A DNA stretch of 64,000 nt from Asterias amurensis. Its lineage: Eukaryota; Echinodermata; Asteroidea; Forcipulatida; Asteriidae. The notes under the pieces are model-generated. The model did not search any database. It saw only the letters and a list, made by a program, of their open reading frames with translations, and was not told where the DNA came from. The position numbers were made by a program, and so were the translations under genes. The stretch covers positions 11,735,391 to 11,799,390 of the forward strand of contig NC_092657.1 in NCBI RefSeq assembly GCF_032118995.1, written 5' to 3'. Positions 1 to 64,000 of this stretch are shown piece by piece (position 1 is the first letter of the stretch; each line of letters starts with the position of its first letter).

Positions 1-610
1 AGAGTTGTTGTTGATGATGATGACGATGTTTGCGACGATGTTTTGCGACGATGTTCCGTGAGTTGAAGTAGGTGCCTATTCCGTGAGTTGAGTTATTTTG
101 CCTGTTCCGTGAGGTGAAGTAGGTGCCTGTTCCGTGAGTTGAAGTAGGTGGCTATTCCGTGAGTTGAAGTAGGTGCCTGTTCCGTAAGTTGAGTTATTTT
201 GCCTGTTCCGTGAGTTGAAGTAGGTGCCTATTCCGTGAGTTGAAGTAGGTGCCTGTTCCGTGAGTTGAAGTAGTGCCTGTTTCGTAAGTTGAGTTATTTT
301 GCCTATTCCGTGAGTTGAAGTAGGTGCCTGTTCCGTAAGTTGAGTTATTTTGCCTATTCCGTGAGTTGAAGTAGGTGCCTATTCCGTGAGTTGAAGTAGG
401 TGCCTGTTTCGTAAGTTGAAGTAGGTGCCTGTTCCGTAAGTTAAAGTGTGCGTTGTAATAATCGATGAGTGGGAAATACAACAACAAAGAGAGTTGTTGG
501 TTGTTGTTGATGATGATGACGATGTTTGCGACGATGTTTTGCGTCGATGTTCCGTGAGTTGAAATAGGTGCCTGTTTCGAAAGTTGAAGTAGGTGCCTGT
601 TTCGGAACGT
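1..610. repeat. Degenerate 24-26 bp minisatellite
   Basis: Repeated units of the kind TGCCTGTTCCGTGAGTTGAA, with GTAGGT or GTTATTT endings, fill the interval. Two copies of a longer leader containing GATGATGATGACGATG lie at about 12-60 and 508-550. Position 437-462 carries GTGTGCGTTGTAATAATCGA, a word from the ~295-bp repeat found 3' of the SAM/EEP exon at 21,791-22,890. The array is therefore the copy A counterpart of the degenerate minisatellite at 22,905-23,240. The open frame on the minus strand here is only a stop-free repeat. Confidence 0.85.
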
Positions 611-934
611 TGAACTATACTATTAAATTATTGTTTATTTATTGTAAATTATGCTTCTTTAGAAAACTTTAAGTATTATGTTTCTTTAAAAAAAACCGGA
701 TCTTTCATGTCTGTTTGGAAAAACTGAACAGTCATGTCTATTTGGAAAAGCTAAAACATTACTCCTGTTATTCTGGGGGAAAACGTTTTTTTTTTGCATT
801 TTGAAAGAGATGATCTTAAAAATGTCGTTCTATAGAAGTCATTAATCAATAAACATAATTATAATTATTTGAAAAAAAAAAATAGAATTTGGTTTGCGTT
901 TCACTTCATTTACATATTAATATTATAATTACAA

Positions 935-1235
935 ATTATTATATAGCGCATTTCATAATAACCGTATCAATGCGCTTTACATTAGTGCCCTGGTCATAGG
1001 GCCAATAACATCCCTGTAATGTTTCTCAGCTCCCTAGTTAGGGAGTATACAGCCCTGAGCTGCCTGTAAGGCGCTTGTGGCTGTCCATGCACAATATCAA
1101 CCTCTACCCTCGCGGGTACCCATTTATACCACTGGGTGATAAGAAGCAATTATAGTAAAGTATCTTGCTCAAGGACACAAGTGTCACGATCGGGATTCGA
1201 ACCCACACTCTGGTGAATCAGCACCAGAACTTGAA
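935..1235 (-). mobile_element. tRNA-derived SINE, 5'-truncated head
   Basis: The body shares the words CTCAGCTCCCT, GGGTACCCATTTA and CAAGGACACAAGTGTCACGA with the elements at 1,350-1,815 and 16,000-16,190. At 1,190-1,215 the plus strand reads GGGATTCGAACCCACACTCT, the complement of a box B (GGTTCGAATCC) inside a tRNA T-arm. The anticodon-side half of the head is lost. Confidence 0.7.
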
Positions 1236-1349
1236 TAATACATAACGTATAGTATAATTGCCTCTTTTCACCCAGGGGTACATCTGAATCAATAGGATAC
1301 TTAAGTTGTGTTTCCTGTTTTGTCCTTACGTGACCACCTATTTAAAAAA

Positions 1350-1815
1350 AATAAAAATAATAATGGCTTCGTCTATGGCGCTTTAACATTATTACCCCTG
1401 GTCACTGGGCCTTAAATAATTCCTTAAATCCTATGTAGCGCACTAAGCTTATCAATCACAACAGAGCCGTATATTGGGAGAGTTGCGACAACTTGCGATT
1501 ATAAGCCATTTTGTTCCTCAAGGAACGCATGGGCGAACACGGGGTACCAGACTAGTCTGCCCATTGGGTTGTGCTGCGTTTGAAGACAACATGGCGCCCA
1601 GCAACCACGTGACCTCACAGCTCTGAATCACAATAACCTACTCCGCCCTCACAGGTACACATTTACCACTGGGTGAAGAGAAGCAATTATACTATACGAA
1701 ATGTATTATGCTCAAGGACACAAGTGTCACGGCTTGGGACTCGAACCCACACTCTGCTGAACAGAAACACCAGAGCTTGAGCTCGGTGCTCTTAACCGTT
1801 CGGCCACGACACGGC
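1350..1815 (-). mobile_element. tRNA-derived SINE with class-II tRNA-like head
   Basis: Read on the minus strand from about 1,812, the head contains TGGCCGAACGGTTAAGAGC, matching a Pol III box A, then a Leu/Ser-like long variable arm, then GTGGGTTCGAGTCCC, matching box B. The body follows to about 1,350. The head has diverged too far from a working tRNA to be called a tRNA gene. Confidence 0.75.
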
Positions 1816-3021
1816 ACAAGGGTCAATAATACGTTTACTTTCATATACTATAACAATTATAATGTGAGACTCAAATTAAACACAATGTCCACAAATTTAC
1901 ATACAACTTACACAGTGTTATTATAAGATAATGATGATAGAAAGCTTCCCTTAATTTATTACTTGCTGTTGTGCAGCTGTAGTTAAAAAAAAGAAAAGAA
2001 AAAGTGAAACAATGTCCCGAAAATAAGCTTCGTCAAAGTTTTAGCATGTGAAACGTATTTACCAGTTATGGTATTTTACCATAACTGGTTAATACGTTTT
2101 TACATGCAAAATAATGTTCCTTCTCACTGAGAGTGAGACGAAAATTATTTGTGTGACTTGTTTTAGTACTCATTATTTCTCATACACTATACAGCACTTT
2201 AGCAACTAAGATTTTAAAGGAATATTTCTAGTAGCATTATCTTCAAACTGAGTAGTTTAATGTACATCTCTGGACATTATGTTGTGTGTTACAAATAGTG
2301 CCCAAATCATTTAAACCGTGTAAGTTTATTGTAAACGTTTTCTGTGGATGTTGTGTTTTGTGCCATACATGAAGTAATTTTCGTGTGTTTCTGAGTTTTA
2401 GGCCTAAGCATTGTGCACTGTAATCTTCGTGTGTCTTTGAGTATTAGACCTAAGCATTGTGCACTGTAATCTTTGGGGATGTTTATTGGGTTGCACCCGT
2501 TCGCTCCTCCACAAAGAGTGAGAAAGCGCCCTCTTGCGGATTACTCAATAACAAGAGCAGCCTGAATATTAGACTGGGATAAAGACAGTTCTTTGCTGGC
2601 AGATCCATAATAGCATTTGACTGCGTATCTCTATGTGAAATGACTGGGGTCAAAGTTAATCTACACGCCGGTTCTCAAGGAAGGTCTCTGGCGTTATTCA
2701 CGAGCCTCGAAGTGTGACGTCAGATGTTCAGGCTTTCTGATTATTAGACTGGTTCCATGTACTTATGAGCAAGGTGTTGGCTTTAGTATACATGTGCGCC
2801 GGGTGTAACTGCAAATCTCCAAAACCATGAAGGCCATGTGAAATGTTTCTAGGTCAAAGCTGACCATCTACTAGGGCTCAACAGGATCCTGTTAAATGAG
2901 CTTTTGACCGCATATCCCAATCACATTTTGAGTACACATTAGCTTGCATTGTAAATTTGTAAAACACATTACATACAAACACTTTGCACAGGCAGCAGGC
3001 AATCGAAATTCAGCTACTTAA

Positions 3022-4961
3022 AGGAACACGTTGCCTTTGATAGGTCGAGTTGGTCTTTGGAAAGCGTTCGTGACCGTTTGTTATAAAATGCATTGTGTAG
3101 AAAGATGTAAAAGCATAATCAATCATCCACACAAACACGCCTAGTCTTGGTGCAAGACGTTTCTCGTTTCCTTATCACGCACACCGCGGCCAATTCACCG
3201 ACAGCGCGCGCAACGAGTCACCTGACTTATAGTCCACTCACTGCCGCGGAGAAACGCCTTGGTCCGTGTACAGATCGCTCGGGAAATTCCGAGCACATTC
3301 CAATCATGCCGTGCTGCGGTAGGCCTGCATAACTCTGACGTAGCAGTATCAGCATATTTTCCCACAGTCTGGTATCTGTACGTCTTCGATGCAACGCAAC
3401 CAGAAACAGCCAGGCTTCCTCGTATGTTGGTGTGTAGGGCTTGTATATTTACGTTAGTCTTTTAATTTTTGTAAACATGATTGCTACTGAACGATGTGCG
3501 AATTTTAGTTTGCCCTGAAATATGTTTTTTGGGAAGATTTTTAGAATTTTTGTAAATGCAATTAATTGAGGGGAATGGAACCTTAAAATGTTATGAACGA
3601 GGATGTTTATTAGCAACAGAGCTAACAAAAATAGATCAATGTACACGAACATGGGATTTTCTGGCATTTTTAGTCTTAGTCCAAATGGTAACTTTGTAGG
3701 AAAAAAACATTATAGGGTCACAGTGCCTGAAAGTACTTTTTATGCAGAAAAAAACTAAACACTACAACCGAAACTTCCGTATCATACTCACACAGCTTGG
3801 TCAAAATCAACCGGTGGTCGACCACCATTACATGTATATCTAAGCCTGTGAGTAATTTGACACGTCTTCGCGAAGATAAGAAGCCCTGCCACAACACCAC
3901 GTTGGCATTCGGCTGTGTACTGTGTGCATGTGTGCAAGAAGGTACAGCCAGACATATCCATTGCCGACACACTTGGCCACAATTATACGTGGCATGTAAT
4001 GGAGGCTATTTTCGCCCCAAACTGTGCTTTATAGTAAAGTGCCGATAGCCATGCACGCCAGGATATCTTTCCTTATTTTCGAAATAATGTGCAAATATAC
4101 CCATACAAGTTACAAGTTCTCTCATCCGCAAATAAAACACTCGACTCCTCGAGTCTTGCCGATGCGGTCAGCAATATTGTTATTGTATTTTTTCATTGAC
4201 TGACAATTTCTTCCCTCTAACAATCGATCGCAACCGCTGATCTCTAATTAATAATAACATATGAAGATCAGTGATCGCCTAGCTTTGCATGCACAACAAA
4301 ACGCACATGGTGTGTATACCCCCGGGTTCCCGCCATAGCATGATGCAGCGAGGCTTTTACTCGACACGTCGGGTGCATTCTCAAGTTACCAGGCTGGCCC
4401 GCTTGTCTGTTTCCAGTTGTGCGCGTGCGTAGTATTTTGTTGACCCACACGTTGAATATGTATGTGAGGTCACATAACTCAAACATGGACACGGACCAAG
4501 ACGTTTCTCCGGCGGTGAGTTTACTTATTAGTCAGGTGAGTCGTTGCGCGCGCTGTCGGTGAGTTGGCCGCGGTGTGTAAGAAAAGGAAACGAGAAACGT
4601 CTTGCACCAAGACTAAAACATGCCTCGAAATAGCACGGTTTTATTTTTACCTCGTCGACTAACATGGTCGGCAATTTATGGGGGTCAAATGTTTGACTCC
4701 CATAAAATGGCCGACCGTGTTTGCTCGCAAAGTACAATGAAAACCGTGCAATTTCGAGTCAAATTTGTGTTGATCATTGTGTACTACATTTAAAACAACT
4801 TTCTAACCATATTTTTTTTTTATAAGAGATGTTAAATTTGCATCGGGGATAAAGAATAATTATTATTATTATTTTTTTATTATTTTTTATTATTTATAAT
4901 TCATAACAGTTACAAACGCTTTTTATAGACCAACTCGTTCGATCCAAGGCAACGTGTTCCT
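3022..4961. mobile_element. TTAA-type MITE (AGGAACACGTTGCC family)
   Basis: The left end reads AGGAACACGTTGCCTTTGAT and the right end is its near reverse complement, ending GGCAACGTGTTCCT. TTAA flanks both ends (3,018-3,021 and 4,962-4,965). Inside, GGGGTCAAATGTTTGACTCC and its neighbours form a central palindrome. The element is split by the insertion at 3,142-4,615. Relatives lie at 5,128-5,475, 42,520-42,755 and 45,633-46,014. A TTAA target duplication is typical of piggyBac/Kolobok-type transposases. Confidence 0.8.
3142..4615. mobile_element. TIR transposon with 9-bp target duplication, nested
   Basis: Terminal inverted repeats of about 118 bp (3,142-3,260 and 4,498-4,615) begin TAGTCTTGGTGCAAGACGTT. 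The flanks AAACACGCC (3,133-3,141) and AAACATGCC (4,616-4,624) are a 9-bp target duplication with one mismatch. Long TIRs with a 9-bp duplication fit Mutator-like elements. The 1.47-kb length and lack of a long reading frame make it non-autonomous. Confidence 0.75.
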
Positions 4962-5127
4962 TTAACATCAACTCGGACCAATCAACCGTCACTAATTCGT
5001 TCGTAATTCATTGCGATGGAATGACATTGGACAGTTTTGAAACGGTGTTCATAATACTTGATGTGAACAGGAAGTAAGCACAGTGAACCTTCCGATCAGT
5101 GGACATTATTTAAGAATACTATTAAAA

Positions 5128-5475
5128 TAACACGTTGCCTTGGATCGGACGAGTTGGTCTATACAAAACTTTTTTTGAAACCGTTTGTTATGAAATGCAT
5201 ATGGTTAGAAAGATGTTTTAGAAGTAGAAATATAATGATCCACACAAATATCACTCAAAATAGCACGGTTTTTCCTTTTACGTCGCGAACCAACAGCGTC
5301 GGCCGTTTATGGGAGTCACAAATTTGACTCCCATAAACGGCCGACCGTTTTAAACCACGCAATTTCGAGGCAAATTTGTGTAGATATTAAATTGTATTCT
5401 TTTTTTACAACATCTTTCTACCCATATGCATTTTATAACAAAAGGTTTCAAAAGCTTTTTATAGACCAACTACTG
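5128..5475. mobile_element. MITE, AGGAACACGTTGCC family, partial
   Basis: It shares the ACACGTTGCCTTGGATCGG end and the central palindrome around GGGAGTCACAAATTTGACTC with the element at 3,022. The right end stops at TATAGACCAACT, so the terminal repeat is truncated. Nothing recognisable lies between 5,476 and 5,770. Confidence 0.75.
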
Positions 5476-5770
5476 ACAAAGTCCAATTTCGAAAAGGCAA
5501 CTGTCATTAATTATCTGAGCAGTGCTTTGTGCACTTTGTTATTATGTTCCAAAACATTTTTTCTGGTTTGGCGTCACTCTTAATACGCATGTCCACAAAC
5601 GACCACTTGGGTATAAAAGTGATCGACGCCGAGAGATCGTCGTCAGTATTTCCAATCAGGATACTGCCCAGGTCTCATTCAATCAATCAGAAAAGTGGTA
5701 AGTTTTTATTGTGCTCGTCATCAACAACAAACTAATTATGTATAATTAATTCTGACTTATTTGAGGCTTA

Positions 5771-6321
5771 CAGGAATTGTACATTATTGGTAACTACTCA
5801 AAATGTTTGTTAGCATAAAAAACTTACTTGGTAACGAGCAATGTAGAACTGTTGGTAGTATTTGTTAGAAACAGCCCGCCCACCTGAAGTAACGTAGTTG
5901 TTGATAAAGAATTAATTTCTCACTAAAATATTTGCTCAGCTGAGGTCTCGAATTCAAGCCACAACACTTAAATGCAACAAGGGTGTTTTTTCTTCCATTA
6001 TTTTCTCGCTACTTCGACGACGAATTGAGTCAAAATTTTTACCGGTCTGTTATTTTATATGCATGTACATAATGCATAAAATAACAACAAATCTGTGAAG
6101 ATTAGAGCTCAATCGGTCGCTTGATTTCGAGACCTCAAAATTCAAAGTCTGAGGTCTCGAAATCAAATTCGTGTAAAAATAATTCTTTCTCGAAAACTAC
6201 GTCACTTCAGATGGAGCGGTTTCTCACAATGTTTTATACCATCAACCTCTTCCCATTACTCGTCACCAAGAAAGGTTGTATGCTAATAATTAATTATTTT
6301 GAGTAATTACCAATAGTGTCC
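5771..6321. mobile_element. MITE, AGGCAGTGGACACTATTGG family, diverged
   Basis: It carries the family words ATTGGTAACTACTCAAAAT, GAGGTCTCGAATTC, CTCGAAAACTACGTCACTTC and, at the right, GAGTAATTACCAATAGTGTC. The left end is eroded. The two arms form a long imperfect hairpin. This is the commonest MITE in the window. Confidence 0.75.
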
Positions 6322-7115
6322 ACCAGTAGGGCCAACCAAGCACGGAACTGAGTTGCATATTTTGACATGAGATTGATTCACTGAGACAGCTGCATTGTCT
6401 AGCCCTGTCTCTCTTTAGAGCTCAGTGCAAATAAAACACTTGCTAGTTTTCATGGAACTCTTTTTTGGGAGGTCTTGGCTTATGCCATCTGATTTCTGTT
6501 TGGGAATTCCTTTCAGCCCCGTAATATATTGTTGCCTACATAGATGAACAATCCTAGTTAGATTATAACTATAATATATACCGAAAGAGTAAACTTATAG
6601 GTTTTTTTTTTTGTCCAAACTGTTTCGAAATATCAAGATGCGTAACTATTATGCGGCTGTTTCAATGGGTGAAATTATCCCTAATGCACAACATCGTTTT
6701 AAAGGATCCGGTACTTTTTCAAAATGTCCACAGATTTACATTAAACTTACAGGGTTTGAAGGTACTGATAGTGGAAAGCTTCCCTTCAAATATTAACTGA
6801 GACTGTGTAGTGCTGTGAGAAAATTAATGTGTAAAACAAGTCAGAAAAATAATTTTCGTCTAGAGAAGACGCAAATTATTTTAGCATGTACCATTCCATT
6901 AAACTAGTAATGATATTATACCAAAACCATGCTAACACTGAGACGAAAATTATTTGTTTTTACTCATTTCTCAAAAACTAGAGGCACCTCAGTTTATAGT
7001 AAAATTTCAAGGGAAGCTTTATACTATCATAATCTTCAAACTGTGTTAGTGTAATGTAAATCTCTGGACATTGTGTTTTGTGTTAGGAAAAAGTACATAG
7101 ACCCTTTAAAACTCT
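6322..7115. mobile_element. Unassigned stretch, then MITE (TGTCCACAGATTTACATTAA family)
   Basis: Nothing is recognised from 6,322 to about 6,695. From 6,700 to 7,115 the inverted-repeat element runs between TCCACAGATTTACATTAAAC and the complementary words TGTAAATCTCTGGACATTG. It contains GAGACGAAAATTATTTG and a central hairpin. Relatives lie at 1,960-2,320, 14,385-14,642, 23,655-24,145 and (partial) 60,630-60,800. Confidence 0.65.
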
Positions 7116-7800
7116 TTGGGATTTTTATCCAGGGTTGTTTTTCAAACTACAAAAGCTGTTGGCAAGTTGCCAATAAGATTACAATTGGATAAGTCCCTTT
7201 ATGAGCAACAATATTGCAAGAAACGGGAAAGTACCACATTGTGTTTTCAATGTTCAAGGTTCAATGTTCAATGAGTCTGGATACAGGCGCTCGGATGTTT
7301 CAATGTCTGTCTAGACAGTAGGGGTCATCTATGTCTCTATGACGAAACTGCCTCGTATATCTAACAACTAAAAAGGATCGGCAGAAACTATTTTTCCCAC
7401 TAGTTTCAGTTCCCGCCAATTAATGTAAACAGTGACATCTGCATTGCTATTATATGCTTTCTGTGTTGGTAAGAACTCTACCATTAAATGTTTACATACT
7501 GGTGACATTGCCTGAAGTCACGGCATTTTGTTTACAGACGAGGATCGAGAAAAAACACCTTTGTTCTCTGTTTATTTCCCGGGCTATATCAATAGTTCTG
7601 GCACGAACACACTGGTACTTACCCTTCGCGAGCAAAATGTTACTCAATAATTTGTTTCTTTTCAAAAACTTGTTGGCAGGAAGCCAACAAAAGTCGGACG
7701 ACGGCCTTGTTGTACCTCGTTCAACAACCTCGTACCTCGTACAACAACCTCGAAAACCATGCTTCGACACCACAGTATCAAGTACTCCTGTTACGTACTG
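7116..7800. other. Gene-free stretch, nothing recognised
   Basis: Short open frames occur on both strands, with no domain, no convincing splice context and no match to the repeat families of the window. A small direct repeat (GTACCTCGT/CAACAACCTCG) sits at 7,709-7,752. Confidence 0.6.
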
Positions 7801-9050
7801 CGCAGTATAGTATATACTAGCGGGATGCCGCGCTTCGCGCCTCAACCCAACTAGAAAGCTCTACGTAAAAATGCTGCAAGTGTAGCGTTGTGTACAGGGG
7901 GGGGGGGGTAATGTGGCTGGGCAGGGTCACAATACAAATCACTGTGGCAAACCACCCATCCTAAGTTAAGACGAATCTTAGTGCTTTGTGAAATCGTACA
8001 CTTGTCCACTTTTTTCCGTTTCGGCATTGTCGGTCCCATCCATATTTTCCAGTTTCCAGCGGATCCCGATAGTTGTTCTTTCCCAGTCCCGTTTATATAT
8101 CCCGTTTCATTAATTTTGTTCCCGTTCAGTTGATTATTTTCTGTCCTATATATTTTTCAAACCCCTTTGCTTTTTCCCCCTCACCAGCCTCGTTAATTTT
8201 TTTCCCCAACTCCCTGTCCCAACCGTGTGCCCCTTCCCTATCCCACTTCTAACTTCCCACTTCCCTATCTAACCCACGCCTCCGTGCCTCTCCCGTCCCC
8301 ACGATCCCCTGAATTGGCATTCTTCTTTGCTTCCCACTGTTTGCCCATAACACATATTATTTTCCAGTTGCGCGCGGGTCCCGTTTGTGTTTTTTCCCGT
8401 TTTGTGGGCTTGATCCCCCCCATTCAGTTTAATATTTTCCTGTCCCATGTCCCACATCACGATAGTCCTTTTTTAATTTTGTTCATTCCCTACCCCAGCC
8501 CTGTTCATTTTCCCCGTCATTTCTGTTTTTGACGTCCCCCCCGTCCCCCGTTCCACAGACGTACCACTTTGTGCCCCTACGTCCTATCCCCGTCCAAAAT
8601 CTAACCCGTGCCTCCTTCCCGTCATCCCGCCCGTGAATTGTTCTTTGCACTTTTTGCCGTCCCATAACTTCCCCTGTTCCCCGCGGGTCCCGCCAGTCAG
8701 GTGGTTCTCCGTTTCGTGTATGACGTGATCTAATAACCCCCACCAGCCTTCGTCCTGTCGTCGTGCCCCACCCCCCCCCCCCAATGCATTGTTCTTTACT
8801 GTATGTACGCGCGAAGTTACTGGACGCTCGCACTGTGACTGTGACATCACAAAGGACGCCTGCCCTCAACCCCCAAAGTTACTACACGCTCGCGCTTTGA
8901 CTGTGACGTCACAAACAACACATGCCCCAACCCACGGGTACCCCGAAATTTACCCCCGGACGCATCGTTTTAGCAGGTTGCGGGCACCACTGGCAAAACA
9001 ACAATGGCGGCGCCCATGCGATTTAAGCGTTTTTATAGTATAGATTAAAA
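7801..9050. repeat. Strand-biased pyrimidine-rich block, probably TE-derived
   Basis: From about 8,040 to 8,800 the plus strand is very rich in C and T, with recurring words such as TCCCGTCCCC and CCCGTTC and a loose long-period repetition. The ends look like transposon edges: AGTATATACTAGCGGGATGC near 7,806 and TTTTATAGTATAGATTAAAA near 9,031. Two related CGCTCGC-GACTGTGACRTCACAAA units lie at 8,826-8,915. Open frames on both strands have low-complexity products and are not called as genes. Confidence 0.5.
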
Positions 9051-10415
9051 TATAGATGCGTTCCGTGAATTCAGAGCAGCGGCCGGTGCTCACGTTAAAG
9101 AGCCTTGGACAAGGCTACAATCCTGACCATATCTCGTTGGGCCCCCCTGTTCCCTTTCAATGTTGGCTCCATTTATGGCAAGCCATATGCCAAATAATTC
9201 GATAAACACTCTCGATAAACACCGTTTTTCGCTGATAGAGTTTATCGAGATAAACCTCGTTTATCAACTGATAAACATCTGGGAAGAATATTACAAATTT
9301 GTGTACTGTACAAGGTGGATCATGATCCACAGGGTCGTGTGGATCATGGCTCGGGTGGGTCGTTATAAGTCACCGCTGTTCAGAGCTCTACATCGAGTGC
9401 CAAATAGTTTTGCGCATGCGCGAGATTTTCAGAAAGTCCAACATTAGATAAATTATTCACAGCAGTGACCCCATCGCTGTTTTGTGCATGTTTCTATGAC
9501 TTTAACGATGAGTTTTGTTGGCGTTTGTGAGTAAAATTGAATTTCCCTGATATTAAAACAATGTTTGTTGTAGAGGAAAATTATTATTCTATCAAATTAT
9601 TCCGTTTATATAGCAGCAAACCCTCTGGATTAATTAAAATCAGTGGGATTCCACCAACGTCTTTCTGACGCGGCCCACATGTTTCACATACAAACTAAAC
9701 AAACGCATACAATGCACAATGTTTATTACAGTTTGCACACGTCACAAAAAGCGACAATTGCCCAATGCTTGTGTACATTACTCTTGATAAAAATGCTTCA
9801 CCAGAACGTCGTCATGTGTTATAAAAATAAACAGGGAATTGTTTTCAAAGGGTTTGCTCTCTCAATTTTGAGTGGAAAACATTAGTTGTTATATATTTCT
9901 TACGTGTGAGGTCTATTTCTCAACAAGAAAATTCACATTACGTAGATTTTGAAGGATCAATTCGACTCAAAATCCGACCATCGCAACTAACTTCATTGCA
10001 TATTCATGTTTAGTTTTCCATCTTGGCTTTTAATTGGTCAAAAATCGCGATGACCCCAGATCGTTTTCAACGGTTGAAAGGCTATGTTTTGTTTACGATT
10101 TTGACTCAAGAGAGCGCTCGTCAACAACTTCGCACATGCGCAAAACTAACTGTCAGCGAGTAAGCAGCGGTGAAGTAGATTGCCAAAAGGGGTGGGGGTG
10201 TGACGAAGACCCCCCTTTTTTTTTTTTTTACCAAGACAGTAAGTGGGAAGGTCAAAGTGTAAGACTCCATAGTTAATAATATGATACGCTGTTGAGTATT
10301 AGTCCAATTTTAAGATCAGGTAGGAATTTGATTTGTTTGTTTATAGTGGAAATACCCCCCCCCCCCCATCGGTCAAGAGTCGTCTGCTACGTTTTAATCG
10401 TGTTCGAACTTGCTC

Positions 10416-10476
10416 TCAGTTGCCGGACCGGACAACAAAGACAACCGAGTGGAAGGCCCAATTGTATGTACGTAGG
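10416..10476 (+). promoter_or_regulatory. Candidate 5' UTR exon with initiator-like start
   Basis: TCAGTT at 10,416-10,421 resembles an initiator element. The sequence runs to a strong splice donor, GG|GTAAGTTT, at 10,476/10,477. The next good acceptor is at 11,468, before the ATG exon. It contains no coding information, so the call rests only on the donor and its position; any upstream promoter is possible. Confidence 0.3.
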
Positions 10477-10805
10477 GTAAGTTTCTGTGGAGTAATACAA
10501 GTGCATTGCATTAATTCTATCCTTTGTTTCTAAAAATAAAAGAAGAAAAACAAATCTGTGGCACGCCACCACGAACCATTATTTGAGTATCAAATGTATA
10601 CGTCGAATAATTGTTTTGTTTACTCTTTGTATCGTTGCATCCGCAATTCGGCTTTTTGACAACCATGTTTGCATTTTTAATAAACCAGTATTAAAGTAAA
10701 GTAGTATTAATAATAATAATACACCATTGTTTTTGCTCTTTTTTTAAGGTTTAAATATTGTGTACATTACAGTAATAGTATCATAATTGAATATATTTAA
10801 ATACT

Positions 10806-11215
10806 TTAAACAGTGTTTATCAGATAAACAGAGTTAAACAGAGTTGTTCGCGATAAACTCTGTTTATCGGCGGAAAACAGTGTTTTTCGGCGAAAAACAG
10901 TGTTTTTCGGCGAAAAACAGTGTTTTTCGAGTGATAAACACAGTTTTTCTCGATAAGTGTTTATCAACTGATAAACATTGTTTATCGAATTATTGGGCAA
11001 TTGGCGTCGGTGTAAAACTGTGTTTATCGACCGATAAACACTGTTTTTTGCTAAACAGTGTTTATCACTGAAAACAATTTGTTTATCGGCGAAAAGCAGT
11101 GTTTATCGAGATAAACTACGTTTATCAAGTGATAAACATAGTTTTTCTCGAAAACAATATTTATCGGTCGAAAAACCGTGTTTATCGGCGATAAACAGTG
11201 TTTATCTAATTATTG
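10806..11215. repeat. Array of GTTTATCG/CGATAAAC palindromes
   Basis: About twenty copies of an 8-12 base palindromic word (TGTTTATCGNNGATAAACA and CAGTGTTTTTCGGCGAAAAA variants) are packed in 400 bp. They match the sub-terminal words of the TIR element that contains them. Confidence 0.85.
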
Positions 11216-11468
11216 GGCATTATGGCTTGCCATATCCATTTGCCGATCGTCTTCTGAGTTACAGTCAACATTGAGCGATGGGGGGGGGGGGCAATGTTTT
11301 TTTTGTATTGTGAATGGGAAGTGCACAAGGAGTTGTTTTATAATATAACGTTGTGAATGGGTGGCCCAGGATTGTAGTACTACATGTATGTGTGTTGTTA
11401 TCTTGATATTGTTTTCATGTGATATAATACAACTTATGATAATTTTAATTATTCTCTATCTTTCTCAG

Positions 11469-11507
11469 AGAGCTGGTGGACCATGGAGAGTAGGGAGTTG
11501 AGCAGAG
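11469..11507 (+). CDS. Exon 1 of RHIM/SAM gene: start codon exon
   Basis: TTTCTCAG precedes 11,469 and AG|GTAGGC follows 11,507. ATG at 11,483 lies in a strong context (GACCATGG) and opens MESRELSR plus one base (phase 1). That base joins the TT of the next exon to give Val. It is the only ATG found that feeds the RHIM exons in frame with a good splice acceptor before it. Confidence 0.55.
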
Positions 11508-14500
11508 GTAGGCACTATCTTGTCATGTTGTTATCTATCATTATTGCCAATATTGAAATGAAAAAACAGCGTGGCTTCATTTCAACCCACCTGTAGTTGT
11601 ATCTTCTCATTTAACCTCTACTTGTTCTTGTATTACCTTTTAAAGTCATTCATGGTTTAGCACCAATGTACATTCAAGAACTCATAACCATGAAATCACT
11701 CTGTCGTCTCCGGAGTTCGCACAAGACCACACAATGTTGTTTCAACCATCAAGAAAATCAAGGGCTACCTTAGGTGATCGGGCATTTGTATACAACGGTG
11801 CTCCAAAACTATGTAATAATCTCCCTCCTTGTATTAGACAATCTTTTCAACACTTAAAGGCAGTGGACACTATTGGTAATTACTCAAAATAATTATTAGC
11901 ATAAAGCCTTACTTGGTTACGAGTAATGGGGAGAGGTTGATAGTATAAAACATTATGAGAAATGACTCCCTCTGAAGTGAAGTAGTTTTCGAGAAAGAAG
12001 TAATTTTCCACGAATTTGATCTGAGACTTCAAGTTTAGAATTTGAGGTCTCGAAATCAAGCATCTGAAAGCACGCAACTTCGTGTGGAAAGGGTGTTTTT
12101 TCTTTCATAGTTATTTCGCAACTCCGACGACCAATCGAGTTTAAGTTTTCACAGGTTTGTTATTTTATGCATAATGTTGAGATACACTAAGTAAGAAGAC
12201 TGGATTTTGACAATTACCAATAGTGTCCTGTCTTTAATGTTTTTACATGCAAATGGAAGATAACAACGCATGTGTTTATACTTCACCCATTTCATTCCTT
12301 CATGATCTGTTTGTTTCTTTTGTATTTTTTTCCCGCATTTTTTTGTATTTCTTGTAATGCGCAGTGGAGTATAATAATTACAGATGTTGCGCAATATAAA
12401 TGTCCGTATTCATGTTTTATTCACTGATTCTTTTATACACGAAGTGTACGATGTAGAGCTTTCAGAGGTGTCCATTGGTAAAGTGGCGTCTTCGCTGCCC
12501 CCTTTGGACACGTGGCCTTGCGGGGGCACAGAAAACCCCTTTGAATTGGTTCGGTGCTTTTTGTGTCTTGACTTAATGCTGTATCACCTTTTTCAGTTTG
12601 TCGAGTGCTTTTTATAGACCATGTGAACCTTGTTTACAATAAGTGTGACCTCGTACATTCCTTCAGTATTCTGGCAGGCAATATACTACACTGGTCCTAT
12701 ACGGGAAAGTTGTCATTTTGTGTCATAATTTCCACATAAAACCAAGAGTTATGAAGTAAAAGCTGGTAAAGTTTTCAGATGTGCCCCCTTTAATCATATA
12801 AAAAGTTGATTAGAATTAGACATTGCAATCTCCATAAAATATACGATTTTTTATTTTCTTCCATTGAGCTGTGTACAAATAATGCTTGCAGGAAGTCCAG
12901 GCTCTGTGGGGTTTTTTTTTTTTACCAGCGACGTCACAGGTCACATCGTCTATATTATGTCAATTTCTTGTGAAAAGTGATGTCTTCTTTTTGGTTTAAA
13001 GTCACCTGGAAGTGGTTTTTTTTTTAAATAAAGCTTTTGTCACTAATATATGTGTTTTGATGAGTTGAATGTGAATAAACAGATAACATAAGTAAAAATA
13101 AGTTCTTATGTTATTGACAAATTTAAGAGTAGACCCCGACCCGAGAGGGCGCTGTTCGTGACGTCAATCGAGGCAGTCTTTGCCTGTAATGCGTAGAGCA
13201 AACACAATTGCAAAGTTCATGTACGGACTAAGTCGTGAGTTTGTACGTTTAAAAAAAAACAAATCAGTTTTTTTCCGGCAATGCCGACCAGGTGTATTGC
13301 TGCTGAATGCAGAAAAACACTTTTTTTAAATGTACCAACTCACGACTTGGACGTACATGTACTTTACACGTGTGTGTACTATACGCATTGCAGGCAAAGT
13401 CTGCCGTGAATGACGCCACAAAAGGGGTAGGCGGAGTCAGCCCCCCAAAAACAACTTTATATATTTTTTAAACATATAAATCGTGACAAACAATTACTAA
13501 AAAACATGTTTTATTGTTTGTAAGCATATACTCTTATGTTTGAAAGAAAAAAAATATATATTTCCAGGTGACTTTAAGCACGGGATATGGAATTTCATGT
13601 TTTGATATTATGATGTAGAATAAATGCATTCTTCATCAATGAAATAAATGACGAATATTCACATCCCCAAACCTACCGAGACTCATAAGCCAATTCTTCA
13701 CTCGTAAGTCTTCTGTTTTAAATTGACTTGCTGTTTTATGTGTATTGTATTTAAACAAGTTTTGTTTTTCTTGCAGTTCGAAAGAAGAAGAAAAAGAGAA
13801 GACCCTCTGTACATCATGTTCAGAACGTTGATATATCGAATTGCTCAAACTGTTTCATTCAAGGTCTACATTTCGGTAAGTAAAAACAAAAATGAATTTC
13901 CACCATGAGAAGTTCAAACTAACCACGCTCGTTTTATTTGAATTGTCTGGGTACGTTTTGTAGGACACAGACCACAATGTCCAAAGATTGACATTAAAGG
14001 CAGTAGACACTATGGTAGTTACTCAAAATAATTATCATCAGAAAACCTCGTTATTTTGGTAACGAGTAAAGGGGAGAGGGTGATAGTATAAAACATTGTG
14101 AGAAACGGCTCCCTCTGAAGTGACGTAGTTTTCGAGAAAGAAGTAGTTTTCCACGAATTTGATTTCGAGACCTCAAGTTTAGAATTTGAGGTCTGTAAAT
14201 CAAGCATCTGAAAGCACACAACTTTGTGTGTCAGGGCGGTTTTTGTTTCATAGTTGTCTTGCAACTCCGACGACCAATCGAGCTCAAATTTTCACAGGTT
14301 TGTTGTTTTATGCATATCTTGAGATACACCAAGTGAGAAGACTGGTCTTTGACATTACCAATATTGTTCACTGTCCAGTGTTTTTAAATTTACACAGTTT
14401 GAAGGTAATGATGGTAGAATCTTCCTTTAAAATGTGACCTCCAGAAGTGCGGTAATTTTTGAGAAATGAGTAAAACAAGTCGCGAAAAACCATTTTCGTC

Positions 14501-15247
14501 TCGGGAGGAGAAAACTATTAATTTGAACATAGTAAACGTATTTTCGTGACATTGATTTATTCATTTCTCGGTAGAAACTAGAGCACCTCAGCAAGTATTT
14601 AATGTAAACTTTATATTACCATTATCTTCAAACGGTGTAAGTTTAAAGGCAGTGGATACTATTGGTAATTACTCAAAATAGTTATTAGCATAAAACCTTT
14701 CTTGGTGACGAGTAATGGGGAGAGGTTGGTAGTATAAACCATTGTGAGAAACAGCTCCCTCTGATATGGCATAGATTTCGAGAAAGAAGTAATTTTCCAC
14801 GAATTTGATTTCGAGACCTCAGATTTAGAACTTGAGGTCTCAAAATCAACCATCTAAACGCACACAACTTCGCCTGACAAGGTTTTTTTTTTCGTTAATT
14901 ATTATCTCACAAGTTCGATGACCGATTGAGCTCAAATTTCCACAGGTTTATTATTTTATGCTTATGTTGAGATACACCAACTGTGAAGGCTAGTCTTTGA
15001 CAGTTACCAATAGTGTCCACTGCCTTTAATGTAAAAATGTTGAGTTTATAATTACATTGTACTGATTGTTTTTGATTTTGTAGCTATTCATAAATTATTA
15101 TTTCTCAATATATTTTCAATTGCAGTGAAAAAGAAAAAGGAGGGAACAATAAAGATCCGTGTCGATAATTTAAATGTTTTTAACTCTCCGGGAAGTATCA
15201 TTCAATTTGGTCAGTTTTGCAACAATATGGTCATGTTCGGTGGTAAG

Positions 15248-15284
<37 letters not shown>

Positions 15285-18200
15285 GAGGATGAGGATGAGG
15301 ATGAGGATGAGGATGAGGATGAGGATGAGGATGAGGATGAGGATGAGGATGAGGATGAGGATGAGGATGAGGATGAGGATGAGGATGAGGATGAGGATGA
15401 GGATGAGGATGAGGATGAGGATGAGGATGAGGATGAGGATGAGGATGAGGATGAGGATGAGGATGAGGATGAGGATGAGGATGAGGATGAGGATGAGGAT
15501 GAGGATGAGGATGAGGATGAGGATGAGGATGAGGATGAGGATGAGGATGAGGATGAGGATGAGGATGAGGATGAGGATGAGGATGAGGATGAGGATGAGG
15601 ATGAGGATGAGGATGAGGATGAGGATGAGGATGAGGATGAGGATGAGGATGAGGATGAGGATGAGGATGAGGATGAGGATGAGGATGAGGATGAGGATGA
15701 GGATGAGGATGAGGATGAGGATGAGGATGAGGATGAGGATGAGGATGAGGATGAGGATGAGGATGAGGATGAGGATGAGGATGAGGATGAGGATGAGGAT
15801 GAGGATGAGGATGAGGATGAGGATGAGGATGAGGATGAGGATGAGGATGAGGATGAGGATGAGGATGAGGATGAGGATGAGGATGAGGATGAGGATGAGG
15901 ATGAGGATGAGGATGAGGATGAGGATGAGGATGAGGATGAGGATGAGGATGAGGATGAGGATGATATATATATATATATATATCGCTTTTCACACCCGGA
16001 GGGCGTCCCCTGGTCACTGGGCCTTAATTCACTCCTTAAACCATCTCAGCTCCCTGGCGGAGAGTATGCAGCCTTCGCTAAATCAACCACAAGAACCATC
16101 TCTGCCCTCACAGGTGCCCATTTACCCCTGGTTGGAGAGAAGCAATTGTAGTTAAGTGTCTTGCCAGGGACACAAGCGTGTCACGACCGTGAAATTTATA
16201 AATAAATACCAGCCTTAAATAGATCTATGTATGTTTGGTAAAGACTAGGTAAGAAAAACAGCAGCTTTGGCCAGTGTAATTAATTTTAAAAAGGGATGCT
16301 GCAGTGAATAAAAAAAAAAAAAAAAAAACATTTTGCTGTTATTTTTTTCTGATATATGTATTGAACATCAATAAAATGTGTTTTGTTTATTCTCGACATA
16401 TGTGACTTGTGTAATAAGCGAATAAGTCATGCCCCCACCCCTTTTTGTGGATTGTGACCGCCACTACCATCGACGTCAGTCGGGAATTCAAACATATCGT
16501 CGGCAAATAGAGTCTGGTCCAAAACTACACGCGCCTAGGTACCAGGCCACACAGTGCACACGTCTCTATATGCACACAGCCAGGGGGGCCCGACGGCTCT
16601 GGTTACCGACATGACGTCACGTTTATGCAAATGAAGGCTCCCTTTTAGGGGCGGGGTGGGTTCCCCTAATCTCTTGAAAACCATTTTAAAAATACTTGCG
16701 CATTTAATGAAAAATAAAAACAATATTTCAGGTTTAAAAAGTCATGTTTAATCGTTTTAATGAAAAAAGAAAGAAAAAAAAAACACTGCAGCCACCCTTT
16801 AAGAAACATTTCACTTCGAAATACTTCAATTATGGAAGAATTTATCACTTTTTTGTTACGCTGTCACAGTTTCTTCTATTGTTTTGATAAATTAGGTAAA
16901 TTTAAAGTCACCTGGAAATAGGATTTGTTTTTCTTTCAAACATAAGAGTATATGCTAACGAACAATAAAACATTTTTTTAGTAATTGTTTGTCACGATTT
17001 ATATGTTTAAAAAATATATAAAGTTGTTTGGGGCTGACTCCGCCTACCCCTCTTGTGACGTGCAAAGTACATCTACGTCCAAGTCGTGAGTTGGTACATT
17101 TCAAAAAGTGTTTTTCTGCATTCAGCAGCAATACACCTGGTCGGCATTGCCGGAAAAAAAATTCAACGTACAAACATTACAGGCAAAGTCTGCCTCGATT
17201 GACGTCATGAACAGCGCCCTCTCGGGTTCTACTCATAATTTGTAAATAACATAAGAACTGATTTTTTAAAACCTTAGTTAACTGTTTATTCACATTCCAC
17301 TCATCAAAACACATAGTGACAAAAGCTTTATTTTGAAAAAAAAACCACTTCCAGGTGACTTTAACTTTATAATTTCTTTGGGGTTTTTAAAAGGTTGTTA
17401 GTGTTATTTTTGTTGTTATCTTTCTTTCTTCTTCAGGTGCTGATTCATTTGCTAATAACAATATGCATACAGGTAAGTTACTTAAAGCCATTACACACTT
17501 TCGGAACAGAAAAAAAAGATTCACATATAAAAAACAAATTCAAGGGTTTGCAGAAGGTAATGGTGAAATACTTCTCTTGAAATATTATTCCATGAAATGC
17601 TTTCCTTTTTGAGAAAACATTAAAACATCATCAATTCTCGATAGCGACAATTACGGAAGTATTTTGAACATATGTCATGACACGAAGAAACGTGCGGAAA
17701 CAAGGGTGGGTTTTCCCGTTATTTTCTCCCTACTCCGATGACCGATTGAGCCTAAATTTTCACAGGTTTGTTACTTTATACAGATGTTATGATACACGAA
17801 GTGATGGCCTTGGACAATACTGTTTGCCGAAAGTGTCCAATGGCTTTAATAACGCTACCACTATAGTTTGAGTTAAATAATGTTCATTATTCGCTTGCTA
17901 ACAAAACATTTTATTTGGTTGACCAAGAGTTGAATTTGTGTCTTGGCTGAAGATGACAATTATTGAGGGAAAAATCGTTTATTTCTTTCCTTTTCCTTCT
18001 TATAATACTAATTTAAATGTAAATTGCACGACGAAACCACCATGTTGTGTGGTTAGTTCAAAGGCTCTGGACACATGTCAAAGACCAGTCTTCTCACCTG
18101 GGCCCAATTTCATAGAGCTGCTTAACGGTAAGCAATTTATTTTTTGCTTAATGTAGCAACAATAATTGCTTAAACCATTCTACCCCCATGCTAAACTTAC

Positions 18201-21200
18201 ACCTATTTCACGAGCTTTTAAGCTCTGTTTGCTTAACGTAGCAAACAAACTTGCTTAGCGTAAACCTATTTCACGAGCGGTTGCTAGCTTAAGCACGTAA
18301 ACTAACTGCGCGCGCAACATTTTACGAGTAAAAAGAAGAAGGTGTTGACAAAATGGCGAGCGAAATAAATGCGGAGTGGCGATAAAAAAGTCATCACTTT
18401 CTGTGCCTGATAGTATTAATGGTAACGGTTCAAATTGCCCCTCGAAAGATTTACAAACTTGAAAGTAGACAAGAAGATAATGCATTGTACAACATTTCTG
18501 AAGCATGTTATGTTACTCTCACACTAGAGAGAATATGCTAGCGAATGTGCTTACGAACGGAAATATTTAACAATCGCTCAAACATCGCAACATTCGCCAC
18601 AAATTCACTACGTTAACAAGTCGATCTCCACCTCCTTACGAAGATCGGTCAATAAATGCTGCTCTCACTCGGCGAATATGCTAGCAAATATTCTATCGGA
18701 AGGAAATAATTGACAATCGCTTTAACTTCGCAACATTCGCCGTGTCTTCGTAAGCGTTGTTAACAAATTCGGAACGTTCACAAACTAATCCCCACCTCCT
18801 TACGAAGATCGCTCAATTTACAAACCGGTTTGTAAATTTCAGCGAATGTTGCGAGGACGGTCATTCGGCGTTATTTTCGTAAGCTTTTAATAACGTTGGT
18901 AAAGCGTGCGTCGTTTGTAACGTTCGTAAAGGCATTGGCAAGCGTTGGTAAGCATTCGTAACATATCTGTAAGATATTGGTAAGGAGATGGCCGACCGAG
19001 GACGATCGAGGGGTGAGACCGAGATGAAAATATTCACTCTCCAACCGCCATTTTGGACGAGTTCAACGCGAAATATTCATGTTCACAAATAAATTCACCA
19101 CTCTGTGAGAGCAGCAATACGAAGCGCTTCCGTACATTCAGCGAACGTTGTGAAGACGGTAATTCGCCATCGATTTTCGTAAGCATTTGGTAAGCCATTG
19201 GTACTGTTGGTAAAGCGTGCGTATTATGCGTAAGATATGGGTTGTTCTAAAACCCCCTCGACCCCCACGACCCACGACCCCCTCGACTTTTGTGCATTTT
19301 TTCCCCTTTAAACCGAAATTGGCACTGTTCACAATCTCAGCCAATCACGCACACAATTTTGTATGCTGACGTCGACTATGCTTCATTTACCATGCATCCG
19401 CACATTACACAGCGTACGAGACACACCATACACACGTGGTAAAGCACGAAGCAAACTGCGCGTGATTGGCTGAGATCGGGACCTGTGGCAATTTTAAAAA
19501 ACGCGCAATTACCATGCGCATCTCTTGGCCGACCCGAGCCTGAATAAAGATTATATCCAAGCTGGGAACCTGCGTTTACCGCCTGAGTACGATTGCGGGC
19601 TCCAGTCATGTGTACTACTTGCTCTATGCGTAGCTCGAGGTTGGAGATCAGACCGATCAAATGGCCCATGTTGTCTCCCACACCCCCCCCCCCCCCGGCC
19701 ACACAGGGCCTACTGCTCGTACCGCCTGCTGTACGGCCAACGAGGGCAAGATCAGTGTGCACGTGACGTGCGGAAGCGGAGAAAATACTCAAATTTTATG
19801 CCAAGTGGCCTCATTTTGTCCTGGGGAAAATATGCAGGCAAAGAATATTACATTGGAAGGAAGTTGCGTCGCCTGTTATTTAGATCACACACTGTGAGTT
19901 CTAAATCGGGACTCGTGAATTCTACTTAGGCCGTTTATGAATTCCTTGTTGGGACCCGCTTCGAATACGGGGCAGACGAAGAAGGGTCGTGGGTCGTGGG
20001 TCGAGGGGGTCGAGGGGGTTTTAGAACAACCCGTAAGATATTGGTAAGGAGAGCTTTAAGGACGACATAGAACATAATATTATTATAAATAAAATCGCAC
20101 CTTTTCGGCGAATTCGTCGCGAATTTTAAACATTCATATTCGCAAGATATTCGCCCAAGTGTGAGAGTAGCATAAGCAAAACAGAGGCTTTAAGGACCCT
20201 TTTTGTTTGCTCGCCGCTGTAAGCAAAAAACATTGCTTCACCAAGGCTATGAAATGAAGAAATTTCTAGGTGCGCCCGTTAAGCACAAAATCGACCGTTA
20301 AGCAGCTCTTTGAAATTGGGCCCCTGTGTATCTCAACAAATGCATACACTAACAAACCTATGAAAATTTGAACTCAATTAGTCGTCGAAGTGGCGAGAGA
20401 ATAATGGAAGAAAAACACCATTGTCGCACAAGTTTTCAGATGCCTTAAATTCTAGACCTAGCTGAGGTCTCGAATTCAATTCAATTATTTTGTGAGAAAT
20501 TACTTCTTTCTCAAAAACTACGTTACTTCAGAGGGAGCCGTTTCCTACAATGTTTTATACTATCAACCGCTCTCCATAGCTCTTTACCAAGTCATTTTTT
20601 TTATAGTAAATGCTAACAATTATTTTAAGTAGTTGCCATCAGTGTACATAAAACAGTTCAATGTGTGTATTGATTGAATGTGACTGTATTTGTGATTTTA
20701 TTTATTTTCTATCAATACCCTTCAGATGCTGATAACCTTCCGATGTCGAATCATACAGGTAACTTATATTATTTGCTCATCAAATTAATACAGTATGGGT
20801 TACATTAAGCTACGCCCCATTGGTATGTATATTATATAAATAATGTTTCAGACAAAAAGTTACGTGATATTAAAGTGCCGATGCTTTGTTTGTCTCTATA
20901 ATTTCAGGACGATTTATTGATTCTTATAAGAGTCAACGTTTGACACAATGATGTTGAATGTAAAGTTCTATTCGACACCCAACTTATACATGAAGTTATT
21001 ATTTTGTGCTTGTTTTACAGTCAAGTCGTCACTTATGTCAAGCTGGAGTAGAGACCAAGTTCGATGCTGGATCATGAATATCAATCTACCAAGTTATGTT
21101 GCAAATCAGTTTTATCAAGAACATGTCAACGGTTTTATTTTACAGAAGTACAAGAAAAAGTGTTTGAAAAAAGATTTCCTGTTGTACAAGTCAAATTGGC

Positions 21201-21808
21201 GTCTTATTTTATATCTGAGAAAAAGTTGGTTGAAAATGGAAAAAGATGTTCGAGAAACTATTGGTTCGTCTGGTTCAAGAAATTTATCATTGCCTTCATC
21301 TGTTACGTATGACATGGTTAAAGCTAAAGAAAATATTCAAGACATAGTATTGCATTTAAATTCAAAGTTGAGGTCATTTCAAGATTCATTTACGGAATTT
21401 AATATTTCAGACTTAAACTATTTGCATCGCGGTGATTTACATGTTACGTCAGAAAGCTTAGAATCTTCTTTCGTTGAAATATTGAACACAGGAAAAAACA
21501 ACTTAATAGTCGGCTTTATGAATGTAACACAAGGTACTTTATGTGACAACTTTATTGAACAATTTAGTGAAATATTAGGAAAAATCAAAGATACTGGTCT
21601 AACGAGTTTTATACTTGGAGAATTCAATTTGCATAACAGCTCGAGAAAGTTGCTTCTTTATGAGAAAAATATCATAGGTGCTCTGACAGATAATTTATTC
21701 TTCCGACTCAGAACTGAAAGCGCGTTTACAAGAAATTCAGTTATATTTGATGAAGTTATAACAAACAACATGGGTGTGTTTAGTTCTGATGACGGAATAC
21801 AACATTAA
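11483..21808 (+). CDS. RHIM-like x2 / SAM / degenerate EEP protein (six-exon gene model, copy B)
   Basis: Not a known named gene. Coding exons are 11,483-11,507, 13,777-13,875, 15,126-15,242, 17,437-17,472, 20,726-20,758 and 21,021-21,808, spliced to about 365 residues. Every junction is phase 1 and the frame stays open throughout, which is the main support. Residues 10-17 and 43-47 are lysine/arginine-rich. Residues 23-41 and 54-72 are two homologous RHIM-like motifs, the second containing IQFGQFCNNM. Residues 112-172 look like a SAM domain. Residues about 250-365 match the C-terminal half of a CR1/L2 LINE endonuclease but carry GEFN instead of GDFN and stop before the SDH motif. RHIM motifs are known to build signalling amyloids (RIPK1/RIPK3, Imd) and SAM domains to oligomerise; an innate-immune or cell-death adaptor is therefore inferred. 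No signal peptide or membrane segment is evident from the N-terminus. Confidence 0.6.
11620..11853 (+). pseudogene. 3' end of a CR1/L2-like LINE ORF2
   Basis: Broken translation across frames gives FKVIHGLAPMYIQELI, then a GDRAF-like segment and APKL(W/C)NNLP, then IRQSFQ. These are the usual last motifs of CR1/L2 reverse-transcriptase proteins. It is frameshifted and lies in intron 1, directly 5' of a MITE. Confidence 0.65.
11858..12233. mobile_element. MITE, AGGCAGTGGACACTATTGG family
   Basis: TTAA at 11,854-11,857 and 12,234-12,237 flanks ends reading AGGCAGTGGACACTATTGG and CCAATAGTGTCCTGTCT. The interior is a long hairpin with GAGACTTCAAG/TTTGAGGTCTCG. It lies in intron 1. The remainder of the intron, 12,240-12,995, shows no gene. 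Confidence 0.85.
13000..13573. mobile_element. MITE, AGTCACCTGGAA family (inverted copy)
   Basis: TTAA (12,996-12,999 and 13,574-13,577) flanks AGTCACCTGGAAGTGG on the left and TTTCCAGGTGACT on the right. Inside are CCCGAGAGGGCGCTGTTCGT and a repeated GACGTCAATCGAGGCAG word. Copies at 16,906-17,359 and 26,828-27,329 lie in the opposite orientation and sit at the left edge of the B/C duplication. Confidence 0.85.
13777..13875 (+). CDS. Exon 2: basic stretch plus RHIM-like repeat 1
   Basis: Acceptor TTTTTCTTGCAG and donor TTCG|GTAAGTAA bound 99 nt (2+96+1). It encodes RKKKKKRRPSVHHVQNV followed by DISNCSNCFIQGLHF. The 19 residues from VQNVDISN to HF align without gaps to 19 residues of exon 3 (V, N, N, I-Q and F conserved in place). 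The core Gly is shifted (IQGL versus IQFG), so this copy is a degenerate RHIM-like motif. Confidence 0.6.
13996..14642. mobile_element. Two adjacent MITEs in intron 2
   Basis: 13,996-14,380 is a diverged AGGCAGTGGACACTATTGG element whose right end reads ACATTACCAATATTGTTCAC. 14,385-14,642 is a member of the family with the GAAGGTAATGATGGTAGAA word and a central GTCTCGGGAGGAGA hairpin. Confidence 0.75.
14647..15025. mobile_element. MITE, AGGCAGTGGACACTATTGG family
   Basis: TTAA flanks at 14,643-14,646 and 15,026-15,029, with intact inverted ends AGGCAGTGGATACTATTGG and CCAATAGTGTCCACTGCCT. It lies in intron 2, 100 bp before exon 3. Confidence 0.9.
15126..15242 (+). CDS. Exon 3: RHIM-like repeat 2
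   Basis: Acceptor TTTTCAATTGCAG and donor GGTG|GTAAGTAA bound 117 nt (2+114+1). It encodes KKKKEGTIKIRVDNLNV then FNSPGSIIQFGQFCNNMVMF and a Gly. FNSPG-IIQFG parallels the (Y)NSTG-IQIG core of RIPK1-type RHIMs; the following N and M are one position later than in the consensus (I/V)Q(I/V)GxxNxM. The hexanucleotide array begins about 11 bp after the donor. Confidence 0.65.
15253..15983. repeat. (GATGAG)n hexanucleotide array in intron 3
   Basis: A short (AAT)/(AATGAT) lead-in is followed by an essentially perfect (GATGAG)n tract from about 15,282 to 15,962, then (TA)n to 15,983. Because the hexamer and its complement lack stops, several frames stay open for over 260 codons. These are not genes. 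Confidence 0.97.
15990..16190 (-). mobile_element. SINE body fragment
   Basis: It shares CCCTGGTCACTGGGCCTTAA, CATCTCAGCTCCCT and GAGAGAAGCAATT with the SINE at 1,350-1,815. The tRNA-like head is missing. Between 16,200 and 16,900 only a poly-A run (16,309-16,328) and unassigned sequence are seen. Confidence 0.7.
16906..17359. mobile_element. MITE, AGTCACCTGGAA family, left edge of duplication B
   Basis: TTAA at 16,902-16,905 and 17,360-17,363 flanks the element. Similarity between copy B and copy C starts at its left end. Upstream of it the two copies are unrelated. Confidence 0.85.
17437..17472 (+). CDS. Exon 4 (36-nt mini-exon), copy B
   Basis: Acceptor TTTCTTTCTTCTTCAG and donor ACAG|GTAAGTTA bound 36 nt in phase 1-1. 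It encodes G-ADSFANNNMHT. Being symmetrical, it can be skipped without changing frame. The copy C counterpart (27,403-27,438) differs at three of its residues, with no silent change. Confidence 0.55.
17483..17855. mobile_element. Diverged MITE following mini-exon
   Basis: The ends TTAAAGCCATTACACACTTTC and GAAAGTGTCCAATGGCTTTA are inverted. The interior has TTTTCACAGGTTTGTTACTT, as in the AGGCAGTGG family. The same insertion is at 27,449-27,831 in copy C, so it predates the duplication. Confidence 0.7.
18100..20323. mobile_element. 2.2-kb TIR transposon (GGGCCCAATTTCATAG ends), intron 4
   Basis: The ends GGGCCCAATTTCATAGAGC and GCTCTTTGAAATTGGGCCC are inverted and interrupt an older MITE whose halves are 18,059-18,099 and 20,324-20,650. 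Sub-terminal GCTTAA/TTAAGC words and many TCGTAAGC-type words fill the interior. No transposase frame is seen. The same insertion is present at 27,969-30,186 in copy C. Confidence 0.75.
19239..20032. mobile_element. 794-bp TIR element with perfect 9-bp target duplication, nested
   Basis: The left end GGGTTGTTCTAAAACCCCC and the right end GGGGGTTTTAGAACAACCC are inverted, followed by CGACCC/GGGTCG sub-repeats. GTAAGATAT at 19,230-19,238 and 20,033-20,041 is a perfect 9-bp duplication, again Mutator-like. It lies inside the 18,100-20,323 element, itself inside a MITE: three nesting levels. Confidence 0.85.
20726..20758 (+). CDS. Exon 5 (33-nt mini-exon), copy B
   Basis: Acceptor ATCAATACCCTTCAG and donor ACAG|GTAACTTA bound 33 nt in phase 1-1, encoding D-ADNLPMSNHT. 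It resembles exon 4 (AD then N-rich then HT), so the two mini-exons may be an old duplication. It is identical in copy C. Confidence 0.55.
20908..20951 (+). CDS. Possible alternative terminal exon (short isoform)
   Basis: A good acceptor, TCTCTATAATTTCAG, precedes 20,908. In phase 1 the exon reads G-RFIDSYKSQRLTQ then TGA at 20,949-20,951. Using it after exon 5 would give a protein of about 117 residues with both RHIM-like repeats and no SAM or EEP part. The same arrangement exists in copy C (30,703-30,746) with one residue changed. There is no transcript evidence. Confidence 0.3.
21021..21808 (+). CDS. Terminal exon, copy B: SAM-like domain plus degenerate LINE endonuclease domain
   Basis: The acceptor is TGTGCTTGTTTTACAG; phase 1 gives V-KSSLMSSW. 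The exon encodes 261 full codons and a stop. The SAM-like region (21,044-21,226) shows WSRDQVRCWI, a central LPSYVANQF and VNGFILQK, the usual helix-1 to helix-3 pattern. From about 21,458, ESSFVEIL, NNLIVGFMN, DNFIEQFSEILGKI, FILGEFNLH and VIFDEVITNN follow in the order found in CR1/L2 EEP domains. Glu replaces the catalytic Asp of GDFN (residue 304), and the frame ends at DDGIQH where LINEs have GISDH. A nuclease activity is therefore unlikely. An in-frame ATG at 20,948 upstream could give a SAM/EEP-only product. Confidence 0.65.
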
Positions 21809-22890
21809 AAACGAAAATAAACATTGCGAAGACGTGTGCGTTGTGATAATAGACTGGTAAGGGAAGTGTGCGTTGTAATAATCGATTGGAAAGCAAAGTC
21901 TATCGATTGAAAGCTACAAAAGCCAATACCTTTGGCTGTGATTTAAACAACTTTCACAGTAGCAAGGTTGACTCAGCCTTACATCCTTTCGGGGTAGTTA
22001 AAATGAGTACCATTCCAATTTTGGAGTGGGAAATAAAAATAATGCCGGTTTGGAAAGTTGAACTAACATTGCTCCTGTTATTCTGACGGAATACAACATT
22101 AAAAAACGAAAATAAACATTGCGAAGACGTGTGCGTTGTGATAATAGACTGGAAAGGGAAGTGTGCGTTGTAATAATCGATTGGAAAGCAAAGTCTATCG
22201 ATTGAAAGCTACAAAAGCCAATACCTTTGGCTGTGATTTAAAAAACTTTCACAGTAGCAAGGTTGACTCAGCCTTACATCCTTTCGGGGTAGTTAAAATG
22301 AGTACCATTCCAATTTTGGAGTGGGAAATAAAAATAATGCCTGTTTGAGAAGTTGAACTAACATTGCTCCTGTTATTCTGACGGAATACAACATTAAAAA
22401 CGAAAATAAACATTGCGAAGACGTGTGCGTTGTGATAATAGACTGGAATAGGAAGTGTGCGTTGTAATAATCGATTGGAAAGCAAAGTCTATCGATTGAA
22501 AGCTACAAAAGCCAGTACTTTTGGCTGTGATTTTAACAACTTTTACCGTAGCAAGGTTGACTCAGCCTTACATCCCTCCGGGGTAGTTAAAATGAGTACC
22601 ATTCCAAATTTGGAGTGGGAAATAAATTTTAAAAAGATAACAGTACAGTTTGTCGATAAGATTGTTTTAGAGAAGCATAAACATTGAGCCATATACATAC
22701 ATTGTGAGAACGTTAAACCGAAGTCTATACCGATTCAAAGCTATACGAAGTCTACACCAATTATTCAAAGCTACGAAAGTCAATACCTTTGGCTGTGATT
22801 TTAAAAACTTTTACCGTAGCAAGGTTGACTCAGCCTTACATCCTTTCGGGGTAGTTAAAATGAGTACCATTCCAATTTTGGAGTGGGAAA
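21791..22890 (+). repeat. Tandem ~295-bp repeat starting at the stop codon
   Basis: GACGGAATACAACATTAAAA recurs at 21,791, 22,085 and 22,380 (periods 294 and 295). A fourth, diverged unit spans about 22,690-22,890. The first 15 bases of unit 1 are the last codons of the SAM/EEP reading frame. Units share CCTTTGGCTGTGATTTAAA and GGTTGACTCAGCCTTACATC. Copy C keeps one unit; a fragment is found at 437-462 in copy A. Confidence 0.9.
21816..21821 (+). promoter_or_regulatory. Polyadenylation signal AATAAA, copy B
   Basis: AATAAA starts 8 nt after the stop codon of the terminal exon. It is conserved in copy C at 31,614-31,619 and reiterated in each ~295-bp unit downstream. Confidence 0.5.
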
Positions 22891-22904
22891 GGGAACACAA
22901 AGAG

Positions 22905-23240
22905 AACTTGTTTGGAGTTGAACTATGATATTGTTACGCCTGTATTGGAGATGAATTATGCTATTGTGCCTGGTTTGTACTTGAACTATACTATTATGCC
23001 TTGTTTGTACTTGAACTATACTATTATGCCTGGTTTGTACTTGAACTATATGTTACGCCTGTTTCGGAATGTTGAACTATACTATTATGCCTGGTTGGAA
23101 CGTTGAGCTATACTACAATTATGCATGTTTTGGAAAATGTAACTATTATATTATGTCTCTTTCGAAAGGAGAACTACAATGCCTATTTTGAAAGTTGAAC
23201 TAATATGCCTGTTTTGAAAGTTGAACTAATTATGCCTCTT
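22905..23240 (+). repeat. Degenerate TTGAACTATACTATTATGCC minisatellite
   Basis: About ten 25-30 bp units, each TTGAAC-TATACTATTATGCCTG with variable tails. It grades into the flank at 23,240. It is equivalent to the array at 1-610. Confidence 0.85.
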
Positions 23241-24955
23241 TGGAAAACTCTCGAAAAGCTGAACTGTGTATCTTTTTAAACAACTTGAAATTTTATGCTT
23301 CTTTATACAAATCTTTCTTTCATGTGGAAAAACTGAACAATCATGTCTATTTTGAAAAAACCAAAACATCACTCCTATTATTCTTGGGGAAAATGTGTCA
23401 TTTTTTTTGCATTTTTAAAAAGAGAATCTTTGAATGTCCTTTTATAGAAGTCATTAATCAATAAACATATAATTATTTGAAAGACAAGAATTTGGTTTGC
23501 GGTTTCATTTCATTTACATCTGAATCAATATGGACACTTCGTTTTTGGTTCCTGTTTTGTCCTTTCGTGACCACCTCTATTTACAAACAAAAATTAACAG
23601 GAAAAAAAAGCTCAAGTGTCAATAAAACATTTACTTTTACTATAAAAACTAATGTGAGACTCCTATTAAAGAGTCTGGGTAATTTTTGTAACACAAAACA
23701 CAATTTCCACAGAATTACATAAAACTTACATAGTATGAAGATAATGATGGTAGAAAGCTTCCCTTAAATTATAACTTGCTGATGTGATGTAGTTTTTGAG
23801 AAAAAGAAAATTGTTCAAAAATGTCCCGAAAATAAGCTTCGTCAAAGTTTTAGCATGTAAACACGTAATTGTTATGGTATTTTACCATAACCGAGTTATA
23901 CGTTTTTACATGCAAATTAATTTTCTTCTCACTGAGAGTGAGACGAAAATGGTTTTTGTGACTTGTTTTAGTACTTATTTCTCAAGAAATACACAGCACC
24001 TCAGCAACAAATACATTTTAAAGAAAAAAGCTTTCTACTATCATTATCTTCAAACCTGAGTAAGTGTAATGTAAATCCGGGACATATATTGTTTTGGGTT
24101 ACAAAAAGTGTCCAAATCATTTAAACCGTGTAAGTTTAATTTAAAAATGTGGATGTTGTGTTTTGTGCCATACAAACAGTCATTTTCGTGTGCTTTTGAA
24201 TATTAGGCACAAGCATTGTGCACTGTAACTTTTGGGGATGTTCACTGGGTTGCACCCGTAAGCTCTTCGACAAAGAGTGAGAAAGCGCCCTCTTGCGGAT
24301 TAATCATCAACAAAAGTAGCCTGAATATTAGACTGGTTCCGCGTCCTTATACGCAAGGTGTTGGCTTTAGTATACACATGTGCGTCGGGTTTAAATGAAA
24401 ATTTCCAGAACGATGAAGGCCATGTGAAATGTTTCTAGGTTAAAGCTGATTATCTACGTGTGTTTTAACAGCAGATCTATGGCGTATTTCACAAGCCTTT
24501 CGATGTTCAGATGTTCAGGCTACCTCTGAACATTGAAAGGCTCACTTCGAGAAACGCGAATAACTCCAGGGGTCTATTTCATAGAGCTGCTTAAGCGAAA
24601 AATAGCTTGCTTATTTTACACATGTTACTGGCCAAAATGTCATACCATATACATTGCTTGTGACTGATATTTAGCTGTTGTTTACTAAATGGAGTCAGCC
24701 GGTTATCTGATTTTACTGAGCAAAGGTTTATTTTGCTTAAAGGCAGTCGGCACTATTTGAGCCAAGGCATCGGCTTGCGCGCCTAGCAGGATCCTGTCAG
24801 ATGAACTCTTGACCGCATGTCCCATTCACACTTTTAGTACATACATAAGCCTGCATTGTAAATTTGTAAAAACATTATATACAAACATTATGGACAGGCA
24901 GCAGGCGATCGAAAGTTAGCTGATTAACATCAACTCAGACCAATCAACACCATGG
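23241..24955 (+). other. 3' flank of duplicated unit, copy B
   Basis: No gene is seen. The sequence is collinear with 611-3,017 plus 4,966-4,990. It includes a hairpin MITE at 23,655-24,145 (TTATGGTATTTTACCATAAC core) and, at 24,568-24,740, a fragment of the CATAGAGCTGCTTAAGC element seen complete at 18,100-20,323. Confidence 0.7.
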
Positions 24956-24974
24956 AAATCTCATGTTGCCACTT

Positions 24975-25680
24975 AAAGACATTGGACACTATTGGTAATT
25001 GTCAGACCAGTCTTCTCACTTGGTGTATCTCAACACATGCATAACATAACAAACCTGTGAAAATTTGAGCTCGATTGGTTTTCGGAGAGTTGCGAGATAA
25101 CTATGAAAGAGAACAAACACCCTTGCCACACGAAGTTGTGTGCTTTCAGATGCTTGATTTCGAAACCTCAAATTCTAAACTTGAGGTCTCGAAATCAAAT
25201 TCGTGGAAAATTACTTCTTTCTCGAAAACTACGTCACTTCAGAGGGAGCCGTTTCTCAAAATGTTTTATACCAATCAACACCATGGAAATCTCATGTTGT
25301 CACTTAAAGACATTGGACACTATTGGTAATTGTCAAAGACCAGTCTTCTCACTTGGTGTATCTCAACACATGTATAACATAACAAGCCTGTAAAATTTGA
25401 GCTCAATCGGTCATCGAACTTGCGAGATAATAATGAAAGAAAAAAACACACGAAGTTATGTGCGTTTAGATGGTTGATTTCGAGACATTAAGTTCTAAAT
25501 CTGAGGTCTCGAAATCAAATTCGTGGACAATTACTTCTTTCTCGAAAACTATGGCACTTCAGAGGGTGCCGTTTCTCAAAATGTTTTATACCATCAACCT
25601 CTCCCCATTACTCATTACCAAGTAAGGTTTTATGCTAATAATTATTTTGAGTAATTACCAATAGTGTCCACTGCCTTTAA
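24975..25680. mobile_element. Two MITE copies in tandem, AGGCAGTGGACACTATTGG family
   Basis: 24,975-25,270 is truncated at its right end. 25,303-25,676 runs to CCAATAGTGTCCACTGCCT followed by TTAA. Both copies begin with AGACATTGGACACTATTGG after CACTTA and are preceded by the same CACCATGGAAATCTCATGTT sequence, so they arose by tandem duplication of a MITE plus flank. Confidence 0.8.
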
Positions 25681-25689
25681 TTATAGGTA

Positions 25690-26165
25690 GATTTGTTGGT
25701 ACACTTGCAAACAACTTATTCTGCCAGTGTAGGGAATTGGATACCATGAGTGGTTTGATTTTCCTCTTGCTTGAGATGTTTCTTGATGTTTCAGCGGGTT
25801 TTGTTTAGTGTGAATGGTCTTTACCGAAGGGTCTGGTACCAGCCGGTAGAGCATTAAATGTTAATACCAATAGTTATAATGATATCTGGGTTACCCCCCC
25901 CCCCCCTCAAAAAAAAAAAAAAAAAAAAAAAAGAAAAAAATCTCTAGATATATTAAAAAAATGTTGGCACCATGGCTTATTTAAGCCTCTGTACCTTTTT
26001 TTAAAGAATGCTCAGCTAAATGTTCAGTCACATGATTAGATTACCGTGAGTTGTGAATTGAAAAAGTGATTCAAACAAGGTCTTACCAAAATTGACAAAT
26101 AAATGACTCAGTCTATCAGGGATTGTAGGCAAACTGAACAATTGGCATATTTCCACATATGATGT
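25690..26165. other. Gene-free stretch
   Basis: A run of C followed by a long A-rich tract lies at 25,893-25,939. No domain, splice pair or repeat family is recognised. Confidence 0.6.
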
Positions 26166-26826
26166 TGGTGTATTTGGCTGACCAGCCAGAATGATACGAA
26201 CAACCCTTTTTGGTAACCTTTCAAGGGTTATGAGTTGTGTTTTAGTAAATCCAGAGTACCAGCCAGGACAGGCGTATTCGATAGTGGGTCGGACATATAC
26301 AACATATACAGTAAACAGATCCTTAACAGAAATAAATAACCGTTTAAGCTGGCGTAAAACAACAGTCTACGGTTAAAATTACCACACATGTTGTTAACTT
26401 GGGAATCCCACTTGAAATTATTTCAAACAATCAGTTTGATTCATTTGAGAATCTAAAATGTCGAAGGTGGGCGGATCAAGTTGGGTATGTTGAAAACTGT
26501 TATTCATGTACAGGCATTTGGCGGGATTAAGTTTCATTTTATTCAGATCAGTCCATTGATTTAGGTCATTAAGCACATTTTGCATGTTGGAGCTCTCGTT
26601 AGGATTAGAGAGGGTCTGACTTAAAGTCAGATCATCGACATATATTTGTAATGTTCGACTGCTGGAAGATCAGGAACAAAATAATTGATCATTACTAAAA
26701 AGGCAATGGGCCCAGTTTTTGTCCCTTGGGGAACTCCAGCATGCAATCTCTCCCGAGCAGAAATATCACCCTTATATCTAACAGCCTGAAGACGATCTGA
26801 TAAAAATCCACATAGCCAAGGAGTAA
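26166..26826 (-). pseudogene. Non-LTR retrotransposon reverse transcriptase fragment
   Basis: Minus-strand translation, with one frameshift near 26,640, gives CGFLSDRLQAV, then GVPQGTKTGPIAFL (an RT motif), then YVDDLTLSQTL (catalytic YxDD), LNDLNQWTDLNKMKLNP and, further on, VRPTIEYACPGWYSG. These are RT motifs 4-6 and thumb of a Jockey/CR1-like LINE. It ends exactly where the AGTCACCTGG MITE begins, at the left edge of copy C. Confidence 0.8.
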
Positions 26827-26827
26827 A

Positions 26828-27329
26828 AGTCACCTGGAAATATTTTTTTCTTTCAAACATAAGAGTATATGCTTACGAACAACAAAACAATTTTTTTAGT
26901 GTTTGTTTATCACGATTTATATGTTAAAAAAATATATAAAGTTGTTTGGGGGCTGACTCCGCCTATCCCTTTTGTGACGTCAATCGAGGCAGACTTTGCC
27001 TGCAATGCGTATAGTAAACACATGTACGTCCAAGTCGTGAGTTGGTACATTTCAAAAAGTGTTTTTTCTGCATTCAGCAGCAATACACCAGGTCGGCATT
27101 GCCGGAAAAAAAATAAAAATTGAAACGTACAAACATTACAGGCAAAGTCTGCCTCGATTGACGTCACGAACAGCGCCCTCTCGGGTCGGGGTCTACTCTT
27201 AATTTGTAAATAACATAAGAACTGATTTTTTAAAACCTTAGTTAACTGTTTATTCACATTCCACTCATCAAAACACATATATTAGTGACAAAAGCTTTAT
27301 TTTGAAAAAACACCACTTCCAGGTGACTT
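26828..27329. mobile_element. MITE, AGTCACCTGGAA family, left edge of duplication C
   Basis: The right end is followed by TTAA (27,330-27,333). The left flank is GTAA rather than TTAA and abuts the LINE fragment, so the original left flank was lost. It is the orthologue of 16,906-17,359 within the duplicated block. Confidence 0.85.
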
Positions 27330-27402
27330 TAAGTCTATAATTTGTTTTTGGTTTTAAAAGGTTATTAGTGTTATTTTGTTGTTATCTTTCTTTCTCCTTC
27401 AG

Positions 27403-30400
27403 GTGCTAGATCATTTGCTGATAACAATATGCCTACAGGTAAGTTACTTAAAGCCATTTTACTTACACTTTCGGAACATAAAAAAAAAGGTTCACATATA
27501 AAAAAAAAAAAAAAAAATTCAAGGGTTTGCAGAAGGTAATGGTGAAAGACTTCTCTTGAAATATTATTCCATGAATTGCTTTCCATTTTGAGAAAACATT
27601 AAAACATCATCAATTCTCGACAGCGAGAATTACGGAAGTATTTTGAACATAACTATTTCATGACACGAAGAAACGTGCGGAAACAAGGGTGGGTTTTCCC
27701 GTTATTTTCTCCCTACTCCGATGACCGATTGAGCCTAAATTTTCACAGATTTGTTATTTTATACAGATGTTATGATACACGAAGTGAGGGCATTGGACAA
27801 TACTGTTTGCCGAAAGTGTCCAATGGCTTTAACGCTACCACTATCGTTTATTTCTTTCTTTTTACTTCTAATAATACTAATTTAAATGTAAATTGCACGA
27901 CGAAACCACCATGTTGTTGGGTTAGTTCAAAGGCTCTGGACACATGTCAAAGACCAGTCTTCTCACCTGGGCCCAATTTCATAGAGCTGCTTAACGGTAA
28001 GCAATTTATTTTTTGCTTAATGTAGCAACAATAATTGCTTAAACCATTCTACCTCCATGCTAAACGTACACATATTTCACGAGCTTTTAAGCTCTGTTTG
28101 CTTAACGTATCAAACAAACTTGCTTAGCGTAAACCTATTTCACGAGCGGTTGCTAGCTTAAGCACGTAAACTAACTGCGCGCGCGCAACATTTTACGAGT
28201 AAAAAGAAGAAGGTGTTGACAAAATGGCGAGCGAAATAAATGCGGAGTGGCGATAAAAAAGTCATCACTTTCTGTGCCTGATAGTATTATTTGTAATGGT
28301 TCAATTTGCCCCTCGAAAGATTACCTAACTTGAAAGTAGACAAGAAGATAATGCATTGTACAACATTTCTGAAGCATTTTATGCTCTTCTCACACTAGAG
28401 AGAATAATGCTAGCGAATGTGCTTACGAACGGATATATTTAACAATCGCTCAAACATCGCAACATTCACCACAAATTCACTACGTTGACAAGTCATTCTC
28501 CACCTCCTTACGAAGATCGGTCAATAAATGCTGCTCTCACACGGCGAATATGCTAGCGAATATTCTATCGGAAGGAAATATTTGGCAATCGCTTTAACTT
28601 CGCAACATTCGCCGTGTCTTCGTAAGCGTTGTTAACAAATTCGACACGTTCACAAACTGATCCCCACCTCCTTACAAAGATTTACAATTTACAAACAGGT
28701 TTGTAAATTTCAGCGAATGTTGCGAAGATGGTCATTCGGCGTGATTTTCGTAAGCTTTTGGTAACGTTGGTAAAGCGTGCGTCGTTTGTAACGTTCGTAA
28801 ATGCATTGGCAAGCGTTGGTAAGCATTCGTAACATATTTGTGAGAAATTGGTAAGGAGATGGCCGACCGAGGACGATCGAGGGGTGAGACCGAGATGAAA
28901 ATATTCACTCTCCAACCGCCATTTTGGACGAGTTCAACGCGAAATATTCATGTTCACAAAAACATTCACCACTCTGTGAGAGCAGCAATACGAAGCGCTT
29001 CCGTACATTCAGCGAACGTTGTGAAGACGGTAATTCGCCATCGATTTACGTAAGCATTTGGTAAGCCATTGGTACTGTTGGTAAAGCGTGCGTATTATGC
29101 GTAAGATATGGGTTGTTCTAAAACCCCCTCGACCCCCACGACCCACGACCCCCTCGACTTTTGTGCATTTTTTTTTCCTGTACACCGAAATTGCCACTGT
29201 TCACAATCTCAGCCAATCACGCACACAATTTTGTATGCTTACGTCGACTATACTTCATTTACCATGCATCCGCACATCACACAGCGTACGAGACACACCA
29301 TACACACGTGGTAAAGCACGAAGCAAACTGCGCGTGATTGGCTGAGATCGGGACCTGTGGCAATTTAAAAAAACGCGCAATTACCATGCGCATCTCTTGG
29401 CCGACCCCGAGCCTGAATAAAGAATATATCCTAACTGTGAACCTGCGTTTACCGCCCGAGTACGATTGCGGGCTCCAGTCATGTGTACTACTTGCTCTAT
29501 GCGTAGCTCGAGGTTGGAGACCAGACCGACCAAATGGCCCATGTTGTCTCCCACACACCCCTCGCCACACAGGGCCTACTGCTCGTACCGCCTGCTGTAC
29601 GGCCAATGAGGGCAAGATCAGTGTGCACGTGACGTGCGGAAGCGGAGAAAATACTCAAATTTTATGCCAAGTGGCCTCATTTTGTTCTGGGGAAAATATG
29701 CAGGCACAGAATTTTACACTGGAAGGAAGTTGCGTCGCCTGTTATTTAGATCACACACTGTGAGTTCTAAATCGGGACTCGTGAATTTTACTTCGAAGGC
29801 CGTTTATGAATTCCTAGTTGGGACCCGCTTCGAATACGGGGCAGACGAAGAAGGGTCGTAGGTCGTGGGTCGAGGGGGGTCGAGGGGGTTTTAGAACAAC
29901 CCATAAGATATTGGTAGGGAGAAGTTTAAGGACGACATAGAAAATAATATTATTATAAATAAAATCGCACCTTTTCGGCGAATTCGTCGCGAATTTAAAA
30001 CATTCATATTCGCAAGATGTGAGAGTAGCTGCATAAGCAAAACAGAGGCTTTAAGGACCCTTTTTGTTTGCTTACCGCTTTAAGCAAAAAACATTGCTTA
30101 AGCAAGGCTATGAAATGAAAAAAATTGATAGGTGCGCCCGTTAAGCACAAAATTGACCGTTAAGCAGCTGTATGAAATTGGGTCCCGGTGTATCTCAACA
30201 AATGCATACAATAACAAACCTATGAAAATTTGAACTGAATTAGTCGTCGAAGTGGCGAGAGAATAATGGAAGAAAAACACCATTGTCGCACAAATTTTCA
30301 GATGCCTTAAATTCTAGACCTCGGCTGAGGTCTCGAATTCAATTTAATTATTTTGTGAGAAATTACTTCTTTCTCAAAAACTACGTTACTTCATAGTACA

Positions 30401-31606
30401 GTAAATGCTAACAATTATTTTAAGTAATTGCCATCAGTGTACATAAAACAGTTCAATGTGTGTATTGATTGAATGTGACTGTATTTGTGATTTTATTTAT
30501 TTTCTTTCAATACCCTTCAGATGCTGATAACCTTCCGATGTCGAATCATACAGGTAACTTATATTATTTGCTCATCAAATTAATACAGTATGGGTTACAT
30601 TAAGCTACGCCCCATTGGTATGTATATTATATAAATAATGTTTCAGACAAAAGGTTACGTGATATTAAAGTGCCGATGCTTTGTTTGTCTCTATAATTTC
30701 AGGACGATTTATTGATTCTTATAAGAGTCTACGTTTGACACAATGATATTGAATGTAAAGTTCTATTCGACACCCAACTTATACATGACGTTATTATGTT
30801 GTGCTTGTTTTACAGTCAAGTCGTCACTTATGTCAAGCTGGAGTAGAGACCAAGTTCGATGCTGGATCATGAATATCAATCTACCAAGTTATGCTGCAAA
30901 TCAGTTTTATCAAGAACATGTCAACGGTTTTATTTTACAGAAGTACAAGAAAAAGTGTTTGAAAAAAACAAAATTCCTGTTGTACAAGTCAAATTGGCGT
31001 CTTATTTTATATCTGAGAAAAAGTTGGTTGAAAATGGAAAAAGATGTTCGAGAAACTGTTGCTTCGTCTGGTTCAAGAAATTTATCATTGCCTTCATCTG
31101 TTACGTATGACATGGTTAAAGCTAAAGAAAATATTCAAGACATAGTATTGCATTTAAATTTAAAGTTGAGGTCATTTCAAGATTCATTTACGGAATTTAA
31201 TATTTCAGACTTAAACTATTTGCATCGCGGTGATTTACATGTTACGTCAGAAAGCTTAGAATCTTCTTTCGTTGAAATATTGAACACAGGAAAAAACAAC
31301 TTAATAGTCGGCTTTATGAATCTAACACAAGGTACTTTCTGTGACAACTTTATTGAACAATTTAGTGAAATATTAGGAAAAATCCAAGATTCTGGTCTAA
31401 CAAGTTTTATACTTGAAGAATTCAATTTGCATAACAGCTCGAGAAAGTTGCTTCTTTATGAGAAAAATATCATAGGTGCTCTGACAGATAATTTATTCTT
31501 CCGACTCGGAACTGAAAGCGCGTTTATAAGAAATTCAGTTATATTTGATGAAGTTATAACAAACAACATGGGTGTGTTTAGTTGTGATGACGGAATACAA
31601 CATTAA
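27403..31606 (+). CDS. Copy C cassette: two mini-exons and SAM-like/EEP terminal exon, no 5' exons
   Basis: Exons are 27,403-27,438 (G-ARSFADNNMPT), 30,521-30,553 (D-ADNLPMSNHT) and 30,816-31,606 (262 full codons plus stop), all entered in phase 1 with intact acceptors and donors. No start codon exon or RHIM-like exon lies between the copy B 3' end and 27,403. The cassette is therefore either a second 3' end for the gene at 11,483-21,808 or a partial pseudogene. All frames are intact. Relative to copy B the terminal exon has a GAT-to-ACAAAA replacement (one extra residue), twelve other amino-acid changes and one silent change. The GEFN motif has become EEFN. Confidence 0.55.
27969..30186. mobile_element. 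2.2-kb TIR transposon, copy C equivalent of 18,100-20,323
   Basis: Ends GGGCCCAATTTCATAGAGC and GCTGTATGAAATTGGGTCCC. It is collinear with the copy B insertion apart from small indels (for example a deletion near 30,020). Confidence 0.75.
29110..29902. mobile_element. 793-bp TIR element, copy C equivalent of 19,239-20,032
   Basis: Target duplications are GTAAGATAT (29,101-29,109) and ATAAGATAT (29,903-29,911, one mismatch). Inverted ends GGGTTGTTCTAAAACCCCC are retained. Confidence 0.8.
30816..31606 (+). CDS. Terminal exon, copy C: SAM-like plus degenerate endonuclease domain
   Basis: Same acceptor (TGTTTTACAG) and architecture as 21,021-21,808. The SAM-like stretch begins SSWSRDQVRCW. The endonuclease-like part keeps FIEQFSEILGKI and VIFDEVITNN but has FILEEFNLH, losing both Gly and Asp of the LINE GDFN motif. 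AATAAA follows at 31,614. An in-frame ATG at 30,743 lies before the acceptor, so an independent short product is possible. Confidence 0.6.
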
Positions 31607-31880
31607 AAACAAAAATAAACATTGCGAAGACGTGTGCGTTGTGATAATAGACTGGAAAGGGAAGTGTGCGTTGTAATAATCGATTGGAAAGCAAAGTCTA
31701 TCGATTGAAAGCTACAAAAGCCAATACCTTTGGCTGTGATTTAAACAACTTTCACAGTAGCAAGGTTGACTCAGCCTTACATCCTTTCGGGGTAGTTAAA
31801 ATGAGTACCATTCCAATTTTGGAGTGGGAAATAAAAATAATGCATGTTTGGGAAGTTGAACTAATATGCCTGTTTTGAAA
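31589..31880 (+). repeat. Single ~295-bp unit 3' of copy C
   Basis: It matches unit 1 at 21,791-22,084. It passes straight into TATGCCTGTTTTGAAAGTTGA, found at 23,207-23,227 of copy B, and then into the hexanucleotide array, so the array replaces the rest of the flank. Confidence 0.85.
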
Positions 31881-31882
31881 GT

Positions 31883-33641
<1,759 letters not shown>

Positions 33642-33653
33642 ACCACACATTGA

Positions 33654-35250
33654 TTCCCTTATTTAGTAACAGAAGAGTATACATTTGAAACAGTAATTGT
33701 TCCTGATGCAAAGTATGTGAAATATTTAAATTAGAGCAAAGTGTATTTTTATGTGAGATCAAAATGAAGAGTTTATATTATAGCATTTTAGTTAGGACCT
33801 GCTGCATATTCGTGTTTATATTAAGTTGAGGTCGTATGCATTAATCATGTATGGAGATGTTTAGTTCATGTTTGGAATATGTTAATAAGATGTTAATTTG
33901 TGATGCACGTTTTCAGGTAGATGCACGTTTGCATGGTCAATCAGTAACTATTTGTATTCAGGATTTTTGAGTTATTTTAAACTTCAAAACTTTAAATTAT
34001 CCGGGGTAGACCTGGACGCCAATCTTATAGAGTTATTTAAGCAGAACATCTCACTGCTTAATATGAGAATTAACAATTCGTGTGATATGTTTCTCTGCTG
34101 ATCTTTTGATTGTACAGCTAAAAGTTATGTTTGTGCTTAGCAAAGTTGAATGCATGAACAGCTCTATGAAGTTGGCACAGCATTTTTGTTTTCTACCTGT
34201 GGAAATAGTCAACATGTGGGATGGTCATGTGCTTTATTAAAGCATCAGTATATTATTATTGGTGTACTGTGGTTGGCTAGTATTTCTGTAATGTAGGACC
34301 TAAATTGGTTGCATTTCTTTTTTTTAGTGTCTTATTTTACAGAGCTCGAGCTTAATATCTTTCTTATGCTGTACAGACACAAATTCTACACAGTCATGAT
34401 TAATATTCTTCCAAAATTGTATTAACTGTGGTATGTTGTGGCTGAACGGTTAACCTAGGTTGGACTCCTTTGTGGACTGATTGACGTCCTACCAGGGCTA
34501 GCCGAACAGTTTCTTCCTTCTTCTTAGTTCATGCTCATACCTGCCAACTGTTCAGATTTAATTGGAATCGTCAAGAATCTTGGGATTACAGGTTGCAAAC
34601 AATCAAAACAATTCTATTTGTGACAAGAGACAGCAATGAACCAGATCCAAAAGTTCTGGCAAAAGAGGATGTTTTTTTGCTTTGAACAGAAGATATTTTC
34701 CTCTGCGATACAGTATACAATTATTTAATGATGTGACGGGGTCCATGGGGACTTGTACACCCGAGGGGGTAAAATGGCACCTAAAGCAACGCCGAGGGTG
34801 CCATTCTAGAAAAATAGGGGGAAAGGGATTAAGGGAAGGATCCAGAAAGAAGACATTCTTTTCAACCCAAAAAACTTAAGAGATTATTCCTTTTCTCGTT
34901 ATTTTGTATTCATTTGTTTCTTTTTCAAATTTAGATTTTCGTGGTGTAACAAGTTTTGGTTTGAAAGTATGTGTGCTGGGAATCAGATGTGTGTACGATT
35001 ATTATCACGTTACAGGTAGCTCATTTATGTAAATATGTTTTCAACATTAATTGCCAGTCATGTTACCATTATTATTGTTTTTTATTATTGTATGTGTATA
35101 GTGATATTTTATGTAATCCAAATATGAATATTGACTTGATGACAAAGAAACCTAAGAAATAAACAAAATTTAAGAAGCTACAAATGTTATTGTTTTCCGA
35201 CTGAATTGTTTTTTATGGTTGGGCTATTACATTAAATTTTTACTTGGAAA
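33654..35250. other. Gene-free stretch 3' of the satellite
   Basis: A fragment of the CTTAAGCAG-type TIR element is suggested at 34,010-34,175 (TTATAGAGTTATTTAAGCAG and ATGAACAGCTCTATGAAGTT are loosely inverted). Otherwise AT-rich sequence without domain or splice evidence. Confidence 0.5.
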
Positions 35251-35652
35251 AGTGTACAAGGCTGATACATAGCCTTGTGAACTTATCATATTTTTCCTGA
35301 AAATTTTCAAAAGAACATTATAGCCTTGTGAACTTATCATATTTTTTCCTAAAAATATTTACAAGGCCTTGTCATATTTTTACTGAATATTTTCACAAGG
35401 CTATAGCTTTTTTAACTAAAGGCTAGCCTTGTGAATTTATCATATATTTTCCTGAAAATGTTCACAAGGCTATGGGTGAGAACTTATCATGTTTTTACTG
35501 AATTTTTTCACAAGGCTATAGTCTTGTGAACTTATCATATATATCCTGAAAATTTTCACCTTGTGAACTTTTCAAATTTTGCTCGAACAAATCTACAAGG
35601 ATATAGCCTTGTGAACTTGTCAAATCTTGCTCGAAAAAATCTACATGGCCTT
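35250..35652. repeat. Minisatellite, GCCTTGTGAACTTATCATAT units
   Basis: Degenerate 50-60 bp units alternate GCCTTGTGAACTTATCATAT with TTTTCCTGAAAATTTTCACA or TTGCTCGAAAAAATCTACAA. The same array continues at 40,221-40,385, because an LTR retrotransposon has been inserted into it. Confidence 0.85.
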
Positions 35653-35692
35653 TGTAATGTTTAAGCCTGGCTGATGATCTATGAACTTAAAG

Positions 35693-36540
35693 GGACACAC
35701 CGGCTCACCGTTTACGCAATTTAGGGCTGTAGAATCATCAATAATGTTTTTCTAGATAGTTGCTGTAAAATAAAATCATCAAAATGTCACGTAATTAGCA
35801 AAAAATGATTAAAAAACCCAAAAGCGGCAAAAGGCCAGCGTGTACGTATTTCCAGCCGTTGCAACTGTCAAATCTTCGTGACATTGTCGCACAATGTTGC
35901 AAGTAGACTGGTGCTTTGTTTCAACGTTTTACTACGACGCAGCATAAGGATCCAGTCTATCCATAAATTATAAACAACCAACATATACGGATCAGGCAAA
36001 TCCTTCGACGGTGGAGGTAGTCGTGCTTCGACGTACATCCAAAGATCGTCACGAAGAACACACAAAACTAACCCAGAAAATGATGGGACAGTGACAAGTA
36101 AATAAAGCATTCCTGGCACAAACCAGGCATACTACTGCAGTGCATAGGCATGATGCAGTTTGGAATGCGATCGTGGCGTACAATCATGCTCCCGACGTGC
36201 TACTCCTAGAACTATTTCAGTTTCGTCCGGCGAAATAGTTCTAGGAGTACCGACGTACCAGGACCCGGCCCATTCAATGCCTGTAGGCGCCTACAAAGGC
36301 ACAGAAATTTGCTTAGCACAAAATAGTATTGCATAGCAGAAACCAGCCAAATTTTAAAATGTGAAATGGTGTGAACTTGTGGCTAGTGCCCAACTAAATT
36401 TTTGAACAGAAAGAAATTTTGTAAGCAGTATTTTTTGCTAAACAGATTAAACTGACGGATAAATGGGCCCTGTTATTCACAGTGAAACATTTTGTAATCT
36501 CGGGTGTGGGGGTCGGGAGGGGAGGGGGAGGGAATCGTGA
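35693..36540. other. Unclassified insert inside the gypsy remnant
   Basis: It starts AAGGGACACACCGGCTCACC. An 83-codon minus-strand frame (35,868-36,119) has no recognised domain. A strong hairpin with arms CTCCTAGAACTATTTC and GAAATAGTTCTAGGAG lies at 36,203-36,250. Confidence 0.5.
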
Positions 36541-37110
36541 GGGATTCAAAAACGTCCTTGTGAGAATGTATTTTGAAACATAAGCGTAGTTGCAAATCTT
36601 GAAACGTAAGCCTATTTATAGCTTGACTCGGGATTGAAAGCGTAATTTTTTATTATAGCGTAACAAATCTAAAAAATGTATATGGATTGTATAGTAGCTG
36701 CGTAGCTTGGAACGCAACCATATCTTTTGGAACGTAAGCATATCTTGAAACGTAAGCGTAGCTAGGTATCTTGGAACGTAAACGTAGCTGCGTATGGAGC
36801 GTAAGCGTAACTTGACTCAGGATTGAAGCGTACCTTTTGTAAATATATCGTAACTTGAGAAGGAACGTAAACAAAAACTTGGATTGTAGCCGTATCTTTG
36901 AACGTCATATCTTGGAAGTATGGAACAGAAGCGTAACTTGACTCAGGATTGAAACAGTACCTTTTGTTATTATAGCGTAACTTGACGAAACGTAAGAGTA
37001 ATGTAATGTAATGTAAGCATAGCTGAGAAGCTGTGTAGCTTCGGCGTAACCTTATGTTTTGGAACGTAGGCATATCTTGGAACGTAAGCGTAGCTAGGTA
37101 TACTGTTCAC
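36540..37110. repeat. Minisatellite of GGAACGTAAGCGTAGCT-type units
   Basis: Irregular 20-35 bp units, each built around TTGGAACGTAAGCGTA or TTGACTCAGGATTGAA. The small minus-strand frames here are repeat artefacts. Confidence 0.8.
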
Positions 37111-37320
37111 ACAAGTCATCGCACTCGTACACCACTAACCGCATGCGGAGGCCGTCAGGCCGACAGCCTTGTCGGGTCTGTATCTTCCCGTTTTAATGTG
37201 TTGTATTGAAAAAATTCAATAGTGGACGAAATTGGGGGGGCTCGAGGATTTGCTAGTATGCAGCTCATGAATATGTATATCGTTCGTCAGACCTATCAGA
37301 CAACACAGGATGTGAGGCAA
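37111..37320. mobile_element. Half of the GAGGCCGTCAGGCCGACAGC element
   Basis: It matches 57,025-57,248 of the complete element in the other gene (ACAAGTCAT-CGCACTCGTAC, GGAGGCCGTCAGGCCGACAG, CACAGGATGTGAGGCAAATG). Its right edge coincides with the truncated end of the gypsy pol frame. Confidence 0.75.
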
Positions 37321-38856
37321 ATGAATGGATGGCCTTGTTGACTGATCTCATGTCCACACACATACGAATTTCCCCAGGTCTATGTGGTTTCTCCACAACA
37401 TGGATCGGCGACACCCAAGGGGTTGGTTCATCATGGACCGGTTCTATGATATCGAGCGATAATAACTTCTCTAGTTCCGCGTCAACTTTCTTCCTAACAA
37501 GGAAGGGAATTCGCCAATGAGGCTGAGCAATCGGCTGAACTGTTGGGTCTTCATGGAGCTTGCACTGAAAATCTTTCAGCTTGCCGATCCTCTCAAAGCG
37601 GTCTGAGTACTCCTCGACTAAGCTTGGTATGGAGATGGGGATGAGGGGTTGTCGTTTACTGTGTAGACAACTTTGACGATTCCGAGTTTTGAGGCCGACG
37701 CGAAACTGATTAGCGTATCCCCTGGTGGCTTTGTTACGAAGAACGTAGATGTGATGCGCGTTGACTTGTATGAGATCGATGCGTTGAATGTTCCTATGAT
37801 CTCGAGGGGAGTAGTACTTCCATATGCAAAAACCTTGGAATGTTCATGCGTTTGCAGTGCTGGACGGGAAAGCAATGCGGTGTACACATCATTACACATG
37901 ATGTTGATAGAAGCACCGGTATCAATTATTGCATGCACTGGCATTCGGTTTATCGTGACAGTAACTGCAGGCTGTTTGGGCTTAGGAGACCCTTTGATAC
38001 CAAACACATATTCATTGTCGTCAGAGCTGGAGTCATTGTCCTGGTTAACGACGTTCACTTTATCTCGAACATGGCGTTGTTTGCCGTGTTGGCCTTGCTT
38101 TTTACTGAGGCAGTGTTTCGCGAAGTGGTTTGCCTTTCCACACGAGTGACAGATGATACCATGAGCAGGGCATTGACCCTTGTGGGGATATCTACCTCCA
38201 CAATTGCGACATGTCTGTCCAGACTTGTTTGTGTTTGCGGGTTTATTGGTACGTCGTTTCTGCGTAGCGCCTCTTTGGTGTTGTGCAGCATCCACGGTTT
38301 CAGTGACAGGGCTTTGATCATGTTTTTCCATGCCTTTGGCTTGCATATCTGATAGCTCATATGCTCTGCCTTAAGACAACAATTTCTGCAGTGTTAGTTC
38401 AGATTCACGCAAGGCATGGCGTCTCAGCTTGGATGAGGCACATCCCTGGATTATTTGAGACTTGACTTCAGAATCTTTGTCATGAAAATCACACTTTTGT
38501 GCTTGTTCTTGCAATCGTGTGTGAAAGTCATTCACTGGTTCAGAAGCAGACTGCTTTATAGATCTGATTGTGAATATCTCATACTCAATGTTCCTTTGAG
38601 GCGAGAAATGTTCAGTTAAATGTTCCTTGGCAGACGAATAATCTGATCCTGATCCCCCAAGGTCTCGAAAATATCCATGACTTCTGGACCCGAGTAATGG
38701 AGGAGGAGCGCCCTCTGTTGTTTATCATCGGTTATGTTAAACGCTACGAAAAGATTATCTAATCTCTTCACATATTTCTGCCACCGTAGACCAACGGTAG
38801 ATGGCTCAGTATGATGCTGAAAACTTGGGAACTGAGGCAGATTTGTAACAGACATA
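37320..38856 (-). pseudogene. Gypsy gag, protease and start of reverse transcriptase
   Basis: Minus-strand order: a gag-like N-terminus at 38,856-38,616, a gag middle in another frame, two zinc knuckles (CRNCGGRYPHKGQC and CHSCGKANHFAKHC, about 38,230-38,130), an aspartic protease (AIIDTGASINIMC, about 37,935), then the RT N-terminus after 37,620 (IPFLVRKKVDAELEKL, PTPWVSPIHVVEKP, CVDMRS). At least one stop and frame changes interrupt it, and RT is cut off at 37,320. It is a dead element. Confidence 0.85.
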
Positions 38857-39255
38857 ATTGGCGAGAATTCAATGTTATATGTGACGATGGCCGATGAGGA
38901 TGTTGGTGTATTCTTGTGACGTTACGTGGATTACGCATCCAAAGTGTGTGATAAGAAATGCACAGTCAAGGAAAACGTACTCAAAAACTTACTCAGTTTT
39001 GACATAAATTTCCCACGAAAACTTGTCCTGATGACGATGGAAATAAAGTTTGATGTTTTAACTTTACGATTACCCCATCCTCGTCGCCAATTGTAATGTT
39101 TAAGCCTGGATGATGATCGATGAACTTAAGTATCAATGCAGTGACAGACACCAGTACTTTGGTTGCATGATAAAACTTTTTGTTTATTTACTTGACCTCT
39201 GACCTTAACATCAAGTATGGAGCGCCTGTAATAAAGTAATACGATGCATGAACAC

Positions 39256-40207
39256 TAGCCCACCTTTTTGAGCTGTAATGGATCCGCTTTTAACATCGGT
39301 CTCATCACTGTCACCATTACAGCCCACCTTCGATACATGTCTTAAACGCTACGTTTTCAAAGACGCAAAATGCGAGGTAGTTTGATTGCAAATTTCTCCC
39401 ATTTAAAAAAGTCCTATACTACTCCAACATACCTCATTTTATTCCTTACATCTGCGGAATTACTATGACACATAACAGGGGTTACTAAATGATGACTTTG
39501 TCCAGATGTGATTGATTTGAAAATTGGTATAAAAAACCGTGTACAAATGTGACATGTTCTTGGGCGCCGCCATGTTTTAATGATTCTCTTCTTGTTGGAC
39601 GTGAAAAGTCAGGAAGTCAAGTCATGAATATCCAAGAGGTAATGTCACGTGACGCGGTATGGCTACGCTGATTTATCAATTTGTGTGGTGTACAAAGTAA
39701 ATATGAATATGTATGAGGTGACATTGCGCGGTTGTAGTTTCCAGATACAGCGTATTGCTACGTCACCTTATACATATTGATGTTTTACTGTACACACGCA
39801 CATAAGCCTAGCGATCATGACGTCACCTTATGGATATTCATGACCTGCAAGATTTGCCGGGCGCCCACGATCAACAGGGGGAGAATCATTAAAAGATGGC
39901 GGCGCCCAAGAACTTGTCACATTTGTACACGTTTTTTGGACCAGTTTTCAAATCAATCACACCTGGACAAAGTCATCATTTAGTAACCCCTGTTATGTGT
40001 CATAGTAATTCCGCAGATAATAAAATGAGGTATGTTGGAGTAGTATATGACTTTTTCAAATGGGAGAAATGTGCAATCAAACTACCTCGCATTTTGCGTC
40101 TTTGAAAACTTAGCGTTTAAGACATGTATCGAAGGTGGGCTGTAATGGTGACAGTGATGAGACCGATGTTAAAAGCGGAGCCATTAACAGCTCAACAAGG
40201 TGGGCTA
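39256..40207. mobile_element. Foldback-like TIR element in the gypsy LTR
   Basis: Inverted arms of about 330 bp start TAGCCCACCTTTTTGAGCTG on the left and end GCTCAACAAGGTGGGCTA on the right. The flanks CATGAACAC (39,247-39,255) and CACGAACAC (40,208-40,216) form a 9-bp target duplication with one mismatch. TGTGACATGTTCTTGGGCGC and its complement mark the inner ends of the arms. Confidence 0.8.
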
Positions 40208-40220
40208 CACGAACACTACA

Positions 40221-40600
40221 CCCTTGTGAACTTGTCAAATTTTGCTCGAAAAAAATCTACAAAGCTATAGCCTTGTGAACTTGTCAAATTTCGCTCGAAA
40301 AAAATCTACAAGGCTAGATAAGGCCTTGTGAACTTGTCAAATTTTGCTCGAAAAAATCTACAAGGCCAAATCGTGTCAAATTGTGCCTGAAAATGTAACA
40401 GAACACTATTGTTTGCTATAAATTGTTTTATTCAAAATTTAGTAAATAATAACTTTCAATATTAATAATATTAGACAGCGAAGCTGCCATGGCGAGCTGC
40501 CGATCGCCAGATATAACCAATGACTGACAGAAAAACCAATCATTTGATCAACTGACGGTCACAGGGGTGGATACATTGACAAGTAAGAAGTTAAGACCAT
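40221..40600. repeat. Minisatellite remainder and short unique stretch
   Basis: 40,221-40,385 carries three to four GCCTTGTGAACTTGTCAAAT units, continuing the array at 35,250. 40,386-40,560 is unassigned. 40,570-40,604 belongs to the ~140-bp tandem unit of 45,536-48,800 (AAGACCATTTAAG). Confidence 0.65.
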
Positions 40601-42294
40601 TTAAGAGTCAGTTCAGGTAAATAATTGACATAGTTGCTCACGGTCAAAAAATGAATTTTTTTTATACTTTGTGGGTTGAAGGGCCTTGGGGTGCAAGTAA
40701 ACAAAATTGCATTTTCAATTCTATATATAGCCCGTTGCCATGGTTACGGCTCATTTTGTTTTTTGGCCATTTTAGGCCGATTTTGGGGTCTGAAAAACTG
40801 GTTTTTAGCTCATATTTACAACTCCACCCAACCAAAATGCAACATTATTTCAAAAAACCTTTTATATCACTACAAAGTATCATCCTTGGCCTTCCTTGAG
40901 AAAACTTTTTATTGCTTTAAATAACACTCTTGTGCTATTTTTGCATTATGCATTACAGTATGTTTTTAGAACTTGCAAAATCAACAATTTAACCCTATTT
41001 TTGGACCCCAAAATGTCAACTTGCCAGGGGTCTCAGAAAGTTTCCCTTTCGGCTGTGATTAGGGCCAACAGTGGTCTTTCAATATCTGGTGTCAAAAACT
41101 TGGGCAATTGTATCCTGTTGTGACAGTACTGCCTCAAAACTAGACTTTTTTCCCCAAAACATGAAAAATGCCTTCTAAAGGGTCTTTTCACATAATATCG
41201 AAATACGTGTCCACGGTAAAAAAAAGAAGAATATTTCTCATTTTTTTGTGGATGGTAGGATGGTAGGGACTTGGGGTCCAAATAAACAACATTTACATTT
41301 CAAATCATAATATAACACGTTGCCATGGTAACAGTTCATGTGTGTTTAGGCCACTTTGGGCCGATATTGGGGAATGAAAAACTGTTTTTTTTTAGTTAAT
41401 ATTTACAACTCCACCCCACCAAAAAACAAAATTATTTCATAAAACCTTTTACATCACTACAAAGTATCATCCTTGGCTTTACTTGAGGCAAAAAATATTG
41501 CGATAAATTTCACCCTTGTGCTATTTTTAGAACGTGCATTAGAGTATGTTTTTAGAGCTTGCAAAATCAACATTTTTACCATATTTTTTGCCCTCAAAAT
41601 TTCATTTTTTCAGGGGTCTGAGAATATTTTCCTTTCGGTTTTGATCAGGGCCAAAATTTGTCTTGTTTAGTTCTGGTAAGAAAAACTTGGCAAGTGTATC
41701 CTGATGTTAACAGTACTGTCTCAAAAATAGACTTTTTTCCTCAAACAGAAAAATGCATTTTGAATGTTTTTTTCTTCATATTGAATTTCTAACATTAAAA
41801 AGTTATAATTCTATCAATCTTGCAGCTTTTCCTTAGCACTAGTGGATTACCCAACATTGATCAGGAACTGTTGATGACCTAAATCTTACAATTTGCCTGG
41901 CCCAGCCCCAATCATATTTCTTGACATTGCATAAAACAATGTTTTGTGAATAGCGCTTTTTTTGTGAAAGTGTTCCCTTTCGGTTGTTATTGGTGTTTTC
42001 ATGTCTTCTGGGTAGAAACACTGTGTTTATTGTATCCTGTTGTGACTGATCATGCCTTAAGTATAGTAATTTTTCCAAAAACAATGCATGCTTGTTAAAA
42101 ATCTGGCACTGTTTCCATGCCCTTTGAGTAATGAATACAAAGTTTTTATTTAAACATAATGGTATCCAACCAAACCATAACCAATGCTTTGCCACTGAGA
42201 GTTCTTGATTTGGCTACTTTACCTATTGTACAGGTTTGATTCCCATTGCAAGTAGAGTGCGATGAGCATTCTTTACAAGTTGTCTTTAATACAG

Positions 42295-42515
42295 GGCCTA
42301 CTCTCCTTGGTCCCTGCCTGCTACCAAACGTAAAACTTTTCTTAGAGATAGAGATCATAAACAATGTAGTTTCTGTGTTTGCGGCAGATGGTTTGGAGCA
42401 TCCAATCATGTCCAACACAAACGTGGGAAATTAAAAAGCCCGCTTAAAAGTGTTGGAAAAGTTTGCCAAGATCTTATTAAAAACAATGATACTAACGATT
42501 TGCAAGATGAGCGTA
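42295..42515 (+). pseudogene. C2H2-like zinc-finger fragment captured inside TTAA element
   Basis: One frame, opened by a stop codon rather than ATG, reads YSPWSLPATKRKTF, then QCSFCVCGRWFGASNHVQHK (C-x2-C ... H-x2-H spacing), then a charged tail, for roughly 75 codons. It could be a scrap of host gene or of transposase. Only short-range coding character is seen. Confidence 0.35.
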
Positions 42516-42519
42516 AGAG

Positions 42520-42755
42520 ATTATTTAAAAGAAACACGTTGCCTGGGATCGGTTGAGTTGGTCTTTGAAATGCGTTTGTAACGGTTTGTTTTAAAATGCA
42601 TGGTTAGAAAGATGTTTTTGAGTGATACTTCTATATGGATCATTATATTCTACTTTTAAAATATCTTTCTAATCATATGCATTTTTTAATAAACGTTTAC
42701 AAACGCTTTTCAAATACCAACTCGACCGATCCAAGGCAACGTGTTACTTTAATGA
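42520..42755. mobile_element. Short MITE, ACACGTTGCC family
   Basis: Inverted ends AGAAACACGTTGCCTGGGAT and TCCAAGGCAACGTGTTACT lie between TTTAA words, in the centre of the giant-arm element. The rest of the centre (42,760-43,870) shows no gene. Confidence 0.75.
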
Positions 42756-45632
42756 AACAACATTGAAAGAAGTTGTAAAAACTTGCACCTGCTGAACATA
42801 AATAAGTAAGATGCATTTGCAGTGACAAAAGTCTATTCAGGCTAGTTTGATATTTTTTCCATTCACTATCTTACTAATTCATAATTATTATATATGTCTC
42901 TGAGAACGATCAACAAAAAACATTGAGTTGTTTATCACGTTAAATAAACCAACTCTTTTATTGTTTGCAACAGTACAATTGAAAGGAACCCCACCATAGA
43001 TGGGGGAACTGCTTACAGAAGGCCAAAGCATGTGAATGGCCATTTAGCCCTTTAGTCCCTGCACCGCCCGAGTTTGCTGAAATCCAATTTCTCAAGAGTC
43101 TTGCAGTAAATTACTGGAATCTTAGTTCAAATTTTAAAAGATAGCCAAGGCTTAATGTGTATGCACAATTTTTTACACTTTCGGTAATATTTGTATAAAA
43201 GTTCTCATGGGAACAATAAATGCCTCTCGCTAAACGGCTACGGTAATTTTTATGGCGAATACTTTTGTGCACGGATAAAATGAACACAATAGCTTTTCAA
43301 GGCTTTTATCTGGCTCAATGCTCATACTGATTAAATGCGAAGGCGTTATTTTCGACAATATCATCATAAATGATGAACAGTTTCCTGTTTACTAATGAGC
43401 GTTTTATTTTTCGTAAGAGCTAAATTATTTCATCATCATTAGCTTTGACAAGTCAACTGTGAAGGGAGAATTAATAACGATCTATAACAACTAGATATAT
43501 TAACAAATGCGTAGACCTACTAATGACTATCGAGTTTTCTTTTGATGTTCCTTTTTTTCTACAAACACAAGCTAGCGAGGTTTCCTCGTACCGCATACAG
43601 TGTATCGCTATAATGCGGCTGGGCGGTACAGCGGCTAAATGGTTAGATACTTTGGATACAGTACTTGCTCACTTTTAGAGCCTCTTTGTTCTGATTGGGA
43701 TGAAAATGTTTAGTTCGGTAGCGGGCAGGGGACCAAGAAGACTGTTATAAGGCCATGTAAAGACAAGGACAGTAAAGATTGCTCATCGCACTACTTCTCT
43801 TCTTGCAATGTGAATCATACCTGTACAACTAGGTAAAGTAGTTATGACAAAACAAGAACTCAGTGGCTTAAAGAGCATGGAAACAGTGCCATATTCTTTT
43901 AACAAGCATGCTCGTTTTTGTTTTTTATCAATTCAAACTAAGGGATAACTACAAAATGCATTTTTATTGTTTATGGAAAAATTACCATTTTTGAGGCAGA
44001 AGTGTCACAACAGGATACAATAAACCAAAGTGTTTCTCCCCAGTAGACATGCAAACCATAATGATAGCCCAATCAAAACAAAAAGGGAAATATTCCGAGA
44101 ACCAACAAAACATTAAAGACAGTACAAACTTTCTTGATGTGCAAGGGGAATTAAAAAATGTGACTTTCAAAAAAAAAGGGCGCTGTTCGCAAAACTGTTA
44201 TTTTATTTTATGCAATGTCAAGAAATATGATTGGGCCAGGGCCGGGGTGGGGCAAATTATAAGATTTAGGTCATCAACAAGTCCTGATCAATGTTTGGTA
44301 ATGCACTAAACCTACAAAGTGCTTATAAAAAGCTGCCAGATTGATGGAATTATAGCTAACTTCTTCATGTTATAAATTCAAAATGAAGCAAATATTTCAA
44401 AATGCATTTCTCTATGTTTTCGGGGAAAAAGGGTCTATTTTTGAGACAGTTCTGTTACATCAGGATACAATTGCCCGAGTCTTTCTTACCAGAAATAAAA
44501 AGACAAATTATGGCCCTGATCAAAACCGAAAGGAAAATATTCTGAGACCCCTGAAAAATGGAATTTTGAGGGCAAAAAATATGGTAAAAATGTTGATTTT
44601 GCAAGCTCTAAAAACATACTGTAATGCACGTTCTTAAAATAGCACAAGGGTGAAATTTATAGCAATATTTTTTGTCTCAAGTAAAGCCAAGGATGATACT
44701 TTGTAGTGATGTAAAAGGTTTTATGAAATATTTTTGTTTTTTGGTGGGGTGGAGTTGTAAATATTAACTTAAAAAAACAGTTTTTCATTCCCCAATATTG
44801 GCCCAAAGTGGCCTAAACACAAATGAACTGTTACCATGGCAACGTGTTATATTATTATTTGAAATGTTAATGTTGTTTATTTGCACCCCAAGTCCCTACC
44901 ATCCACAAAGTATAACAAAAATATGGACACGTATGTCGGTATTATGTGGAAAGACCCTTAAAAAGGCATTTTTCATGTTTTGGGGAAAAAAGTCTAGTTT
45001 TGAGGCAGTACTGGCCCAACAGGATACAATTGCCCAAGTTTTTGACACCAGATATGGAAAAACCAATGTTGGCCCTAATCACAGACGAAAGGAAAATTTT
45101 CTGAGACCCCTGGCAAGTTGACATTTTGGGGTCCAAAAATAGGGTAAAAATGTCGATTTTGCAAGTTCTAAATACATACTGTAATGCATGATGCAAAAAT
45201 AGCACAGGGGTGATATTTAAAGCAATAATTTTTTTTCTCAAGGAAGGCCAAGGATGATACTTTGTAGTGATATAAAAGGTTTTTTGAATTAATATTGCAT
45301 TTTGGTGGGGTGGAGTTGTAAATATGAGCTAAAAACCAGTTTTTCAGACCCCAAAATCGACCTAAAATGGCAAAAAATTAAAATGAGCCGTAACCATGGC
45401 AACGGGCTATATATAGAATTGAAAATGCAATTTTGTTTACTTGCACCCAAAGGCCCTTCCACCCACAAAGTATAAAAAAAATTCATTTTTTGACCGTGAG
45501 CAACTATGTCAACTATTTACCTGAACTGACTCTTAAGGTTTTCATCTGTTCATATTATCTACATGTAAGCAGCAATATTTGATTGAAGTTTTAAATATGT
45601 ACATCATTACAATAAAGAGTGATAACCATTTA

Positions 45633-46014
45633 AAGGGACCTGTGCCTTGGATCGGACGAGTTGGCGGTATAAAAAGCATTTGTAACCATTTGTTATAAAA
45701 TGCATATAATGGTTGGAAAGATGTTTTAAAAGTAGAGTACAATGATTCACATGAATTTGCATCAAATTGTGTGGTTTTCCTTTTGCTTTGCGAACTAACA
45801 CGGTTGGCCATTTATGGGAATACAAAATTTGACTCCCATAAATGGCCAACCGTGTTAGTCGCAAGGTAAAAGGAAAATCATGCAATTTTAAGGCATATTT
45901 GTGTGGATCATTGTAGTTACTTTTAAAACATCTTTCCAACCATATGCATTTTACAGCAAACAGTTACAAGCGCTTTCAAAGACCACCTCGACCGGCCCAA
46001 GGCAACAGGTTCCT
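45633..46014. mobile_element. MITE, AGGAACACGTTGCC family
   Basis: TTAA at 45,629-45,632 and 46,015-46,018. Ends AGGGACCTGTGCCTTGGATC and GGCCCAAGGCAACAGGTTCCT. A central palindrome surrounds TACAAAATTTGACTCCCATA. It interrupts the CCATTTAAGGTTTTCAT part of the tandem unit. Confidence 0.85.
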
Positions 46015-46258
46015 TTAAGGTTTTCATTGTTTTAGCTCATTCAACTTGAACCAGTGATAAACTCTTTAAGTTGTATATTTTCGTGTGAAGCTTCATGCAA
46101 GAAGTAATATTTGATTGAAGTTTCAAGTCAGAACATCGGTGCAATAAGGAGTTTTGACCATTTAAGGTTTTCATTGTTTCAGCTCATTTGACTGGAACCA
46201 TTGATCATTCTTTGAATTTTATATTTTCATATGTATCTATACGACAGAAGCAATGTAT

Positions 46259-48552
46259 TGTAGCGATTCCCGTCTGGTGGTCACCAGCACAGGACGAGCG
46301 GTAGTCCTGCTGGCACTTGGGGTGAGGTCGTTAAGCAACCGTATATCGCCGCATGTAATAAAAACGTGGGGAAGGGGTCTAGAAACTGGGTATGTTCAGA
46401 CAGCGTACTAACTTAGACCCGAACCGGTCTAACCTTTACGAGCAGCGGGGGGTGGTCGTAAAAATAAAAACCCCTTGCGTTCAGACAGCACAGAGTTAAA
46501 CCCGATCCGGTTTATCTTCGGTTTTAAGAGGTCAAAGTAGACGCGACCCCGTTGCTCTAACATCCGGTTTTATTCATCAGATTCATGCACCGAGTATGCC
46601 GAGATACTGAGTGCCCCATGCCCTGGATGATCATCAGGGCATAATTATTGGATACAAATGGCCAAATCGAACGCGGTAACGGTTTTACCGTTGGGAGGAT
46701 GAGGGCACTTAAAACAAACATGAACACGACTCGATTTTTTTTTTTTAAACAAACAAAATATTGATACAAACCGCCGAGAAAACTCACCAAAATATTGTCC
46801 ATATTCCATGAAACAGAACACGTTTCATTTGTGCGTTTTGTTTTATACCACTGTTTCAGATTTAATCAATACTTTTAGTTTGTACTTCAATCGATTGGAA
46901 GCTGCGATCTCTCAAAAGCTGGTGCCGCGATTTTTATTCCGATTCGTTCATAAACACAACTACACACGTGCAAGTTACGTAAATACATGTACTTCGCAGT
47001 ATTTTCCCAACTTCCCAACAACAACGTGGTGATATTGCTGGCGTAGGGAATTTCCCCTACACACAGCCTCGCGCCCACTGCAGTTCATTCTCCTAGATTG
47101 AAAGTACAGCATGCTAGTAACGGTGACGGCAATAGAAAGGCACATCCACGGGATCGGTGATGGATAACTATGGGATATCAGAGAGTGATCACTATGGGAT
47201 GGCACCGCTGTACATGTGAGAAGCATTAAAAAATATGCTTCTTCGCTGCGCTCGTAGTATACGCATGAAAAACAGTTTCAATTTATTATAGGACACAAAA
47301 AAAGCTTGGAAAATATAATTTTGTTTCAGAATTTAATAAATCATGGGCGTGGGCCTGTGTTAAACTGCATACACCGATCGAGAGGGTTTCGCCAACTCGG
47401 TAAGCGGCAAGAAAGTAATATAAATACTCGGTGCTTTTCAGCATCAGAGGCAACAGAAACCGTATACAAGCACTCCGGGTCCCGGGCGTGTGCATTGAAC
47501 CACACAATGGGTCGTCCGTTGTGAGTTAAAACCGGATGTCATTCTGTCCACACGCAGTGTTAAAAGATAAACCCGAACCGGTTTAGACTTAGACCGCCTC
47601 GCTGGACGGTTTAAGTTTTGGGGTTTAAACCCGATCCGGTCCAACTTTATTTGCGTTCACACGCACAAAAGTTGAACCCGAACCGGTCTAAGTGGACTTA
47701 GACCAACTTTAGTACGGCGTGTGAACGACCTCACTGTAAGAAACTGTTGACTTCCAAGGAGTGAGGGCTGAGACAAGTTACTGATTGACTATTGATCCGT
47801 TTTATTTATTATCTCTACTAAAGCACAGTAATTCCTGATTCCCACTACGTAATCCTCCTTTCCTTAAGGCCAGAAATGGTCCCTTAAGGCAACTGACTAA
47901 ACTTAAGATCACCGAAATCCCTTAAGTAACTGGTAATCCCTTAAGCAACTGGAAAATCCCTTAAGGTAACTGGAACTAACTTAAAGTAACTGAACCGCAT
48001 TTACAGTAAAACCAAAGCTGCCTTTAGGGCCTGATAAAATCCCGAACTCCGAGCACCCAATACAATACACAATAGAATATGCCTTAAGGGCCTGATAAAA
48101 TCCCGGACTCCAGAGCAAACAATACAATGCAATGTGACCTCCTTACGGGAGTGGATTACCGCACGTCTCTACGTCCAACTTGCCATAAATAACACAGAAA
48201 ATAATCCAATAAAACCTACCCCTCGGTTACACAACTGTCGGCACCACGCACCGCAACTCCCGAAGCTCCCCACGCTAGCCCTGCTACTACTCCCAACACG
48301 TGAACACACTAATCACGTCGCCTCCTTAATCCTCCCCGCCAATTGTTAAACACCACTATTGAAAACACGTCTGTACCATCCGCTGTCCAGTCTGCAACTG
48401 CCCGCTACGCACTCTCCACGCACGAGGCAGCAGCGTGCTCCCCATAATGCCCCGCGGCAGCCAGCGCCGCGCCAAACCGCCTTTTTGCGCGCTAAGGGCG
48501 CCTACTCTCGCGCTAAGCCTGGAGCGCCACCGCGCGGTACCATTTCGTTACA
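46259..48552. mobile_element. LTR-like element (TGTAGCG...TTACA)
   Basis: It begins TGTAGCGATTCCCGTCTGG and ends CATTTCGTTACA, with GTAT on both sides (46,255-46,258 and 48,553-48,556). TG...CA ends and a 4-bp duplication fit a solo LTR or a short non-autonomous LTR element. No gag or pol is visible. The right part is C-rich. It contains a second element (46,386-47,736). Confidence 0.55.
46386..47736. mobile_element. hAT-like TIR element nested in the LTR-like element
   Basis: The left end CTGGGTATGTTCAGACAGCG and the reverse of the right end, CAGTGAGGTCGTTCACACG, are similar. Both sides carry ACCCGAACCGGTCTAA words. The flanks TAGAAA and TAAGAAA suggest a short target duplication, but the exact bases are unclear. 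Small open frames inside are not convincing genes. Confidence 0.5.
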
Positions 48553-48799
48553 GTATTAAGTTTCATGTCAGTACATCGTTGCAATAAGAAGTTATGACCA
48601 TTTAAGGTTTTCATTGTTCCAGCTCATTCAACTGGAACCATTGATGCACTCTTTGAATTTTATCTTTTCATAATATGTATCTATACGACAGAAGCAATGT
48701 TTGACTTAAGTTTCAAGTCAGTAAATCGTTGCAATCAGGAGTTATGATCATTTTTTTTTCTTTTCTTTTTTTCAGCTCATTCAACTGGAACCAGTGACA

Positions 48800-50136
48800 G
48801 AGAGATTGATTTTTGTTTAAACAAATTATTTCAAAACTTTAAGATTTAAGTTTGAGTTTGTTTCTTTAAAATCCAGATGTCAATGTTTGACTTTGAGCCT
48901 GAAAAAAAACTTTAACATGTTTTGTATTCCAAAAACTTTAACACTTTTTTTATTCCAAAAACTTTAAAATTGTCTTATTCCAAAAACGTCAACATTATTG
49001 GAAAACATAGCTAAAAACTACAAAAAAAATTACTGCCAAGTATATATAACAATCTCACTTGGGCTTGTACATACCAAAAACAACTCAACTCAAAGACTGA
49101 AACTTAAACCAAAAACTTTAACATTTCCACTGAGTGCGGACGGCCGGACGGACAGACGGACAGACGGACGGACAAAATCGGTATTACATAGGCTCGCATA
49201 CTGCTAAAGCAGCTCGCCAAAAATAGTAAAAATAGATTATTTTGTACTGCTTGTCAGTTTTCATTATTTGTATACAAAATTATAGGCCTATCATTATTTT
49301 ATTCTACACACATTTGTAAAACAAGTGTATAAATCATGTTACATTGTCTGTGATTGAAAGATGTAGGAATACATTTGATGCCTGGTACATGCCTGTGATA
49401 TATTTTTATACAGGAAGTACTGAGGGCGAAGTACTGAGTATACAATGCTATACAGTGCTATCAAACATCTGTGTATATGGGTAAAAAACAAAATTAATAT
49501 ACATTTGATGCTGTTTAAAGATTCACATCCAGAAAGTAGGGTGGGTGGAGGAGGTAAGACTAGACAAAAACATTGCTCTTGTTTAATGATTGTGGCGTTT
49601 TCCCTGATTTCAAGGCATGACATTTTGGTTTGTTTTCTCAACACATAATTTGATCCTCTGTCAGCAGATGAGGCACCAATTCACTTAGTGTAGAAAATGG
49701 TCCACACAAACTGGAATTGCGCATTATGCAATGCGAATGGCGCGCAAAGTGGGTACAATCTGAAACCAAACAATTTGGCTCCAAACAACACACTGTGCGC
49801 TGATTTTGAAGTATTGCCATCCAGCCGCCACAAGATGTAAAAATATCCCTCTAGATGCATTGCAGTATATTTCAAGATTATGTGCAAATCAGTTGGTAAG
49901 AACTCAATTGTGCCCACAAAAACATTGTTTTTCTTTCAATCTCTCTAAAGCTCCCCCAAAAATGCTTGGCGGTTTGATTGCTTTACCATACATTACAGTT
50001 GCAGCTGCCAACAAATTGTGGCCTAGGCATTAAGATACATACAAATACAGAGTTTTATAATATTTTCTCTTCATACCAACATTTTAAACCCCAAAAGATA
50101 TATTGTAAAGCTAACTTTCCAAAATTTCAGTAAATT
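48800..50136. other. Downstream flank of the EGF/SEA gene; SINE tail and low complexity
   Basis: No exon is recognised. AAAACTTTAACA-rich sequence runs to 49,130. (GGAC)n-like DNA lies at 49,136-49,170. 49,340-49,560 shares the words ATGCCTGTGAT, ATACAGTGCTA and GGGTAAAAAACAAAATTAAT with the SINE tail at 63,780-63,880. Confidence 0.5.
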
Positions 50137-50680
50137 TCAGTTTAAGTGAATAATGTTAAAGCCATTGGACCCTTTCGGTACAGAAAAAATTGTTAAAAGG
50201 GACTTAGCAGAAGAACGAAGAGTGCGAGAGGGGGCATAAGGTACAAGGAGATTTGCAATATAAGACGGAGTCAAGCCGAACTGAGATTTAAATGCAATAA
50301 GTAGAATTTGGAATTGAATTCCTTGTCGAATGGATAGCCAGTGAAGTTCCTGCAATAAAGGTGTAATATGATCATGTTTTTTAGATTTTGTTAAAACACG
50401 AGCGGCAGCATTTTGTAAAAGTTGTAGTTTGTGGAGCTGGTGTTCGGTAACTCTGTATAATAGGGAATTACCACTGTCAAGGCGAGAAGTGACCAAAGAA
50501 TGGATGATAGTAGCAGCAGTATTATGTGATAAGGTTTTCCGGATGGTATTAACAGTTCTTAAGTAATAGTATGTCGATTGACAGATTCTGCTGACAAGTT
50601 TATCCATGGATAGTGTGTTATCAAAAATAACTCCCAAATTACGCCCACAAGGTGGGGCGTGAACAGAGGCACTGTTACAC
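50137..50680 (-). pseudogene. CR1/L2-like LINE, C-terminal part of ORF2, in 3' UTR of EGF/SEA gene
   Basis: An open minus-strand frame from 50,637 shows LGVIFDNTLSMDKL, SRICQSTYYYLRTVNTIRK, HSLVTSRLDSGNSLLY, QLLQNAAARVLT, ITPLLQELHWLSI and PSRTLRSS. These are the standard thumb and C-terminal motifs of CR1/L2 ORF2. It ends in TTAAAGCCATTGG near 50,157. It begins about 20-60 bp downstream of the stop codon at 50,698. Confidence 0.85.
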
Positions 50681-50697
50681 TCCAGTCTCCTGTAAGC

Positions 50698-50757
50698 CTA
50701 ATTTCTTCTGTATGCAAGAGGATTCCGTGCCACGAGGCCTGTATCTCTGTCTTCACT
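50698..50757 (-). CDS. Last exon: C-terminal tail SEDRDTGLVARNPLAYRRN, stop
   Basis: Minus-strand acceptor TTATATCTTTCCTCAG, phase 0, then 19 codons and TAG at 50,700-50,698. The frame agrees with the preceding exon. The tail is charged and has a Tyr near the end. Confidence 0.65.
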   Translation of the reverse strand, partial: SEDRDTGLVARNPLAYRRN

Positions 50758-53700
50758 CTGAGGAAAGATATAAAGAAATAAAGAACAGTTAGTTTCAACC
50801 CTTTAAAGACACTGGACAATTGTCTAAGACCAGTCTTTTCACTTGGTGTATCTCAACATAAGAATGCATAAAATAACAAACCTGTGAAAATTGGAGCTCA
50901 ATTGGTTGTCGAAGTTGCGAGATAACAATGAACGAAAAAAAAACCTTTGTCACATGAAGTTGTGCTTTCAGATGCTTGATTTCAAGACCTAAAATTTTGA
51001 GGTCTCAAAATCAAATTCGTGGAAAATTACTTCTTTCTTGATAACTATGTTACTTCAGAGGAAGCCATTTCTCATAATATTTTAAATTATAACACCCCTT
51101 ACAAATATTCTGTCTTTTCATTGGTTTAGAGCACGTCACATGGTATGTCTTAGTTTTACTAGACAGCGGCCGTGAGATCGTTGCATCGTTTGCCGTGTGA
51201 TAGTCTGACGACTATCACACGGCGTGCAGTACCCAGACATCTTTTTACCCACCTCGAACCCAATCAGTTGTGCATCTGTGTATCTGAAACGCGCGTACGA
51301 ACGATACGTGTACGAGGATGATAAATAGTCTGTTGGGGTGTTATAAAACAAATATTGACTGCTTTAACTTGTGCTGCGCCGAGGGAAAATGGAACGGTCC
51401 GGGGATCACCAAGGGAGTCATAGTTTTTACCATAGCACTCGAAGCAGTCAATATTTGTATACTATCAACCTCTCTCCATTACTCGTTACCAAGTAAATTT
51501 TTATGCTAATAATTATTTTGAGTAATTACCAATACGGTCCACTGCCTTTAAGTGCTATGACTGTGACATGCCCCCAACAATCGAACAACATAAGAATTCA
51601 GTTCACGGATTGACCGCTCGGCCACCATGCTTGAAATAGATAGTTTGACTTACCATGGCATCATGATGATACTGTGCCTCCATTCCAGTCACTACATAAG
51701 GCCGTATGAATTCTTGATTTGGGTTCTGGGGATGAGGGAAAAAAATCAAAATCAGTTAAGTCACAATGGAAGCACACTTACTCAAATGCGATAATCTTCT
51801 GTGAGTGCTTCTCTTAATGCTTATTCAAATAAAAACAGTTATGTGTTAAACTATATAGCCACCAGTTGTTTCTAAAATATAAACTTTGATTGGCTATACA
51901 TGTAGTTTTTCCCGTATTTTTTTTCTGGATCCTTCCCTTTATCCCTTTCCCCTCTTTTTTTAAATAAATGGATTTAAGGTCCAGTTTGGATCAAAAGCTA
52001 AAAGGCCATCTACCCTACTCAATATATATATATATATATAAAATCATTTTGATAATGTAAAAAACTGTCTTGTCTAGCAAACTTTGGAGCTGAAAGTCCT
52101 ACGATCTTGTGGATTCGACCCCAAGGTTTGAAATCCACCTGGATGTTTTTCCGCCATTGCTGAAAAGTAAATACGCCCAGCATGAATTGGTAATCGCACC
52201 CAGGGCGCCTCCAACCAACAATGTTGCATTGGTGTTTGTATTGGTTGCAACACACTATGACACCTTTAAATGACCTTGGCAACAGTTGATGTTGTGAGCA
52301 AAACAAAGCTTAGGAAAAGTTAGCTTTGAGCTTCTCGAAACAAATAGCAGGGCATTATGTGAGATCGTCTGTTTTCTTAACAGTAAAGGCTTCATGATGA
52401 CCTCATAAAAACAATTTTCCTGTGGGTGTTAAAGATCTTTTTGGGGTCAAGTTCTGACCCCAAAGTGGCCATGCAATGCATTAACACATCAAGGTACTGA
52501 TTACAAGTTGACTTACTCTCTGTAGGTATGGTGACTGCCACATAACTTGCATGAGTCTGTTCATTCGCCTCTGTGTCTCAGAGTTCTGTGACTCATCTGA
52601 CGAAAGCTGATCACTATAACTATCATCCCTAGCGAAACCCCAGTTTTGTTGATGATCATAATATTGACTTCTCGCTCGGTAGTCTTTTCCAGGTCGACCT
52701 TCTTCATACTGACGTCTCATAAGGATACACATACATAAGAAGAGGGTTGAGATAAGTATGAGGAGGACGAAGCCACCTACAGTAATCAGTGCGATGGCTA
52801 CTGTAGACAGGGGCTCGGCTGAGGAGCAAAAAAACAATAACAGTGAAATTATTACTATTGCAACGACTTTAAATTTGCTATTCATGGACATCTTTCATTT
52901 TCACACAACACTTAGGAAACATGTCATAGAATTATTTCTTAATTAGTTGTATTGGTAAAATGTTTTACCTTACGATGTTATGGCGAATTGTTTAGGGGGG
53001 GACTTACTTTTGTTGATGTGTTTAAATGTTTTTTATTATTATTATTATTTTGTTTTATTTATTATTCAACCTAACTTAAGCCTGGTTCATACTTCATGCA
53101 ATGCGAACACAAAGTTTATTTTGACAACACAGCTCTATTTTGCTGCAAAGTTTTCGTCCTCAGTTGGGCACATCTCAACTCTTCCAAATTATTTGTTGCA
53201 AAATGAGCCAGGCTTTAGCCTGCAAAAATCTGATTTGCCATACTTTTTGGACTATGTAAAGGCCTGGTCATCCTCTTACAGGCCTCGATATCAAGAACGC
53301 ACTCGATTGGTTGAATAAGTGTGGGCGTATTCTGCGTGGAGCAAATAAACCAATGGAATGCGTTCTCTTTGCGTCGTCATCGTTACCACTGCAGTGTACT
53401 TGGCCTAAGTCGCCCCCCAAATAAGTGGCAAGGCATGATGAAGGCGTGATTCTGAAAAGTATTTTGATCTACATGTAACCTGAGTTTCTGAAGATCATTT
53501 AAACAAAATTAAAACAAAATTATAAAGTGAGAAATGCACAGGTGGCTTCGCTTACCATCAGGGGTCTGGGTTGGGGCCTGCGTTGTAGGCTGGGTTGTAA
53601 TTGTCACGTCTGTCTCACACTGATCACCAGTAAAGGAATCCAGACAACTAAAGAAAAACAAAATCAAATGATAGAATCAGAAACTGAATCATGTGTGATA

Positions 53701-56700
53701 TTGATTTGTTTTTCTGAAGGCATTCTTTGCTTACACAGCTAGTGCGGAGTGTCCTTGTGACATTGGTGAAAGTAAGAGCTAGCAATTCTAGTAAGAGCGA
53801 GCAATTCTAGATTGTATCAAATCGAACATTGGTCTCAAGTTATTAGCGTAGACAATAGTGATTTCAAGCGCAGAATTTGGCAGTAAGCAAAGCCATAAAA
53901 TTTGGCCTGGGTTTCATTTTGCCATATACTCATTCATTCAGAATTGTGTACATGTGTCCAATGCCTCTTGACCTGATCTAAACAGGGGGTTTAAAGGTCA
54001 AATATCTTGGAATGTCCCATGCAGGCATACAACTGTAGTTTCACAAAAAAAGAGGATATTAAAGAATTTCAACTATTTTGTAGTTGTATTTTTCAATTAT
54101 TAATGGTAAAAATGGAAAAGTGGCATGCCTGACCATGGGGTGGGGATCCCGATCAGCGGGGTGTGGGTTCAGATCCCGGTCGTGACACTTGCTTTGTAAA
54201 ATTGGGGAGGTAGTGCTTTCTGCTCTACCGGCCAGGCTTCGGATTGATGATACCCAAGCCTACGTCCATATGGACTGTAAAAGGGGTAACCCTGTTTCAG
54301 CCCTAGCAGTAGGTGGCAACAGCCTCTGAAAACAAAACAAAAATTGTAGCCCACACCTTGAAGTGGCCTTCAGGCCTTGAGCGTCTGGCACAAAAAACTA
54401 AAGAAGTAAATAGTTACCTGCAACTGTAGGTAAACATTGGGAAGATGCCAGCTCGGGTACAAGTGCCGCCATTTTGACAGTAGCCAACTGTGCAGGCTAT
54501 GGATGCATCTGATGAATGGACAAAAATAAAATTCAGAAATTATTAAGAGACCTTATAATATGATGTCAACTGTTATTTCTTTTAAATTAAAGGCTGAACA
54601 AGAAAATGAAGAAACATTTTGTGCACCAATTTGCTGTAAGTTTAAGAAGAATTTTTATTGTTCCCCATGAATTCCAAAAACTTAAGAAGCGGAGCACGTT
54701 CAAATAAAAATAAAAAGTTATCATCATTGTTGTTATTGTTATACTTATTTGAGCAATGCTCCGTTTTTGTTTTTTTAATAGTAAGAGCAACAAACAAGTC
54801 ATACCTTGTGCAGTGACGGAATTTTGTCTGATTGGAACTGAATTCCCCATGTCATCAATCAGGTTGGCTTCCAAGGCCAAGACATACACTGTAGCAGCTT
54901 CGGGTGGAATGGTTCCAACAGGGTAGAAAATTGTTGCTGTGACCACTGCGCTGCCATTATGGATCAGCGAACCCGTTACTGATTCAGCCATCAATGTCGT
55001 CGAGTTTTCGTCGAGCCTCCATAAAAGCTGATATAAAATATGAACAATGACAACATATATGAATCAGTTATCCATCCGCCTGATGTGTAGAGAGAAAATA
55101 TTGCGTTAGATTGTACTCAGACTCAATCAACATCTAAGTGACGAAGTGAAAGATAAAATAACAAGCCCGCCAAAACAAAACATCTGGCGCGCTAGGAATT
55201 TTTTTGATTGGTTAAAAACAAAAACAATGTTATACATTGGTTTGGTACTTTAATTGTAATACAGCATGACCCAGAAAATACAGCAATGAGTTTGGGACAC
55301 TATGCAGCACAGGACAAACAACAATTAAATAAATGTGTACAATGTAATGTTACGATGAATACTAGGTCCTTTTGATAAAAGGAATTTTTCTGCTAAGTAA
55401 AACTCGGCAGGATACCATTCACAGATGGTACACTGGTAACATGACATTTTGAGTGGTCTGCATTGTAACAACTATTTTGTTGATACAGTTGCGCTTAGGT
55501 ATAACTCCACAGAATGTCGCGTATGTGACCACACATTGTGATTGAGGTAGTTCATACAGGTTGCATTCACGACTAGGATTGCAATGGTGTTTTCTCCATA
55601 GTATTTCTCTTATAAGTGCACTTGAACTTACCACGCTTTCCATTATTGCGATGAAATTTTTGAATCTAGCTGAAGTTGGGTTGGCAAAGGCAGGAAAGAA
55701 TTCAGTCAACGTTTTGACCACAACTCTTAATGACGGTCGCTCTGGATGAAGTGAATGCAAAAAACAAACCGTTAGGTTTTCGAAAATTTTACCGGTATAA
55801 CCGGCGAGACTCTAGCGGGAAAAAATTGTGGGATAATTTGGCGCGATCCCAGATGGCAGGAATCCCGGTTAGGTTTCGATGGGATTCTGTTTGGACTTTG
55901 GGGTAACTCTAGCTCCTTTGAGTGATATATTTTACCAGGATTCCAGCGAGAAAAACTTGTGGGAGAATTTTGCAGGATTTTGCAGGATTCACATGGTATC
56001 CCGGTGGGAATTTGATGGGATTCCGCTACCGAATCTTAGCAGAATCCCGCCTTAACTTTCTATGGGGTAACTCTATAGCCCCTTTTAGTGATATACTTGG
56101 ATCCTTCCTCCCTCTTCCAAAATAATCCAATACCACAGCTTCTCGAAACTGAAACTGTTGGACCCTATAGGCTGGGTATTTAATACACAGTGGCCCTGAG
56201 CTTACAACATCCTGTAAAGCGTGTCTATCTATCAGTCATAAACGCAAAATTCTTGGCATGCAATTGGGCCCTGACTCCATGTGAAGCTAAATCCATACAA
56301 AGGATTCAGGAAGCACTGGGTTTTGAGCGCAGCAACATAGATGTGAAGCAATAGAAAGAAATAAACCTACGAGTCGGATGAATTCTTGATTACTCTCATA
56401 GTACTCACGTAGACATTGGTCTCCTACTTGAATGTACCCGTCATAAGCTTGGCAGGGACATGTAAAACCATTTTGATTGTTGTGGTCAGGTGAACAATAA
56501 CGTTCGACACCGGTACAAAGACTTGTATCTAGGCAAGGATTAACGACTGAAAGAAAGACAACAAAAACAGACAAGGATGTTTGTAAATGGTGTTTGAAGC
56601 TTCGTGTATAGTGTTAAAAATAAGCAGTAACAACATTATAAACACTAAATAGTAAACTTGCGGGTAAAACCATGTATAATATCTCTTTGAGGGAGTTGGC

Positions 56701-59700
56701 TCTGAAAAGAGACAGTGTGGTTTAGAAGTTTTGAACAGTTTACTTTGCTCATCTTTAGGAGATTGTTTATGAGATGTGGCCAGCTGAGAACAAATAAATA
56801 AACAAATAATTGAAGCATTAATGTTCCCTTTAATTATTAGCTTGTGTTAAAAGTTGCTGCTTGGCGTTCAGTTTTGCTCTCGACGCCTAGCCTTGCTCAA
56901 GGCAGTCGCATTATTCGCTCTGAAAAGACACCGCTGTAAACCCACCCGCATACCCTGTGCGTGGTGCGTGTGATCACACCGCATGACCCACCCGTATACA
57001 CACTGTCACATCGTACGACTACTGTGCACACAAGTCATCCGCACTCGTACCACTAACCGCATGTGCGGAGGCCGTCAGGCCGACAGCCTTGTCGGGTCTG
57101 TAACTTCCGGGTTAAATGTGTTGTATTGAAAAATTTCCTCAAGTGGAAAAAATTGGGGGGGGGGGCTCTCGGATATGCTAGTATGCAGCCATGAATATGT
57201 ATATCTTTCATCAGACCTATCAGACAGCACAGGATGTGAGGCAAATGAATTATTCATTTTGACGTCCAATCACGCACGCCTATCATGCTCGCTGAGCGTC
57301 CGTGCTGGTGGTGTGTGATGTAGACATGTCTCGTCTTTCGCGGGCATTATGGTAATGAGCTGACCGTGGGAACTCTTCGCTTATTATAGTAATGAGGTCA
57401 GTGGCTTTAACACAGACCCTACAAGGCTGTCGGCCTGACGGCCTCCGCATGCGGATAGTGTACGGGGGCATCTTGTCGTGAGATGTTACGCACAGTGAAT
57501 ACGGGTGGATTTTTATACAGCGGCGGTCTTTTTTTCGGAGTGAATTATTCGACTGCCTTGAGCAAGGCTACTCTACGCCTAGCCCCATAAATCGGTCCAA
57601 TCCACTCCGTATCCTTGGCCCCAGCACCACTGATATCAAAACCTTTCGGAAAATCATCTGAAACTCTCCGCATCATGAAACTTACGGATCTAATACTTCA
57701 GAAGTTGCAGATAGCACTATACTTGGAATCGTTCACATAGGTATCACAAATTTTAAGCAAAAATCAAGTAAATTTGTTGTGTGAATTTTCTCAACTAACG
57801 CTCTTTTACCGCTCATGCCGATTGTCCCCCGACCGTGTGCAGATTTTTTTCCCAGGACAAACGTGTTGAATCATCTGCACACGTTCGTCCTGGGAAGAAA
57901 AGATACCCAATCCGCGCTTTGTGTATATAAACATACGGACACGCGTCTGGGAACTATTCTTTGTAGTTCCCAGACGCGTGTCCGTATGTTTGTACACAAA
58001 GCACGGATTGGGGAACCATTCTTTGTAGTTCCAAGACGCGTGTCCATATGTTTGTACACGAAGCGCGGATTGAGTATCTTTTCTTCCCAGGACGAACGTG
58101 TGCAGATGATTCCACACGTTTGTCCTGGGAAAAAAATCTGCGCACGGTCGGGGGACAATCGGCATATCGGCATGAGCGGTAAAAGAGCGTTACTTGAGAA
58201 AATTCACACGCAAAATTTACTTGATTTTTACTAAAAATCTGTGATACCTATGTGAACGATTCCAAGTATAGTGCTATCTGCAACTTCTGAAGTATTAGAT
58301 CCGTAAGTTTCAGATGATTTTCCGAAAGGTTTTGATATCCAGTGGTGCTGGGGCCAAGCATACGGAGTTGATTGGACCGATTTATGTGGCTACTCTACGC
58401 CCAACCCCTGCTCCCATCCCCCTGCTCCATACTCTTTCTTTTTAAGTAAATGTTTTGTTGTTTCAGTCTGTTCATTTACAAACTAGACATCCTGTCACCT
58501 ATCCTATGCTTAAATGAATTATCAATTTTTTACCTGCGCAAGTATCCCCTGAATTAGCCTGAGAACAAACACACTCGCAATTGTCTGCATCAAAGGATGC
58601 TCCATTCATACAACTTGCAGCAGTAATAGGACAAGCTAAAACAAAACAAAAACACATCAATACAAAGTACACGATCCTGGAGAATTGTTAACTATTGAAA
58701 ATTTATATTTAAGCTTCAAGCTGAAAGCATACTATTACAGAGGTGAAAGTAAAGCGCATTAAGACGTTATTGTGAAATGTGCTATGTATATTAACTTGTT
58801 GTTAATATAGTTAAACAAGAACCAAATAAACAAAATTACAAAAGATAAATTTATAAAATCAATACAAAGAACAGGAAACAGGACAGGAGGATAGCTCACT
58901 GTTTACATAAAGTGGTTTTTTTATCTCCTTTTATTATTTTTGACTGGTTTCATTTTCAATATTTTTCTGTTGTGAATCTTAGGGTAACTTTTTCAGGATC
59001 TTCAAATTTTACGTTTTTTTTTTGTTTACTATTGTGATTGAGTGTTTTAAATCAGCTTAATGGGGCTATCATTGGCTTTTAATTTTCTCGATTTGCTGAC
59101 AATACTGCAAAAGATGGATACCGAACTTACTTGAACAAGTTGTTCCGCTCCAGCTCTGAACACAAGCACATTGACATGTTGCACTATCCAATGTTCCACC
59201 ATTTAGGCAGTCAAGTGCACAATCTATAATTACAAATGGACAAAAAGTATGTAGCATTAAACATCTGTATGCTTTCTCCTTGTAGTAGAACCAAGGAATT
59301 CTCTCTTAAAGACAGTGGACACTATTGGTAATTGTCAAAGACCATTCTTCTCACTTGGTGTATCTCAACATATGCATAAAATAACAAACCTGTGAAAATT
59401 TGAACCCAATTGGTCGTCGGAGTTGCGAGATAACTAGGACAGAAAAAACACCCTTGTCACACGAAGTTGTGTGCTTTCAGATGCTTGATTTCAAGACCTC
59501 AAATTCTTAACTTTAGGTCTCAATATCAAATTCGTGGAAAATTACTTTTTTTCTCGAAAACTACGTCACTTCAGAGGGAGCCGTTTCTCACAATGTTTGA
59601 TACTATCAACAGCTCCCATTACTCGTTACCAAATGAGGTTTTATGCTGATAATATTTTTAAGTAATTACCAATAGTGTCCACTGCCTCTAATTGACCATA

Positions 59701-62700
59701 ATAACTCATATATGTAGCATTCAACATAATCTTATCGGGAGATATTGAAACTAATCCTGTTCCATTCCCTTCTGCTCAAGTATCACATCCTGCAACCAAC
59801 AACCCTCATCAAGAAACAACTCAAGACATTTATCACCAAAATGTTAGAAGCATCAAGAATAAGTTGGACTGCCTCCACAGTGAGTTCTTGAGTAAGTTAC
59901 ATCCATTCACTGATTAACGAACCTGTGAGCGACCAATCTACCTCAAGGCTCTGATCCAAGGTGGCATTTGAACCAAGATCTACAGACGATGGTACTCTTA
60001 AAATACTCAAAGATACCAAAAATGCACTAAGTCAATATATTGAAAACAAAACCTTGTTTTTAAAGACACACAATTTTGTCTTTGATTTTTTTTTCCGGAA
60101 AGGTCACAAATAAATAAAGTTCATTCTAGTAATACAACAATCCTTCAGAGAAATAAATCCATCTGAAATGCAATCAAAGTAAACTAAATATTATATGAAG
60201 ATCTCCTTAAAAGAAATTTGAACTGAGGGCTTACATTTTTTGTTCTTAATGACTTCATCTTAAATGTTTGCTTGTATGAATATAGTTACTAAAAAAATAC
60301 CAATCACATGCACCACATATGCACCTCATTTTAAAGCAAATGTTTCTGTTTAAGTTATAACTCTTTATGAAATTATGGTAAATTATTGGACATGGTCTGA
60401 AAAGGACCACACTGCCATGGAGAGTCAACCTACCTGTACAAAGTGTTCCAGTCCAGCCTTCATCGCAGGCACATTCACACGTTGCAGCAGTCAATCTTCC
60501 ACTATTTTCACAGTTTATTAAACATTCTGAACATTGAAAACGAAACAAAAACTTATCAACCAATATCTGCCAAACTTCAGAATTTCGAATGCATATTTGG
60601 AAATGTGCAGCTTCAGCAGGAAATTTGTGTTAAGTGTCAGGGTACTTTTTGTAACATAAAACACAATGTCCACAGATTTACATTAAACTTTCAACAGTTT
60701 GAAGATAATGATGGTATAAAGTTTCCCTTAAATCATTACTTGCTGAGGAACTGTAGTTTTTGGAAAAAAATTAGTAAAAAACAATGTCACAAAAATCAAG
60801 TGTACCTATACAAAGTGTTCCTGTCCAGCTTCCCGTACAGCCACACTGACATGTTGAACTATCCAGTACTCCACTATTTGAACAAGAGCTACTTGTGAGT
60901 GAACAATCTGCAAGATTACAAAATGGTGAAATAAATTAGTAACATATGTCTGCCGAACTTATTACTTCCTGTAGAACACACAAAGAACTACCTACAGGAA
61001 AACCAGCTAATAATAACGAGGAATTTGCTAACGCGCCTTTTCCTAAAAATACCAAACGCAGACGTGAAAAAAAGAAACTTGATGGTTGTTTTTTATAAGT
61101 TCTTTCTGAACTAAGAAATGGAGATGTATTTTCTAAGATGTTGTGGCAGGTCATTCCAGAGCTATGAAGGAAAGGAAATCTACCAGCATGATTTTTAGTT
61201 AGAGCGATAAGTTTGTGTCTTTCTCATGCTCTTGTGATATGAGACAGGCAACATTTAAAGAATCTTTTTTTTTTTTTTTTTTTGGGGGGGGGGGTATTTA
61301 TTATTATTATTATTATTATTTATTTGACCTCAACAATACAAGTTATATATAGGTTATTTTGGCCTTACACAAATCTTAAATTTAAGCACCTTGCATTGAC
61401 AGGCAAGATACTACAATGGTCATCTGGGAAATATCGCATTTTGTGTTATAGCTTTCAAATATTTTCAAGAGTTATAAAAACTTAACAAGTTTTTGGTGAT
61501 GTTCCCTCTTTTCTACCAATCATCATAAAATATATGTTTTGATTTGTTCTTTCATTGATATGCGCATAGATTCAATTAAATCAATTCAGTTCAACAAAAC
61601 ATTTATTTTGGTATTGCCCTAACACGACAAAATTACATAATTGGTGTTTTTATAATATCAGACCTAACAGTGACTGTTATAAACAGTAGCAAACATTATT
61701 AACAAGTCAGAAGGGCAAAAATTAGGATTGGGTGAAGCCTTGGCTTTTGTACCCTAACCTATTGAGAGACTAACACTGCATGTAAGACTCACAAACACAA
61801 GTGTACCAACACTACCAAAAACGAGCCATCATTGAATTGACTAAAATCATGAAGGTGCAGTCTATCACATGGCCTATGCCACAGAAGAAATACATTACAC
61901 ATTGTGACTTTAGTGTCGTAACCTGTAGGCCTATAGGGAGATGCTTTTTTAAAAGAAGACAGTGAGGACATTTCACTTTGCCGTTTAAGCAAATGTCTTT
62001 TTGCAAAATGTTCTGCTCAAGCGAACTGAAAACATCAAGCCTTACCTGTACAAGTTGTTCCTGCCCAGTTTCCATCGCAGTCACACTGACACATTGCATC
62101 AATCAGTGTTCCACTATTTGAACAGGAGTTGATTGAACATTCTGCAAGATTGTATAACAGACAAAAATTCTTATAAATCATGCAGCATTAATCATCTGGT
62201 ATGGATGCTCATCAATGATGTAAAAATAAAACTCAATTCTGCCTCCCTAAAGGCAATGGACACTATTACTCAAAATCACTGTTAGAATAAAAACTTAATT
62301 GATAACAAGCAAAGGAGAGCTGTTGACAGTATAAAACATTGTGAGAAACAGCTCCCTCTGAACTAATGTAGATTTGGAGAAAGAAGTAATTTTCCACAAA
62401 TTTGACCTCAGAATTAGATTTCTTTTACGTCTCGAAATCAAGCATCTGAAAGCACACAACTTGGTGTCCAGTGTCTTTAAGGCTATGAAGCTTTTATTTG
62501 TGAAATAAACCAATCAATGAATAGATTTATAAAAATAAATGAATCAGGCATATCACTTAGTAGCATCGCTTGAGAAAATACAGCAGCCAAAAATTAATAT
62601 GGTAGCAGTAAGTGGTGACTTTAAACTGAAGAATTGGTGGCCAGTTTGAATTAAAATGTTTGGCGACCATCTGTGAAAGAAATAACAATAATCCTCTTCT

Positions 62701-63997
62701 TGGAAAAACTTAGACGATCAACTGGTATTTTTTTTTACTTGGCCTAAAACATCCCAAAACATGTAAAATGTTAAACGCAAAATGGTTCTTACCGCTGCAG
62801 GCCTGTCCCGTCCAGTTGTCTGTACATGAACACAAACAATTGACAGTGTCAAGCACTCCATTATTTTGACAGGTGAATGGACAAACTGCATATAAAGATA
62901 AGGAACATGTACAGGATTAGATTATATATAAAACAAATCTAATAAGTTAAAGTGGTCAAGTGGTTTGACTACAGAACTTGCAATCACAAGGTTGTGGGTT
63001 CGAGTTTTCCCAGATAACTGCTGATTTCAAAATTACTAGAATAAATATTGCCGTTACTTAATCACAATTTCTTGATTTGTACAATTCATAATCATAGACA
63101 TTTAACCAATGTTTGTATAAGAGAGATAAGCTGTTGCCAGCTTGGTGTTTGTATTCCCTTGTGGGAGTTTGCTGAGTTCCCTTGATGGAAAGATCATCTA
63201 AACAAACAAACAACAAACAAACAAACAAACAAACAAACAAACAAACAAACAAACAAACAAACACACAAACAAACAAACAAAAACTAAACAAAAAAACAAA
63301 CCCCTTCTCTATGACATTACAAGACCCAAATGGTTTTAAAAGTATTTTCATTACAAGGGTTTCATTTTGTCTCGAAAAATTAAAGTCACAGGGAAAATTG
63401 GATTGAATTTAAATTGGTAAATAAAGTGTTTTTTTTACCAGAGCACTCGCAGGTCACGGTATCAAGATCCTCGTCGGGACCACAAGTTATGGCACAATCT
63501 GAATAAAATTATGGAAGAAAAGACAATTAGTGCCGAATGTATTTATAGCAACAATTAATTCTGAAGAAATTACTTGTGGCGCCAAAAGTATATTTTTTTT
63601 TACTAAACATACGCAATGGGCTGAATGAACTTGTTCACCATTATTCCCCTACTCGGACTCTACCATATTTTTATAGCCACAAATCTTTTTCTTACGCCTC
63701 ACCGTTTCGTAGTCTTCCTGTGCAGATTGGTAAGACACTGCTCTAGAATTGCCAGGGTCATGGGTTCGAATCCCACACGAGTTATGCCTGTGATGTTTGT
63801 TTCACAGGACTCGGGAAAGTATACAGTGCTACCAAACATTGGTGTATGGGTAAAAAACAAAAATTAAAAATTCATATCCAGAACATGTTGATTAAGTTTA
63901 CCTGAGCATGTTTCTCCACTCCAGGGGATGTTTTCACAACCGCAACTACAATCCGCATCATTCCTTACACCTTCATTCATGCAAGACAGTGAGCATT
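50698..63997 (-). CDS. Transmembrane-mucin-like protein: EGF array, EGF-SEA-EGF, TM, tail (3' part of gene)
   Basis: Sixteen exons run from 63,902-63,997 down to 50,698-50,757 and all splice phases agree; the 5' end is beyond the window. In protein order: eight one-exon EGF-like modules (one truncated), a further EGF-like module (56,409-56,546), a SEA domain over two exons, a last EGF split over two exons, a Thr/Pro-rich stalk, a single transmembrane helix and a cytoplasmic tail of about 110 residues. EGF-SEA-EGF-TM is the known arrangement of vertebrate membrane mucins such as MUC3/12/13/17. SEA domains self-cleave at GS(V/I)VV, and HNGSAVV here is a near match. A cell-surface role, type I topology, is inferred. 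A Notch-like or adhesion receptor is a possible alternative description. Confidence 0.8.
50805..51550. mobile_element. MITE (AGGCAGTGG family) split by another hairpin element
   Basis: 50,805-51,075 and 51,455-51,545 are the two parts (ACACTGGACAATTGTC left, CCACTGCCTTTAA right). The insert at about 51,075-51,455 has loosely inverted ends (ACAAATATTCTGTC and GCAGTCAATATTTGT) and a central hairpin GTGTGATAGTCTGACGACTATCACAC. Confidence 0.7.
51560..51640 (-). mobile_element. Degraded tRNA-like SINE head
   Basis: Minus-strand GGTGGCCGAGCGGTCAATCC resembles a box A (TGGCNNAGYGG). Box B is eroded (TTGTTCGATTGTTG). It lies just downstream of the exon at 51,654. Confidence 0.45.
51654..51725 (-). 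CDS. Cytoplasmic-tail exon NPNQEFIRPYVVTG...
   Basis: Acceptor CATCCCCAG, donor CATG|GTAAGTC, 72 nt, phase 0-0, 24 codons. It includes YVV and QYHH stretches and no hydrophobic segment. Confidence 0.7.
52517..52818 (-). CDS. Transmembrane exon
   Basis: Acceptor GTTTTTTTGCTCCTCAG, donor AGAGA|GTAAGTC, 302 nt, phase 1 to 0. It encodes AEPLSTVAIALITVGGFVLL and a further hydrophobic run ending CILMRRQYEEG. This gives one helix of about 25 residues followed by a basic stop-transfer segment. The tail is rich in Ser, Gln and Asp/Glu (SDQLSSDESQNSETQRR) and Tyr. Confidence 0.9.
53556..53647 (-). CDS. Exon: end of last EGF and Thr/Pro stalk
   Basis: 92 nt, entered with AG|T. It encodes CLDSFTGDQCETD, the C-terminal loop of an EGF domain, then TITTQPTTQAPTQTPD, a short O-glycosylation-type stalk before the membrane. 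Acceptor GTTTTTCTTTAG, donor GATG|GTAAGCG. Confidence 0.85.
54120..54400 (+). mobile_element. SINE in intron
   Basis: GGTGTGGGTTCAGATCCCGG at 54,160-54,180 resembles a box B, followed by TCGTGACACTTGC as in the other SINEs of the window. The body continues to about 54,400. Confidence 0.55.
54418..54508 (-). CDS. Exon: N-terminal half of last EGF
   Basis: 91 nt, phase 1 in and phase 2 out. It encodes ASIACTVGYCQNGGTCTRAG then IFPMFTYSC, with four of six EGF cysteines and the typical CQNGGTC. Acceptor CCATTCATCAG, donor TGCAG|GTAACTA. Confidence 0.9.
54805..55027 (-). CDS. SEA domain, second exon
   Basis: 223 nt, phase 0 to 1. It encodes LLWRLDENSTTLMAESVTGS and LIHNGSAVVTATIFYP. GSAVV sits where SEA domains self-cleave (G/SVVV), so autoproteolysis is possible though the motif is not perfect. 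Acceptor TTTATATCAG, donor CAAG|GTATGAC. Confidence 0.8.
55632..55741 (-). CDS. SEA domain, first exon
   Basis: 110 nt, phase 1 to 0. It encodes RPSLRVVVKTLTEFFPAFAN and PTSARFKNFIAIMESV, the strand-helix start of a SEA domain. Acceptor CACTTCATCCAG, donor CGTG|GTAAGTT. The region 55,750-56,400 upstream is intron without recognised elements. Confidence 0.8.
56409..56546 (-). CDS. EGF-like exon before SEA
   Basis: 138 nt with donor CTAC|GTGAGTAC. It encodes VNPCLDTSLCTGVERYCSPD, NGFTCPCQAYDGY and VGDQC. The frame also stays open to a weaker donor, GTAG|GTTTAT at 56,368, which would keep phase 1 and add 13 residues. The GTGAGT donor is preferred. Confidence 0.8.
56870..57583. mobile_element. 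TIR element, CAAGGCAGTCG ends, in intron
   Basis: GCCTAGCCTTGCTCAAGGCA near 56,885 and TGCCTTGAGCAAGGCTACTC near 57,554 are inverted over about 90 bp including CACCGCTGTAAA/TACAGCGGCGG. Inside, GGCCGTCAGGCCGACAGCCT occurs in both orientations (57,068 and 57,420). Half of the same element is at 37,111-37,320. Confidence 0.75.
57586..58389. mobile_element. Near-perfect foldback element
   Basis: Two arms of about 370-430 bp are almost exact reverse complements (ATAAATCGGTCCAATCCACT at left; ATTGGACCGATTTAT at right). The arms contain smaller palindromic repeats of GTTCCCAGACGCGTGTCCGT and CAGGACAAACGTGT. Overlapping open frames on both strands (57,806-58,234) come from this symmetry. Confidence 0.9.
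58534..58635 (-). CDS. EGF-like module exon 8
   Basis: 102 nt, phase 1-1. It encodes CPITAASCMNGASFDADNC then ECVCSQANSGDTCA. Six cysteines in the C-x-C-x-C arrangement shared by the whole array, with the Trp of other modules replaced. Acceptor GTTTTGTTTTAG, donor GCAG|GTAAAA. Confidence 0.85.
59131..59223 (-). CDS. EGF-like module exon 7
   Basis: 93 nt, phase 1-1. It encodes CALDCLNGGTLDSATCQCAC then VQSWSGTTC. It shows the consensus form C-x3-C-x10-C-x-C-x-C-x8-C. Acceptor AATTATAG, donor TCAA|GTAAGTT. Confidence 0.9.
59305..59695. mobile_element. MITE, AGGCAGTGGACACTATTGG family
   Basis: TTAA|AGACAGTGGACACTATTGG at left and CCAATAGTGTCCACTGCCT at right. An intronic hairpin with GATTTCAAGACCTCAAATTC inside. 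Confidence 0.85.
59740..59910 (+). pseudogene. LINE endonuclease N-terminal fragment
   Basis: Plus-strand translation includes QDIYHQNVRSIKNKLDCLHS, the usual start of a CR1/L2 EEP domain. It is soon interrupted by stops. The rest of this intron to 60,430 is AT-rich without recognised elements. Confidence 0.6.
60434..60526 (-). CDS. EGF-like module exon 6
   Basis: 93 nt, phase 1-1. It encodes CLINCENSGRLTAATCECAC then DEGWTGTLC. Acceptor TTTTCAATGTTCAG, donor ACAG|GTAGGTT. Confidence 0.9.
60630..60800. mobile_element. Partial MITE, TGTCCACAGATTTACATTAA family
   Basis: AACACAATGTCCACAGATTT and GAAGATAATGATGGTATAAA match the left half of the family seen at 23,655-24,145. The right half is absent and the exon at 60,806 follows at once. 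Confidence 0.65.
60806..60907 (-). CDS. EGF-like module exon 5
   Basis: 102 nt, phase 1-1. It encodes CSLTSSSCSNSGVLDSSTC then QCGCTGSWTGTLC. Acceptor TAATCTTGCAG, donor ATAG|GTACACT (weaker). Confidence 0.88.
   Translation of the reverse strand: MVHSQVALVQIVEYWIVQHVSVAVREAGQEHFV
60910..62045. other. Intron with low-complexity DNA
   Basis: A T-run, a G-run and (TTA)n lie at 61,265-61,323. No exon or recognised mobile element is otherwise visible. Confidence 0.6.
62046..62141 (-). CDS. EGF-like module exon 4
   Basis: 96 nt, phase 1-1. It encodes CSINSCSNSGTLIDAMCQC then DCDGNWAGTTC. Acceptor CAATCTTGCAG, donor ACAG|GTAAGGC. Confidence 0.9.
62245..62485. mobile_element. Truncated MITE, AGGCAGTGG family
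   Basis: It begins AGGCAATGGACACTATTACT and ends GTGTCCAGTGTCTTTAAG, with the CTCCCTCTGAACTAATGTAG interior. The right half is mostly deleted. Confidence 0.75.
62793..62885 (-). CDS. EGF-like module exon 3
   Basis: 93 nt, phase 1-1. It encodes CPFTCQNNGVLDTVNCLCSC then TDNWTGQAC. Acceptor TTTATATGCAG, donor AGCG|GTAAGAA. Confidence 0.9.
62945..63050 (+). mobile_element. tRNA-derived SINE fragment
   Basis: AGTGGTCAAGTGGTTTGACT resembles a box A region and GGTTGTGGGTTCGAGTTTTC a box B, about 35 bp apart, as in a tRNA head. Confidence 0.6.
63200..63283. repeat. (AAAC)n microsatellite
   Basis: An almost uninterrupted run of AAAC tetranucleotides within the intron. The overlapping short frames are artefacts. 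Confidence 0.97.
63439..63498 (-). CDS. EGF-like module exon 2, truncated
   Basis: 60 nt, phase 1-1. It encodes CAITCGPDEDLDTVTCECS and then splices. The last cysteine pair and the W-x-G-x-x-C end present in all full modules are missing, yet the frame is kept. Acceptor ATTTTATTCAG, donor TCTG|GTAAAA. An alternative is that it is an exon that is often skipped. Confidence 0.75.
63715..63880 (+). mobile_element. tRNA-derived SINE
   Basis: A tRNA-like head with ATGGGTTCGAATCCCACAC (box B) near 63,759-63,778. The tail ATGCCTGTGAT ... ACAGTGCTACCAAACATT ... GGGTAAAAAACAAAAATTAA is shared with 49,380-49,500. Confidence 0.75.
63902..63997 (-). CDS. EGF-like module exon 1 of window (gene continues upstream)
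   Basis: 96 nt, phase 1-1. It encodes CSLSCMNEGVRNDADCSCGC then ENIPWSGETC. Donor TCAG|GTAAAC. The acceptor TAG lies at 64,000-63,998, the very edge of the window, so at least one further exon must lie beyond it. Confidence 0.85.
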
Positions 63998-64000
63998 CTA

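Follow-up and report, generated by a model that had tools for sequence, protein, structure and literature searches.

The closest described counterpart of the gene studied here, which lies in a 64,000-nucleotide stretch of Asterias amurensis DNA (the window), is LOC117299140 of A. rubens, an uncharacterized gene that is alike over its whole length and has no function assigned. Other known systems resemble the product part by part. The SAM domains of SARM1/TIR-1, liprin, polyhomeotic and SAMD9 match it weakly, with Pfam scores under the curated cut-offs. It has about 120 collinear residues in common with the EEP-fold endonuclease encoded by LINE ORF2 in this genome, for example that of L012, whereas it lacks the first half of that enzyme, the SDH end and the reverse transcriptase. 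An IQFG or VQIG core, preceded in the window copy by N-S-x-G, recalls the RHIMs of RIPK1 and RIPK3, but the spacing differs, no kinase was found, the starfish protein is missed by the RHIM model, and no RHIM partner was found because nothing in the genome passes the cut-off of that model. We tentatively read the locus, with a probability of roughly 45%, as a starfish host gene derived from a LINE endonuclease half fused to a SAM exon, the product of which would be a small intracellular adaptor.

The gene comprises six exons with AG acceptors and GT donors at 11,469-21,808. All exons are joined in phase 1, so that an ATG (within GGACCATGG), 364 codons and a stop give 365 residues. Its features are as follows.

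Exon 1, 11469..11507, plus strand: last part of the 5' UTR, then the ATG start at 11483, encoding MESRELSR; this start is matched in A. rubens P0001 and in copy 0.
Exon 2, 13777..13875, plus strand: a basic stretch and the first of the short beta-type repeats (VDISNCSNCFIQGLHF); copy 0 has this exon at 88% identity.
Exon 3, 15126..15242, plus strand: second repeat, RHIM-like by eye (VFNSPGSIIQFGQFCNNMVMFG), with FNSPGSIIQFGQFCNNM present.
Exon 4, 17437..17472, plus strand: short linker exon (GADSFANNNMHT), occurring twice in copy 0.
Exon 5, 20726..20758, plus strand: short linker exon (DADNLPMSNHT), occurring twice in copy 0.
Exon 6 as a whole, 21021..21808, plus strand: SAM-like part, linker, endonuclease half and stop.
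Exon 6, first part, 21021..21260, plus strand: SAM-like domain.
Exon 6, middle, 21261..21421, plus strand: predicted helical linker, alignable with that of the C17 SAM gene.
Exon 6, last part, 21422..21808, plus strand: catalytically incomplete LINE endonuclease half (the C-terminal one), then the stop codon.

The A. rubens protein of LOC117299140 (P0001, 363 residues, start MENRELSRV) is 88% identical over 99% of the window product. Together with the splice sites and the same exons in copy 0, this full-length counterpart bears out the phase-1, six-exon model of about 365 residues proposed in an earlier note on this DNA; judged by these comparisons, the protein-coding gene is real beyond chance. 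The same note called it undescribed, which holds for the papers covered, among which a search by the name LOC117299140 found none, but not for the databases, which already carry it as an uncharacterized protein. Two relatives, P0006 and P0005, are encoded on short contigs (1,699 and 2,770 bases) and comprise an N-terminal motif, SAM and the endonuclease half, in that order. As the locus spans 10.3 kb in the window, these contigs are probably transcripts. A search with a joined query found no relatives of the long type among the 7,991 candidates scored, the best of a longer list.

The window gene is copy 1 of a small set. Copy 0, which is complete and lies a little upstream of the window, has the same exons, and the acceptor preceding exon 1 is conserved. 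P0001 is 93.1% identical to copy 0 versus 88% to copy 1, and is the counterpart of copy 0 and not of the window copy. Copy 2 lies downstream of the window gene and comprises the following.

Exon 4' of copy 2, 27403..27438, plus strand.
Exon 5' of copy 2, 30521..30553, plus strand.
Exon 6' of copy 2, 30816..31606, plus strand.
Direct-repeat pair that duplicated exons 4-6, 17069..31864, plus strand: 17069-22066 and 27020-31864.

Joined, exons 5' and 6' encode a sequence identical at every residue to the A. amurensis protein P0002; a counterpart of exons 2-3 was looked for beside copy 2 and was not found. Frameshifts break two more copies (12.49 and 12.73 Mb), and a further paralogue is on another contig (C14). 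When the genome was searched with the exon 3 peptide, only copies 0 and 1 were matched.

We examined the SAM-like region at the levels of sequence and predicted structure. The best Pfam score (SAM_2/SAM_1) was 17.7 bits, below both cut-offs (20.5 and 23). Ten of 12 PDB sequence matches are to what we take to be SAM proteins, all seven Foldseek matches are SAM (every E above 5), and five helices are predicted. A SAM domain, as the earlier note had proposed, is therefore supported below threshold by several weak, mutually consistent Pfam, PDB and Foldseek matches, none of which exceeds a curated Pfam cut-off. Nitrile hydratase, with a best E of 0.0016 over the same region (versus 0.0038 for SAM in the same table), was also below its cut-off; it was rejected, with no separate test, because the PDB and Foldseek matches favour SAM.

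Searching with P0005 recovered two giant C14 frames and a C17 exon through their SAM regions, and searching back from the C17 exon returned copies 0 and 1 (E 1.9e-4 and 5.8e-4). Of the giant C14 frames, the one tested proved homologous to SAMD9 (PDB E 4.7e-91). Its likeness to the window product is confined to SAM, and the SAMD9 modules AlbA, Sir2-like, P-loop NTPase, TPR and OB are all missing from the Pfam matches of the product. The nearest SAM relatives in the genome are SAMD9 homologues and a three-gene family (C17, C2 and C10:20.85-Mb), whose C10 member has leucine-rich repeats further on (LRR_1 E 1e-13). This family resembles the window gene in SAM plus linker (E 1.9e-4) and in a short segment of VxIG type that precedes SAM, and the C17 gene likewise has phase-1 exons; where the window gene has the endonuclease half, however, the family has another domain. 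A TRADD-N-like domain, which we presumed to follow SAM in the C17 genes, was not supported by a Pfam search of these genes. Nor was the C17 gene supported as the source of the exon 3 motif: exon 3 against C17 exon 1 gave z 0.3 (two related exons, -0.2 and -0.5), and the VIIG segment following the C17 SAM aligns with the exon 6 linker instead. The same segment scores z 4.8 against the P0003 repeat.

The N-terminal repeats admit other readings. One, somewhat unlikely, is that they form the rungs of a soluble beta-arch or beta-helix fold of small size, as in XRP2/TBCC, rather than amyloid. The alignment of P0005 to an XRP2 rung is gap-free (score 46, z 7.1), with z 5.5 for window exon 2 and 5.1 for the second repeat of P0003, and the hhalign probability is 77%, for a target profile of two rows only. 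However, window exon 3 reaches only z 0.6 and 1.9 and the first repeat of P0003 1.0 and 2.4, and the short strands predicted in both repeats have pLDDT near 30. A TBCC-type domain would also need far more than the two rungs present here. Pfam TBCC gives no match and there is no multi-rung helix, leaving a pairwise similarity to an XRP2 rung and not membership of the CARP/TBCC beta-helix proteins. Other candidates fell away: matches of P0003 and of N-terminal segments to an APOBEC/SNAD-type deaminase (E 0.0021 at best, below cut-offs) were taken as chance, the Tako8 score of the repeat block against PDB profiles was built from tiny repeated pieces, and that of CXCL12 from one short stretch. The full-length predicted fold of the product was too poor in quality for a fold search.

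That the repeats are true RHIM-type signalling amyloids, recruiting RHIM partners in cell-death signalling, we consider improbable. At a cut-off of 20 bits, Pfam PF12721 matched human RIPK1 (23.7 bits) and RIPK3 (35.9 bits) but none of three family segments, of five segments and five proteins, or of eight alignment members; the positive controls having worked, RHIM by Pfam profile was rejected. Nothing exceeded the cut-off exon by exon over the genome, in a search with no positive control over it. Exon 3 plus four exon 4 residues scored 38 against the human RIPK1 RHIM (z 5.1), a score reached by 0 of 1000 shuffles and 0 of 3,750 background windows (best 34), and the A. rubens counterpart gave z 6.0. 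The stronger score, however, arises from the four added residues. Exon 3 alone scored 30 (z 3.4), equalled by 7 of 1000 shuffles and 8 of 3,286 background windows, which lowers the odds of a RHIM; copy 0 alone scored 27. Aligning the two takes a gap of two residues ahead of IQ and a second gap following G, and the hhalign probability is 21%. Exon 2 is unlike RIPK1 (p 0.95 and 0.82) and RIPK3 (p 0.13), as is A. rubens exon 3 unlike RIPK3 (p 0.40); P0003, P0005 and P0006 gave p 0.05 to 0.49 against two RIPK1 segments and 0.12, 0.043 and 0.19 against RIPK3. The core tetrad is IQFG in the window, copy 0 and A. rubens, IHVG in P0006, and, in favour of a RHIM, VQIG in P0003 and P0005; [IV]Q[IVF]G occurs three times among 49,825 six-frame residues of the window. 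Exon 3 is also conserved between copies 0 and 1 (pN/pS 0.19, Fisher p 0.005). VQFG, a tetrad that occurs naturally in RIPK3, has been tested in the human protein, where most of the variants tested retained NF-kB activity and ZBP1-dependent killing was retained by all of them (PMC12119088). Against the RHIM reading, RIPK1 of Ambulacraria is reported to lack a RHIM (PMC11507063). The RHIM core seen by eye in the earlier note is accordingly not established, as the profile misses all family segments given and exon 3 alone is only modestly like RIPK1.

By contrast, a dead LINE endonuclease half, also claimed there, is strongly supported by matches to ORF2 frames of the genome and by the absence of the first half and end of the enzyme. 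The last ~129 residues match such frames with a best E of 7.4e-12, to a 982-codon frame whose first 259 residues match Pfam Exo_endo_phos (E 5.2e-10). In a genome search with exon 6, 37 of 45 matches cover only residues 123 onward. The family profile matched 10 of 10 such loci at E 1.3e-7 or less (a value for that small frame set), its best single domain reaching 3.2e-19 (again for a small set). The two best alignments begin at LINE residue 111-112 and run to the ITND segment. A complete EEP catalytic domain is not present, the first half and SDH end being absent and the LINE GDFN reading GEFN in the window copy and varying in relatives. Between copy 0 and the C14 paralogue, pN/pS is 0.33 for the endonuclease half (Fisher p 1.1e-4) and 0.40 for exon 6 entire (p 1.3e-6). 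As these codon counts show purifying selection, the half is, on sequence grounds, domesticated and not debris.

Selection on this half, and the many long frames with LINE-type endonucleases in the same genome, would suit a LINE antagonist that poisons or captures the machinery of the element. We give this little credence: identity to those frames is at most 37% (31% for the best-scoring), and the N-terminal repeats would be superfluous for the putative interaction. Quite improbable, too, are amyloid-seeding adaptors of the starfish's own, in which RHIM-like repeats, a SAM from SAM-LRR receptors and the domesticated half as sensor or scaffold would fill the place of the vertebrate RHIM kinases. 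A decaying retrotransposon-derived locus of little function is very improbable: between exon 6' of copy 2 and exon 6 of copy 1 there are 14 non-synonymous differences to 1 synonymous, and two copies are frameshifted, but exon 6 is open and constrained in copies 0, 1 and C14, the A. rubens counterpart is kept, and the codon counts already speak against it.

We therefore return to the host-gene adaptor. The C-terminal half of a LINE endonuclease would have been fused, within one exon, to a SAM exon related to the small SAM gene family (leucine-rich repeats in one of three) and SAMD9, with upstream exons contributing two short basic-plus-beta repeats. SAM may provide self- or hetero-association, the repeats may form a further, beta-arch-type surface for assembly, and the dead half may be a binding module for nucleic acid or protein; such an adaptor would work alongside defence proteins of the SAM-LRR or SAMD9 type. 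That the protein oligomerises and serves as an adaptor in intracellular defence is a fair hypothesis. An immune or cell-death role is hypothetical, with the SAM relatives pointing the same way, and a link to amyloid-type cell-death signalling is possible. In the portions of the literature that we searched, a LINE endonuclease fragment captured by a host, retained under selection once its cutting parts had gone, and fused to SAM was not found. Echinoderms are reported to lack a RHIM in RIPK1 (PMC11507063). If the assembly role is true, this gene could be used to test by what means they assemble their signalling complexes for death or defence.

The six exons at 11,469-21,808 encode 365 residues, with AG/GT borders, phase-1 joins and a start ATG within GGACCATGG, which upholds the gene model put forward in an earlier note. 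A protein search (5.8 billion sequences, 1,003 candidates, E <= 10) returned 7 relatives, and a profile search with an 8-sequence alignment recovered the same 7 proteins and none further. The Asterias rubens relative, LOC117299140 (P0001), is 88% identical over 99% of the product. Two others are from Asterias amurensis: P0002 agrees residue for residue with what exons 5' and 6' of copy 2 encode, and exon 6 of P0003 has a 100% identical match on contig C14 of the assembly that contains the window. These identities assign the window to A. amurensis. The best genome matches of a further relative, P0005, are only 67 and 68% identical, so either it belongs to a different species or this assembly lacks it. 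The contigs carrying P0005 and P0006 (2,770 and 1,699 bases, respectively) we infer to be transcripts.

Searching the 491.5-Mb assembly, in which the window lies at C10:11,735,391-11,799,390, gave 45 matches to exon 6. Eight of them fall at six loci of the gene's own family:

Copy 0, just upstream of the window: all six exon types, exons 4 and 5 each twice
Copy 1, within the window: the gene under study
Copy 2, 30.8 kb of the window: exons 4-6 only
Two broken copies, C10, 12.49 and 12.73 Mb
C14 locus, contig C14: exon 6 identical to that of P0003

The copy 0 product is 93.1% identical (338/363) to P0001, so LOC117299140 probably corresponds directly to copy 0 and not to the copy in the window. 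Copy 2 arose by direct duplication (17.07-22.07 kb to 27.02-31.86 kb). No second copy of the exon 2 or exon 3 peptides was found within the window, and a genome search with the exon 3 peptide, a query that fails to reach the diverged C14 repeat, located copies 0 and 1 only. Several other elements lie in the window:

21790-22626: 295-bp unit, 2.8 repeats, spanning the end of exon 6, whose last codons lie inside the first unit
15282-15964, intron 3: GATGAG hexamer array, 114 perfect copies, open in several frames
31884-33502, just after copy 2: GATGAG array, ~270 copies, open in several frames
11854-12237, 13993-14375, 14643-15029, 24973-25680, 59306-59692 and others, both orientations: dispersed ~385 bp repeat in introns and flanks, beginning near AAAGGCAGTGGACACTATTGG
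26028-26872, minus strand, adjoining copy 2: broken LINE-type reverse transcriptase frames (GVPQGTKTGP), by eye
37265-38921, minus strand: frames resembling a gypsy-type gag zinc knuckle, protease and reverse transcriptase start, by eye

Synonymous and non-synonymous site counts were compared pairwise, with Fisher p values uncorrected for multiple testing. Between copy 0 and C14, pN/pS was 0.40 over exon 6 (p 1.3e-6), and 0.44 (p 0.036), 0.48 (p 0.015) and 0.33 (p 1.1e-4) in its SAM part, linker and endonuclease half. The corresponding values for copy 1 and C14 were 0.45 (p 3.8e-5), 0.40 (p 0.019), 0.58 (p 0.11) and 0.42 (p 0.002). When copies 0 and 1 were compared, pN/pS was 0.62 in exon 2 (p 0.62), 0.19 in exon 3 (p 0.005) and 0.34 in exon 6 (p 0.022); within exon 6 the linker was significant (0.09, p 0.033), and the SAM and endonuclease parts taken alone were not (p 0.28 and 0.26). 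Constraint was not visible between copies 1 and 2 (pN/pS 3.48; 14 vs 1 changes, p 0.33), counts that fit neutrality or diversification, and the two cannot be told apart.

The remaining 37 exon 6 matches cover residues from 123 onward only. The best of them (E 7.4e-12) lies in a 982-codon frame, the one of the 37 that was inspected for reverse transcriptase; FADD and other motifs of that enzyme are present in it. An ORF1-like frame adjoins this frame, whose first 259 residues hit Exo_endo_phos at E 5.2e-10. The family profile matched 10 of 10 fetched LINE loci at E values (1.8e-19 to 1.3e-7) that apply to this small set, picked for having matched already, and its two best alignments begin at LINE residue 111-112 and end at the ITND segment. 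On the gene's own half, Pfam Exo_endo_phos_2 matched weakly in P0004 (0.0025) and the majority sequence (0.007), and gave no match in three other sequences. The GDFN motif, intact in P0004, is replaced by GEFN in the window copy, by GKFN in P0003, by GDFY in P0005 and by GDFH in P0006. The GDFN residues and the SDH end of the enzyme are needed for cutting. With that end and the enzyme's first half absent, and with the genome match described, the proposed dead LINE endonuclease half is borne out.

Judged from comparisons with both XRP2 and RIPK sequences, the N-terminal repeats (exons 2 and 3) look like beta-arch units. Against two XRP2 rungs, z was 5.9 and 7.1 for P0005, 3.0 and 5.5 for window exon 2, 0.6 and 5.1 for the second repeat of P0003 (1.0 and 2.4 for its first), 0.3 and 3.6 for P0006, and 0.6 and 1.9 for window exon 3. 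Profile comparison, with tiny profiles, gave 77% for XRP2 and 21% for RHIM.

The earlier note had by eye likened the repeats to RHIM, the amyloid motif of RIPK1 and RIPK3, which is a possible reading; formal membership did not hold. PF12721 matched the RIPK1 and RIPK3 control segments (E 3.3e-5 and 4.7e-9) and none of three family segments, nor any of five segments and five proteins in a further test. Genome-wide, no place exceeded the RHIM cut-off, as in the tool's 14 control genomes, and none of 6 sub-threshold places lies in this gene; an intron-split motif would escape this search. Exon 3 with four exon 4 residues scored 38 against human RIPK1 (z 5.1, gapped), with p 0.041 against a second RIPK1 segment and 0.048 against RIPK3. 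Exon 3 alone drops to 30 (z 3.4, 7 of 1000 shuffles as high; A. rubens 31, copy 0 27), a score that 8 of 3,286 background windows reach, and therefore much of the 38 comes from outside the motif. No RHIM likeness was found for exon 2 (pairwise p 0.95, 0.82, 0.13), or between A. rubens exon 3 and RIPK3 (p 0.40). P0003, P0005 and P0006 gave p 0.05-0.49 against the two RIPK1 segments and 0.12, 0.043 and 0.19 against RIPK3. The tetrad IQFG is compatible with RHIM, since PMC12119088 gives VQFG as a natural tetrad; the same paper reports finding no RHIM-bearing RIPK1 in echinoderms, and PMC11507063 describes Ambulacraria RIPK1 without RHIM.

Three related SAM genes, at L034 (C17:4902000-4908000, 1829-4471), L046 and L047, share the order of a VIIGDSN/VLIGDS segment, a SAM exon and a conserved domain, which had no Pfam match over cut-off and which may be TRADD-N-like; L047 has leucine-rich repeats. 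The C17 SAM gene is followed at a short distance downstream by a TRIM-type frame (L035, 2879-4660) with RING and B-box by eye. At L033 (C14:15917500-15927400), the frame from 5278 tested as a starfish SAMD9 homologue and has an in-frame N-terminal SAM-like region, whereas PMC5445408 describes SAM as confined to vertebrate members. L032, on the opposite strand, resembles this frame by eye.

In the literature collection searched, the name LOC117299140 found nothing. No such gene was evident among the papers listed on endonuclease-domain domestication with SAM, on RHIM/SAM/LINE domestication in starfish, on RHIM with echinoderm and amyloid, or on Asterias with SAMD9. Amyloid signalling would be the striking part of the finding and is itself putative, formal RHIM membership having failed. 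Other exapted retrotransposon fragments are already known; new among them is the combination of an endonuclease half with SAM and the repeats.
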